A stretch of 64,000 nt of DNA. It comes from Agelas oroides. Lineage: Eukaryota; Porifera; Demospongiae; Agelasida; Agelasidae. The notes beneath the pieces were generated by a model. It had not been told where the DNA came from. It made no database searches and was given only the letters and a program-made list of their open reading frames with translations. The translations under genes and the position numbers were made by a program. The number at the start of each line of letters is the position of its first letter. Position 1 is the stretch's first letter. Below are positions 1 through 64,000 of this stretch, one piece after another. The stretch spans positions 25,527,674-25,591,673 of the forward strand of contig OX422184.1 in the NCBI GenBank assembly GCA_949130485.1, written 5' to 3'.

Positions 1-598
1 ACTGGTTGATCATCTAATACCTCAGGGGACATGTATGCCAGTGTCCCTGGGCACATGGTCTGGGGGGTCATGGTACTACGATTTGCATCAAAAAGCTTTG
101 CCATTCCAAAATCTGTGACCTTGGCTCTGTTTCCTGCACCAATCAGGAGAACATTGTTGCTAGAGAGGTCACGATGTATGATGTCATTTGAATGGAGGTA
201 GGCAAGGGCCAGGGCTATGTCATGGCAAATGTCCACTTGGGTATGGTAGGGGAGTGGTTCTTGAGATTGCTCCAGGAATCGGGTCAAACTTTCATCCATT
301 AACTCCATTAGGAGCACTGGCAGTCGAGTTCCTCGGTCTTGGTATGACCCTAAGTACTGTACAATGTTGGGGTGCCTTATTGCACTCAGAAAGTTGCACT
401 CTCGCTGGAATCGGCTCATGACCGCCATTGCTCCACGGTCACCAGACTGAAAGAGGGTGGGGTGGAGGATTTTACCAGCACAGAGCAGGTCATCACACAA
501 GGCCTTGTAGACAGCTCCATAGGAGCCAGTTCCGAGAGGTTCAGTTTTGATGAGTTGGACTCTTCGATATCCAAACTGTCCCTGGATTAATTGTGCCA
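1..598 (-). CDS. K1 exon 6: kinase domain, partial
   Basis: Starts at acceptor TTTGCAG|TG and runs off the window. It is open throughout and encodes the N-lobe with GTGSYG, the AGK lysine, HRDLSSNN, DFG and SPE. It aligns with 28521-29117, with one extra codon in the activation loop (CCC near 65-70, in frame). All catalytic residues in view are intact. Confidence 0.85.
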
Positions 599-3500
599 CT
601 GCAAATTATGACAACAAAATTAAATGAACATGTGAATATGTAGAACATGGAGAGATAACTATTCCTATAATGGTAAGATAACACTCAAGACTTTACGATG
701 GCAGGTGTGATAGACTGACTATATCATTTCTGTATGTCATTTCCTGTTTTCGTTAATTGTGGAATGTGTGTGAGATTAGTCTATATAATGTACAGTCATG
801 CAGTGTGTACAGCAGAACTGTTATGAGTGAATTGAGCACTGTGTGACATTTTGGCGATGAGGTTGGGATCGGTTATCCCCGCGGGATGGCAGCGCTCTTT
901 GGACACATTGGAGAGCTCGTAGAGGGACGCGAACAATGGCCACAATACGTCGAACGTTTGAAACACTTTTTAGCTGCCAACGGGAATACGGACGTCGACA
1001 GAGAGATATTTTTCTGGCAGTAATTGGGCCGAACGCCTACAAGCTGTTGTCGAGTTTGGTGGCGCCAGAGAAGCCGGGGGAGAAGACATTTATGGACCTG
1101 GTGGCTGTGATGACGCAGCACCATAGCCCCCCACCCTCAGAGATCGTACAGCGGTATCGGTTTCATACGCGATTCCGTCGCCAAGGAGAGACTGTGGCTA
1201 CGTATTTGTCAGAGTTGCGAGCATTGGCTCAGTGGTGCAAATTTGGTGATACACTCAACGATATGCTCCGCGATCGCCTAGTGTGCGGGGTGAACGAGGA
1301 GACAATCCAACGTCGCTTGTTGGCAGAGTCAGGGCTCACCTTGAAAAAGGCCCTCGAAATTGCCCAGGGGTTGGAAGCCGCCGCTAGGAACGTGAGGGAG
1401 ATCCGAATGAAGCCAGGAGAACTCATGAACGCAGCTGGACGGTTCCAGACAGAAGTCCATGAAGTGAGCCGACAAAGAAGCCATAGTGTTTTTAGGTGTG
1501 GCAAGGACAGCCACAGAGCCGCCCAATGTCCGTTCCACACGGCCCAGTGTTATAGTTGTGGCAAAGTGGGTCACATCAAAGGTGTTTGTCGTAGTAAGAA
1601 GCCAGGGGGTGGCAGAAGTCAGGGTAACCAACCTCGAAGACCAACAAGTGGTCAGCAAAGACCTAGGCAGCAGGGTTCCATTAAAGTGGTGCAGGAGGGA
1701 GGCCAGGACTCCAGTGAGCGCCTCAGCGAATACTCCCTGTACCAGATTGGCTCTAAACAAGCCAGTAAGCCGCTGCAGGTGGAAGTGGTCATAAATGGCC
1801 AGCCATTGTCCATGGAACTGGACACAGGGGCAGCGGTGACGTTGGTGTCAGAAGAGACATTCCAGAGCAAGTGGTCCAATTTGACCCTACAGCCATCCAC
1901 TGCCAGGTTACACACCTACTCGGGGGAACCACTGCCAGTTGTGGGACAGGCAGAAGTACAGGTGCAGTATGGCGAGCAAGAACTCCAGCTTCCTCTGATC
2001 GTAGTGGGAGGCAAAGGTCCCAGTCTTTTTGGGAGAGACTGGCTCGCAAGAATTCAACTCAACTGGAAGAAAATCCACACTGTCCAGGGAAGCACACTGA
2101 CTAGTGTGCTGGATCGTCATGCTCGTGTCTTCCAGGAGGGACTCGGTACCTTAAAAGGATATGAAGCTCAACTCCACGTTGACCCGGAGGCAACACCCAA
2201 ATTCTGCCGAGCAAGAACAGTGCCCAATGCAATGCGGGTAAAGGTGGAGCAGGAATTGGATCGCTTGGTCAGTGAGGGCATCCTGGAACCAGTCCAATTT
2301 GCAGACTGGGCTGCGCCGATCGTGCCAGTGTTGAAAAGTGACGGGCAGTCTGTGAGAATCTGTGGGGATTTTCGACTCACAGTAAACCAGGCATCAAGGG
2401 TGGACAGGTACCCAATACCAAGGATCGAGGATCTATTTGCTGGCCTGTCTGGGGGAAAAGCCTTTACGAAATTGGATCTCAGGCAGGCGTACCAACAGGT
2501 GCCACTGACAGAGGAGTCGCGGAAGTATGTGGTGGTAAATACCCATCGTGGCCTCTTTCGTTATAACCGGCTCCCCTATGGAGTGTCCTCAGCACCAGGA
2601 GTATTCCAGCGTGTGATGGATGGACTCCTTAAGGGCATTCTTGGTGTCATTGTGTACATTGATGATATACTAGTCACAGGAAAGACAGAGCAGGAGCATC
2701 TGGCAGCCTTGGAAGAAGTGCTGCAACGGCTAGGAGAAGCTGGGTTGCGACTGCAGAAAAGCAAGTGCACATTCATGGCACCCACTGTGACATACCTAGG
2801 CCACTGCATTGATTACCAGGGGATACATCCGGTGGCAGAGAAAGTTCAAGCCATTCAGGATGCACCAGAACCTCGCAGCCAGGCGGGGCTGAAATCCTAT
2901 TTAGGATTGTTGTCATACTATACTCCCGTTTTCTCCCAAACCTCCCAAACACCCTAGCCCCATTGTATCGACAGCTGCGACATAACATGCCTTGGAAGTG
3001 GGGTGATGAAGAGAGGAAACCATTTGAAGCCTCAAAGAAGCTGTTATTGTCATCACAAGTGCTAGTTCATTTCAACCCTCAACAGGAGATTATACTGGCG
3101 TGTGATGCCTCTGCGTATGGCATTGGGGCTGTACTCTCCCACAAGACAGAGGATGGATCAGAGAAGCCGATTGGATTTGCATCGAGAACATTGACGGATA
3201 CGGAGCAGAAGTATTCCCAAGTGGAAAAAGAGGGTCTGGCATGCGTATTTGGAGTAACTCGGTTTCATGCCTATTTGTTCGGTCATCATTTTACCCTCAT
3301 CACAGACAATAAGGCAATCATGTCATTGTTTGACTCGAACAAACCGATTTCGCCACAAGCGTCAGGACGAATTCAGCGATGGGCTCTCAAATTGGCAACG
3401 TACGAGTACACCTTGCAGTTCTGACCTACCAATCAACATGCGAATGCTGATGCTTTAAGCAGATTACCATTGCCAGAAAAGCCAGAGCATGTTCCAGTCC

Positions 3501-6500
3501 CAGCTGAGCATGTGCTCTTAATAAAGCACTTGTCAGAGGCCCCATTACCTGCAGCACAGTTAAAAATCTGGACAGCCAAAGATCCCCTTCTCGCTCAGGT
3601 CCTGCAGTACATCCGAGTGGGTTGGCCAGAGCATACTAGGGAAGACTTCAAGCCATACTCATCCAAAAGACTGGAGTTGACTGAGTTGGATGGTTGTATT
3701 GTGTGGTGTGGAAGGGTGCTGATCCCAGAACCAGGCCGGAAACACATCTTAGCAGAGCTCCATAGTGGACACCCTGGAGGTTCAAGGATGAAGGCCCTAG
3801 CTAGAATGTTTGTGTGGTGGCCAGGAATGGACCATGAGATTGAGGAAGCTGTTCAGCACTGTGCAGAGTGCCAACAAGCTCAGCCATCACCTCCAGCAGC
3901 GCCTTTACATCCCTGGCAATGGCCAACTCGACCATGGGCCCGAATACACATTGATTTTGCTGGTCCTCTGGACAACCGAATGTACCTGATCGTGGTGGAT
4001 GCGCATTCTAAGTGGATTGAGGCATTTCCTATGACATCAACCACAGCTATCAAGACAATTCAGATACTGAGAACAACATTTGCTCATTACGGAATCCCAG
4101 AATCCATTGTTTCAGATAATGGTCCCCAGTTTATTTCATCTGAATTCCAGCAGTTCTGCAAAACGAATGGAATTAGACATATTTTGGTTGCTGCATATCA
4201 TCCAAAATCGAATGGCCTTGCAGAAAGAGCTGTTAAAATTGTCAAAGACGGATTGAAAAAGATGTCAGATGGTACAGTGGAAGACCGGATCGCTTGATTT
4301 CTTTTCGCATATCGAATCACGCCACAGAGCACAACCCAAATGTCTCCTGCAGAATTGTTGATGGGGAGGAGACTTAGGTCTCGGTTGGATCTGTTGAAAC
4401 CAAATTTGGCTCAGAGAGTGGAAAATAAACAGTTGCAACAGAAAAGGAACTATGACAAGTGTGCGAGGCGAAGAACTTTTCAGGAGGGAGAGAAAGTGTA
4501 TGTGAAGAATTTCAGACCGTTTGGACAAAGGTGGTTGCCAGGAAAAATTGTTAAAAGCACTGGTCCAGTGTCTGTACGAGTGGAACTAACTGGAGGACAA
4601 GTGGTTCGTCGTCATTATGATCAGATTAGACCGTGCAGGAACTAGTTGAGGAGCAACCCATGCAAGAGTTAGTGAGTCCACCGGTTGGAGAGTCAGGTAC
4701 TACTGTTGAGAGTGGAATAAGGCAGGATTCAACTACCATACTTCCTCCAGGAAATGTGTCGACTTCCTCAGTACTTGAACAATCAACTGTACCTGTGAGC
4801 ACGTCAACTGATTGTGAACTTCGTCGTTATCCTACTTGTGTTAGGAGACCCCCTGATCGATTGGAACTTTAAGGGAAGGAGATGTGTGATAGACTGACTA
4901 TATCATTTCTGTATGTCATTTCCTGTTTTCGTTAATTGTGGAATGTGTGTGAGATTAGTCTATATAATGTACAGTCATGCAGTGTGTACAGCAGAACTGT
5001 TATGAGTGAATTGAGCACTGTGTGACAGCAGGGAACCTCTGCACACACACACAGAGAATGCAGACCTTGTGGGATGCGACTTAGGGTAGGTACAAAACCT
5101 GGACTCTGGACTCTGGACTGGACCATGGACTGGATTATGGACTCCATTTTGGACTTGATAGTGTTCTAGTTCTGCCATTTAAAGAAGTGTATGAATGCTG
5201 GATTGCCCAATGAGCAGGGGATTGGCATAACAGTAGGAATGGACATTTTTGCAGCTCTTTAGCAAGACTGGCTGGTTCGTTTTAGCCATCGCTCTCTGCT
5301 CATACAGCCTCCCAGCCCAGCTGGTTGGCAAGGACTCACATGAGTTGCATAATGCGTAATGTAAGCTTTAGTGGGAAAGAAAATCCACAGAGATCCAGCT
5401 GGCAGTCGAATCTTGGACTTTGTGAATACTAGTCAGATGCTCTTACCACTGAGCCACTGGACTCATGGCGGAGGAGTACAGTAGAAGCTAGCTTTGCAAC
5501 AGCTAGGCTGGAGGCCTCAGTGACTTCAGCTGTCGGGTACACTGCCCAAAATTCGCACATGGGGATCCCCTGCAGAAGGAGTTGTGGGCCTGGGGTAGAC
5601 TGGCTATACAAGCACATTGTCTGAGCAGATACACACACTATCCACCACCTCAGCCTCTTGTCTCGCAAACCACACCCTTCACAAAGGGTGTGGTTTGTGA
5701 GACTATACTCAGCCTCTAGCTCCATCTTCCAACGCATTGTCTAGACCTTAAACGCTGACATATATACTGAAAAAACCCATAGGAATTTGTGTACTCACAA
5801 CCTTTGGCACAAGACTGTAAGCTATCAAAAAGTGGACGGTGGGAAGGCCTGGAAATGTGAGGTTAGTTCGTAGATTCTACTTTCTAGTCTAAAATCAAGT
5901 CCAAAATCAAGTCCATAATCCAGTCCATAGTCCAGTCCTACCCTGCGACTTACTCAGGCTCACCCCAACAATGTACTATGGTCCATGGGCTGGAAGTTAC
6001 ACACCAAGATGCAAGAAAACAGCTTCACTTAAGGTTACGGGATCGGCCCATACCGTATACTTACTGTATTTTCTAAATTTACGTACGCACATTACAATTT
6101 CACTTGAAACAGCCGCGATTTTTTCCAGCCAAAATAGAGTTCAGCAGCTATGTATATGAAGTGGTTTAACATCCAAAGTGCTATAAAATGGAAAATGCAG
6201 TGCATGACGAATAGCTTTTTGGGATAGCATCAACTGTCGTAAGTATACAGAATAATTGTGTGGTACATGGAGTTTTAGCGGAAAACAGACTATCTCTCAA
6301 AAACCGAGAGGTACTTTCCAAGAAAAGCCTTCCTCAAGCACTCGAAAATGTTACGAATTGTCCATCTGTGTTGCCGTTCCTCCCTCCCAGTTGCTTGCAG
6401 AAGCGGAATTTGGCTGGAAAATTTGCGAGGTTTGACCATGCGTGTACGACTGCTCCTTTGAGATTGTTCATCACTTCTCGCTGTGCAAGTTTGTGTCATG

Positions 6501-9500
6501 CCTCTCGACTCATCCTTCGTGTTTTGCAGCTGTAGCCTAATGCACACAGCCACCGAGAGTTGGTCCAGCTGGACCACTGACCATGCCCACTTCCATATCC
6601 CGTAACCCAGGGTTCTCGCTAGGCCGGTTACTTGCAGCACCATTTGGATGTGGTGAATGTAGGTGAGAGCACCATTTGGATCACTTCCTAAACCCTGCCC
6701 ATAGAAGTTACTATCCCGGCTTCCGAATTAACATTTCAATAGCAGTGTGTAGAGAGGGTGTTTCATAACTTCCTACCGCATTTATTTGAATAAAATGCAC
6801 GCAAATTAAACAATTTGAGCGGGCATGTGTTAAGTTAGATTCACCCATAAATTCCAGGAATTGAAGATTAGATTAAATCATGCATTGCAATGGATTCAAA
6901 CATGAAAAATTTTTGGGTTAAACAGAAATGCAAAGAGTTTCTGGCGTTCAGTTCTCCAGAAGTGAGGTTCTTGGTAGACAGTAGCAGCTGCAACAAACTC
7001 CAAAGTACAACATTTATGGGATAGCTCTTTCTCCTGGAAATTGTTCTTGGCCACCCTATGTTGTCACAAAATAAACTGACTGGGACAACTGAGAGGCTTC
7101 CTTCCTGGAATTGGATCAACCCAAAATTAATTAGTGGCCATTGTGCTAAGTTGGATCCACCCATAAATTCCCAGAATTGAATTTCTTGTGCTAGATAGGT
7201 TTTATTTGAGTATGCAACCATTTGGAAGTAGATTTCTAGCAAGAACCCAGCCATAACCTTAATCTGCCATACTTATTCGCTATATCCATCCAGACACCCC
7301 CAAAATTGAGATTTCTTACTCTAGATTGGATTGTGCTTCCTATTATGCAAGCCAGTTGATCTAATGACAGTTGTCACTGCCACTTTATTTTGAAAGGGGC
7401 TCAGGTGCATTAAGGACTGACTACTTTCCTTAAAACTGTGAGGCAGTGTAAATCACACTGGATTCATACTATGATCTTGATACTTGGTGAGAGCTTACTT
7501 GCCATCAAACTCTATCTAATTATGACATCATTTTTGACCACGCCCACATCCTTCTCCTAAGTGAAGAGAAAATATATCGTCGGAAAGATTGCAAAACCCG
7601 GAGCAGTTCCCACTAGTGCTGGGGCCTCTACTTTTGCTACAGCCAAGAGCAACAACAGTAGTAACTAGATCCCACTGGGGATCCAGAAATTTCTACCTGT
7701 AGGGAAAATACAAGAGTTTGTGTCTCACTGATTCAATAAATTTGCATTTTTCGATGACAAATCACGCCATAGCTCTTTCAAATCTTCATCCTTCGTGTTC
7801 CCCAGGGAGATTCTGTAAGAACATATGACGGTGAAACCAACCAATGCAGTAAACTTGGATTTTTCGGTGTGGAACTGCTCCGGGTAAGCATCACTTTCAC
7901 GAAGTGCAGCACCGAAGTTAACGCTTTATAGTGCTGGCTCCGCGATTCAATTGTAGGCGAAGACTGTTCTTTTCTACACTGAAATACCCTCCATCGTAGG
8001 TGCCAACTAGCGACTTACACACTGGATGGTCGATACTTTGATGGCAGAAACAGGCACTGAACATAGCTACATCGATCGCTAGTTTCCGCGGATCAATAAT
8101 ACACTTCCGTAATCTTCTCCGCATTACATTTAGTCACGCCTTAATGCACCTGAGGGTGGTCAATCCAATAGATGCTACGGTAATTAGCAGGTGCAACTAG
8201 TGTCAATAAATACTAACAGTCATTGTTACCACCGGATTACACTGCAAAAACCATACATAAATTAATCTTTTAAGGTGGCACGCCCGTCAGTCGGTGGAGG
8301 TTAACGAAAACATAAACCTGGGTTACAGTCAGGACCAGGGTTACTCCTAGTTTCAGGGTTAGGGTTTGCTTTAGGGCAATCTTGCTTTGCCTAATTTTAA
8401 AAAGGGTTTTAGTACCATTAATATATTCATGAACCCAAAATTGCCACTGATGGACGCATCTACATGCTCACTAGGTAGCGTCCTAACCACCAATGTATCT
8501 CAAACCAATCTATGTCAGCTTTTGTTCAGAGCTACTCTCAAAGTCAGGCTAGACTCATGTTTGTCACTACTCTTGGAATGGACAACTTTGACTGCACCAA
8601 AATGAATGCACATTTCAAAAAATTCACAGCTTATCTACGGGAGGGGCTCATTCACGAGTGGAAGCAAGCATTACTAGCCCCACCTCTCCCCCTTATGTCG
8701 CTAAACAACTCACGGCTCTGTTCCACACACAACCACCGTTCAGCTCCCTTGGGTACCAGAGTGTAGCACCAACGATAAATTGCGTATTCTAGTTAAAGCC
8801 CAGCCCAACACTCGAAGCACCTGGCCACGGTCACCAACTAGGCTAGGCATATGGCCGCGAGACATGGGCCTACTCAACAAATACAGTCTTGGCCACTGTG
8901 GTCTTTCTGCTGCTTCTAGACACAAGTCTGCTTTCACAAGCAGGCATTACGCACTACTCACAGCTACTGACACTACAGCACTCTACTAAAACTCCTCTGT
9001 TTTTTTTTTTTTTGTTTTTTTTTTTTGTTTTTAAGTCGATCTAAGCTTATCTTCAAAGTTCCGACCACCACATGAGGGGTTCCACCAGGCCACATCTTAA
9101 CTAACTTAATTATAAACTGATTATTGGATGGCAATGCCGACAGGAAACGGGGAAAATCCCCAATTTTACGGAGAGTGAACGGTTGAAGACTCCCAGAACT
9201 GACTGTTTTTTAAAAGTTTAAGAAGACAAAAGCAGGCTATCAGCTTGGATTCCAGGTTTGTCGACCTTGAAAATCCAGGGTGGAGTACCACCTTAATACC
9301 TTGTTGTTTTTGCTGTTCAATGTACATCTATGGAGTAAATGACATCATAACTGTGATAGACAGAACATTTCGGTCTCAAAAGCCTTCATCAGCTGTATAC
9401 ACCACAAACTGTACAGAAACCAAGGTGAAGGCCTTCGAGGCCAAAACGTTCTGTCCATAACAGTTCTGATGCTATGTCAAATGCCTATATCAGAGAGTCG

Positions 9501-12500
9501 GTAGACTCTCTATGTAGGGATGGCGCCGACGCGCAATATATGCAATACTTAAGCAAAAGCCGTATAACTTCACCACAAACACGCTAAAAGCTTATTTAAG
9601 CGCTCAAGCCTCCTCTTTGAGTACCTTTGTGATCAGCAAGACTCATATAAGTGGCCAAAAGCCACGCGGAAGACAGCTAAACTCAAAAGTGTGCGATAGC
9701 AAAAGTGCCATTTTTCGTATTCTTTCTTTCTTTCTTGTTACGACTTTTGTTCAAACAACGATATCTCGCAAACTGTTTAAGTACTCACCGTCATTTTAGC
9801 ACGAAACTGATGCTTATCACAGCGCGGAGCTCTACGACCACTCAGCGTCTTCATAGCTTCAAATTCACCCTGGTCAATAAAAGCCATTCACAACACTGAG
9901 GCTGCTGTCCGTTGCTTAGGACGCCATTTTCTAATTTTGTACACATGCGCACACGAAGTCTCGTTCCCAGACCAAAGACCACGGTCATTGGTCTGGAAGC
10001 GAGAGTACACAAGCGAGCGGGCATGACTGGCACGGTCTTTTCCCCCCGTGGCATTGGGCAAGGCTTATGAACACCACGTAGGTAAGGTGCTGCATTCAGC
10101 TGCCTACTTGCAGCTACACTAAAAATAGCCTACTCACAGCTTTAGTGAACTCTAAAGCTAGGATGGTCAGTTGTCAGTATGATAGTTTTCTGTGCTGCAG
10201 CTGGTCAGTCGTCATGTGATTGACAACTGAATCATGAAATTGGTTTCACAAAGTTTGGTACGGAGAGTGGTTGGCCCTTCAGCAGGTTCTAGCTGGCTAT
10301 ATTATTACATGCCTGTAACCACTACTATTTATAAAACTGTCAACGCCGTTTCAAGTTCTGGTGTTGCGGTTACACTTGAAATATTCTTCTTTGGCTTAGG
10401 TCTAACTGTTAACATCAAAAAAGTACAGAAACAAGACTTAAAAAACATTAAAAATGTGAAAAGATGTAGGGATAGCATGCCAAAAAGTATGCAAACAAGG
10501 TAGGGATAATGCATAAAAGCAAAGGTCAACATATGGCAGAGCCCCATCCCTACATCTTTTTCACACTGCAGTTGGACAGTGCATGGGGGTCTTCCTAAAA
10601 CGTACCACAAGTTCACTCCAACCTTTACTGGCAGTTCATAGCTGTAGCCTCGTTCTCAGGCCGCTTCCTAGCTCCTCCCACATGGCCTGGGAACGAGGCT
10701 ACAAGTTCACCAACTTTACTGCTGTAGCCTCGTTCTCAGGCAACTTCCTAGCTCCTCCCACATGGCATGGGAACGAGCAGCATGATCCTGTATAGCCTCG
10801 TACATAAGCTATCAGATAGCTACCAAGTAGCTCTCAAACACGCTGTCCAACTGCAGTGTGAAAAAGATGTAGGGATGGGGCTCTGCCATATGTTGACCTT
10901 TGCTTTTATGCATTATCCCTACCTTGTTTGCATACTTTTTGGCATGCTATCCCTACATCTTTTCACATTTTTAATGTTTTTTAAGTCTTTATAAACAACA
11001 ATACAATGTAATCGATCTGCACCAGTTATAAAAAATTACAGGTATTCCTTGGATGCACAATTGCAAATCACCATGGAGCAATCAAAGCTGTTCTGTTCTT
11101 TTATAACTGTAATGCACGTTACATTTCAGAAGGGAAAACATTTACAAACAACTGTTTTAACCTACAATGATTACAAGGAGCATGTTGAGAGATCTGTCAC
11201 TGCAACAAGCCTGATTTCCAGGCCCTAGCTCAGCTTTCATCACTTGCAATGCTTAGCTTTATTTGCATTGACAAACCAGGGGCTGGAGAATGAAGCTAGC
11301 ATCAATCCATATAGCTGTGACTGTGCAGGTTCGTGTCAAGACAATTTCTAGGAGGAAAAGCTAGCCCTTAAATGTTCTCCTTTAGCTTTAGAATACTACT
11401 ATACTATACAGGGGCTTATGAACTGCTACGCAAGGAGCATCAGACTAGCGTATCCATCCTATGTCGAATCACACTTCAAAACGTGCCTTATATGGATTTT
11501 GGATATTGGGGTGACACGACAAGGACTACGCTACAACCACCGCCAGTTCCACCGTCACTGTGCTTGTAGTTGAAAACAAATGGCAGAGTCTCGTAGCAGA
11601 TGGACTTCCCAAATCCCGTGGGTAGCCACAGGAATACGTCTTTACCATCGTAGATACATTTGATCGCATCCAGCTGGTCTGCTTTCAACGCGAAATCTCC
11701 CTTTCCAATACAACAAAGAGCGAACTTGAGCGATTTATCAAAGTCCTCGCTTTTACCTGCCATGTTCGCGGGATAAGCTCGAGACAGACGTGCTTCGGAG
11801 CTATACGGTAAAGATTAATGGTTCGTAAACGATGGTATACGATACCCCATGAAATCATGGGTTTTTTTGCGCATGCGCAAACAGTGGATACCAGGCCACT
11901 TTCCCCTCCTCCCACGTGGCCTGGGTACAAGGCTAGGTAGTATGGCGCTCATGAGCCTCACTTTTAAACTACACAAGAAATCTGAAGAACTGAAGATCAA
12001 TCTGTGCTTGTGTTCTGCTATTTGATTCCATTACAACTCAGAAAGATAAAGTTTGCATGTTGCACCATTACTAGCATAAGCCACCAATGTTCTGTCACAT
12101 TCAATAATTGACAGCTAACCACAAGTAGCTATTGGTGATGCAGTTATGAAGCAGTTGTACTTTAGCCTTGCTGCAATGTGACCAATGCGTGACCTGACTT
12201 TCTAACCACACATGCTATGAACAAGGGACCCGGCAGATAGCCAAACTCCATGTTTACTAGCCAATTTGCTTTACGTCCTTATCAAATATGAAATGTGCAG
12301 TACTTTCAGCCCATCAATGATTGAACAGTAAGTTTTTGACATGAATATACAACTAGCTACCACGTTACCTGCTCCTAGATGTGGGAGAAGGTGAGGGGAA
12401 GAGGAGGTCCCTCCCTGAGCTACAGCAAGTTCCAGGGTAGGAGGAGGGGAGGGAGTGTCGGAGATGGAGGGTGGACCTGTTGGGAGACAACAACATTGAT

Positions 12501-15500
12501 CTTGTTTCTAGGCTCTTCCCCAGCTTTTTGTCACATAGTTACCAACAAAAGCTGGGAATTGAGAAATGACAGGACATCATTTATAACACTAAGTATAAGC
12601 ATTACTGATTCCAAACTCTCGGTATTACAGTATAAATTTTATGTACAGTATATAGTTTTTGCAAACGCCATATCTCGGATGTTTGTATAACGTATAGCGG
12701 GAAACTTTCGAGGGAGAAAACTTTCGCGAATTGGCGAAAAATATGCTTTTCGCAGAGAAAACTTTCGCGGATTGCTCGATAGTGTCGCCGCCAAAAGACG
12801 CCACGCCCCCCAATTTCGCAGATAAAACTTTCGCAAATAGCTACAAAACCTCGAAATTCGCGAAAGTTTTCTCCCTCGAAAGTTTCCCGCTACACGGTAG
12901 TTTATATAGTTAGTTTCTTCCACTGACACAATATAACATGATCAGTGGCATAGGAAAGACTTTTTGATTGGGGGGACACAGTTTCAAACTACACATAGAG
13001 TAGTGAGCAATTTATATAACAACTTGGGGGGGCACATGCCCCCGGTGCCCCCCCCCCCCCCCCCCCCCCGTTCCTACTCCTATGATGATTGAGTAACACT
13101 ACACTGTGCAGTGGGACAAGGGCACATATATATATTGAGGTGTTCAGTCTCATGCTTAGCCAGATACAACCACTGAAACAAAATCATTATCTGCGGTTAT
13201 ATTCAGCTGGGCATGTGACTACTGTATAGCGGGAAATTTTCGCTGGTCCAAATTTTCGCGAAAATCCCTTTTCCCCTCCAGAAGAAAATTTCGCGGTTTT
13301 AATTTTCGTGTTAAGCGCGAGCAAGAGTGCATAAGAACGGGCGGCTAGAGTAAGAGCGTGTAACTACGTAACATTTGAAACCGGGCGGAATTATTGAACC
13401 GTTACTAAAAATAGTACTACATACTGCGCAACTGCGCGTACGGCGTAGACGTAAGCCGTTGTTGCTAAGCATGTGCAGGGTGTTCTATTTTTAGTAACAG
13501 TTCAACAATTTTGCCCGGACTATGGGCTTCTATTGGAGTTACACGCTCTTACTCTAGCCGCCCGTTCTTATGCGCTCTTGCGCACGCGAGCTATTGACCA
13601 CGCCCCTTTATTGTCGCCGGGCTAACGGATGACGAATGATGCTCCGTGGGAAAGGGTAGGACGTTGTCTGCCGGTTTCAAATAGCGATACAGTGCCATTG
13701 TGAGATCGAGCAACACTAGCGCATAAAACGCACGTGTGAAAATTTCTTCAAAAGTTCACGCAAGAGTTCACATGTTCAAATTTTCACGGTTCTTATTTCG
13801 CGGTTCTTATTTTCGCGTTTTGGTCGTGTGGAATACCAGGAACAATGAGATTCCAAGAATGCTTATGCACAGAGTGTTAGGCACATGTTTCGCAAGCTGC
13901 TCCCCTTCACTGAACTTCAGCTTATGGTTGGCAGTTGAAGCACACATCAGTTTGGCTCAGAGTGACTTAAAATGGCCCCATGAGTAATAAATACTCTCCA
14001 CATTATTTCTGGTGGGAACATGTTAAGTGAAGTCATTAAAGTAGTTTTCAGCATACCGGAAGAGCTTTAATTCCAATACTGCAGCTCTATAATGAGCTTT
14101 CCAAGCTCCCCCACGTTTTCCACGTGTAGTACGAAAATTTGTGCCAGGACATTGATGCTCCAGCATGCCAGTGAAATGTACAAACCATACATCATAATAA
14201 ATACGACTGTAATGAAATGATGTGTGCATGAATGAATCTTGTGTGTGTGCTAGGGCTTAAATATAATGAAGAATGATCATAATTAATACAGAATGAGCAA
14301 AAGACTGGTAGGTGGTACAGCAAACATCGACAAATCAGGTCAAGTGTCACCTGTGTTCATCTGAATCACCCTTGAATCTGTACAGCAGGCCATCCACTTG
14401 GAAGGAAGACAACTGACAGTGGCTAAATAGTTCGTGCACAAAGCTAATTTTCCTAGATGTCGCAGTGTGTCAAGCATGTATATAAAAGTAAAAGTATCAC
14501 ACAAGTGAGACAGGTTGCACGATTGGTACCAATAGAAAGTGTTGTGCAGTAGAAGGGTATGGGGAAATATCACATACATCAACAACCATAATAACATCGC
14601 ACGGGAGCATTTAGACCTCGTAGAGACTGCAGACACTGACAGTAGTCCGTTGGCACTATGCAACCCCCATTATCAGCAGCTTTATAGGGCATTTTGATTT
14701 CCACTACCATGTGCGGCGTATACATCACAGACACGGTATGGTGGAGATTACACACATTGATGTCAAAACCCCATTCAAATCACAACATACGTACTTGCAG
14801 CAGATAGTGGAGTTCGATGGCATCCTTTCGGCTGGCAGCATAGTTTGCAAATCATATTATGACTTCCATCGATGGGCACTCCAACAACAAAATGCCTGAA
14901 GTGTGCCTAAGGTGTTATGGTTGTTAGAACATGTGCGTCTTCGGGTGGATCCATTGATTCAGATTCAAGCTTCCTTTTCTTACTTGGAGGTGACAGTGGC
15001 GTACTTTTTGCAGCTAGAGCTGCCTCAATAAGCCTCTTGACGTTATTTACGTCCATCGCATTACCTTGAAATGTCAGAGTGCAAGGAACTTCGAGACCTC
15101 CCTGTGGTAAGTCAGCTGAATAGCGTCTGTTTCCAACAATTTGACACAGGATAGTCCCATTTCTTCGAAGGAAGAGTGAGTAAATGGACAAAATTTTCCT
15201 CGGAACGTGACCAACAGTAGTCTCCCCTTTCACCATGGCGACGGCAAAAGGATCGGCAACATTGAATCTTTCCCTTCGACAAGTCAGCTCCTCGCCATCA
15301 GCGGCAGTCCAGATGTCCTTGTAAACGTGATAGCATCTGACCATTGCCTCTACAAGAAAGGAAGACTCCGTCATTTTTGTATGTAGCAACTTGGCTCTTC
15401 GCTGTGACTGACTTGGGAGGTGCCAGGTTTGCACATGTTAAGGAAGAGGCATGGCAATCATTTGGTAGGGGTGTGGCCTGAATGACTCGTGTTCTGCGAA

Positions 15501-18500
15501 AATAAAAACCGCGAAAATTTCTTCTGGAGAGTCTGGAGGCATTTCCGCGAAAATTTCCTGCTATACGGTACCTCCCAAAAACAATAACTCACTTTGCCAT
15601 AACTGTCCCACCCATTTAAGCCATAAATGCCCCACCCATTTAAGTCATGAATTCCCCATCCCTATCTTATATGTAGCTACATGTGTATGTGCAAAAAATT
15701 TTTTGGGATAATGAACATCAATGTGCCACCTGGTGTTGGTGCTCCCCCACTCGACACACAAGTGCACATTCAATTCAAGCTACAAGTGTGAGGCTCACTT
15801 GATAAGCACACTAGAGATGGGCAATACAATACTACAACTATTGATACCACCATACTTACTCATTTGTGGTTCTCCTTGACTGAGTAGTATCTGCTGGGTT
15901 TCTGTCGATACTGACATCTTTACCACTGCAGCAAGAAGGGTAACATTATTGTCTATGTTAATTCCAGGACTATACAATGTGAAGGATAGAAACATTCGTA
16001 GTATTATCAATTCTAAGATGGTTTCATATAGTGCATCCCGAAAGTCTTTGAACAAACGTCTAACGTCTGGACGCATCTTGAGGTTGCATCCGCCCACACA
16101 CTGGATGCAGTTTGCCTTGCATTTGTCTGCGTGCGTCTGCATTCGTCTGCATGCGTCTGCGTGCGTCTGCGTTCACATGTTTGCAGCTGCGAGCCTTCCA
16201 CCGTAAAGTCTAACTTTCGACAGTATTTATCTTATGTCAAATGCAAGCGAGATAAAGACCATTGTACAGCCAAGACATCTCAATAAAACATATCCAAGAA
16301 TCAAGGAAGGCCTCCCAGGGATACACTAGTTCTGAGCGCTGTAGGTAGGTGGGCGGGGTTTCGGAAACGACCGATCGAGTGCCAACTGTATTTCTGGATC
16401 TTGAAAAGCTACCAACATGGAACAAGGATTGGCGGGGAGAGAGACTCAAGGCCTAAACATATACATATACAAGACTTAAAAAAACAACATTAAAAATGTA
16501 AAAAGATGTAGGGATGGCATGCCAAAAAGTATGCAAACAAGGTAGGGATGATACATGTGTATAATAGTGAAGGTAAATATACAAAGCCTCATCCCTGCAT
16601 CGTTTTCACACTAGTTTGCAATTGTAATGTAAAAAGATGTAGGGATAGGGCTTTGTAAATTTACCTTCACTATTATATCATCCCTACCTTGTTTGCATAC
16701 TTTTTGGCATGCCATCCCTACATCTTTTTACATTTTTATATGTTTTTTTTTCAAGTCTTGTTTCTGTACTTTTTTGATGTTAATCTCAGTTAGTTAGACC
16801 TAAGCCTAAGAAGAACATTTCTGACCATCATAGCATCACAGTTTACTAAAGCTGTGAGTAGCTACTTTATTTAGTGTAGCTATAAGTTGGCAGCTGAATG
16901 CAGCACCTTACCTATGTGGTGTTCATAAACCTTGCCCACTACTACGGGAAGAGACTGTGCCAGCCATGCGCATGGTCATCTCGCGATTTCACTTGCGCAC
17001 TAGTCTCGTTCCCAGACCAATGATCGTGGTATTTGGCCCGGGAACGAGACTGCATGTGCGCATGCGTACAAAATTAGAAAATGGCGTCCTTCGCAATGGA
17101 CAGCAACCACAGAGCATTGTGAATGGCTTTTATTGACCAGGGTGAATTTGAAGCTATGAAGACGCTGAGTGGTTGTAGAGCTCCGCGCTGTGATAAGCAT
17201 CGATCAGTTTCGTACTAAAATGACGGTGAGTACTTAAACCGTTTTCGAGTTATCGTTGTTTGACAAAGTGGTCTGAACCTGAAGAATACGAAAAATTGCA
17301 CTTTCGCTACAGCACACTTTTGCGTTTAGCTGTCTTCCGCGTAGTTTTTGGCCACTTATATGAGTCTTGCTGATCACAAAGGCACTCAAAGAGGAAGCCT
17401 GGACGCTTAATAAGCTTTTAGCGTGTTTGTGGTGAAGTCATATGGCTTTTGCTTAAGTATTTGCATATATTGCGCATTGGCGCCATCCCTACATAGAGAG
17501 TCTACCGACTCTCTGATAACAGCTTGGACATGGAATGCAGCTGAAGATTTTTGCATGCGTCTGCGTTCGTCCGCATACGTGCGTCTGCGTGTGTGTGTCT
17601 GTGTGCGTGCGTGTGTCTGCGCACAGAAAATTAAACATCCGGACGCGTCCAGACGCAAAAGGATCTCCACGTCCAGATGCGTCTTTTGTTCAAGGACTTT
17701 CGCTACTATAGCTTCACTTCCGGAGGGCAAGAGTCAGGGTCTGTGTTTACTGCAGCTGTGTGCAAAATACAGGCTAGTAAGTGCTACATTGAGTACTTAA
17801 GTTACTAGGGGAATGCAGTGCATTGTGGGGCAAGCGTGAGGGAGTTGTGTTGGTTGGTGTTGCATAGGCAGCATAACAGCTACGCACAATATAATGCATG
17901 TTTACAATATATATATATGCACAACAAAGAGAACCAAAGTAGCGGCAGTCAGGGTAGAGCGCCCAGCCCTATCTCTCTCCCTGCGCTTCGTTAATCTTTC
18001 CTGCCTATGCTCAGCTGTCTCTGCCGCACGTCCAGCCCTCTCTCGTTCTCCCCATCGTCGTAGCCTGTCTTCCTTATCTTGCGATGGTTTTGTTGCTCTT
18101 CTGGAAGTATTCAGACTATCTATGTTCACTACAAATAGCAAAACAACTCTAAACCGAGGAATTCATGGATAACTGGACTATAAAATAGGTCCGCACGTGT
18201 TGTTAGATCACATGCATATTGTCCGTGCGCGGCACGCGTACGCGTGCAATGGACGTACGTACGATACATATATCAGAAAAATTCCGCCGTTCAACTCACT
18301 AGTGTGGGGCTCGCTCACGCTCGCCCCAACTAGCCAAAAGATAAACTAAGCTGCTTCCATCAAGGTGAAAGGTCCGCTGTACAGCTACCTCTTGATCATG
18401 TGTTTGCCCCCTGGAAGTAGGACTCTTAATTGACATTTGTAAACCATCTATAGTTTTTATAGCCTGTATATTATCTCATGAAAAATGCATGGCGCTCAAT

Positions 18501-21500
18501 ATATGTACATGCATAACACAGGTACCTGGCATCATATATTTAAAAGAGGTGGCTAATAAACAGACAGTATTTACACATTTGTTCATATTCACACTAAGTG
18601 GCATAGCCACTAACATACCTCCAGCCTTATGATTCTCGGCTATCGTCCTTGCAAATGCTTTGTTTGCTCCCCCAGCAGGATGTCCCAGTGCCTCCACCAA
18701 CTGCCGCCAAGTTGGCCTACCAAACCTCTCCACATTGTATTTTCCCTTCAGCCAACTTGTTATCATTGAAGTTAGGCAAGCAGTAGGGTCACTCCTGTAA
18801 TCAGCTTCAATGACCATCAAGTGATCAAGATTTAGTCGCAGAGCAATTCCAATGCCCTTCCAGTTTGCGGTGACTGGAAGAAGCTCACTTAGCACATCAA
18901 AAGTGATCATCAAGATCGGAAGTGGACAAATTAAACATTTAGGTCAAGCAAAAGTTTCTCATCTATTATAACACTAGAGATGGTAGTATAGTGAGATGTC
19001 CCTAACTCAGGGGCTTCCGGTATATTTCCGGTTGGCGCGGTATGCGTAATCGGGCCACGCCATTGAGTACAATGTGGCTGCGTTTTCAGAGCTTTCCTTT
19101 GCTGTACGCTGGCAGGGAAGGCTAAGCAGAGGCTAAGTTCTACAAGTAACAGCACTAATCTAATGTCAAGTTGTGGACAATCTTGCTGAAAAATTCGACG
19201 AGTGCCCTGTCCGCTAAACCGGGGTCGTTAAGTATTGTTTGCGTACAATTGGGACCGCGAAAACTGTCCGTTATACGGAGTAGCAGGGTGTCCGCTATTC
19301 AGGGGTTGCTTAAGTATTGAAGCGAATGGAAGGACAGTCGGGACTTTCCGAATTGTCCGTTATATCGTGGGTGTCCGCTGTTGAGGGGTGTCCGTTAAGC
19401 GGGGTTCCACTGTAGGGCTCTTTAACTTCATGTTGTATTATATTAACTTCTGGTCATAGTTCGCCAGAATAATTTTCACCAAACCTTGGTAGTGTAGTCA
19501 TATTTTTGCCAATCAATCATCACCAAAACCCTGCTAACCAACTTATGAGTCCACGACTGATGTATTCCTGAGAGGATTTCACTAATTCCTGGGTTTTGCC
19601 ACACACTGGTCTTTATCTCATGTCCACTGCTTACTTGCAGCCGGAGATAAGTATAACAGTGATGTTAACTGATGTTTGCTACATATCTGGACCAAAGCAA
19701 CATTTAAATTGCCACTTAGTCCATGCAGAAGGCCATCATGTATCTGGCCAGTATGGTATAACTCACGAAGCTAAGAAGCGTAACAAGATTTGGGGTGTAG
19801 GCCCCTTTGTGTTAAGTAGTAATGAGGCTAGGCCACACCTTCAGGCTGACATCATCACTCAGGAAGAAGGGTACTAGTTATCGTGAATTTGGCCAAGGCA
19901 GCCAGACACAAAGCTTTTACTTGAATACAGGGAGCAAACAGCCTGCAGTTTTCACTCAAGGTAGAGTTCTGCCTTCAAATAACTTGCAAACTGGCTGATG
20001 TCTTGGGGCTATAAGAATAGGGCTATTTCAAATTACTAGCGTATAGCTACCTGGCCATAGAACACAATCTTATGAGGATGATGATGTAGGGGTAATAGAA
20101 ATTAAGCACCCACCTAGTGGAGTGGAATCAACTTGTGAGAGATTGATGATGCCAGGAGGACTTTGTGCAGCTAGAGGAGAAGAACAACACACAAACACAG
20201 TCAGATTAGTGTAATCAAGATCAAAGTACAGATAATGCATTTGGAACTGCACAGTACAGGGAAACAATCACTCTTGTCACCTATACACACACCTAAACCA
20301 CATGCAGTAGTCATTGTCCATAGACTAGCCAGGCATTATCAAGTGATAATGCAATAGATGGACCCTCAACAACCATCTTTGTCTTTACTGACTGCTAGTG
20401 CTAGTGCTTACTCTCTTGCATGCCCTTCGGTCGGCAGTACTTTGCCTCCAGAGTATCGGCCATTCTATATTCACCAAGACCACGACTCCTGAGAGCGTTT
20501 GTAAGAGTCGTCCAGCTGGGATTGTTACTGGTGGTCAACCAAGACACGAGCATCTCCAGGAGCTGATTTCTGGGGTCATGTGTTCTGATCATATCCAGCG
20601 TATCAATACTCACTCCGAGCAGGAGCCCCAGGCGATACCACTGTGCACGCACATCCTGAAGCTCCTCTAGCAGAAGGACAAGGTCATCCAAGGTCAGAGT
20701 CTTCCCTGGAAGATCAGGAATAACATGTACACCTGCTGAAATAACCTTAATTGAAGGGCAGTAGCACTTACAACAAAATGACTGCATTTTGCAATGTTTG
20801 TTTAGTACAGCCTGAGCGAGTAGCAAATTGCATTTAAAATGCCAACATAAAGGTGACCACACTGACATGCAGCTATTCGTCCAGTTGGACTACTATGGGT
20901 ACACAGGCATGAGCTAAGCTTCACAGTCAAACCATCAGCTAGCAGGGGAATCCCTGCTATGTATGAGCAATCATGCCAGGCGCTTACCTGAAGCAAACCT
21001 CGCCACCGTACATTCTGCTGTCTGTCACTCGCAGCCTGCTTTGTCACACAATCGTCAGACTCATACCATAGTATTATCAGAAAGTTGCCGCGCGTGCAGC
21101 CAACGCATTCAACTTAAATCGTCTTCGCTCTCGCTCTCTTTCATGCTGACCCTGGAGTCTGGCAGTAGCCCTTCCCACTCACTCTCACGGCTTAGCTGAA
21201 GTACATGTCAGGATGGACATTCAATCATCGTAAAATATTTGAATGCACTCATTTAAAAACTATGGTAAGTGGTCGGACCAAACAAGCATACACACATGCG
21301 TGCGCAATGCAGTCACGCTAGTGTGGGGCTCGCTCAGGCTCGCCCCACCCACTTACTACAGTTACAAAGTAAGGTAAGGTAAAATGGGGTAATTCTGAAT
21401 AAACTTACAAAAAAGCCTGCAAAAACCCTGTTCGCAGATATATCAACCTTTTTTTACACAGGAGGGTTCTTTAGCCTTCACACCTTCAGCAGCATAATTT

Positions 21501-22161
21501 TGATCGCTTTGTGTTTACAGGCTTGTCCATTGAAAAACAACTTATCACCTAATGCGGAAATTCTGTGATTTGGGTAATAGTACACTCGCTCAAGTCAGTT
21601 GTTTTTTGCCAAATTGTTATCGTAGGTTCATTACTCTATGGTCAACATTGCTAAGTTGTTTTGGTATCACAATGCTGCAAAGTTGCTGAAATTAAGTTTC
21701 TAGACGTCTGTGGTGAAGGCAATTTCTTGACTGTCTTGACGTTTTGTAGCAGTACGCTGTGTAAACTTCATCTGCACCGACAAGAATGGCTGTAGTAAAA
21801 GGTACCTACTAGACCTACCTGTGTGTGCAATACTGGAGTGCAGTTGTTTATAAAGCTGAAGTAGCGGAGAAATTTTCAGAATTACCCTGACTTAGTAATA
21901 CCTTACTGAAATCTTTTTGCTACATTATCATATGCTAACCACTAGCCTCCTTAGGCGCCTAGGGACAACGCTAGCTAACTTCTGCCAACTCCCTTCCCCA
22001 CTTCACGCAAGCTTTGTTGTGCTGGGTTGGATTCTGTGTGTGATGTACTTCACTATCCCGCAACACTCGACGTGTAGTCTAATCAGGTATATCCAACTAA
22101 TGTAGGGTTATGACCTGAAGCTACCTCCTTCCGCAACATTTTAGAACCTACTTCCAGCCAT
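1..22161 (-). CDS. Gene K1: tandem paralogue of K2, cut by the window start
   Basis: Proposed exons: 22152-22161 (ATG), 20412-20705, 20114-20170, about 18619-18921, 15860-15925, then the kinase exon 598 to below 1. All share order and phase with K2. The visible protein covers the start, two death domains, both linkers and the kinase up to APE; the coiled coil, ZU5 and last death domain would lie left of the window. Two signs of decay or regulation differences exist: the acceptor of the second death-domain exon reads CAC instead of CAG, and the last intron carries a complete Ty3/gypsy insertion. Every visible exon is otherwise open, so K1 may be functional with altered splicing or recently damaged. 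Confidence 0.65.
706..848 (+). repeat. 5' LTR
   Basis: 143 bp, TG...CA ends, identical by eye to 4885-5027. It contains TATATAATG (about 783-791) as a possible TATA box. A candidate primer binding site TGGCGATGAGG follows at 852-862. Confidence 0.92.
886..1023 (+). pseudogene. gag start, first frame
   Basis: ATG at 886 opens a 45-codon frame that ends at TAA 1021-1023. The continuing gag frame is a different one, already open from before 936, so a frameshift lies near the run of T at 1009-1013. The ATG at 936 is therefore probably not the real start. Confidence 0.6.
936..2957 (+). pseudogene. gag-protease-reverse transcriptase frame
   Basis: 673 residues. The gag part has a complete zinc knuckle CYSCGKVGHIKGVC and, before it, a knuckle missing its first Cys (FRCGKDSHRAAQC). 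The protease active site is LDTGAAVTLV. Reverse transcriptase has LDLRQAYQQV, the RLPYGVSSAPGVFQ region and the catalytic YIDD. The frame is lost near 2925-2960, at the RT/RNase H connection. The remaining polymerase motifs are intact. Confidence 0.88.
2963..3424 (+). pseudogene. RNase H segment of pol
   Basis: Contains ACDASAYGIGAVLSH, the RTLTDTEQKYSQVEKEGLA stretch and LITDNKAIMSL, typical of gypsy RNase H. It is in a different frame from the reverse transcriptase and ends at an in-frame TGA (3422-3424). Confidence 0.85.
3425..4297 (+). pseudogene. Integrase segment of pol
   Basis: Same frame as the RNase H segment. It has the HHCC zinc-binding motif (H...H...CAEC) and the D,D-E catalytic core in HIDFAGPL, SDNGPQF and SNGLAERA. 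It stops at TGA 4295-4297, before the end of the integrase domain. Confidence 0.86.
4298..4872 (+). pseudogene. Integrase C-terminal part and pol tail
   Basis: The frame resumes after TGA 4295 with MSPAELLMGRRLRSRLDLL and a GKIV-type integrase tail, ending at 4645. A further open stretch in another frame (4633-4872) carries the Ser/Thr-rich end of the polyprotein, implying another frameshift near 4640. Confidence 0.75.
4885..5027 (+). repeat. 3' LTR
   Basis: 143 bp, preceded by the purine-rich tract AAGGGAAGGAGA (4871-4882), which fits the plus-strand primer of reverse transcription. Confidence 0.92.
5390..5464 (-). repeat. tRNA-derived SINE-like head
   Basis: The minus strand begins GAGTCCAGTGGCTCAGTGG, with A box TGGCTCAGTGG, a candidate anticodon loop CTAGTAT (AGT, Thr-like), a degenerate B box GATTCGACTG and a 3' acceptor strand CTGGATCTC that nearly pairs with the 5' end. 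The T arm is damaged, so it is not a functional tRNA gene; a SINE or tRNA relic fits better. Confidence 0.5.
5659..5702. repeat. Perfect short hairpin, GTCTCGCAAACCACACCC type
   Basis: Near-perfect palindrome with arms reading GTCTCGCAAACCACACCCTT and its complement. Half copies occur near 22482-22520 and 41338-41355, so it is a dispersed element. Confidence 0.6.
6598..8273. other. K1 intron, shared with K2
   Basis: Aligns with 29277-29740 of K2 in pieces (for example GCAGCACCATTTGGATGTGG). K1 has additional AT-rich sequence at about 6800-7250. No exon-like segment with paralogous support was seen. Confidence 0.6.
8274..9292 (+). mobile_element. TTAA-flanked DNA element, copy 1
   Basis: Ends GGTGGCACGCC... 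and ...GTACCACC, flanked by TTAA at 8270-8273 and 9293-9296. The K2 intron has a single TTAA at the same site (about 29741-29744). TTAA duplication is the piggyBac hallmark, but the ends do not match the classic piggyBac termini. The interior has short open frames (8512-8766, 8780-8989) shared with copy 2 at 60770-61759 but no transposase was recognised. A T-rich run sits at 9001-9030. Confidence 0.75.
9297..9476. other. K1 intron, shared with K2
   Basis: Matches 29745-29862 (GTGAAGGCCTTCGAGGCC and flanks). Nothing coding. Confidence 0.55.
10434..10579. repeat. Left arm of a 146-bp perfect inverted repeat
   Basis: Pairs with 10843-10988; I found no mismatch over 146 bp. Each arm itself holds GATGTAGGGAT and its complement, so smaller hairpins can form too. 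The 263-bp loop holds two copies of another hairpin element (10645-10777). Confidence 0.85.
10645..10701. repeat. TAGCCTCG hairpin MITE
   Basis: Reads TAGCCTCGTTCTCAGGCC ... GGCCTGGGAACGAGGCTA. A second, 3'-truncated copy follows at 10725-10777 with part of the flank repeated. Confidence 0.75.
10843..10988. repeat. Right arm of the 146-bp inverted repeat
   Basis: Reverse complement of 10434-10579. Open frames over these arms are repeat artefacts. Confidence 0.85.
11390..12060. other. Insertion in K1 intron carrying a helicase fragment
   Basis: K2 intron sequence on both sides joins at about 30370-30390 without this segment. It contains the RecQ-like fragment and, at 11884-11934, a degenerate TAGCC-type hairpin. 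Confidence 0.5.
11488..11763 (-). pseudogene. RecQ-like DNA helicase, N-terminal fragment
   Basis: 91 residues with the RecQ motif 0 region (LKADQLDAIKCI), Walker A motif I WLPTGFGKSICYETLPFVF and motif Ia VVLVVSP. The frame then diverges and stops, so the DEAH box and all C-terminal motifs are missing. It sits inside an insertion in a K1 intron, absent from K2. Most likely a truncated gene copy carried by mobile DNA; a first exon of a spliced gene is less likely because no donor follows. Confidence 0.7.
12688..12899. repeat. TIR MITE, CGTATAGCGGGAAA family
   Basis: Arms CGTATAGCGGGAAACTTTCG and a near-perfect complement ending CCCGCTACACGG, about 40 bp each, flanked by TA. The K2 intron lacks it near 31485. 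TA flanks suggest a Tc1/mariner-type target. Confidence 0.7.
12943..13084. mobile_element. CAGTGGC-type MITE with 5-bp target duplication
   Basis: Starts CAGTGGCATAGGAA and ends TTCCTACTCCTATG, with the last few bases of the right end lost; flanked by ATGAT (12938-12942, 13085-13089). The K2 intron has one ATGAT and no insert near 31523. A long run of C at 13050-13069 lies inside. Confidence 0.65.
13222..13830. repeat. Inverted-repeat sequence with CTGTATAGCGGGAAATTTTCGC end
   Basis: Left end CTGTATAGCGGGAAATTTTCGC; TTTCGCGG motifs recur to 13825. The K2 intron at 32890-33350 has a different sequence. The matching opposite end CCGCGAAAATTTC...CTGCTATACGGTA is at 15495-15572, but paralogous intron lies between, so these may be two separate insertions. 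Confidence 0.5.
13831..14830. other. K1 intron, shared with K2
   Basis: Matches 33355-34560 in several blocks (for example CACAGAGTGTTAGGC). Open frames here are not shared in frame between the copies, so I do not call them. Confidence 0.55.
14907..15434 (-). CDS. HIRAN-like domain protein, transposon-associated
   Basis: 175 residues. Recognisable segments: VRCYHVYKDIWTAADGEEL, NVADPFAVAMVKGETTVGHV, RKILSIYSLFLRRNGTI and YSADLPQGGLEVPCTL, then a Lys/Arg stretch KKRKLE that could act as a nuclear signal. HIRAN domains bind 3' DNA ends in HLTF-type proteins; short stand-alone relatives are common in invertebrate genomes. It lies within an insertion in a K1 intron, same strand as K1, next to a TIR end (15495-15572), so it is probably carried by an element. 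Two degenerate relatives occur at 41640-41967 and 43320-43387. Confidence 0.6.
   Translation of the reverse strand: MQTWHLPSQSQRRAKLLHTKMTESSFLVEAMVRCYHVYKDIWTAADGEELTCRRERFNVADPFAVAMVKGETTVGHVPRKILSIYSLFLRRNGTILCQIVGNRRYSADLPQGGLEVPCTLTFQGNAMDVNNVKRLIEAALAAKSTPLSPPSKKRKLESESMDPPEDAHVLTTITP
15495..15572. repeat. Right-hand TIR end, CTGCTATACGGTA type
   Basis: Reverse complement of the end at 13222, including AAACCGCGAAAATTTCTTCTGGAG. Related ends are at 53140-53185 and about 56750. Confidence 0.6.
15860..15925 (-). CDS. K1 exon 5: linker before the kinase
   Basis: A 66-nt phase 1-1 exon with acceptor CTTGCTGCAG|TG and consensus donor ATGA|GTAAGTATGG. It encodes VKMSVSTETQQILLSQGEPQM and joins in phase to the K1 kinase exon. 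It matches K2 exon 5 by place and phase more than by sequence. Confidence 0.5.
15926..16470. other. K1 intron with CTGCGT-rich tract
   Basis: A tract of GTCTGCRTGC repeats lies at 16120-16175; a related tract is at 17545-17625. No exon was found. Confidence 0.45.
16472..17520. mobile_element. Fold-back repeat element, copy 2 (inverted relative to copy 1)
   Basis: 16472-16608 and 16628-16760 are diverged inverted arms with GATGTAGGGATGGCATGCC and GGTAGGGATGAT. The part to 17520 is the reverse complement of 9490-10430 and ends in the same GAGAGTCTACCGACTCTC hairpin. Confidence 0.65.
17001..17050. repeat. AGTCTCGTTCCCAGACC hairpin
   Basis: Arms AGTCTCGTTCCCAGACC and GGCCCGGGAACGAGACT. The matching hairpin of copy 1 is at about 9956-10008. 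Confidence 0.65.
17809..18329. mobile_element. GAATGCAGTGCATTGTGGGG MITE
   Basis: Left end GGGGAATGCAGTGCATTGTGGGGCAAGCG, right end GTGTGGGGCTCGCTCACGCTCGCCCCAA, flanked by ACTAG on both sides. The right end is itself a hairpin. Larger relatives occur at 38505-39631 and 57066-58560. Confidence 0.6.
18619..18921 (-). CDS. K1 exon 4: death domain 2 (5' splice border doubtful)
   Basis: The donor GGAG|GTATGT (phase 1) is clear. The frame encodes FDVLSELLP, NWKGIGIALRLNLDHLMVIE, TSMITSWLKGK and TWRQLVEALGHP, a full death domain. The phase-compatible border aligned with K2 reads TCCAC|TT, lacking the AG. The nearest phase-compatible AG is CTTCTTCCAG|TC, which would remove most of helix 1. An acceptor mutation or use of that internal site is possible. 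Confidence 0.6.
18922..20113. other. K1 intron
   Basis: Contains about 200 bp rich in GTCCGTTA/GTCCGCTA motifs (19190-19410), another inverted-repeat relic. No further exon was recognised. Confidence 0.45.
20114..20170 (-). CDS. K1 exon 3: linker
   Basis: A 57-nt phase 1-1 exon with acceptor TTCTCCTCTAG|CT and donor CTAG|GTGGGT, encoding AQSPPGIINLSQVDSTPL. It is one of the best conserved stretches between the two genes. Confidence 0.65.
   Translation of the reverse strand: MHKVLLASSISHKLIPLH
20412..20705 (-). CDS. K1 exon 2: death domain 1
   Basis: From acceptor GATCTTCCAG|GG to donor GAGA|GTAAGC, phase 1-1, 294 nt. It encodes a death domain with LTLDDLVLLLEELQDV, WYRLGLLLGVSIDTLDMI and SWTTLTNALRSRG. 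It aligns with K2 exon 2 along its whole length, two codons shorter. Confidence 0.75.
20706..22151. other. K1 first intron
   Basis: Holds a single right end of the GGGGCTCGCTCAGGCTCGCCCC family (about 21318-21350). A stretch with a strong donor CTTCAG|GTAAGC (minus strand, near 20988) could be an alternative exon but has no counterpart in K2. Confidence 0.4.
22152..22161 (-). CDS. K1 start exon, coding part
   Basis: Same ATGGCTGGAA|GTAGGT as in K2. Joined to the acceptor at 20705 it gives MAG-R-KTLTLDDL. About 100 bp on each side also align with 37500-37640. Confidence 0.5.
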
Positions 22162-24835
22162 TGTGAGGTCCCTGAGGAGTCTTGCAGTTCACTCTCAAAT
22201 TCAGGGGGCGACCGAGGACAAAACTTTGACCTTGGTCTCGTTCCCGGACCAAATTGAAAAAATAGTCTGGGTACGAAACTAGTTTGGTTCCAAAATGAAT
22301 GTGCGGAGCTCTGGCCTACTAATGTGATGTGGTGGGTGGATACGAATAATTGTCGAGTTCGAGTTCGAGATGGCGATCACTTAGCGCTGCGTACATGCGA
22401 TGTACGTGCGCCTGCGTTGCACCAGTAATGCACCTATCATTGGTATGCCCCACCTCCCCCCACCAGAGCGAGGTGGGGATAAGGCACACTCTTCGCATTG
22501 AGGGTGTGGCTTGCGAGACTGAGTAGCTAGTGCATATAGTGCAGTGGTGTCGGAGCAGGTGAGACGATAGCTACACAACCTAAGGCCAGATCTCAGTGAG
22601 ACTTACATGCTGGAATCACAGGCTTCCCTATCTGGCGGCTTTAATGGAGGGAGGCATTTTGTGTTCATGGGAAACTGATCCACGTTTATCAAAAAATATT
22701 TTGTCGACTTATACAGAAGCGCAATTGATTGTACAAACAGAAAAGAAAGTCTTCTTCCACTATGAGGAAATACTAGTTATTATTGTCGAACGACTGCGAC
22801 AAGCAAAAAAAAAAAATTAGCAATAGCTCTGCTCTTCCAAACAATCCTAATAAGTTTTGAGGTTTGTTGATCACTACAAGGTCTATTACTTCTGCGGAGT
22901 CCATATAGTTGGGGATCAAGTGGGACTAACATGGCTCAAAAACATGCTCTCTGAGTGCCCTCCTCTAGTCACACAGACACACAACTGCCATAATCTGTTG
23001 AACTGAAAGAGGTCAATTGCTGCCAAGAGGTCATTGGTTTTCTTGTGCAGCCAAACACAAATCATAACTCAGCAGTGCATTATGTGCTAACACCAGACCA
23101 CACAAACACACTGGTCTAGAAAAGGGGTGGAAGAGCATTGTGTTTCATGAATTATGAATACATAATTATAGGCTAGCTACTGGGCACTACTATAGCTACA
23201 ATGTCAAGTATTGTGTACACTACATTACATGGTGTGGATTTCAAATACTCCAAGATTAGTGTGTCATGCAAGTTCAGCACTTCAGGATTTAGTCTTTGAA
23301 TCAGGTTTTGCTGTTCATCACTGACTGGAACTTGGCCTTGAGAGGGAGATCATGTGATCCACTTGTAAAATGTGGTGGGCTACGGTATAGCTACATATCC
23401 CTTGTTACATGCAGGCATGAGGCTAAGACACAACCTTAAGTGGTACGTGAGTAGTGTAACTGAGTTTAACCTCACAATATGTACACAACAAACTGAATGA
23501 GAAAACACTCACATTTTGGACTTTTTTAAGGAGGTTGACACAAAATGGAAGAAAACTGGGTGGGCAGTTAGTTGTCATGGCAACTGAATATTCATATTTG
23601 ATGAATTTCAACAACAGAAAACATAATATTATGCATGAAGTACTTTACTGTTGTCTTCCGTGAGCAATAGTACAATTCTTTGTGGGGAGTTGCTGTTTTA
23701 TATATTTCCGTAATAAGATGGTGAGTATGTCCTGTTCAGGTTTAAGCTATGAATGACTGATAACACCTAGCATGTGTCACATACCCATCCTTCATACAGC
23801 GTTTATGAACCAAAACCATGATAGTCATTACTGAAAAACTATTCATGACGAGGGAGTGAGTATACATAACACCTACACATAGCCCATAAAGGGAGTGAGT
23901 GAGCTATATTGATATGTACACACAGCACACACACACACACACACAATGGATACAGTACAATGTGCATGGAGGGCTGTTTGAACCTCCTCATCCTTGCAAA
24001 AACTGCTGCAACACTGGCAAGGTTGCTTGTAGTCTGTTCTGACTCGGAAATGGCTGCACCCCTCACTATTACCTGATACATGCACTGTGTTGCATCATGC
24101 ATACATACAAATATTCACAGTTATGGATCTCACTTGTAATCACATGTTGCCATTCAAGATTATCTATATATTGGAGAGGATAGTTCAGGATGCTGAACCA
24201 AACATTTGCACAATAATTAGCTGACTAAGAATGAGCATTCAAGGGTTTGGTATCATCATTGACCTCAGCATTTGTGCTGAGGAGGAATACCATTACATTG
24301 CTATGGCAACAGGGAGTTACAAACAACAAACACGATAGATAAACAGTCACAGTTATGAATTTCAAGGTAAAATGATTACATGCTGCCATACTGTATGGGC
24401 TACCATGACAACCAGGATGTCAACTTACCATCAATCACAAGGCTTTGAATCTGGGAGTATAAATTTCATGGATGCACAGATGGTTCATGATGAAGTTTGA
24501 GTTGATGATCTCAGTAACACACTCTTGGCAACAATGTGTTTAGTATTATATTATGTTGCTAATCATTGCTCGAATTATTCACTTGTTGTTTCGTATTCTT
24601 TAAAGCATAATAAATGAACTGTGTGAAGTAAACATTCTGAAAACAGTGTTAAACCAAAGCAACTTGCATGGGTAATTATTCTGTATGATATCAGAGAGAC
24701 TCAGTCAAATGCATAATTATATGAAGTGAATGAGGTAACTAAACCATCCTTCATGCAATGCATGTTGTCACTAAGATATTACACTGGTATACCAAACAAG
24801 TGGCTGGCCATGACATTTTCAGTGCTAAAGTTCTA
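22162..24835. other. Intergenic: K2 3' end to K1 5' end
   Basis: 2.7 kb between the K2 stop codon and the K1 start codon, both genes on the minus strand. It should include the K1 promoter and 5' UTR. Contains a GGTCTCGTTCCCGG hairpin (22231-22281), a GTCTCGCAAGCCACACCC half hairpin (22482-22520) and a CA microsatellite (23926-23945). No gene seen. Confidence 0.55.
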
Positions 24836-25143
24836 CTACAGTTGACCTTCAATAGTGCTTGCAAGTTTTGATGCATCAACTAGGGGAGTTCTCAGAGCTT
24901 TGAGGAGAGTCTCCCATGTATACTCTTTAGTGCCCTTGTTCTGCCATGTGTAGAACACAGCAAGGTAGCAGGGAGTGGACTTGTGAGTCGGGACATCAGC
25001 TTCAATGCGAGTGATGTCAGCAGAATCTAGCCCCAGTCCAATCCCCACCTCCTTCCATTTCTCAGGAATCTTTGCAGCAACAAGATTCATAAGGTCCCCT
25101 AGTTCTGGAGTGGAGTGAAGCTTTCCCGGGTGCTGTGGTTGAG
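24836..25143 (-). CDS. K2 exon 10: C-terminal death domain and stop
   Basis: Begins at acceptor CCCATAG|CT and ends at TAG. Residues 933-1034 hold a death domain: LGDLMNLVAAKIPEKWKEVG, LGLDSADITRIEADV, CYLAVFYTWQNKG, TWETLLKALRTP and SKLASTIEGQL. No coding follows the stop. A polyadenylation signal was not identified with confidence. Confidence 0.8.
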
Positions 25144-28100
25144 CTATGGGAGTGAATAAATGTTATGTAATATCATTCTGTCCACAAAGAAAGGATTGTA
25201 CATGGGCAATCCTATCTGGGGTATAAACATAAGGCCTCAACCAGTGGCACACACGCTTGCACATATATATCACACACTATACCTTGTCATTGTATCTAAC
25301 ATACATCAGGTATAGCTTTGCAGAGCGTACACTAGTGGGACTGGCCATGTTTTCAATCCACATATAAATCTACCTTGTTCTGCTGGATCCAAAATGAGGT
25401 TGATGAAGTTGTATGGTGGTTTTGCTCCTGTGAGAACCACTTTATGCCTCAGTTGAACCGGTTTCTGATCTTTCCTTTCCCACTGTACAACCAGCTGACA
25501 CTCTGGTATCCACTGACCTTCTTTAAACTGGTCTACATCCTCTCTGGTGATCTGGTGAAATCCAATTCATGTTGATAATATTTTAGCGGGTTAGAGTAAT
25601 GAAGCCTTGCATGAGTACTTAATGGACTACAAATTACACACACAGGAAACCACAAGATTGTGATAATGAGATTCTTAACTCATTTGTAGCAGCTTTTGCG
25701 CATACTTCGGGCGAGATTCCAAATATCTCAGGAATGCTATCCCGATCAGAACCGGACAGGCAGCAAACGATTCTGCATGCACTAGCTTTGCGGTGACATT
25801 TTATATAAGGTAGAGGTCAAAAATTGTGCATGCTATAACAGATACGCTTGGCGTGGTGCAGGAACAGATTTTTAGCGCTATTGTTTAAAGTCTTTATAGC
25901 AAACACTCTAGCATATGTCACTGCAAATAGAATAGAAACAATTTTTAGCTTATTTTCTGACCATCACCAAGTCAGATATTTGGAATATAGAATCCTTATA
26001 CAAGCCAAGTTCTAACAATTGATTCTGCTTACTGTTGCTTCTTGATGAATTACAGACTAGATATTCAAACAGAGCAGTCTTAGAGCTTCAAAACAATCGC
26101 AATATTGCCACAAAAGAATAGGTTGGGTGTGTAAAAAAAATGCACATCTTATAACTAGTTGTTTAGCCCAGAAGGTATTTGGTAATCATGCCCCAACTTC
26201 CTTTTATTTTCCCCCTTAAATACACTTCACTAATCAGGACAAAATAGCTTGGTCCCAAGGGTGTCCACATTAGAGAGGTGATGCCTGCTACTACTGTGGT
26301 ATGCAGTAGTGGTAAAAACTATACATAATGTACACTAATCCATGCAGTAGTGGTATATACACTAATCCATGCTCTATTACTGTCCTCATGCATGCGTAAT
26401 ATGCCTAGCTTACAGTGGGGGCACTGAGTGGTGTTATTCTCCAGCCTTCTGTTGTCACCAGTCCATCTGGTGGAATGCTCAGAGTTATTTCACTGTGCTC
26501 AAACCTAACACGCAATGTGGCTTCCTGAGCAAAATGGCCATAGTGCTCTCTCACCACCTGCAATAAAAGGACAATGAGTATGAGTATATAGCAAGTTAGT
26601 ATGAGTATACAGCAAGTCCTCTTGCATTCTCTATTCTGCTATTCAATATTTCACCAAATCACTTATCACTGTCATAGGTGATACAGTTCTTGATTGTGCT
26701 ATGTTTTGTCAGTTCCACTGAAGAAAATCTATGGATCGAAATGTCTTGGCTTTGCTATTAAAATTTGTTGTCCTATGCTACAAATCAGCTCAACAATACC
26801 TACTATTACAAATGTACCGTATTCTCTGCATCAAGATCTTGTATGATGACAAAGTAGAATCTCCAGTGCATCTTCCTAATAGTATGGTACAGATGTGCAC
26901 AGTAGGACCGTGGGGTCTCCTCGCTTCCAGTCACACCAACCCCAGAGAAGTGGGTCAGCTGGATGGTACCATAGGTGCTGTTTGTAGTGAAGACTCCTTC
27001 ATCCACTTGTTTGAATCTGTATGGAAGGTCTTTCTGAGAGCACTTGGTGAAGACAAAGCTAAGGTTAGACAATGCTGCTTCATCCTCTGTGAGTGCACAG
27101 TGTTGGATTTCCAAGGTCACAGGCTTTGTGAACTTGCAGGATGCTGAGATCCAAAAGACAGGACTGAGCAAGACTGAACCTTCAGGAAGCTGAAACTGTC
27201 CAGAGAAACTCACTCTGATGTTAATCCCACACACTGTTGTGCCAGGTGGAAGACTGTCTTTGGAGACGTGAAGTCTCAGTCCATACCCAGTCCACTGAAA
27301 TGAGCCTCCTTCTGTTGAAACTGTGAACTCTGCTTCCCCAGCCACCTCGACTCCATGAACAGAGCCTGGAACGACATGAGTAAAAGACTCATTTTACATC
27401 CCGCCTTTCTCTGTTGATTTATGGTACACTGTTTGCCCACAATATTACTTTGATGCAGAAAGAGTGAACCTAATTCCCAGGATGGCCAAGACAGCCGTCA
27501 GATGACAGACTTCTATACTGAGCACTAGTCCATGATTACTACCATTTGTGTGGAGGAGACCAATGGCATAGCTAAGTCTGAGCCCACAATTCTGCTCAAA
27601 CTACAGGCTTGGTAGTCTCAACACTTGTGTCTGTGGTACTGTAATGAAAGCCTCTTCTTCTATCAATGTTGGTGAAGAATCCCTTTAGATGTTGCTAATG
27701 AGTGGTAAGGTTGGTGTAGCTAGTGAAGGGAGTGCACATTTAATTAGCCTACTGTAGCTTACACGATACTAATTAACTTGAGACCAGAAGAAGAGAACAT
27801 GTTAGGCTATGTTTTTGCTTTGAGAAAGTAACAACTAAATGCACACTAACAGGTGTGTGTCTGAAATACAAATACTGAGTGTTAGGTTACCTTTCTGTGT
27901 CACCATTGGAAATTTGCCTAACTTTCGTTGGTTTTCTTCCTGCAGCTCCTGGATTGTTTTCTGCAACCGTGCAGTTACCTGCTCACTAGCTGCCAACTGC
28001 TCTTGAAGTTGCCTCTCCCTGGCCTCAATAATTTGATCTTTATCCCGAGTAACTCCTTCATATTGTTGTTGTCTTGCAGCTAGTACTGCATCCTTCTCTT

Positions 28101-31100
28101 GAACTTGAACTTGTAGTTGCTGCTGGAGAACTCGAATTTGTTCATTCTCTTGCTGCAGTTCCTTGATTTGTCTCCCCCTGTGCACTGCCCTACTTCCCTC
28201 TTGAGCTTGCTGCACACTGTCACCATACTGGGGAGCTTCTTTCAGTTCAGCTAGGTGATGGCAGAGATCCTGAGCTGAGGGCCTGTCTTCCTCATTGTAA
28301 CTCAGACAAGAAGTAGCGATAGGGAGGAGAGGGTGGGTAGGATCGATCAGGTCAATGTGTGAATTGCGACGCTCAGTCTCAGGAACCACTTCTTGGAGCC
28401 GCCGTTTTGGGTCACGTGGGTCTTGGACCTTCTTCATGCGAGGGCTGGGGTCAGGAAACTGCCGAGTGATGATTTGTATGTCCAGTACACCAAATGAGAA
28501 AATATCCAACTTCTTGGTGTAAACTGGTAGCTCATCTAATGCCTCAGGGGACATGTATGCTTGTGTCCCTGGACACATGGTCTGGGTCATGGTACTACGA
28601 TTTGCATCAAAAAGCTTTGCCATTCCAAAATCTGTGACCTTGGCCCTGTTTCCTGCACCAATCAGGAGAACATTGTTGCTAGAGAGGTCGCGATGTATGA
28701 TGTCATTTGAGTGGAGGTAGGCAAGAGCCAGAGCTATGTCGTGGCAAATATTCACTTGAGTGTGATAGGGGAGTGGCTCTTCAGATTGTTCCAAGGATCG
28801 GGTCAAACTGTCATCCATTAACTCCATTAGGAGCACTGGCAGCCGAGTTTCTGGGTCTTGGTATGAGCCTAAGTATTGCACAATGTTAGGGTGCCTTATT
28901 GCACTCAGCACACTGCACTCTTGCTGGAATCGTATCATGATGGTCATTGCTCCAGGGTCATTGGACTGAAAGAGAGTGGGATGGAGGATTTTCCCAGCAC
29001 AGGGCAGGTCATCACACATAGCCTTGTAGACAGCACCGTAGGAGCCAGTTCCGAGAGGTTCAGTTTTTATGAGTTGGACTCTTCGGTATCCAAACTGTCC
29101 CTGGATTAATTGTGGCACTGCAAATTATGACAACAAAATTAAATGAACATCTGCATATGTAGAACATGGAGAGATAACTATTCCTCCCCTATATTGGTAA
29201 GCTAATAGGCTTACGTAACACTCAAGACATTACGATGGCAGGGAACCTCTGCACACACACAGAGAGAATCCTGTAACCCAAGGGTTCTCACTAGGCTGGT
29301 TAATTGCAGCACCATTTGGATGTGGTGAATTTAGGTAACAGCACCATTTGGATCACTCCTAAACCCTGCCCATAGCAGTTACTATCCTGGCTTCCGACTT
29401 AACATTTCAATAGCGATGTGTAGAGAGGGTGTTTCATAACTGCCTATTGTACTATGCACAGTTTGGAAGTAGATTTCTAGCGAGAACCCTTAATCTGCCA
29501 TATGTATTTGCTATGTCCATCCAGACACTCCCAAAATTGAGATTTCTTACTCTAGATTGGATTATACTTCCTATTATGCAAGCCAGTTGATCTAATGACA
29601 GTTGTCACTACCGCTTTATTTTGAAAGGGGTGGTCAGGTCATTCCAATAGATGCTACTGTAATTAGCGGGTGCAACTAGCATCAATAAATTTAACAGTCA
29701 TTGTGGCTGCTTGAACACCAAATTGCACTGCAAAAACGATACCTTAATACCTTGCTGTTCAATGGGGACGTCAGCTATACACCACGAACTGTACAGAAAC
29801 TAAGGTGAAGGCCTTCGAGGCCAAAACGTTCTGTCCATAACAGTTCTGATGCTATGTCGACTAATAAGTATATAAACAACAATACAATGTAATTGATCTA
29901 GCCTTGTTCCCAGGCCCGCCCAGCTTTCCATCGCTTGCAGTACGGAAAAGTGGGTTCACGCGCGGGGAAAACCGGAGAACAAGGCTATAATTGATCTGCA
30001 CCAGTGATAAAAGGTGCAGATATAAAAAATTACAGGTTATTCCACATTTGCAAATCACCGAGGAGCAATCAAAGCTGTTCTGTTCTTTTAGAGCTGTTCT
30101 GCACATTACATTTCAGGAGTAAAAACATTACAAACAACTTGTTTAATCTACGATGATGACAAGGAACAAGTTGAGAGATGTCACCGCAACAATGTCCCCA
30201 CTGTAGCCTCATTTCCAGGCCGAGCTCACCTTTTATCACTTGCAATGCTTAGGTTTATTTGCATTGACAAACGGGCAGGAGAATGAAGCTAGCATCACTG
30301 CATGATTGGAAACTTTTAGCTGTGAGGATGTAATGACCACCCCTTGACAATGTTCTCCTTTAGCTGTAGAATACCTTGTTCTGCGTGTTGCACCATTACT
30401 AGCGTAAGCCACCTGTTCTGTCACAATCAATAATTGTCTGACCACTAACCACAAGTACCAATCAGTGAATTCCGGAGGATGAAGTTAAGGTGCAGTTGTA
30501 CTTTAGTCTTGTGACCAATGTGTGACCTGACTTTCTAACCACACATGATCAAATGGTAAGTTTTTGATATAGATAGCTACCATGTTACCTGCTCCTAGAT
30601 GTGGGAGGTGAGGAGAAGAGGAGGTCTCTGCCTGAGCTACAGCAGGTTGCAGGGTAGGAGGAGGGGAGGGAGTGTCGGAGATGGAGGGTGGATCTGTTGG
30701 GAGACAACAACATTGATTCCAGTTAACCTTGCTTTTGTCCATAATAGTTCTAATGCTAGGTCCAATGCTCCCATTAACTATATAGATGACAATACAATGT
30801 TTTGTCACATAGTAAAGCAGGGAATTGCGAAATGACAGTACATCATTTATAAGTAAGCATTACTGATTCCAAACTCTCAGTATTACAGTATAAAGTTTAT
30901 GTACAGCATATAGATGAGGTTTAATGTAGTTAAACCAAGTTAACTGGGAGAGAGGCGGGTGCTGTGAGGTCGGGCCGAGGCGGTGCGCAGGGCCGGCCAG
31001 TGAATAATTTGATTGGAGCTTTGCAGTCTTGCTCTTGCAGCCCGCGGATGGTTACCTAGGTACATTTCGCGTCGTGCGTACCTCAGCTGCTTTGCAGTAA

Positions 31101-34100
31101 GCTGACAGCTTTCAGCGTGCCAAGTTTGCGGTCTCCTTTCAGTTGCTCCCACCCACCCGCCGCTGACTCTTTGTCCACCAGGTTGTGTAGATAACCCTGG
31201 TGTGACCATGTGCCGAGTTGGGACGGGATTGGGGTAAAAGAACCCCAATTTGGGCCCTCCAAGCGAAGTAGAAGTGGTAAAGGGGGCGTGGCCCCAATAG
31301 AGGTGTGGCATAATGCGGGCCTAGCACATGGTCAATGTGGACGTGTTCGGCGCACGCCGTGCTATGCCTGTTGGGCCACGCCCACACAAGCAAAACTCGG
31401 CACGACTTCCAAAACAAACCCAGTGGTTGATTCCCGATCGAACCAGTTAATTTTTGCAAACGCCATATCTTGGATGTTCGTATATATATATATATGTATG
31501 AACTTCTTCCACAATACCGCAACATGATTGGGCAACACTACACTGTGCAGTGGCGGATTTAGGGGGGATAAGGGGGTGCATTTACCCCCCTCTTGCGGCT
31601 AGTAGTGTATTTTTGCATACATAAGTTCGCGTATACTTAGTAAGTCTGCATAAACGTAACTACGTACACTACGGCCCACACGTCAATCTCGTTTTAGTTT
31701 TATTCATACAGTGCTCCCTCTGCATGGATGGCGAGATGCTATCAGTATGAGAGCACTTTCTGGTAGCTAAAATTTTCTTTTTTTTTCCCGCTCTTCACGC
31801 CTGCTTAGTAGCCTCTGCGGAGCGGATGACTAGATTTGGCAGTAAGTCGTCCAACTAGCTATTTCACCTCAAAACGGCGCCAGAAACGATCTCAGAAGGT
31901 CTGAAATTGAAAAACCCCCCTAGCGAGCACGCTTCACACGCTTTATTATACGCTTCGCCAAGCATAGCGATCAAGTGCACACTGGAACCCCCCTTTTCAA
32001 AATCCTAGATCCGCCACTGCTGTGCAGTGGGACAAGGCTTGTATACCCAAGCAAGACCCTCTCAATTTCTTACAAACGATGGCAGGCTTGCAAAATAAGC
32101 CGCCATCTTTTCTGACATTGTAATCACTCAAATTTTATTCCATGAGTCATTATCATATGACAATTATGATGTGGAGTCTTTTTTTTTGTTAAACAAACAA
32201 ACAAACAAACAAAGAAACAAAAAACAAGATCACGCATTATACTTGCCTCTAGTAGACTCAAGTAGTATTTACTATTTTATAATGCAGGTGGTAACGACTA
32301 CAAAGGGAACCACAAAAACCAACTAAAATTTTGTCGGTTATTGCTTTACCAGATTTGTCTTCATCTTGAGTAGTCACAGGAACTTGACTGATCTGTGGGA
32401 CACCTGTACAAAGAAAGGCATAGAGTGGCATACACCCTCACCTTATGCAGCTCACTGACACCTAATACAATTTCACAAACCTTCATGATTTGCCCTCAGA
32501 GTCTCCACTACTTTGGCATGTCCTCCCATATCCTCTACAGCTTGGGCAAGTTTGTTCCATGTGGCTTTTGGATCATGGCGAAGCCAAAAGGCTATGACTT
32601 CGATTTTGCATCGCTCGGGGTCTCCAGCATAATTAATCTCAAGTTGCTTCAGATCAGAAGTTCCAATACCAAGCTGAATACCTAGGGAGTACCAACTTCT
32701 CACTTCTTTGGTATCCTTCAGAATTTGTTTGAGAGAGATGGGAATAGCAGGGCTTTCACCTGACCAGAAATAAAGAGTTACTACATGTGAATCACAAACG
32801 TTAAGGGAAAATAATACACAGTGAGGTGTTTAGTCTCATGCTTAGCCAGATACAATCAATGAAACAAAATCTGCGTTTATATTCAGCTGGGCATGTGACT
32901 ATTATGTAAAAACAGTCCAAGTAATAGTTATAGCACAGGTGCCAGGGATTTATGGCAGTAAACAGACCGAGTCCGAGGGCGTAGCCCGAGGACGAGGTTT
33001 GTTTACTACAGCCATAAATCCCTGGCCACCTGTGCTATAATTATTATATATCCCACCTGATTGGTCCTTTGTTGTTATTATTGTAAACACATCTGTACAT
33101 GTGCAAGTGTTTACAGTAACTTTGATATTATTTACTGTCACAGAAAAATGATGTAAAATCTGTACTATAGTCTGACAATGTAGTAGACTGTAAACTAAAA
33201 ATACATGGAGAGGGAATTATGAGCCATAATTTCCCTTGTAGCCTTGAGGGGACAAATTATGACAGTTAAAGTCCACTCTGGCCTATGCATGAAGTATAGT
33301 AGGTGGGATATATTATCACATAAATGGGGTTTCTACAGAATAGCAGCTGCAGAATAGTGGAATACCAGATTCCAAGAATATGCACAGAGTGTTAGGCGCA
33401 TGTTTTGCAAGCTGCCCCCCTTTACTAAACTTCAACTTATGGCAGTTGAAGCACACATCAGCTTGGCTCAGAGAGAGTTAAAATGGTCCCATGAGTACAT
33501 GAGCAGGTGAATGCTGCAGAGATGACATGAAATGCTTGACTATGGATAACTGTTGAACTGAGAGTGTATGGATCATGGCAGTTGAGTTAAAAGTGCACAG
33601 GTGTCCTCAGAAAGAATAACGTTGCTTATTTCTGTCTGTCACACTGGTACTATACATGAATAGTAACAGCTCAGTCAATCCGCAAGCATAATTTATGTGT
33701 GCTACCTTATATGGAAGGAGTTAATTACATAATTATGCAGTGACTTCTTGCGACCACATGGAAATAGTTCTCAGCATACTAAAAGAGTTTATGTTTTTAA
33801 TACTGCAGTTCTATAATGAGCTTTCCAAGCTCCCCCACGTTTTAATAAATCATAATAAATACGACTGTAATGAAATTATGTGTGTATGAATTGAATATTG
33901 TGTGTGTGCTAAGGCTTAAATATAAATGAAGTATGATCACAATTAGATAAAGAATGGGCAAAATGGTGGCAGAGCAAAATGTTATGACAAAGTGACAAAT
34001 CAGATCAAGTGTCACCTGTGTTCATCTGAATCATCCTTGAATCTCTATAGCAGGCCATCCACTTGGATGGAAGCGAACTAACAGTGGGTAAATGGTTTGT

Positions 34101-37100
34101 GCACAAAGCCAAATTTCCCTAGATGTCTAGTGCGTCAAGGTTTGTAAAGCATCAGTGAGACAGGTGTGGTTGTAGCCTCATTCCCAGGCCACTCCCAGAG
34201 TTTATCTTGCAGCTGTCTACCAATTTTTCTCCACAGATAAAATCTGGGAGTGGACTGGGAACGAGGCTACAACCACACCTGATGCTTTACAAACCAAGGC
34301 TGGTGTGGTTGCGCGATCGGTACCAAAAGAGTGTTGTGCAGTAGAAGGGTGCGGGGAGAGATATCACATAGAGAGAGACTGCAGACACTGACTGTAGTCC
34401 GTTGGCAATCTGCAACCCCATCATCAGCAGCTTTACAGGGCACTTTGATTTCCACTACCATGTGCGGCGTGTGCATCACAGCCACAATATGGTGGACATT
34501 ACACACGATGATGTCCAAACCCCATTTACATCACCACAAACTTGAGCAGACACCGATTTTGATGGCATTTGGCGGTTTGGCCCCAAACCAAACGTAAAAA
34601 ATATTGGTGGAATATAAATTTGGCGGTGGCACCTCGCAGCGTATTACGTCATTATAAACACTGCGAGTACAGAAAATCAAAATCAGTGCATTTGGATCTG
34701 CCCTTCCAACAAACATCTTAAGCAACTACCCACCTAGTAGAGTGGAATCAACTTGTGAGAGATCGGTGGTGCCAGGAGGACTTTGTGCAGCTAGAGCAAA
34801 AGAACAACACACAAACACAGTCAGGATTAGTGTAATCAAAGATCAAAGTACAGAAATCAGAAAACCTGCCCTTTCAACATCACAGTACAGAGAAACGATC
34901 ACTCTCACCACACTTATAAACACACATAAACACTACATGCAGTAGTCATTGTCCATAGACTGCCCAGGCATTATCAGGTGAAAATGCAATAGATTGACCC
35001 TCCACCAACCATCTTTGTCTTTACTGACTGCTACAGATAGTGCTTACTCTCACGCATGTCCTCCACCGGGCAGTATTTGGTCTCCAGAGCACCGGCCAAC
35101 TGACTTGCTCCCACACTTCGACACCTGAGAGCATCTGTAAGCATCTTCCAGCTGGTATTGTCACTGGTTATCAACCAAGTCTTGAGCATAACCAGGAGCT
35201 GGTCTTTGGGGTGAACGAACTGTGCTCTGATACCCTCTAGTGTCCCAATCTTCACTTTGAGCTGGAGGCCAAGGTGGTACCATTGTGCAGACACATCCAG
35301 AACGTCCTCCATCACTTGACCAAGGTCATCCAAGGTTAGCCTGTTTCCTGGGAGATCAAGAGTGGAATAATATGTACACTGCTGAAATAACCTAAATTCA
35401 GCACAAAAGTGCAAAACCCTCGGCACATTGGGAATTGAGTATGTAATTTGGTGACTACTGGTAAAGAGCGTCAAACTATACAACAATGCCGTGTAAAGGG
35501 CAACACGAAGACGTTTTGCCTTTCATTACAATGTTACGTCATTCTTTGCCAATTTACTATAGCAGTGAAAATGCTTCATGTCGCCCTAGAGCTTATTAAT
35601 GTGCATCTCCAACAGCAAGATTAAGATGGGATGCAAGGTGCCCGGCGGAGGTTAACTCTTCCAGTCAGGACCATGGTCACTCCTAGTGTCAGGGTTAGGG
35701 GCAATTTTGCTTGCATAGGGTTAAATTGGGCTTCAGTAGCTATTAATATATTCCTAAACGCCTCAGTTCCACTCAATGGTGTCCACCAACATGACTCAAA
35801 ATGCTGCTAATTGTTCAGAGCCATAGGCTATAATGTTTTCCATTACTATTGAAATGGACAACTTTGACTATGGGGTGCTGTTTGTACCAAAACTATGCAA
35901 AACGTTATATATAAATGGGACGGTGTGTGCTTATCACGTGATACGGTGAGTTGCTGCGTCTTTAGCCACGTGTCAAGACCCTTTCGCACGAGCAAGAACG
36001 TGCATGAAGAGACTAATGTGTGTTGAACAGGGGCCTGAACGTGCAAGCCATTTCAACAGATTTGGTGAGCGCACTGTTGCTGCAAGCCCAACAGGCAACC
36101 CAACAGCTCCTGCTACAGGGCAGTTGAGCCACAGTTCAACCAACAGAAGTGACAGGTCAACACTCTAAAGGTTCAGGTAGTAGTAACAGTTAAAAATATA
36201 ACACATAGTATATAGAACAACTACCTGCTTATTTACCATGTGGTTTGTAGGATGTAGCTACTTGCCTTAGGCAATCGAGATACTCACAGCAATTTTTCTA
36301 CAGTTTGTTGGGTGGGTATACCCCCTATTCATTACATAGCCATTTGTTTACCCTGGGAGTACAGTGGCGTAGGAACCATGGGTGCGCCGGGTGCTGGTGC
36401 ACCCGTATAGCTATCTCTCTACTTACACATCTCTGCTTTCCTGCCACGTAAGAATTGATTAGCACTCAGTGACTATCAGTCAGGCATATCGACATCGGTG
36501 AGCGAGAGCGAGTCTACTGCAAGTGGTGTATATCTACACAACAACGCACTTGTATATTACAAACAGTCACATGGCTATGTTGAAATATCACATGGTATTG
36601 GCCAAAACGTACCCTGCGCAGTGGGTGACTTTACATAACATCTAGGCCTATTTTTTAAGGGAGATATGGTTTGTTGCATTATCCAATATTCATGGCTTGT
36701 ACGGGTCCAGCTGTAAGTAACGAATCCTTGGTGCACTCCTATAGATAAACATCTTCCTATGCCACTGGAGTAAGATTTCACCATAAGCTCTAGAATGTTT
36801 AGACAGTTTTGTTAAATTTACTGAACTTTGTGTGAATACAAGCATATCCTCAAGTGTCAATACCTTTAGGGGTGAACACAAAAATCATTCACATTGCCTA
36901 TAAATGGAATAGCCCATTATAGCTGCTTCACTTTCAACAGTGACGATGAATACACAATATCAAGTGTGTATCACTTTCGCTAATGTGCTTTGCCAGACCA
37001 AATTTTTTATGCACCCTATCCCTGTTGCCTCATCAAAAATCAGGGTACAGAGACTTACTAATTACAAGGTGTACGGGCATTTTGTTACTCCAATCAGATT

Positions 37101-37573
37101 TGCTGAAGTGGATAGTTTATATGTCATCACAGTATCACCGAGGCATGTGCAATTAGTAACTACAAACCACATGATAAATAAGTTGTTGTTCTATATACTA
37201 TGTGTTATATTTTTAACTGTTACTACTACCTGAACCAATGTTTACCTGTCACTTCTGTTGGCTGAATTGTGGCTCAACTTCCCTGTAGCAGGAGCTGTTG
37301 GGTTGCCTGTTGGGCTTGCTATGTTAATTTCAGTAGCTAAGGCTATAGCATGTATCTGTAGAGATCGACGGCGCTGCGCAGACCAATCGGGTGGGATATA
37401 TAACAGTGATAGCACGGTTGCTAGGGATTTATGGCATCGTAAACCGCCCTTGGGTCGGTTTACTGCCATGAATCCCTAGCAACCGTGCTATAACTATTAC
37501 ATATCCAACTAACGTATAGTTATGACCTGAAGTTACCTCCCTCTGCAATATTTTAGAACCTACTTCCAGCCAT
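24836..37573 (-). CDS. Gene K2: death-death-kinase-ZU5-UPA-death protein (10 exons, complete model)
   Basis: Proposed exons, all minus strand: 37564-37573 (coding part with ATG), 35048-35347, 34734-34790, 32481-32759, 32350-32403, 27891-29117, 26818-27365, 26414-26557, 25374-25551, 24836-25143. Every junction has GT donor and AG acceptor and the phases match; the coding total is 3,105 nt, exactly 1,034 codons plus TAG. Domain order: death (about 4-103), death (123-215), kinase (250-525), coiled coil (545-635), ZU5 (657-740), UPA-like (770-935), death (945-1034). IRAK and RIPK kinases join a kinase to one death domain; UNC5 and PIDD carry ZU5-UPA-death. This protein combines both plans. By family it should be a cytosolic adaptor kinase of an innate-immune or cell-death complex; that role is inferred. 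No signal peptide or membrane segment was seen. Exon joining is by eye, without transcript support. Confidence 0.8.
25374..25551 (-). CDS. K2 exon 9: end of UPA-like region
   Basis: From acceptor TTCACCAG|AT (phase 0) to donor CAAG|GTAGAT (phase 1); 59 residues including DQFKEGQWIPECQLVVQWE. It links the UPA-like region to the last death domain. Confidence 0.65.
26414..26557 (-). CDS. K2 exon 8: UPA-like region
   Basis: A 144-nt phase-0 exon from acceptor TATTGCAG|GT to donor CCCACT|GTAAGC, encoding 48 residues with EATLRVRFEHSEITLSIPPDG. The position between ZU5 and death domain and the beta-strand pattern suggest a UPA domain, though the sequence match is loose. Confidence 0.65.
26818..27365 (-). 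CDS. K2 exon 7: ZU5 domain and start of UPA-like region
   Basis: Runs from acceptor CGTTCCAG|GC (phase 1) to donor ACG|GTACAT (phase 0), residues 643-825. The ZU5 pattern is clear: GGSFQW, GLRLHVSKDSLPPGT, a beta-strand run including LPEGSVLLSPVFWIS, then FTKPVTLEIQH. ZU5 domains occur in ankyrin, UNC5, PIDD and ZO-1. The exon continues with YCAHLYHTIRKMHWRFYFVI, matching the start of a UPA domain. In UNC5 the ZU5 and UPA domains pack on the death domain to hold it inactive; a similar clamp is plausible here. Confidence 0.85.
27891..29117 (-). CDS. K2 exon 6: protein kinase domain plus coiled coil
   Basis: A 409-residue exon between acceptor TTTGCAG|TG and donor AAAG|GTAACC. Kinase landmarks in protein numbering: glycine loop GTGSYG 256-261, ATP-binding lysine in AGK 276, likely helix-C glutamate 300, HRDLSSNN with catalytic Asp 377 and Asn 382, DFG 396-398, and SPE (APE position) 423-425. 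All catalytic residues are present, so it should be active. HRDLxSNN and the overall pattern place it near the tyrosine-kinase-like/RIPK/IRAK kinases; the exact group is not settled. A Gln/Glu-rich coiled coil of about 90 residues follows (KELQQENEQIRVLQQQ onward) and probably drives dimerisation. The apparent first residue is GTG because this is an internal exon, not a translation start. Confidence 0.88.
29899..29987. mobile_element. TAGCCT hairpin MITE with 9-bp target duplication
   Basis: Starts TAGCCTTGTTCCCAGGC and ends GAACAAGGCTA, flanked by TAATTGATC on both sides (29890-29898, 29988-29996). The K1 intron has the single, empty site TAATCGATC near 11010. A 9-bp duplication is typical of Mutator-like elements. 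Confidence 0.8.
31548..32019. mobile_element. CAGTGGCGGAT DNA element, 472 bp
   Basis: TIRs CAGTGGCGGATTTAGG and CCTAGATCCGCCACTG, flanked by CTGTG (31543-31547, 32020-32024). The empty site is in K1 at 13104-13108. TIR type is hAT-like, but the duplication is 5 bp rather than 8. Confidence 0.8.
32350..32403 (-). CDS. K2 exon 5: linker before the kinase
   Basis: A 54-nt exon, phase 1-1, from acceptor TTTGTACAG|GT to donor TCTG|GTAAAG, encoding VPQISQVPVTTQDEDKS. It joins in phase to the kinase exon at 29117. K1 has a 66-nt exon in the same position (15860-15925). Confidence 0.6.
32481..32759 (-). CDS. K2 exon 4: death domain 2
   Basis: Bounded by acceptor CTGGTCAG|GT and donor GAAG|GTTTGT, both phase 1. 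It encodes 92 residues, including WYSLGIQLGIGTSDLKQLE, CKIEVIAFWLRH and TWNKLAQAVEDMGG, a typical death-domain helix pattern. Its K1 counterpart is 18619-18921. Confidence 0.75.
32929..33047. repeat. Palindromic ATAGCAC element, copy 1
   Basis: Arms ATAGCACAGGTGCCAGGGATTTATGG and its complement around a TTTACT centre. It shares arms and right flank (CCCACCTGATTGG) with 37411-37493. Confidence 0.65.
33050..34733. other. K2 intron between linker and death domain 2
   Basis: Shares blocks with 13831-14830 of K1. Contains the large hairpin 34173-34269. Nothing coding recognised. Confidence 0.5.
34173..34269. repeat. TAGCCTC hairpin MITE
   Basis: Arms TAGCCTCATTCCCAGGCCACTCCCAG... and CTGGGAGTGGACTGGGAACGAGGCTA. 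The palindrome extends into the flanks (GGTGTGGTTG). The K1 intron near 14515 lacks it. Confidence 0.75.
34734..34790 (-). CDS. K2 exon 3: 19-residue linker
   Basis: A 57-nt phase 1-1 exon between acceptor TTGCTCTAG|CT and donor CTAG|GTGGGT, encoding AQSPPGTTDLSQVDSTLL. It is nearly identical in K1 (20114-20170) while most flanking intron has diverged, which supports coding constraint. It is a low-complexity spacer between the first two death domains. Confidence 0.65.
   Translation of the reverse strand: MHKVLLAPPISHKLIPLY
35048..35347 (-). CDS. K2 exon 2: N-terminal death domain 1
   Basis: The exon starts at acceptor CTCCCAG|GA and ends at donor GAGA|GTAAGC, phase 1 to phase 1. It encodes about 100 residues from LTLDDLGQVMEDV to LETKYCPVEDMRE, with the six-helix death-domain pattern including W-Y-x-LGLQL, LVMLKTWL and SWKMLTDALR. 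The open frame continues upstream of the acceptor, but the polypyrimidine tract, the phase and the paralogous exon at 20412-20705 all favour this acceptor. A death domain here would mediate homotypic binding, as in the IRAK/MyD88 or FADD families. Confidence 0.75.
36362..36767. mobile_element. CAGTGGCGTAGG MITE, 406 bp
   Basis: TIRs CAGTGGCGTAGGAA and TTCCTATGCCACTG, flanked by GAGTA (36357-36361, 36768-36772). It is inserted between the arms of a larger inverted-repeat element. Confidence 0.75.
37411..37493. repeat. Palindromic ATAGCAC element, copy 2
   Basis: Arms ATAGCACGGTTGCTAGGGAT and ATCCCTAGCAACCGTGCTAT around GTAAACCGCCCTTGGGTCGG. Almost perfectly self-complementary. Confidence 0.7.
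37564..37573 (-). CDS. K2 start exon, coding part
   Basis: Minus strand reads ACAATGGCTGGAA|GTAGGT: ATG, two further codons and one base, then a donor. Joined to the phase-1 acceptor at 35347 it gives MAG-R-NRLTLDDL. The same ATG and donor are kept in K1 (22152-22161), with similar flanks. The 5' UTR lies at higher coordinates and its end is not visible. Confidence 0.55.
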
Positions 37574-38504
37574 TGTGAGGTCCCTGAGAAGTCCTGCAGT
37601 TCACCTTCGAATTCAGGGGGCGAGTCGCCTAGCTGAGGACAACTAATTTGACCTTGTGCACTTTGACCTTGGTTCCGATTTCCATTAATAGCAGAACGTT
37701 AGCATCCGTAAGCTATACAGTGATTTATACGGTTAGGGTGGGGTTAGGGTTGGGTTAGGGCTGGTACGTTAGCATACGGATGCTAACATTCTGTCGTTAA
37801 CGGCTTGTTTGGTTCCCAGACCACGCCCGCCTGACGAAACTAGTCTCGTGCCCAGACTACTTTTCGCGGAGTACGCCGACCATGATTTTGCCTTCTTCCG
37901 CTAGAGGACTTTAGCTAGCTAGTCTAGCCTGGAAACCAAACTAGGTTAGGGCTTGAACAGGTTTTAAGTTCGCCGCACAAGGGCAGTCACTTCAGTCCTA
38001 AAATTGTTTTGCACAGTTACATAAATACTTCAGAGGTAGCTATCTGCCTACTTGCTGCCATGCATTTTTAAATGCACATTCCTAAAACGCTATCAACTAG
38101 TTCAATTCATTTCCATCAAAAAGCTATATAGCGATCAATATACATACAATAAAAACAATGCAGTGGCAACCAGTCACAATCCTCTTATTTTATGGCTCAC
38201 AAGATTAGCAATACAGTGGTATGTGAATGCAGCATGTCAGAATGACACATTGTTTGATCCATGTTGATGTTTCGTGGAGCAATCCCCCACACCATGATGA
38301 CTATACAGTGGCGGATCTAGAAATTTAGAAAGGGGGGTTCAGTCACTGGCGCGCGAAGCGCGCCGGAAATTTTTGGGTTGCCACGCCCACTTTCGGTCAC
38401 GTGAACGCATTCATACAAAATATAGCTGGAAGGCCGAACCGAGGGGTCCGTCACAAAAGAAATCTCGTACACTGTCCGACAGTGTTGTTTTAGTTAACTA
38501 CTAG

Positions 38505-39631
38505 AGGAATGCAGGGCATTGTGGGGCGAGCCTGAGCAAGCAGTATGCCAAGGACTACAATTGCGCATGCGCAGTTCGTACACACGTGCGCGTACCCCTT
38601 CGCACTTGTGTCGAAGTTGGCGTGGCGTTTAGTAAGAAGTAAAGTGCTGTTTGCTTACTGTGCCTCATCCAAGTGTAGAAATGACAAAGGCAGCGTTGTA
38701 CATTATTCACACAGGAATGACCTCGTAATTGAAAGTCTTCAATTCTTGGCCAACCCACATCTAGTTTTCTGCTTAGGGGTGAGAAACAATGAATTGGTTT
38801 GGAAGAGGCTAACATGCAATTTTTTGTGTACACAATCACCGTTATGGTTTATCAATTTTTGTTGTAAACAACATGACATTACACTAATAACGATATAAAA
38901 GTGATGACATAATATTTCCTGTTTGCATGAGAGCTTACATTGGAGTTTCTATCAACCAAATGAGCTTCAAATGGTAGTTTTTTACACATTGCCAGTGAGT
39001 TAGTGGATGTTGGTTGGTTCAGTTTTTCCATTAGGGCTGTGTCATTGCTATCTCAACACCATTGTTGGTAGCCACAAAAGTTTTCCATTTTTTCTATGAC
39101 ATTTTCTCTGAGAGTTTCTACTCCAGGTTGCTGAACGTCGTGCTGGCTAGAAAAGTCTATATTTGCATCATCATTGTCTCTGGCAGATTGTGTAGTGGAG
39201 AGAATTGTGGCAAATGCTTCCCATTCTTGCTTACCTGGGTAGCCTCGTTCCCAGGCTCTCCCCGCTAAGAAGGGCCCTCCCCCCTCTTAGTGGGGAGAGC
39301 CTGGGAATTAAAGATCACCTGACGGATGGTGTCCTTTTCCTCCTTGACGTCGGCTTCTTCTCTTGCGGTCACGGAAGCCATGTATGCTAATGCGCTATTG
39401 GAAGCCCTACATACTTCATGCGACCAAGCGCGGCGCGCGGGTGATTCTCTTGCGGTCACGGAAGCCATGTATGCGAATGGGAAGCCCTACATACTTCGTG
39501 CGACCAAGCGCGGCGCGCGGGTGACGGTCGTACGATAATGATAATAATGATAATAATGATAATAATGATAATACATATATGAAATCTCCCAGTTGTACCG
39601 TCTATGTGGGGCTCGCTCAGGCTCGCCCCAA
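38505..39631. mobile_element. GAATGCAGGGCATTGTGGGG element (nested)
   Basis: Left end AGGAATGCAGGGCATTGTGGGGCGAGC, right end TGTGGGGCTCGCTCAGGCTCGCCCCA. Inside: hairpin 39240-39310, an approximately 80-bp tandem duplication with CTTGCGGTCACGGAAGCC (39360-39530) and a microsatellite of ATAATAATG (39536-39573). Confidence 0.55.
39240..39310. repeat. TAGCCTCG hairpin MITE
   Basis: TAGCCTCGTTCCCAGGCTCTCCCCGCT against GTGGGGAGAGCCTGGGAATTA. Nested inside 38505-39631. Confidence 0.7.
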
Positions 39632-40162
39632 TAACTTTAACTAAATACATTTTAGTATGGCCTTTTTAAAATTTAGTTAACCAAAACTACAACTAACTAA
39701 AAATTTTTGCTAAGCTGGGACTGACTATAACTAAAATATCCAAAAACATACAAGAAGAAACCTGTCGGCAGAAATCCAAACTGAAATCCAGAAATCCACT
39801 GTGAAATCCAGAAATCCACTCTGAAATCCAGAAATCCACTCTGAAATCCGAAATTCTCGTGAAATCCAGTGGATTTCGAAATCTCGTACGCCGAGGCGCG
39901 CCGTGGCGGTGTCATAGGGAATTTGGCTTCCCCGGTTTTTGGCACCCCCGAGCCAAATCCCCTAGGGATTTTGGAACCCCCTAGTAAAATACGCTGAGGG
40001 ATTCTGGCACCCTGCGATGCACCCCTTGGGGAATTTGGCATCCCGCGACGGTACAGCTCAACGAATCGGATTGCTGAGCTTATCAAATGGTGTCAGTCAT
40101 GGTAAACTTGCGTGACTACTTGAAGAGCGTGTGGTGCTCTACATGTCACGAGAATCAGAATC

Positions 40163-40463
40163 ATGGCGGACTATGCAGCGAAGATTGAAGTTCGGTCGGA
40201 CGGTGAGGCGGAGCGGGAAGAGCTAACGAACTACGACGAAGTGCAGGACTACCTAGACAACGGTACCTACCCCGAAGGAGCGGCAAAAGCAGGGAAAACT
40301 GTTCTGCACTTGTCAGATGCCAGAAACATATGATGATATGGTCGAGTGTGACACGTGTGGGGACTGGTACCACCTCAAGTGTGTCGGTCTACAGCAATTT
40401 CCAGCAGAAAGCGAACAGTGGAACTGTAATAAATGTTTCAAGAATATCTCGAAGCAACTCTAG
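40163..40463 (+). pseudogene. Frameshifted PHD-finger gene with YPEG-type N-terminus
   Basis: ATG at 40163 opens MADYAAKIEVRS...DYLDNGTYPEGAAKA, resembling the YPxGAxK leader found before retroelement integrases. After a +1 shift between about 40280 and 40302 the frame reads FCTCQMPETYDDMVECDTCG, DWYHLKCVGL and WNCNKCF, a complete Cys4-His-Cys3 PHD finger, then TAG 40461-40463. PHD fingers bind histone tails. It lies inside a transposon (38306-40654). Confidence 0.7.
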
Positions 40464-41109
40464 GCCTAGTCAAACGTCTGGAGATCAGTAAGGAACTGAT
40501 ACGTGAGTGTGTAACTGTGCCTGGTTGTTGTTGCTGCATGCCACTGCCGCATAATCATTTGATGGACTCGTGCAGTTATGTACGCAAAATACATTACTAG
40601 CCGCCAAAGGGGGGTGCATTTGCACCCCCCTTACCCCCCCTAAATCCGCCACTGCTATACACAGCTGAGCAAAAGAATGTACTGAGCAGGAATGTACTGA
40701 GAGGTATTCGTTCCACATCAACACCAGCCAAGGCTTGCTCTAAAGCCCTCGATCTGTAATCCAATCTCCAAAACTCTTATCTTCAGCATCTCACAATAAC
40801 TCTCCCCTCTGACCCTCTGGTATAGTTTCACATCAAGATCTTGTGATAGGGGAGTTTCCCCCTCACAAGAACGTCAACTCCACTGTATATGGGTGTAGAT
40901 TGCATAGTCAACTCTGGAAGTGACTATGAAAGACACGACTGACAGTAAAACTTGAGCTTAATTTTATAGTCCTCACCTGGAGGTGAGAAGGAGCATTCAG
41001 AGTTGGACCAATCAGATTCATTTACGATAGGTGCACTCCAAACCAATTCCTAAGGCAAATTTATTATTGCTATAATCATGTTAGCTGTAAGCACAGGGCT
41101 GTAGCCGCC

Positions 41110-41640
41110 AGTCAGGTTAGTCTGGTTTTAACCAAACCACTTTTTCCCTCACTTGTGGCTTGCTTGGTGTTACCAATAATATTAGCAATGTTTGGTGGAT
41201 GCCCATGCAAGGATCCCAAGCACACAGGTAACATGTTGAAACTTGCAAGATGGCTGCAAACAGTACGAAAGAACTCTTCCCTTCCAACAACTTTCCGTTC
41301 TTCCAAGCGAATGATCTCCCAAGCCTTATCAGCAAAGGGTGTGGCTTGCAAGATAACGGGAAAGCTGAAACCAGTGCTGTATACACAATATACATGTGAA
41401 ATTGTTGTCTTGCCTCAGAGAAGCATCACATTGGTTCAAAAATGGTCTCAGAAGCAATCTCATAGCCTTTAAATTTTTCTGGGGGAGCATGCCCCCCCCC
41501 CCCCCCCCCCCCCCCCCCCAGATCACCCAAGCTGTAGTGTGCTTATGCATGCACTTCGAACCTGACCACTTCAAATTTGATGGTTATGGCCCTGAAGCCA
41601 AGTTACTTTCTGACTTACATAAGATCGTGGCAGAGTTGAG
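41110..41640. repeat. Duplicated block with poly-C tract, copy 1
   Basis: 41380-41640 matches 43070-43325 (shared CTTGCCTCAGAGAAGCATCAC, GAGCATGC then a long C run, and CCAAGCTGTAGTGTGC). The run of about 29 C at 41491-41519 may be inexact in the assembly. Open frames across it exist on both strands, with no domain. Confidence 0.55.
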
Positions 41641-41967
41641 TGTAGTTCATATGAAGACATATGGACTCCAACCATAATTTGCAGAAGAGCTACAAACAGC
41701 AAGACAGATGGACATAATGATCATGATACATTTGCTGTGTTAGTGATGCCAAGAGAAATATCAAGAATCAGATCTTCGAGAGGAGCAACACAATCACATG
41801 TAAAACTATTGACAAATGGCAATTCTCTACCCGTTTGTGGGAAAGGGCCAGGTCGAGGTGCTGTGATCTTCATATTTACTGGCAAGCCAAACATAGACAA
41901 ACTCATACGTAGAAGACTTTTTGCAAGCACTGATGGAACTTGTCATTTCTTTCACTGTACCTTATAA
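41640..41967 (+). pseudogene. Degenerate HIRAN-like fragment
   Basis: Fragments in shifting frames: DTFAVLVMPREISRIRSS, then GAVIFIFTGKPNIDKLIRR, in the order of the HIRAN-like C-terminus (compare 14907-15434). Stops and frame breaks precede it. Confidence 0.5.
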
Positions 41968-42979
41968 TAAACTAATTTTTTTGTACCTCAAACTTTAACA
42001 TGTGAACTTTGACCCTATACAGGAAATTGTAGGGGTTGGGCGCTCTTTGCAAGACTATTGTGCTGTTCCTCTGTGCTGTGTGTTAGTTGTATGAGAAGTG
42101 GAAGTGAAAAGGAACTAGGGGAAATAGAGTAAGAAGATGGAAAGAGAGACATGAACAGTAAGTAGATCAGCATTCGATTTACAGTGAACAAATTTACCAA
42201 CTTCAACAATATGCAGCTCTTCAATACCCAAACTTTCACTGTATGAGAAACTCAGAGTACACCATCATACCCAGGCCTTAATTGGCGGTATAGGAGCTGC
42301 CTTGTAAATGTAGCAACCATACACATGAAATTAACAGGGGGACTTGTAAAATGCTATAAATCCTAAGGGATGGGCTTCCTGCACGCCTCAGCTCATTGTA
42401 AGCTTTACCCGTAATCTCCCATTCTTTACAACCAAGATGCTCCCATTCTTTATGACTAACATGTTTCCTGCATGGGTCTTCCCACTGGTTGCCTCCTTCC
42501 TGTAGGTGCCTGTCAAGGTAAGACAAGATTATAAAGGTGTATATCATATTGAAGTTTATGATATATAAGCAAAATTATATTATCTAAGGTCATATTAACT
42601 GTATCAAAGGAAGCTCACACAAATGGCTTGAGTGAAAGTCAAACCCATCAAGGAAGCAGAGAAATACAGTTTTAGTGTGTTTAATTGGCTTGAAAAGAAC
42701 CTAAAGATGATACTCATCCATCTCTGGGCAAGGGAGGGGAGGGGGAGGGGAAAAGCTTGTGTGTACAAAATGTCATATTGGAAAGCTGCTATCAGGATAG
42801 ATGGGAAATCTAGCTCAGACTGATCCCAACATGGAATAAGATCAATGTAGTTTTAGTTTTGGTTCAGGAATGCAATTAATGTGATACTCTGTGATACCAG
42901 CCATTGATCATCAGGTGATTACACAGCTGAGAAGGTTGGGTGAGTAGGACAATGCTCTACGTAGTAACTATAATGCTTG

Positions 42980-43319
42980 CTTGCACTCTTTAGCCAAGCA
43001 TTATCTGACTACAGCACATGCAAGATAACCAAATGGCCGGAAAGCCGAAGTGCTGTACACAAAGCAATGGGCAGATAGGGTAGATATTCATACATGTGAA
43101 ACTGTCGTCTTGCCTCAGAGAAGCATCACATTGGCTCAAAAATGGTCTCAGAAGCAATCTCATAGCCTCTAAATTCATTTTCTGGGGGAGCATGCCCCCC
43201 CCCCCCCCCCCCCAGATAACCCAAGCTGTAGTGTGCGTAAGCATGCACTTTGAACCTGACCACTTCAAATCTGATGGCTACAGCCATGAAGTAGAGTTAC
43301 TTTCAGACTTACATAAGAT
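42980..43319. repeat. Duplicated block with poly-C tract, copy 2
   Basis: Diverged copy of 41380-41640, in direct orientation; C run at 43196-43213. Confidence 0.55.
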
Positions 43320-43387
43320 CATGGCAGCAAGATCTTTCAGAGTTGAGAGTTCAGTTCGTGGACACCATGTTTACAAGGACACATAAG
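43320..43387 (+). pseudogene. HIRAN-like N-terminal fragment
   Basis: ATG then AARSFRVESSVRGHHVYKDT and a stop. It resembles the VRCYHVYKDIW start of the ORF at 14907-15434. Only about 20 residues. Confidence 0.45.
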
Positions 43388-44481
43388 CGTAGGAAGCAAA
43401 TGTGAAGTGTAGAGGCCAGCGGCGGCAAATTTTTCAAAGTGTGCACCTTTAGTGTTTGTTACTTGCAGCAGTGACAACAAGTGCAATCAGAAGGTCCGGG
43501 AAGAAGGCTAGCCCCACCTGTATCTGTTGAATGTTGGCGCTGCCTGTCTGCTGGGCATTCTCCACTCAATTTCCCTCCCACCACCTTTACACTCTTTTTT
43601 CATGTGTCCTGCAGAAAGACAGTGGGTAAAATAGCTGCTCAATCTTAGTGCAAAAATGAAATTTGTTAATTCTATCATAGATCTTCTTCTCTCCTCCTCC
43701 TCTCCTTTTCATCCTTCCCTCCTGTCCTCCTCTCCCTCTTTTGTAGCTGGGGATAATCTGCTTGGTGTGTATGTATGTATGCATGAGGGAAAGTAGTTGA
43801 TCACTGTTGTTATTCACTGTTTATTCACCTGTCTATACGCCTTGTTTCCAGGCTCCTGGTATACTGGGAACTAGGCTGGGATGGGCTGTGCTTGAGCTGC
43901 CTTCTGTTGCAGTAACTTGTAGCTACTTCTTCTTACCTGTGTTTGTCGTGTTTGCTGTGTAACAGTTTGTATTTGTATGCCATGCTTCTTTTAGGGTGGA
44001 GCTGGTTGACCAATCAAATTGCAGCTTTGAAAGATCATGTGCATATCACATTTTCAACCAATCAAAGAAGCTCTTTGAAATAGTGCCTAAAATATGGGGG
44101 TATCATTGCCCAATGGGCAGTGATAAATTGTAATTGGACAGTGATAAAACAAGTTGGACAGTTGACTAAATTTATTGCTGCATGGCAGATTGCAACAGTA
44201 TTGTTGTAATTTGCAGTGCTGCAGTAAAAGTCAAAGTTTTCTTCACCTACAAATCTGTATAATATAAGCTAGTATATATTTTATACAATGGGTAACAGCC
44301 ACACCCATTTTATTTCACACTTGATGCTTTGATTATCTTGAACCACTCACATATTAACCTGGCGACTTGATGTCATTTCCTGCATTGCCACATTGAACTG
44401 GGCAGTGATAACCAAATTTAGGCACTGCTTTGAAAGCCGCTCTCTGGGATGGCTCTATGCAGCACCTGTCGTGGTTAACTA

Positions 44482-44841
44482 ATGGTGATGTAATATTACT
44501 GCTGCATCAAGAGGGTTAATGACAGCATGTAATATTACTGCTGCACCGAGAGGGTTAATGACAGCATGTAATATTACTGCTGCACCGAGAGGGTTAATGA
44601 CAGCATGTAATATTACTGCTGCACCAAGAGGGTTGATGACAGCATGTAATATTACTGCAGCACCAAGAGGGTTAATGACAGCATGTAATATTACTGCTGC
44701 ACCAAGAGGGTTAATGACAGCATGTAATATTACTGCCGCACCAAGAGGGTTAATGACAGCATGTAATATTACTGCTGCACCAAGAGGGTTAATGACAGCA
44801 TGTAATATTACTGCAGCACCAAGAGGGTTAATGACAGCATG
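44482..44841. repeat. 39-bp minisatellite, about nine copies
   Basis: Unit reads ATGACAGCATGTAATATTAC then TGCTGCACCAAGAGGGTTA. Because 39 is a multiple of 3 the array stays open (MTACNITAAPRGL repeated) and makes a 121-codon frame, which I do not regard as a gene. Confidence 0.9.
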
Positions 44842-45945
44842 TACACAATTATGTGAATGTACACATAACCAGTCAAACCTCTGATGGTATCATGGCCACT
44901 GTGAAAATAATCCCAGAGGGGACAAGCAGTCAGATTTGACATGGTGAACTAGCGTGACAGTTTACCATTTGATCAGCGCAGAATTGTAGACAGATTTGCA
45001 GGCAGATTTGTAGGCTTGTCAGGGGATGACTCAGGGAAAGACTCAAACCTGCAACCTAGCTGGCAAAGGCTTGCATATTCTTCTAGCCCATTGATCGAGC
45101 TACCAAGTCATTTGGCAACTCAAGCCTATCATGCTGATTATGTTAACTGTTACACTCATAATTCCTCCCTGCTTAGCAGTAAACTGGGACCCAAACATTA
45201 AATCACACACGTGCAATGACAAGTGAAAGAAATCCATATCAATATTAATTTTATTATGTTTTATAATGTTCCCATTCTCTTGCACTCATTATTCCTTGCT
45301 GCCCAGATAGCCCCATAATCAATCAATGGGCTCAAGCAGGTTACCAACAAAGATGGTTTGGACAACACTAGCTAAACCAGCTGAAAAACAACAAATCAAG
45401 TTCATGAGAATTTACAAGTTTATCAAAAAAAAAATCATGTGCAGTACATACATGCATGCCTGCATACTAAAGGGATCAGGAAAGCCTATCAGTATACAAT
45501 CATTCCCTAAGACTATACGAATCACAATTCTAAAGTAAGGTCATTGTGCTGCTGTGTTTCACTGTGTGAAGAAGAGTTCACGTCGCTGTGGTGCTGTGGG
45601 GAGAGCAGATAAAGATATTAAACCACACTGATAATGCATCGAGTACACATATGACCATGAGTAGGACATAGTTATTGATGAGACTCAGGGTCGGAAATGC
45701 CAATGAAGTTGCTACACTGATCACGGATTTCTCCGGAGGCTTCTTGTTGGCTGATGTACATGTACGAGCAATAATTCAAGATTTTACCTTTTGTTGTTCA
45801 AATTTAATTCCTGCCTTGTGTAAGAGGCTGTCTACAAATGTCATGCAGTCTAGTATATTGCAATGATGCTGTTTACAAGTTTCCCTGAATTATCAAGGGC
45901 TTCATAGCCATTTCAATAGAAATAAAATCTCAACATGATAATAAA

Positions 45946-46202
45946 TTATGTCAATTCAAAATACTTTACTGAAGAAAATATCGTTCGGTATTTAGTGCAC
46001 TTACGGTAGCAGCCAATTGCTGTGATATCGTCACAGCAGTTGTGGAAGTAGTAGCACTTCACATCACAGTAGCAGCCTGAGTCAGTCTTGCAGTTGTCTC
46101 CAGTACAGCATCCAGTATAGCCGGCTGCTGCACAGCCCATGGCCTGGTGTCTGGCTTTGTCAAGCATGCTTTGCACCTCTTTGGCCAATTCATCTTCCTT
46201 GC
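45946..46202 (-). CDS. Somatomedin-B-like module 5, last visible exon
   Basis: Acceptor CCTGCAG|GC. Begins with a charged helix KEDELAKEVQSMLDKARHQ, then CAAAGYTGCCTGDNC and CYCDVKCYYFHNCCDDI. It is the most diverged module. Read-through ends at 45946; splicing at 46005 is the alternative. Confidence 0.7.
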
Positions 46203-49200
46203 CTGCAGGATTCCAATTAAAGAAAATATGAGATTGTAGTGCCCAAGTTTAGTTTGGTTTTAAGTGTGCACTCAGATGGATTATTCAGTTGATAACTGTA
46301 GAAAATACACTTACAGAGTACTGCATGTCTGTCCAGCTATGTATGTACTCTGGTCCCCAGACCCTCATTACAGTACTGGGGGATCCAGCTGAGGGTCTGG
46401 GAACAAGACTATAGTATGCTGCATATGCAGCTTACGCATGTGTTGGCTACTTGTGGCTTACGTTTTGGGCAGGTTGTGCTGATATCAGGGCAGCAGTTGC
46501 CAGCACCATGGCAGTAATGATCACACCAGCATTTGCTACCAGACACATAACAACCATTTCCACTCGCAGTGCAGCAGGAACTGTAGCCGGCAGCTTGACA
46601 TGTTGTTTGAGCTGAAACAAAAGAAAGGTAGTTATGTTGTTTATCGATCATTGTTTGATATTGAAGAGGTTTTACTTACGACAGGTTGTGCTGATATCGG
46701 GGCAGCAGTTGTTCTGTTTATGGCACTCTTGATCACACCAGCAACTGCTACCAGAGACATAACAGCCATTTCCACTCGCAGTGCAGCAGGAAGTGTGGCC
46801 CGCAGCTTGACATATCGTTTGAGTAGCTATAGAAAGGAGGGTAGGTAAAATTAAGTGTGTTTCCCAATGGTATATACATAAAATATGAGGCTTGCACAAT
46901 ATTCATCAGTGGAAAAAAGTGGGGGAAAGATAGTCTGGGTACAAGACTACATTGAAGCTAATGCAGTAGTAATAATTAGAGCCACACCAAAGGTGCCTGT
47001 ACCTAACGTAACAGTAACGCTAACACACAGTAAGTAACACTCTCTATGAAAATTAGGTCAGAGCAGTACAGATTGCAATATAGCTAATGGCACTATGCTG
47101 TCACTACTGACACTGCCTATGACCACCCCACTTGGCAACGTATGAATGAATATTGGAAGCTAAAGAAAGGGAGGAAAACATTTGTCGTTGTTTATTGTTA
47201 TGAAGTGGTAACCGTTAAAGGGCAAAGAAAAAAGGATAAGTGGTCGCATGTAGAGCTGATGCAACTTTGTACACTGAACTTTTGCAGCAATTAGTTTTGC
47301 TGTTGTTGCTGTTGTTCCCCACTTGGGGTATAAAATATGACAAGGATGTGACTTACTGTTTGGGCAGGTTGTGCTAGCTACTGCATGCAGGTAGAAGTGA
47401 CTTGCAAGAACTTGCAAGTTTTGTTTTTTACTGCAAGAAATTGTCTTTTTTGCTACTAATCTGTCTTACACAAATCTTGTTATCTTGCATGAAATTTACT
47501 GCAAGATTTTTTAACAAGTTTCAATGGAAGATTCTTGCACAAAATAGTGCCCAAGAATTTAGTTTGATGTATATTCCAAATCAGGAGTATGCACTCAGAT
47601 GGATTATGCAGTCAATAATAGCAGAAAATATTCTTATGACAATGGTTAGTACTGTCTGTCCAGCTATGTATGTACTCTGGTCCAGAGACCCTCATTACAG
47701 TACTGGGGTCTAGCTGAGGGTCTGGGAACAAGACTATAGTATGCTGCATATGCAGCTTACCCATGTGTTGGCTACTTTTGGCTTACGTTGTGGGCAGGTT
47801 GTGCTGATATCAGGGCAGCAGTTGCCAGCACTATGGCACTCTTGATCACACCAGCATCTGCCAGCCGAGACATAACAGCCATTTCCACTCGCAGTGCAGC
47901 AGGAACTGTAGCCGGCAGCTTGACATGTCTTTGGAGCTAAAACAAAAGAAAGGTAGTTAACATATTATCGTTCATATTATGTCGTTTATTGTTCATTGCT
48001 TGATATTGAAGAGGTTTAACTTACGACAGGTTGTGCTGATATCAGGGCAGCAGTTGCCAGATTGATGGCACTCATGATCACACCAGCATGTGCCACCAGG
48101 GACATAACACCCATTTCCACTCGCAGTGCAGCAGGAACTGAAGCCAGCTTCTCCACATGTTTTTGGAGGAGGAGCTATAGAAAGGAGGGTAGATAAAGTA
48201 TGTTTATTGAATGTTGTGTTCATATATACTTAAGATGTGAGACTTGCACACTATTCACCAATGGAAACAAGTGGAGGGAAAAATAGGTTTAAAATCAGTG
48301 TTGTTCTGATCAGTAGTCTGACTAAATTGCATGTTTATAATTAAAGCAACACCAAAGGTGCCTGTACGTAGCATTAAAAGGTTTACAACATTGGTTAATC
48401 ATTCTGAAAAACAGTTTCGCAGCATACATTGTAATCAATTATGATAATCATTATGTCACTACTGACCACCCCACTTGGCAACTTATGAATGACTTACGTG
48501 GTGGAGTGGTGGGTGGTGGAGTGGTGGGTCGGTTGATCCAGTTATAGAAGTCTTGAAGGGTTGGTTCAAAGTTGCCACATTTACGCATTTCCGGTGGAGA
48601 TGGATTCTGGTTTGGTTGTGCCTCGTTAAGGACCACTCCCATGCCTTCAACTGCGTGGTTCTCAACATGACAGTGCATGAACCAAACACCAGGATTGTCT
48701 GTTACAATGTCAATTATCGCATAGCCACCAGCTGGTACCATAATTGTATCTTTACGAGGTGTGCGAGGGTCAATCTTGCCAGATGCTGTGGGTGTAGGAA
48801 CGTTGCCGTTAGTTGTAGCTGAGGGGTATGTGTATGCTTTTCCAGTAGCCCATTTTGGTGCAGGACAGGTATAGTCTGCATGTGGATTGTCACTTGTAAC
48901 ATAGTCACATTTTCCGAACCCTGGTGGATACCTACTACACTCAATGTCATCAGAAAAGCACTCAACAAAGCCAGTTCTTGCATTGATAGGTGGTAGGCCA
49001 ATCTTGATCACAAAGAAGCTGTGGCCATGCATATGCACTGGGTGGCTGAATGTGCCATGTGGCCCAGCTACAGTATACACAAACCGATAAGATTTTTGGT
49101 ACTCGAGATTCCTCATGTGGACACACGAACAGTTTTCATTTGACAAATCTGTCATCACATTGTAGCAGACATTGGGATCATCAATGTTTTTGCAGTATTC

Positions 49201-50891
49201 AGCATTATAAATCTCTTGAAATTCTTGATCATCATCTGTCAACTTGGGAGGGACTGATGGAAAAAGTGAACGCCGTCCATTTACAGAACTCAGAGATCCC
49301 ATGCCTTCTGTCCCAAATTGGAAGAAAATTACTTGATCTGGAGTGGCCTTTGGCAGAATACTCTCTGGTGAAGCAAGTAGTAGTTGAAGAGAGTCCACAT
49401 ACGTACACTGCCAATTGTAGGCACTATGTATATTCCATGGACAGTTCATAATTTTACAGGGGTTGGATGAGGTGCAAGTGGAGTTGACAGCCACAGACTT
49501 TTCCTTGATACGCACATAGTCTGCTGAAGTCGGTAGGGAAGCCCCCTGTACATTGTAGTGGAGAATCGACTCGGCTGCTCGATCTAACATCATGCGGTAG
49601 GGAGGATCAACAGAATCAGTATTGTCTGGCATATCAATCTCTAGTGCCTCCGTTCGCATCCAGTAGTCACTCTTAGGTGGGTTGCTTTTGGTGATGAGTA
49701 AAAAGTCGTACCTCTCTCCTGATTGAAGGGCAATGTAGTTCACTGGCACAGGCTGTACCCAGTGCCCATCTGTCCCTACAACCCAGAGGTCATGCTCATC
49801 TATCGAGAACCTAAATGCATAGTTATTGATGGATCCAATCAGGCGGAAACGGTACACTTGGCCGGAGTCAACACTGAATATAGCAAGGCGTGACTTCAAA
49901 TATGGATATGAATTGTCAGGATGTTTGCCCTTTCCATTGATTAGTGCAGACCAGAATGGATAATTCCCAGCTTCCTTTCCATCGGGTCCAAAGGTAAAAT
50001 CTTCAAATTCATCATCAGGGCCTGGGGGGTCGGATCCTGTGTGTGAATAAAACCAGGAGCTACTTTCAAGCAATGAGTATGCAGCCAGTGAATCTTCACG
50101 AAACCAGTCAGCAATGACGAGCGTATGTTCAGCTGGCAGGTCTTGGTACTGGCGTAGTGCTTGAGACAATGCAGCCCTGATTTGACTCTCCGTAGCTGGT
50201 AATTCTCTAACAGTGAGTGCTCCAAACAAGCCATCAGATCGTTGGACTCCAGTGTGAGAGTGATACCAGTGGGTACCAGATGGTTGTGCCTTGAATATGT
50301 AGCGGAAGGACTTCTGTGGATCAATTGCACACTGTGTGATGTGTTGGACTCCATCTATAAAGTAGGTATCGAATTGATACAAGCCATGCCAGTGGATGGA
50401 GACAGTCTCCATTTGGAGTTCATTGGCCACATTCACCATGACAGTCTGGTCCTCCCAAACAATTAGATTAGGACCTGGAACCTGCCCATTTACTCCAATA
50501 AAAGGTTTGTAGGTTGTTGCGTCAAATGTGTATGTTGGGCTACACTGACTGACATCATCTTCAGTGGTGTTTATGCAAAAGTCATGATCAAGTTGTGCTG
50601 GGTGACTATAAAGATTTCCATCGTCAGCAAAGTAGTAGACACGAGCTACTTGAACTCGTTCTTCATTGTCTGGATTAATGTAGTATCGGGTGAAGGCGTG
50701 AAGTAGTTCTATCTTCAAGGTGAAGACGCATACATCAGCATTTTGGCGACATTCACAAGACGTTGTTGTAGGGGTGCATGGGACAGTGTGCACATCCAGG
50801 GTGGATGCATCAACCTGCGCAGAAGCACACGTAATTGGGAGGAGGAGGGCAAGGATGAAGACGATAGGAGCCATGGCTTGTTGCTAAACTC
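45946..50891 (-). CDS. Secreted multicopper oxidase with five somatomedin-B-like modules
   Basis: Exons: 48498-50891 (ATG 50872-50874), 48025-48174, 47787-47936, 46680-46826, 46462-46611, 45946-46202. All internal junctions are GT-AG and phase 1, and the sum is 1,076 codons plus stop if the last exon reads through. Enzyme part: signal peptide of about 19 residues, then cupredoxin domains with HWHG (161), HWYHSH (202), HPVHMHGH (611) and HCHVENHAVEGM (734), giving type 1, 2 and 3 copper ligands with axial Met. It should oxidise phenols or metal ions outside the cell, as laccases do. A Pro/Thr linker joins it to cysteine-rich modules that likely bind matrix or partners. The last exon also has a good donor (TACC|GTAAGT at 46004), so more exons to the left are possible. 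Confidence 0.85.
46348..46412. repeat. Hairpin TCTGGTCCCCAGACC, intronic
   Basis: Arms CCCCAGACCCTCA and TGAGGGTCTGGGAACAAGACTA; duplicated together with the exons as 47675-47736. Confidence 0.7.
46462..46611 (-). CDS. Somatomedin-B-like module 4 exon
   Basis: 150 nt, phase 1-1, GTTTCAG|CT to AAAAC|GTAAGC. Encodes CQAAGYSSCCTASGNGC and CWCDHYCHGAGNCCPDI. Confidence 0.8.
46680..46826 (-). CDS. Somatomedin-B-like module 3 exon
   Basis: 147 nt, phase 1-1, CTATAG|CT to CTGTC|GTAAGT. Encodes CQAAGHTSCCTASGNGC and CWCDQECHKQNNCCPDI. Counterpart of module 1 in the duplicated unit. Confidence 0.8.
47350..47381 (-). pseudogene. Relic of a somatomedin-B-like exon
   Basis: Only the last codons (STTCPN) and the donor (GTAAGTCA) survive; the rest of the module is missing. 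It lies where the duplicated unit would predict another exon. Confidence 0.55.
47675..47736. repeat. Hairpin, duplicate of 46348-46412
   Basis: Same arms, slightly diverged and a few bases shorter in the loop. It marks the two copies of the 1.35-kb unit. Confidence 0.7.
47787..47936 (-). CDS. Somatomedin-B-like module 2 exon
   Basis: 150 nt, phase 1-1, acceptor TTTTAG|CT, donor CAAC|GTAAGC. It encodes CQAAGYSSCCTASGNGC and CWCDQECHSAGNCCPDI. Nearly identical to module 4, reflecting the 1.35-kb unit duplication. Confidence 0.8.
48025..48174 (-). CDS. Somatomedin-B-like module 1 exon
   Basis: 150 nt, phase 1-1, between CTATAG|CT and CTGTC|GTAAGT. Ten cysteines; the second half CWCDHECHQSGNCCPDISTTC has the exact somatomedin-B spacing CxCx3Cx5CCx6C. 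The first half (C...GFSSCC...GC) differs from the vertebrate form. Confidence 0.8.
48498..50891 (-). CDS. Multicopper oxidase exon
   Basis: One large exon with all copper motifs. An acceptor CCCTTCACAG|GAG at 50892 just before the ATG suggests a 5' UTR intron. The start MAPIVFILALLLPITCASA is a typical signal peptide. An N-terminal extension with four Cys (33-100) precedes the first cupredoxin strand. It ends at CACCAC|GTAAGT after PTTPPPTTPP. Confidence 0.92.
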
Positions 50892-51324
50892 CTGTGAAGG
50901 GGCAAAAGTAATTAGGCGGTATAAAAAGGACTTTTATCTATGGGCATACTGGTAGCTTCACTGGAATAACCGTACAGACAACTGTCTCTACAGTTTAACA
51001 TTTCTGTGACAAATACTATTCACTCCACTGCGTATGCATGCATCCATGATATACACTATCCAATTCCACCCTAATCTCTCAAGTGGAAAATACCTTAGCT
51101 TAACAGGATTGGAGTGAACACTGCTGCCATTCTCCAAATGAGTTTGTTCAGGACCCGTAGAAAAGGGTTACATAATAGCTGTAACATGGGCTTCTAATGT
51201 ATATTGGATTTGTACCCTGAGTGCAGTTTTATGTGTTCCCAAGGGTGAAGCCTGAGGAAATATATAAACTGCACTGGAAAGACACACTGGAAAGAGAAAA
51301 AATGACAATTTTCCCCTAGGAAGG

Positions 51325-51603
51325 ATGAAGCAAAAGTGCTACGATGAAAGGCCTAAGCAGTTTGTTGAGCCAAACAATTCTGAAGCCCTAGAGAGGACAT
51401 TGAAGGGTATCATTCCAAAGCACACGCAAAAGAGTGAGCAGTGGGCTCTGAGGGTTCTGACTCTGAGTGCTAGTGAGTGGATCACTGAACGCAACAAATG
51501 TTGTAGCAAGAATGTCCTAGGGTCAATTTCTCGAGACAGAAGACGCCGAAAGGCTTGCAAAGTGGTTATACTTGCTTACTCTCGAACTGCCCAGGAAAAA
51601 TGA
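51325..51603 (+). pseudogene. Crypton/ZMYM-like N-terminal fragment
   Basis: 92 residues. The stretch IIPKHTQKSEQWALRVLTLS then SEWITERN resembles the segment that precedes tyrosine-recombinase-like domains in Crypton and ZMYM/QRICH1-type proteins. An acceptor-like TTTTCCCCTAG lies just upstream. No downstream exon was found. A partial or dead copy. Confidence 0.35.
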
Positions 51604-52026
51604 CAGTAGTAAGTACCCTCCAGCTACAACCATCAGGTTTTGAGTGGTAAATTTGCGTCCTAGTAAGTGGTTGAAAGTCACTGCCATACTGGAGCTTGCA
51701 AACTCTGCGCTGCAATGTCGGCCATCGCCACTAACGAAACATAGCTACTCCCAGGCTCCCTCTTCTCACTTCAAAACGAGAGGGAGCTTGCTACACTTTA
51801 TTAGCTTCATTCCCAGGTCTCCACCGCCATCCAGTTTTTGTTCAATACGGTTTAATATTGTTAAAAACCAAGCAGTGGGAGGGGTTACCATCTGCACACG
51901 CATAGTAGCCACAGAATGACTCAGTAAGCTTTTGGCACCATTAGCAACAGAAGTTGTTCTTTCTCATCCATCCCACTCCACAACTACTTCCATCTGTTAC
52001 CTGCAAATTGCAAAGCACACCAGATG

Positions 52027-52811
52027 CAGGCCCGTAGCCAAGATTTTGAGAAGGAATGTTACATGGAGTCTGATGCGTATGCATGAATGCGTAAGTACTG
52101 CTAGACTAGGGGGGTCTAGGGCCATGTTCCCCCAGGAAATTTTTTTAAAACTTAAATGCTCTGAGATTGCTTCTGAGGCAATTTTGGGACAGATGCTGAG
52201 GCGTAGTTGCTACATGGCTCGTAGGGTATTGCATCCAATTTTTGACTGTTCATATATTATGCATTTACTAAGCAAGCTGACATTAAATTTCCACAAGAGG
52301 AGGTAATACGGTTGGCGGAACAGTAGGTTGGGTGACAGATGGTGAAATAGTATGCAGACAATATGTCAGAAGAGCATCAAGGTTATACAACAGCAAGATG
52401 TCTATATAGACTACCATAATAAGACTGAGCATTTCCATGCGTTTTCACAAAGATGGTATGACTCCAGGCTGTTCAGTTGGCACTTTATTGTTGTGTGTCG
52501 GTCACTAGAAGGACAACTGGTGAGCTCTCGAGCGCCTACAACAGCAATTTATTCACGCACATATTTACGCGCGCCCTTTCATCGCAGCGGCGTAAATCGC
52601 TTACGCTCGCATTCATCAGCTGGTCCTCCATGAACAAACGGGGTGCATAGCTGCAACCAAACTCGTTTGGACACAATGGCAACGAGCTAGTGGACCACTT
52701 ACGAACGGTAGGAGCACTTAAAATGTATAGCTAGGCGGTGTATAAACTCTTTTGGAGGCCAAAAGGGGGTTCGAACGAACCCCCTCGAACTCCCCCCTGC
52801 CTACGCGCCTG
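52027..52811. mobile_element. CAGGCCCGTAGCC DNA element, 785 bp
   Basis: Ends CAGGCCCGTAGCC and CCTACGCGCCTG, flanked by AGATG (52022-52026, 52812-52816). Internal CCCCCAGGAAATTTTTTTAAA and GAGATTGCTTCTGA resemble the poly-C block at 41440-41500. No transposase frame. Confidence 0.65.
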
Positions 52812-53139
52812 AGATGTAACTTGCTGCATGGGAAGAGTGAAGGCCTCGCTGAGCATTGTCACAGCTAGCCCTTCACCCATTAACCCAATCGGTGAATTAA
52901 AAGCTGTGGTATATGGTTAGGCCAGGCAAACTAGATTTATTGTTTTGCATCAGCGGCCGCTTCCTCTGAGACCTGCCGCCTCAACTGTCATTATCGCCTT
53001 CCAAGCAATCGCCCACTTTTAAAACGTTCCCAGTCCCATGAGACACCCATGGGAAGGGTGACTTAAATCAGTCCCATTGGTAACCCATGGAAATTTTCTC
53101 TATTTTAAGTCAATTGCTGGGCGACCTTTGATCGCGAAA

Positions 53140-53185
53140 ATCGCGAAATTTTCTGCCTCGCAAAAATTTCCCGCTATACGGTACA
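53140..53185. repeat. TIR end, TTTCCCGCTATACGGTA type
   Basis: Reads CGCAAAAATTTCCCGCTATACGGTA, same family as 12688-12899 and 15495-15572. The partner end was not located. Confidence 0.5.
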
Positions 53186-54681
53186 ATACCGCAGTAACTC
53201 TAGAAAACGCACTCAGACGACGCACTGACTGTATTTGGTAAACTGATGATCTTTGTGTGAAGTTTGTGCAGCGTCTCGACTGGTTTTCAAGCAGTTTTTT
53301 TTGTTTTTGAGCAAGTCGCTGTAATTTTGTCCCGTAAATCATCATGACAATGATCGCTTCAGCAATTTTAGCGCGCAAAATGCCGCGTGTATTATTCGTG
53401 GTCGGAAGTTGTTGTTTTTGAGCTAGTCTATATAATTGTGCTGCACAAAAAAGGAATACAAAAGACATATTATGCACAGTTATTTTCTGTTCTACCGTAG
53501 ATATATTGCATGGGGTTAGGAAAAATTGTACCGTTTGCTACTAGCGGGCAATTTTGCACACTTTTGCTACAACTACATACCAATCGGCGATTCTCCGTTT
53601 CTTAAGTATCCTCCGCTCTTTCACTTCCATGTAGTATACTATCAACGCAAATACAAAAACCTAAAGCTGCTGATTATTAGTTTCTCATCGACCGCCCGCG
53701 TGAATTTTATGCGATAGAATTTATCACCATTATTTTTATTTGTACATCTCAGTGACGTTAAACGAACGAGCGGTATAGGCGTCATGAGCATAGCGATGAA
53801 CGTACTAACGCTAACAAACGTGTCTGTATACTGCACAGCATTCAAAAAACAGTTATACAATGGCTGATAATGAGCGCTGATCATCCCTCTATCTCGTTAA
53901 CTTTTTTCGTGAAAAATATCTGTTGGCTGTGTATAAATACATAATGGTAGTACCCAAGTTGTATACGTATGCCATTTAAAAACCTGCCATGTACATGTAC
54001 TGTGATGGCCCTTGCGGGTTCAACTATTCCAATTAAATCATTACAAGGAGCGTTTAAATAATCCAACCTGAAATATCAAAGATACCAAGCCATGGGCCTA
54101 GTTATCCAAAAAGAACTTACCATCCAAGACCTAATGTATTACTCACTGCCGTTTTTTACGGTAGTCTCGTTTGCAGTGGTTCGTGGTCACAGGAACGAGG
54201 AAATTTTACCTGCTACGGCGAACTTCAATTTTTGGTCACGTGCCCATTTTTTGTGGTTTTACCAGTTCTGGAAAAGTGAACCGATACTAAAAATATTAAC
54301 AAGCGAACCCAATCCGACTTTTGTTTCTTTCTTATACCTAGTGAGCTCTTTTGAAAAGTAGTGTTTTGGAATCAATGCGTACACTTTCACATTCAGGTAG
54401 GATACCCTGAATGTGTGATTCGACATAAGGTGGGTATGCATGTTAGTCAATCTCGCGCAGCGCTTTGGTAAAATAGGCCCCGCAATTAGGCCTACCTGAT
54501 GTTAAACCGTAGCCTCGTTCTAGCAACTACAGTACAAGCTCTGAGGGACAAACCGCAGAAACGTTTGCGCAAACAAAACCTGCCGCGACCCTTATACCCT
54601 ATCCTTCCCCGCAGAAACAATTAAACCAATTAACGGGTCGAAGTACTATACGTTCCGGGCGAGTTACAATGCGTGGGGGGA

Positions 54682-55483
54682 CCGGTGTAAGCGCGATATG
54701 GGGACCCCCGTGATATGGGGACCCCCGTCCCCATATCCCTAGTGATATGGGGACCCCTCCAGCTCCATTTCGCTAGTGATATAGGGACCCCCTCAGCGTT
54801 TTGGGGACCCCGGAAGATACGGACCTACCTGTTCGTAGACATCGGGCGCTAGACCTTGACGATCGTTGATCAGAAGGGTACGCCATCAGTGATAATTATA
54901 AAACGAGAAGCAGAGCACAACAAGAAGAAGTTGTTAGTATGGCGAAGGAAGACGTGAAAGTTGAGGAAGATGCGGCAAAAGCGTTCAGCGAAATTTATGA
55001 CTACGTTGTCCACAAGACATACCCATCTCATGCTGATAAACTCTACAAGCATGGGCTAAGGAAGCGTAGCAAATTCAGCGGACGGAGGACGTTTATACTA
55101 CATTGGCGGAAAAGGGAGTTGAGAAACCTCGCTTGGTGGTCGAAAGTGCGGAGGAGAGGAGGAGAATAATCGGCAGCATACTAATAATTTTCTTTAATGA
55201 TAATATTGTTGTTCTTTACTTGTACATACTATTGCATAAGCATATTTTTACTCTTGCATATATACGACTTGTTAATTTGTTCTTATAACGTCTTTTCCAA
55301 TTGCGTATAGAACACAAACCATAGGGGTCCCTAAATCACTGAAGGATCCCCATATCACCAGAGTTCTGGGGACCGGGGGTCCCCAGATCCCTAGTGATAT
55401 GGGGCCCCCCCGTCCCCATATCACTAGGGATATGGGGACCGGGGTCCCCAAATTGGGGGGTCCCCATTTCACGCAGACACCGG
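54682..55483. mobile_element. GATATGGGGACCCC element
   Basis: Ends CCGGTGTAAGCGCG and CACGCAGACACCGG in inverted orientation, with subterminal arrays of GTGATATGGGGACCCCC (54695-54800) and the reverse complement (55310-55465). It encloses the coding relic at 54939-55170. Confidence 0.65.
54939..55170 (+). pseudogene. Integrase-leader-like coding relic
   Basis: Starts MAKEDVKVEEDAAKAFSEIY and YPSHADKLYKHGLRKRSKFS; after a frameshift near 55080-55110 the reading continues EKPRLVVESAEERRRII. This is the segment that normally precedes the H2C2 zinc motif of retroelement integrases. No H2C2 or core follows. Confidence 0.5.
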
Positions 55484-56137
55484 CTACTGGTTGCTTAAGC
55501 ATGAGTAAAAATACAAAGAGTGCATCAACTTGGCATAATAGCTAGTTTGCTTGCATTTGCAGAGCACGTTTCTCGTCCTTAGTGAAGGTGCTTGAAACCT
55601 TTTTATTTTTTACACAAGCAAAAACGCAGCAGTATGTAAATCGGTATTTCTTTTCTCAGTCCGCATTGTTGTTTCGACAACTTGGAATGGCAGGCATTGA
55701 CATGCGTTGACAGAGCAAAATCGAACGCCGTAAAGGAAGCCCCATTTTACCCAGCTCCGAAATATATTGATTCTGCTACCAACCTAAAACAGGAAAAATT
55801 TTTAGCCGACGTTTCGACTGATCTGAGTTGTCATCACGGCGAAATTAAGTTGTCTTTCCTCTCATGCCAGCTGAGAGGCCACTGAAACAAAACGTGCCGC
55901 AATTAAGGCAGATACAGACCCTGCATGATCACTGCTGTAGTGTAGACAGACACATGGACGGTAAAATGCAGTTTACAGATAACTAACCAACACGTCACTG
56001 CAGATGTCGACGTATATGGTCGCAAGTGGCAGGGGATTAACGGTCTGGATCTCGAATGAGGTTTGGCAGAAGCAGCAACTGCAAACTGTATGAGACAGCT
56101 AGCAGTAAAGTCTGGTGCAAGTAGGGCCGCTTTTATA

Positions 56138-56251
56138 GCAGAGCACGCTTGCGCAGAGCACGCTTGCGCAGAGGATGCCTTGCGCAGAGCATGTCTTGCG
56201 CAGAGGATGCCTTGCGCAGAGCACGCTTGCGCAGAGCATGCCTTGCTTTGA
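56138..56251. repeat. 15-bp minisatellite
   Basis: About seven imperfect copies of TTGCGCAGAGCACGC. It lies within a 185-codon minus-strand frame (55903-56460) that probably has no coding role. Confidence 0.8.
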
Positions 56252-57065
56252 ACATTGAACCTTGCAGAAAATGGCGGTGTGAGGCTGTGTGAGCTCCCCT
56301 CCAAAATAGATAATAGCGTCTCAGATGCTCGCTCCGTTTGCGTGTTCTCCTTCCTTCGTAGCCGCGCTTGTCCACTGATGAAAGGGACATTACCCTGAAT
56401 TGATGATACACGGTCGACATCGACTGGAGGCAGACCTATGGCAGCTAGATGTGTACACATGGCAGGCGAGACAGATGCTCATCACAGAATCGTGCCCACC
56501 TGTCATGCTGTGGGATGGGTAGCCCCTCTGGTAGTCTACATGTTGCCGACAGCTATGGGTCTGGCCAGAACTGAAGTGCCGCAGAGACTTTTGGCCTCAA
56601 CTGAAGTTTTGTGTTCTAGCTACTTTGTGTGTTTGTGTGTTTTGTGAAATTTCGCGCATACCTACCGGTCAGTCGCAAATGAACTTTTAACCTTGAACTT
56701 GCGTAGGCACGAAACTGTAGCTGAAGGTCGCGTATGCCATACTTACGTATTACCGTATAGCACTATTAAAAGTCAAATTTTCGCAAATAGCGCCATTTTG
56801 CGAATTTGCTGTACGCTGTCTAGCCATGCTAGGTCGCAAGTGGCTACGTAATGAGCAATGTGCGTGGCATACAAAGACTAGTTCTAACACGCGCTGTCAC
56901 ACGGTCGTCTGCTCGAGCTCTAAGCAGTTCGTCTATTGCTCCAGATTGCTACAATGCAGCCACTGGTTTTCCGCAGCAGATATCGCACACGAAGGTATCC
57001 TAGACTACACGTAGACCTCAGCCTTCTCATATAGTTTATTATACCTCCAAAATCAGATTAACTAG

Positions 57066-58560
57066 GCGAATGCGGTGCATTGTGGGGTGAGCGTGAGCGA
57101 ATTGTGTTGCGTAAGCAGTTAACATTCTTTCCAAATCCCTTCCTCCCAAAGTATTATGGATGTTTACACACACAGGTAGCTAATAAAATTATCTACAGAG
57201 GCTGAAAATATACAAAAGACACAAAGATATATATAAAAATGAAAATTACTATAAGTGAGTGCATTTATATCACAGCCAAAACAAATGGGTTGTTTTAACC
57301 ACAGAATGGTTACCCTGGTTGCAGTCAAGCTAGTAGACAGTGGTTATGCTAGGTTTACTTTGGTATTAGAGACTAATTGCATAAGGCAACCAGAAAGGAA
57401 GCTATAGCTGTCTTGATGCATAAACAATTACATGACTCGGATCATCTTACAACCACAATAGCTGACAACCCTCACAACATGTGTGAGGGAGTCATTACAA
57501 ATGCACACTTCAAAGTTGCAGTAAGGAACTGTCATGCTCTTACATAATGCAAGCAGGTGATTCCCTCACAAATGTTAGTGGTTACTATAAGCAGGATCAT
57601 GGTTGCAAGATGATCAGGGCAGCTGCCTCTCTAGTTGCCTTATGCAATTAGTCTGTAGTACCAAAGTAAACCTCTCATAACCACTGTCTATACTAGCTTG
57701 ACTGCAACCAGGGTAACCACACTGTGGTTTGAATGACACAGTTAAAGCTTGGACATGTCATTCTAAATCCTACACTGCAAAAACAAATTGGTTGTTTAAA
57801 CTTGAGTTTCTGTTTGGATTTACAATAATGCAAAATAACAAAACAAAAAAACCCCAGGGGGGACCCACGTGGAGGGAGTACTCATTCACCCCATGTACTC
57901 ACCCTGTCTGTGTGGTTGTGTGCACAGGTGAGGCCTAGTGTTGTGCGCATTGTACATATACAATGCAAAATTGAAATAAAGGATTGAGAAGTAAAGTGAC
58001 ATAACATGTTTCTGCATAAAAAGTATTTTTAAATTGCAGAAGGCTAAAGGCTGGCAGTCTTCACCTGACCACAGGACAGGCAAGTCAAACCTCTTGTTCT
58101 CTCCTGTGCTGTAGCCTGTTTTCCTTATCTTCCGACAGTTCTTCTGGAAGTATCCATGCTCACTACAAGTAGCAAAACTACTCTAAACTCTGAACAGAAG
58201 GGCTTTCAACTATAAAAGTGTGTAGGTGCACGTGTTGTTAGATCACATCATCATCCTCGACTGTCCGTGGAAGAGCTGCATGATATGGTTGGCCATGAGG
58301 CGGAAGCCTTTTTGAACCGTGTGTTTCACTGCTGCTAGCCTACGTGGAACACGGCAGTACTGGTTTAAGCAACGTGCACACGTGTTGTTAGATCATTCAC
58401 ATATTGTCCGCACGCAGCATGCGTACACGTGCATTGCATGGACATATGACGTACGATACATATATATATATACATATACAGATATATACATATGACATCA
58501 TATCAGAGAAATTCCGCCGTTAAACTCACCAGTGTGGGGCTTGCTCACGCTCGCCCCAAT
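57066..58560. mobile_element. GAATGCGGTGCATTGTGGGG element, 1.5 kb
   Basis: Left end GCGAATGCGGTGCATTGTGGGGTGAGC, right end GTGTGGGGCTTGCTCACGCTCGCCCCAA; TAACTAG on both sides. It ends in the same sequence as 18180-18329 and contains an unrelated inverted-repeat MITE at 57276-57745. Another left end starts immediately after (58566). Confidence 0.6.
57276..57745. repeat. GGTTACCCTGGTTGCAG MITE, copy 1
   Basis: Inverted arms of over 100 bp with GGTTACCCTGGTTGCAGTCA and TTGCATAAGGCAACCAG. Confidence 0.65.
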
Positions 58561-58647
58561 AACTAGGCGAATGTAGAATATTGTGGGGTGAGTGTGAGCA
58601 AGCAGCAATCAACTGCTACATAGCTAAGGCCTCACAAGTGAAGTATC

Positions 58648-59100
58648 ATGCACACTGCAAAAAAAACCAATTAAGTGCTTGTTTTAAGGGCAGAGTGGTT
58701 ACCCTGGTTACAGACAAGCTGAAGAAACAGTGGGTATGTATTATACTTGATTGCATAAGAAAACCAGAGAAGAAGCTTCCAAGATTATCTTGCAACCAGG
58801 ATCTTGCAGTTGTAACCACTGAACATCTGCATGTGAAGGTGCATGCACACCTGCTTGTATCAAAGAGCATGCAATCACAACCACGATCTTGCAGATATAG
58901 TAACCACTGAACATCTTTAACAAAAGCAACTGGTTTTATAGTGATTCCAGACGTTCTCAGGGTTGTCAGCTGATTTGGGCTCAGATTGCTTATGCAATTA
59001 GCCTCTAATACAAAAACAAACTTCTTATAACCACTGTCTCTTCAGCTTGTCTGCAACCTGGGTAACCACTCAGTGGTCAATCCTTCATTGCAGTGCAAGT
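58648..59100. repeat. GGTTACCCTGGTTACAG MITE, copy 2
   Basis: Same arms as 57276-57745 (GACAAGCTGAAGA and its complement, ATTGCATAAG). Three open frames here fall on the arms. Confidence 0.6.
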
Positions 59101-59436
59101 CACAGCACATAGGCCGTGGCATGTAGCTCAACAAAGTTTATCACTCCACTGTCCGCAAAAGTGCTTAACAGCTTTGAGAAAACTGTCACGGTTGTAGCTT
59201 ATCATGGGGTGGTACTATACAATGGGCTATTCTATTTAATAAGGAAACCCCCCATGCCATTGGATGACAGTGCTATTTGCCTATCCTGCATGGGGCAAAA
59301 ATTTTAGCTTCACACCCCTAGGATGGTAGTTATGGAGGTTACGGGAAATTTATTGGGATTTACAAGAGAGTACAGAGGTATCCTAGTATGTCAATAACCC
59401 CTGGGACAGACACTGAAAAACCATCCATATGGGAGT

Positions 59437-59700
59437 ATACAGCAAAACAGGGTATGAACACTTCATACCAAACAGTATGATCTTCATCACAACGAGTTTT
59501 ATACCTACGGTATGAATTCAGTGCATGAGTGTGACTTTCATACTTTCTGGAGTATGTAGTTCATACCGCGAATGTGAGAAGACGTTCGTCATACCGAAGC
59601 TGCGTGTGAACTTCATACTCCGCTGTCCCCTATCGCCTCGCACGTAAAGTACAACGTAAACTCCGCATTGAACGCAACTTACGGTATGATAAACTACGCA
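59437..59700. other. Cluster of GTATGAA/TTCATAC motifs
   Basis: About nine GTATGA or TCATAC motifs in both orientations within 260 bp. No gene. Confidence 0.4.
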
Positions 59701-60769
59701 TGCGCACTTCTAAATTTGCAATTGCGCGCGTGGGCGTACCCGCGACTGGCGACGTTTTGAGACTAAATGCAGTTGCCTATGAGGGCAGTTCTTGTTGATT
59801 TGCGCCAGTCGTTACCCATCCCAAGCACTATGAGTGAACGGGCAAGGGTGGTCACGAGTGCTAGTACCCTTGTCGTCTGTCTGCGTTGAAGCTGTTAAAA
59901 ATTAAGGGAGCCGCTTCTAACGGCGACCATGTGGCCAGACGAAAGAGGTGGCAGCTCTGGATAAGTTGTGACAATGGAGGTGGCAGCTCCAGCAACAAGT
60001 TTTTAGCATACCAAGACTGAATTGGTCCCGAGAGTGTGAAATAAGACTCTGACCAGGTTTATCAATTCCAGGAAGTTGGGCGGAGCCATTGACAAAGACC
60101 CCTTCAGTCTGCATTATTATACTAACTATTCTGTGTGTCCCCCTTCCTTGTTGGACAGAATGAGTGGCCAATGGATCACCTTTTACATACGTGGTCCAGG
60201 GTGATGGCGGATGCAATGCTGTCTTGTCTGTGGTGGCCATGCCACAGTTCATATTGCCATTCATCAGATCCTCTGTTTTTCCTCTCGACGTGACAGCTCC
60301 AGAGTGCAGACTGTTACAATGGACTAATCATATGTGTCTGCATGTATACTGGTTTGCTGTTGTATTCTGTCTGCTCGTACTGGGCGTGTTACGAACTTTG
60401 AACCTTGAACTTTGTCGCGGGTACTTTGCGGGCGATCGTGAGCGAAGAGAACACGCTAAGAAATGAGTCTGGAAGGCAAGAGATTGATGAAAGAGTCAAT
60501 TGGACAAGACTAATTATATTCCTACTTCATCGCTGCCAGATACGCGTTAGACCAGACCCTCCGTTGCATGCGAGAGTCTGGCTGTGCGAGACTATGTGGG
60601 ACTACCCATTGCATTTTAAATATGAAAAGAAAATGTACACCTACCCTATCATGCCTATATATAGCCATACTTAATAATAATTTATCTTATAGATTTCCAA
60701 AAATAGAGGTGGGCGGGGGACCAGAAACTAAGCATTTTATTGGAGTGGCCTTATACTCAGGGCGATTAA

Positions 60770-61759
60770 GGTGGCAGGTAACCCTGTTACTTTGAAGGTT
60801 GACAAACCTGGAATCCAAGCTGATGGATTTCTTTGTCTTGCTAAACGTTTAGCGCGTAATCAGTTTTGGGAGTCTCAAACCGTTCACTGTCCGTAAAATT
60901 GGGGATTTTCCCCATTTCCTGTCGGCATTGGCATCCAATAATCAGTTTATAATTAAGTTAGTTAAGATGTGGCCTGGCGGTACCCTTCATGTGGTGGTCG
61001 GAACTTTGAAGATAAGCTTAGATCGACTTAAAAAAAAAAAAGGAGTTTAGTAGAGTGCTGTAGTGTCAGTAGCTGTGAGTAGTACGTAGTGCCTGCTTGT
61101 GAAAGCAAGCTTGTGTCTAGAAGCAGCAGAAAGGCCACAGTGGCCAAGACTGTACTCATTGGGCAGGCCCAGGTCTTGCGATCGTATGCCTAGCCTAGTT
61201 GGTGACTGTGGCCAGGTGCTTCGAGTGCTGGGCTGGGCTTTAACTAGAATACGCAATTTATCGTTGGTGCTACACTCTGGTACCCAAGGGAGCTGAACGG
61301 TGGTTGTGTGTGGAACAGAGCCGTGAGTTGTTTAGCGACATAAGGGGGAGAGGTGGGGCTAGTAATGCTTGCTTGCACTCGTGAATGAGCCCCTCCCGTA
61401 GACAAGCTGTGAAATGTGCATTCATTTTGGTGCAGTCAAAGTTGTCCATTCCAAGAGTAGTGACAAACATGAGTCTAGCCTGACTTTGGGAGTAGCTCTG
61501 AACAAAAGCTGGCACAGACTGATTTGAGATACATTGGTGGTTAGGACGCTACCTACAGTGAGCGTGTAGATGCGTCCATCGAGTGGCAATTTTGGTTCAT
61601 GAATATATTAATGAGCTACTAAAACCCTTTTTTAAAATTAGGCAAAGCAAGATTGCCCTAAACCAAACCCTAACCCTGAAACTAGGAGTAACACTGGTCC
61701 TGACTGTAACCCAAGTTTATGTTTTCGTTAACCTCCGCCGAGAGACTTCCACCGCCACC
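60770..61759 (-). mobile_element. TTAA-flanked DNA element, copy 2
   Basis: Inverted copy of 8274-9292, 990 bp, flanked by TTAA (60766-60769, 61760-61763). The open frames 61047-61256 and 61270-61515 (minus) match those of copy 1 closely in sequence, which hints that they were once coding. Their products are not recognised. Confidence 0.75.
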
Positions 61760-61763
61760 TTAA

Positions 61764-62914
61764 GGCATGGGATTTAATTTTCACGTAATGTCAGCGTAAA
61801 TCTCACGTGACTAACAGAAGTGGGCGTAACCGTAAAATGCGAGCGAGGTGTAGTGACTTTCTACGTCGTGCTCTGCGACTATATCGTTGTATTACCCTGG
61901 TGAATGATGTATGCGGCCTGTAAGCTGTACGTAGGACGCAGAAGCGTGGTCTTTACAGGCCGTTCAGTGGTTGAGCGCTGCAACTGCAAGTGACCTTTGT
62001 ACTCTGTACTGCCGACAGTGCGCGCGTGGGAACTGTTTGTGTCGAGGCGGAGCAGAAGAACGACAAACAGAACAATCGGATACGGCTTCAAGGATTGCTT
62101 ACCATCAGAGAATACCAAAACTTTCTGGAAGAAGGTAAGCTTGTTTTTGGTGGTGCTTCTGTAGCGTGCGTAGTGTCTCACCGCTAGCCAATATCTATGG
62201 TTTTTGGCATCATGCGGGAATACTGTAGAAGGCTGCTGGTTCTTCCAGATACTTTCATGTATACTACCTTCAGCTGAATTAGCATAGTAAGTTTGGTAGC
62301 GAGCAACCGTCTTCTTCTGCTCCGCCTTCGACGATATATTCTCAAATATTTGCTTAATTGATATTAGTGGTAATTGATAGCAACGCCCACATATACGGTT
62401 TCCATGGTAACGTACGTAGAGCTTAGAGCTTCATATATACACAAATCAAGTTTCATCTGGTCTTTCAGATTTCCATACACACTATTGATTTTTATAAATA
62501 CCTGTGTATCTAGTGTAAAAATCACATGTCCCATGCCTTAGTTCGCCTGAGTATTAAAGGCATGTTATATATGCTTGCCATGCTGTCTATGCTTTTGTAT
62601 ACCTACTTTGTCCAATTTCTGCTCATCATTGTTAATTTCTGGGGGGAAAAAATCACTTCCTGTACTTTAGAAGCACTTTAAATGCACTTCCTGTACTTTA
62701 GAAGCACTTCAAATGCACTTCACGTTTTGTAATAATAACAATAACAACCCGCCCGCCAGCATTACTGCTCGAGAAGCCACTGAACAGAAACTAAACATTT
62801 TATTGGAGTGGCCTAAAGCATGGCCGGCTGCCACTTTGCAGTTCAACAACTACACTTTGAAACAGATAAACATATACTGGGCCACTGTATCTCATGCTAC
62901 AAGAACAAGAAAGG
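61764..62914. other. Intergenic
   Basis: No domain recognised. A repeated coding-like segment TEQKLNILLEWP occurs at 62780-62815 and, as nucleotide match, at 60722-60750; its family is unknown to me. Confidence 0.35.
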
Positions 62915-63191
62915 TAGTCTGGCGAAGCCAGACCCGAGCGCAAAGCGCGAGGGTCTGGTCGCAAGCCAATATTGCGTTTTGTAAGGTAGGAATGCAATTA
63001 TCACGTGATTACATAATGGATAATAATTCGGGTCGTTGTAGCCCAGTTCCTACCTCTGGCAAGTTCTGACTGTTGTAATTACGCGTTCTGCAATCTGATT
63101 GGACTGCAATAATTCTGCAGCGGATAAAAATCGCAATATAGGCTTGCGACCAGACCCTCGCGGTATGCTTGGGTCTGGCTTTGCCAGACTA
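62915..63191. mobile_element. TAGTCTGGC MITE with 9-bp target duplication, 277 bp
   Basis: TIRs over 45 bp, TAGTCTGGCGAAGCCAGACC ... and ... GGTCTGGCTTTGCCAGACTA, each with an internal hairpin; flanked by CAAGAAAGG (62906-62914, 63192-63200). A 9-bp duplication and long TIRs are Mutator-like. Confidence 0.82.
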
Positions 63192-63239
63192 CAAGAAAGG
63201 GGCAGAGTAATGTTGGTTGGGGAAGCAGCACAAGGCCGT

Positions 63240-63720
63240 TCAGGCAACAGCATGCTGTGAATGAGAACAAAATGGAATTGAAAATGTCGACAAGAATTGC
63301 ATCATGGTGCATTCCACATGAACGAAGTTATACCTCAAGAGGGTCAGAACTCCCACAATGCTGCCTGGAACTACAAGGTCCAGATGAAGTGCTACTCCTC
63401 AAGACCTGGAGAAATGAATGAGCCATATGTAACAGAGTACATGGTGCCTTGCAGTGACCACAACTGGGCAGATTGGTTTCAACAATTCACTCTACAGACA
63501 GGATGTGAATACACAATTTGCTCAGGAAACAAGAGCAACACACAGTTAAGAGAGACAGGAAGATGAAAGGAAAACTCTTCACATACACTTGTCACACGCC
63601 TATAGCTGCTTGCGTGGTGGTACAGGTCGATTCAAGTCACTTGGTCTTGAGGAGAAAAATCACTAATCACTTGGAACTAGACGATTTGGACATAAAGCAA
63701 ATTTGCAGGTGTGACTCTTG
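63240..63720 (+). pseudogene. Unidentified coding-like relic
   Basis: Frame pieces WNYKVQMKCYSSRPGE, DWFQQFTLQTGCEYTI and LDDLDIKQICRCDS read like one interrupted protein. The first part loosely recalls the DNA-binding leader of MULE-type transposases, but the match is too weak to name it. Confidence 0.25.
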
Positions 63721-64000
63721 AATGTGAGTAATGGTGTGCAAGTTTATCAACTCCTCCATCCAAGGTTTAGGGAAAGCCTTAAAGCCCTTTGGTTCAGAAA
63801 GGACTCTTGAACGAGTTCAGCAATTTTCTCCTTAATTATCTGTGGAAGTGGCTTCATGGTCAGTGACCGAGGATGGGTTGTGTACAGATAAGTGAGCACT
63901 CATCATTGGTGTTTGGATTTCCAACCAAAACACCTCAATGAAGGTGTAATAACCAGCAAGCCATCTGATTACAATGGAACATACTACCCAGCGGATGAAG
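63721..64000. other. Window end, nothing recognised
   Basis: No open frame, repeat end or RNA gene identified. Confidence 0.4.

Follow-up and report, generated by a model that had tools for sequence, protein, structure and literature searches.

The window, the whole 64,000-nucleotide stretch of Agelas oroides DNA that was analysed, carries on its minus strand an eleven-exon gene model of 1,069 codons, which we call copy A, with the domain order Death-Death-kinase-coil-ZU5-UPA-like-Death. An initial annotation had named these parts, and they are present where it placed them and on the strand it gave. We found that exons 1-10 (24836-35347, minus strand) have AG/GT borders throughout and that the frame is intact across their joins, as the claim of a ten-exon join without a phase error had it, with intron phases of 1,1,1,1,1,1,0,0,1. 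The proposed ATG at 37573 also held, giving a 10-base start exon that recurs identically, together with its donor, before paralogues. The count of ten exons and 1,034 codons gives way to eleven and 1,069; the 35-codon difference is the size of exon 5, which was apparently omitted from that model. The features of copy A, and those parts of a neighbouring copy (B) that we placed in the window, are as follows.

37564..37573, minus strand: start exon ATGGCTGGAA, 10 bases, codons M-A-G-, donor GTAGGT
35048..35347, minus strand: exon 1, Death domain 1 (AG/GT; Pfam Death)
34734..34790, minus strand: exon 2, 19-codon linker (AG/GT; copies B and D 78% and 83% identical)
32481..32759, minus strand: exon 3, Death domain 2, A-type (the protein's best Pfam Death stretch)
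32350..32403, minus strand: exon 4, 18-codon linker (AG/GT; a partial copy at C2:25609598 matches 17/17 residues)
30589..30693, minus strand: exon 5, Pro/Ser-rich 35-codon linker (AG/GT; 86% identity at two other array places)
27891..29117, minus strand: exon 6, protein kinase (catalytic motifs) with a Gln/Glu-rich coiled-coil-like tail (Pfam Pkinase 9e-44)
26818..27365, minus strand: exon 7, ZU5 domain and first part of the UPA-like region (Pfam ZU5; AlphaFold; Foldseek)
26944..26952, minus strand: codons of His816-Phe817-Ser818, predicted autocleavage site HF|S (from sequence position)
26414..26557, minus strand: exon 8, UPA-like region (phase 0-0 conserved in copies A-D and E)
25374..25551, minus strand: exon 9, UPA-like region (122 genome matches, itself included)
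24836..25143, minus strand: exon 10, Death domain 3 with the stop codon (copy B 87% identical; in A, Pfam Death scores at the cut-off)
22152-22161, minus strand: copy B start exon, identical to the ATGGCTGGAA exon
20412-20705, minus strand: copy B Death-1 (part of 18619..22161)
20114-20170, minus strand: copy B exon 2 (part of 18619..22161)
18619-18873, minus strand: copy B Death-2 (shortened exon assumed)
12369..12476, minus strand: copy B exon 5, linker (from comparison of copies)
1..598, minus strand: copy B kinase exon, 5' part; the remainder lies outside the window

The start exon and its donor are letter-identical at five places in a 194-kb stretch, each time upstream of a Death-1 exon (those of copies A-D and one more), and sit within 76-174 alignable bases. 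The Death-Death-kinase-coil-ZU5-UPA-like-Death order, proposed at first for a single gene, recurs in three tandem copies (B, C, D) and in a fifth (E) on contig C11. Models open from ATG to stop have 1,069 residues in A, 1,044 in B (1,053 with an alternative acceptor), 1,034 in C and 1,028 in D, where the model crosses a non-standard acceptor. At the Death-2 position, B, C and D carry a different variant than A, with no Pfam match. Copy D has AC rather than AG ahead of exon 9 and the Death-2 of copy B requires a shortened exon, so some copies may be decaying. Retroelement frames lie within one intron of copy B. Copy E has Death, Death, kinase-coil, ZU5, UPA-like and exon-10-like parts on one strand, and its intron phases match from the kinase exon up to where exon 9 begins.

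A Pfam scan of the copy A protein from exon 1 onward recognised Pkinase (9e-44), ZU5 (2.7e-8, one stretch) and Death in three stretches (protein E 4.4e-16); of the domain set expected from HMM searches, only UPA went unrecognised by Pfam in this protein. Taken alone, the last Death domain scored 22.6 bits in A, equal to the cut-off, and 28.6 in B, 22.2 in C and 12.7 in D, placing C below the cut-off and D far below it. A profile of Death-1 and related exons matched FADD, PIDD and RIPK1 in the PDB, and the kinase matched one EGFR chain first and IRAK4 next, with IRAK4 accounting for most of the best matches. The coiled coil was called from Gln/Glu-rich sequence only. Pfam found no UPA in the seven of nine ZU5-UPA family models scanned at E up to 10 (copy D and L027 left out), nor in a genome-wide scan run without a positive control. 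Against PDB sequences, a ZU5-UPA profile returned only the ZO-1 ZU5 (E 0.08 and 0.25), and exon 7 alone returned no match up to E 1. A more distant ZU5 gene, L030, was tried as a bridge to known UPA domains and rejected, reaching only the ankyrin-1 ZU5 (E 0.16 and 0.67). We call the region UPA-like from its position and length: counted from the serine of HFS to where exon 9 ends, it is 150 residues long, and the UPA constructs of NLRP1 and CARD8 described in an excerpt of PMC7794386 have 152 and 150.

The ZU5 of copy A ends in His-Phe-Ser (residues 816-818). Among 48 other ZU5 exons, taken non-randomly from 150 listed and mostly among the better matches, 37 have HFS and 11 deviate from it, and x-Phe-Ser is found in 44. 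Phe and Ser are at least 90% conserved in a 48-row alignment (the window and 47 loci, L030 left out). An AlphaFold model of exon 7 built on these rows reached a pLDDT of 84.1 (a nine-row model, at 51, was discarded) and places HFS (138-140) in a loop between strand 131-136 and a late strand, 141-147. The ten Foldseek matches with E up to 0.001 were ankyrins, UNC5b and two adhesion-GPCR entries (4d8o, 4.4e-6; 3g5b, 1e-5; CD97, 2.8e-5; BAI2 HormR-GAIN, 5.4e-4). TM-scores over the query were 0.50-0.54 for the ten best (0.52-0.53 for 4d8o and 3g5b) with rmsd of 4.4-12, and no NLRP1, CARD8 or PIDD structure appeared among the 50 rows listed. The ZU5 fold of exon 7 is matched at the level of predicted structure. 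The matched BAI2 entry represents an uncleaved state, and a protein can retain an HFS loop without being cleaved. In excerpts of PMC3210808 and PMC7794386, the cleavage motif is SFS in CARD8 and NLRP1 and HFS in PIDD, and the CARD8 and NLRP1 fragments remain associated after cleavage. CARD8 has a helper glutamate 18 residues ahead of its serine; counted without gaps, that position is Glu in A and Gly in B, C and D.

We searched the genome with the kinase (102 of 790 candidates scored, copy A included), Death (150 of 870 listed) and the ZU5 exon (150 of 175 listed); with candidates scored in part, the family sizes are minimum counts, and kinase-ZU5 pairs whose kinase is more distant may have gone unnoticed. 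Large Death and ZU5 families are in keeping with a sponge. A ZU5 place lay within 1.8 kb of the kinase exon for 5 of the 102 scored matches, and for the other 97 the closest listed ZU5 place was 57 kb off, so that kinase-ZU5 pairing exceeds chance. A single origin of this joining was contradicted by the ZU5 tree, which forces at least two changes and gave a single-origin tree in 0 of 200 bootstraps. The kinase tree used 27 of 28 sequences (L089, under 250 residues, left out). It requires four changes to account for the five fused rows, which shuffled labels equalled in 124 of 500 trials, and its well-supported branches force one change only. Gene conversion could mimic either tree result.

Relatives of both halves occur in the same genome, as kinase-coil-Kelch genes and as Kelch-(Death-like)-ZU5 genes; Pfam recognised Kelch at L023. 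Among the matches listed outside the five fused copies, kinases are up to 85-86% and ZU5 domains up to 72% identical, and kinase homologues of 59-86% identity were found at 24 loci, fused copy E included. Kelch repeats follow the coil in the kinase-coil-Kelch genes, where copy A instead has ZU5, and no kinase joined to ZU5 was found in the Kelch-type genes read. The initial annotation had noted neither the predicted autocleavage motif nor the four sister copies nor these Kelch relatives.

These relatives bear on whether two adjacent genes, Death-Death-kinase-coil and ZU5-UPA-Death, were joined by eye: in Kelch-type genes kinase-coil occurs without ZU5, and ZU5-UPA-like exons stand behind Kelch or Death-like frames with no kinase seen. 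We nevertheless consider two genes quite unlikely, since A-D and E keep the same donor, acceptor and phase where the kinase and ZU5 exons join, kinase and ZU5 are paired at five places, and exon 7 of A-D has no Met ahead of the ZU5 core. Moreover, the kinase-ZU5 intron of copy C spans only 109 bp, which argues against separate genes. Comparison of the copies supports a single gene, as judged from DNA. Very unlikely, in our view, is a non-functional chimera or decaying cluster left by a kinase gene copy that landed before a ZU5 gene. Kinase and coil share one exon, as in Kelch-type frames, and the retroelement frames of copy B and the flaws in B and D would fit such an origin, but dN/dS over six copy pairs is well under 1 on either side of the junction (0.15-0.34 for exon 6, 0.25-0.28 for exons 7-9 pooled and 0.15-0.37 for exon 9). 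Amino-acid change is thus restrained on both sides, and copy E, with a ZU5 43-45% identical, has the same structure.

It is possible, if doubtful, that one gene encodes a ZU5-UPA-Death that stays uncut, as a closed UNC5-like module opened by kinase phosphorylation. Ankyrin-B and UNC5b, the best fold matches, are not known to be cleaved, which counts for such a module, and a kinase and module in the same chain invite phosphorylation control. The conservation of the motif's Phe and Ser and the frequency of HFS speak against it, as does the Leu that UNC5b has at the Phe position (excerpt of PMC3210808).

We favour, with a probability of about 60%, one gene producing one 1,069-residue chain whose ZU5 would cut itself at HF|S, with PIDD/NLRP1-like release. 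The exon structure, recurring order, restrained change, HFS conservation and a predicted ZU5 fold that puts HFS in the expected loop, all computed here, point to this reading. We infer that the exons would be transcribed as a single mRNA, and that the kinase would be active and the UPA-like region adopt a UPA fold. Upon folding, ZU5 would cut itself at His816-Phe817|Ser818, as PIDD (HFS) and NLRP1/CARD8 (SFS) do, yielding a 91-kDa Death-Death-kinase-ZU5 part that would stay attached to a 29-kDa UPA-Death part and keep it silent. The N-terminal Death domains may dock the protein to death-domain assemblies, gathering kinases for activation. Were the N-terminal part lost, unfolded or phosphorylated, UPA-Death would be released and could then polymerise and bring in death-domain adaptors. 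The role suggested at first, a receptor-proximal adaptor, kinase and self-inhibited platform in one chain, is plausible, perhaps in immunity or cell death. An unlikely extension would make ZU5-UPA-Death a self-cleaving chassis with swappable N-terminal sensors and the kinase an integrated-decoy bait. Front ends would then be Kelch and Death-like in many genes and Death-Death-kinase apparently twice, and a pathogen degrading or cutting an IRAK/RIP-type kinase would free the UPA-Death trigger, an animal counterpart to the integrated decoys of plant immune receptors.

In the IRAK family a Death domain precedes the kinase, which has a tyrosine gatekeeper. Copy A is IRAK-like in its Death followed by a kinase of apparently active type (Pfam; catalytic motifs), but differs in the Met aligned with the IRAK4 Tyr gatekeeper, in its two Death domains and in its ZU5-UPA-Death tail. 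RIPK1 has an N-terminal kinase, a RHIM and a C-terminal Death; kinase then Death in one chain is common to both, whereas in copy A the kinase is not N-terminal, ZU5-UPA lies between kinase and Death, and two Death domains stand in front. With the UNC5/PIDD/ankyrin ZU5-UPA-DD supermodule, copy A shares the predicted ZU5 fold and the C-terminal Death. NLRP1 and CARD8 have N-termini unlike that of copy A, CARD rather than Death, and SFS rather than HFS. Their FIIND (ZU5-UPA), as described in excerpts of PMC3210808 and PMC7794386, resembles copy A in its ZU5, cleavage motif, UPA-sized region and following death-fold domain. PIDD1 shares a ZU5 ending in HFS, the UPA position and a C-terminal Death; an excerpt of PMC9573974 gives it LRRs, two ZU5 domains and Death with no kinase, whereas copy A has two Death domains, kinase and coil before a single ZU5. 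The N-terminal LRRs of PIDD1 have no counterpart in the Pfam scan of copy A at E up to 1. Amphioxus LOC118406448 (LRR-ZU5-kinase, 1,250 aa) also holds kinase and ZU5 in one chain, but with ZU5 ahead of the kinase, LRRs and no Death listed in the same excerpt.

No description of the full Death-Death-kinase-coil-ZU5-UPA-like-Death combination was found in the literature searched, in keeping with the claim that no described protein joins all these parts, although the kinase-ZU5 element of that claim is already present in amphioxus (PMC9573974, excerpt). If our preferred reading is true, a death-domain kinase (Myddosome / RIP logic) and an autoproteolytic ZU5 trigger (PIDDosome / NLRP1 logic) would be combined in one chain. 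In vertebrates these two routes lie in separate proteins and are not known to be joined in one. This raises the question whether the kinase controls UPA-Death release or whether loss of the kinase part releases it. It also suggests that this animal combines a self-cutting ZU5 module with exchangeable front ends, and that exchange of Death exons and recurrent joining of a kinase are a route by which such proteins may diversify. An expansion of ZU5 proteins in sponge was noted in 2012.

Copy A reads as a single open frame of 1,069 codons in eleven exons with standard borders, on the minus strand from window position 37573 to 24836, within contig C2 (window at 25527674-25591673) of a 259-Mb genome of 141 contigs. 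The single multi-exon minus-strand frame of the initial annotation is thereby retained, with eleven exons rather than ten, and its 1,034 codons fall short by 35, exactly the length of exon 5. Pfam, run on the protein from exon 1 onward, matched Pkinase, ZU5 and three Death stretches. The ten-base exon proposed as the start at 37573 looked doubtful but gains support from its recurrence: with its donor (ATGGCTGGAA/GTAGGTTCT) it occurs letter for letter at five places in a 194-kb stretch, all upstream of Death-1 exons, those of copies A, B, C and D included.

The joined kinase and ZU5 exons define, firmly, a gene family of this one genome. The tandem sisters of copy A on contig C2 are as follows.

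Copy B: kinase exon at window 1-598, continuing outside the window
Copy C: 25594-25608 kb
Copy D: 25665-25677 kb

Across all tandem copies the kinase exon, ZU5 exon, exon 8 and exon 9 keep identical order and phases, and in copy C the intron between kinase and ZU5 exons is only 109 bp. An ATG-to-stop reading is possible for all four, with AC accepted for AG before exon 9 in copy D and a shortened Death-2 in copy B. Copy E (L022), on contig C11, has its parts in order on one strand: Death, Death, kinase-coil, ZU5, UPA-like exons and, last, a Death-like domain; its intron phases match those of the tandem copies from the kinase through the start of exon 9, and its ZU5 is 43-45% identical to theirs. 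Pfam matched both of its front Death domains; its last Death-like domain, 44.6% identical to exon 10, had no Pfam Death match. Genome-wide, the kinase exon has at least 102 scored matches, some broken, and the ZU5 exon at least 150. Among the scored kinase-exon matches listed, a ZU5 place lies within 1.8 kb only in A-E (5/102); the closest listed ZU5 place to any of the others is 57 kb off. Synonymous change exceeds amino-acid change in 25 of 25 exon-by-pair comparisons (omega 0.15-0.49). A sixth, truncated copy may exist: 25659-25657 kb holds a start exon with Death-1, followed by 24 kinase-exon residues at 25648867.

In the ZU5 tree, copies A-D form one clade (100/98), copy E falls in a different one (100/99), and the label fused (kinase joined to ZU5) or non-fused changes at least twice. 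Since E and A-D sit in separate clades, the joining would have occurred twice, or one half would have been replaced by gene conversion. The row beside E, C7:2760938, is placed there with weak support (94/16); it has Kelch and a Death-like frame, and no kinase match within 2 kb upstream. The kinase tree does not unite A-D and leaves the number of joinings undecided.

Both halves have Kelch relatives. Of the kinase relatives, three were read at length, L023-L025, each a single frame running on into a Kelch-like tail (broken in L024 and L025); Pfam matched Kelch repeats in L023, the one scanned. Some of the kinase-exon matches genome-wide, these among them, lead into Kelch. Each of four near ZU5 relatives read with their surroundings (L026-L029) combines a Kelch-like and a Death-like frame with ZU5 and UPA-like exons; a kinase frame was seen in none of them. 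In L026, the one scanned, Pfam matched Kelch, the last Death fell under the cut-off and the middle Death-like frame had no match. L026 and L029 gave a match for a last Death-like frame; the 0.5-0.9 kb fetched past exon 9 of L027 and L028 gave none. In L026 the linker between Death-like frame and ZU5 contains a tandem protein repeat, QNSPDCQEVAV (6500-6990), and L027 and L029 have comparable stretches. At the coil's end, 8 of 23 non-fused kinase loci have a junction of the type KLTLSWK, which was not found in the fetched piece of the remaining 15. The fused copies have AAAG/GTAA at this position, and because the intron starts, read by eye, still give GNLTLSI (A) and GKLTLSVY (C), we infer that this donor arose from what was a coding junction in a kinase-Kelch gene.

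Among the tandem copies the kinase-ZU5-UPA core stays constant and the Death ends vary. Death-2 of B is 81-82% identical to that of C and D, whereas these three share only 25-30% with Death-2 of A. The last Death is common to A and B (87%), belongs to a different kind in C (about 26% identical to that of A or B), and in D resembles that of L026 (54%). The introns flanking exons 1-6 of copy A are all phase 1, which would make swaps of Death exons easy. Near these genes, seven Death-1-like exons, several near identical, stand in a row at C2:25614321-25638970 (L013-L015), with no kinase match or exact start exon among them; an exon 3-4-5 set lies below the row, at C2:25609954-25608846.

The copy A kinase should be active, as it has the catalytic motifs (glycine loop, Lys311, His410-Arg-Asp, Asp431-Phe-Gly, SPE). 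Its best PDB matches are mostly IRAK4 (E 1.6e-25), outranked by a single EGFR chain with two matches. Ten exons of the Death-1, Death-2 and last-Death types, combined in one profile, matched FADD (5.5e-7), PIDD (0.0019) and RIPK1 (0.0023) in PDB.

HFS, the predicted autocleavage motif, closes ZU5 in all five copies. Among 48 sampled of at least 150 ZU5 places (window excluded, B-E included), 37 have HFS and 44 x-Phe-Ser, the deviants being HFC (two), HFY and QLS (one each). AlphaFold, given 48 rows, placed HFS between strands 131-136 and 141-147 (pLDDT 84 overall and about 91 as far as residue 150). Foldseek gave ten matches with E ≤0.001, to ankyrins, UNC5b, CD97 and BAI2, the last an entry in the uncleaved state; NLRP1, CARD8 and PIDD entries were absent from the best 50 rows. 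GAIN domains of adhesion GPCRs are mostly self-cleaving. According to D'Osualdo et al. (PMC3210808), CARD8 is cut within a loop ahead of a long strand, PIDD cuts itself after each ZU5, the PIDD sequence is HFS, and UNC5b has a Leu where Phe is expected. From the Ser of HFS to the end of exon 9 are 150 residues, equal in length to the CARD8 UPA construct (S297-P446) in a passage of PMC7794386; no UPA model recognises this region, and how the protein works is an educated guess.

The order Death-Death-kinase-coil-ZU5-UPA-like-Death was not found described in the open-licence papers searched. Four sources come near: an amphioxus LRR-ZU5-kinase is tabulated in PMC9573974, a ZU5 expansion specific to sponges, which may serve defence, is mentioned in PMC3482391, ZU5/FIIND autoproteolysis is predicted for TRADD-N proteins and great domain diversity reported for Amphimedon in PMC8195603, and NACHT-ZU5 genes of early animals are mentioned in PMC12909245.

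Elsewhere in the window, gag-pol-like frames of a Ty3/gypsy-like retroelement (861-4645, plus strand; zinc knuckle, reverse transcriptase and integrase by eye) lie within an intron of copy B, and a 176-residue frame occupies 14907-15437 (minus). At 44488-44843 is a tandem repeat of a 39-bp unit (9.1 copies, 96% matches) with one open frame per strand, and at 48454-50883 (minus) an 810-residue open frame encodes a laccase-like multicopper oxidase (Pfam Cu-oxidase, Cu-oxidase_2 and Cu-oxidase_3).
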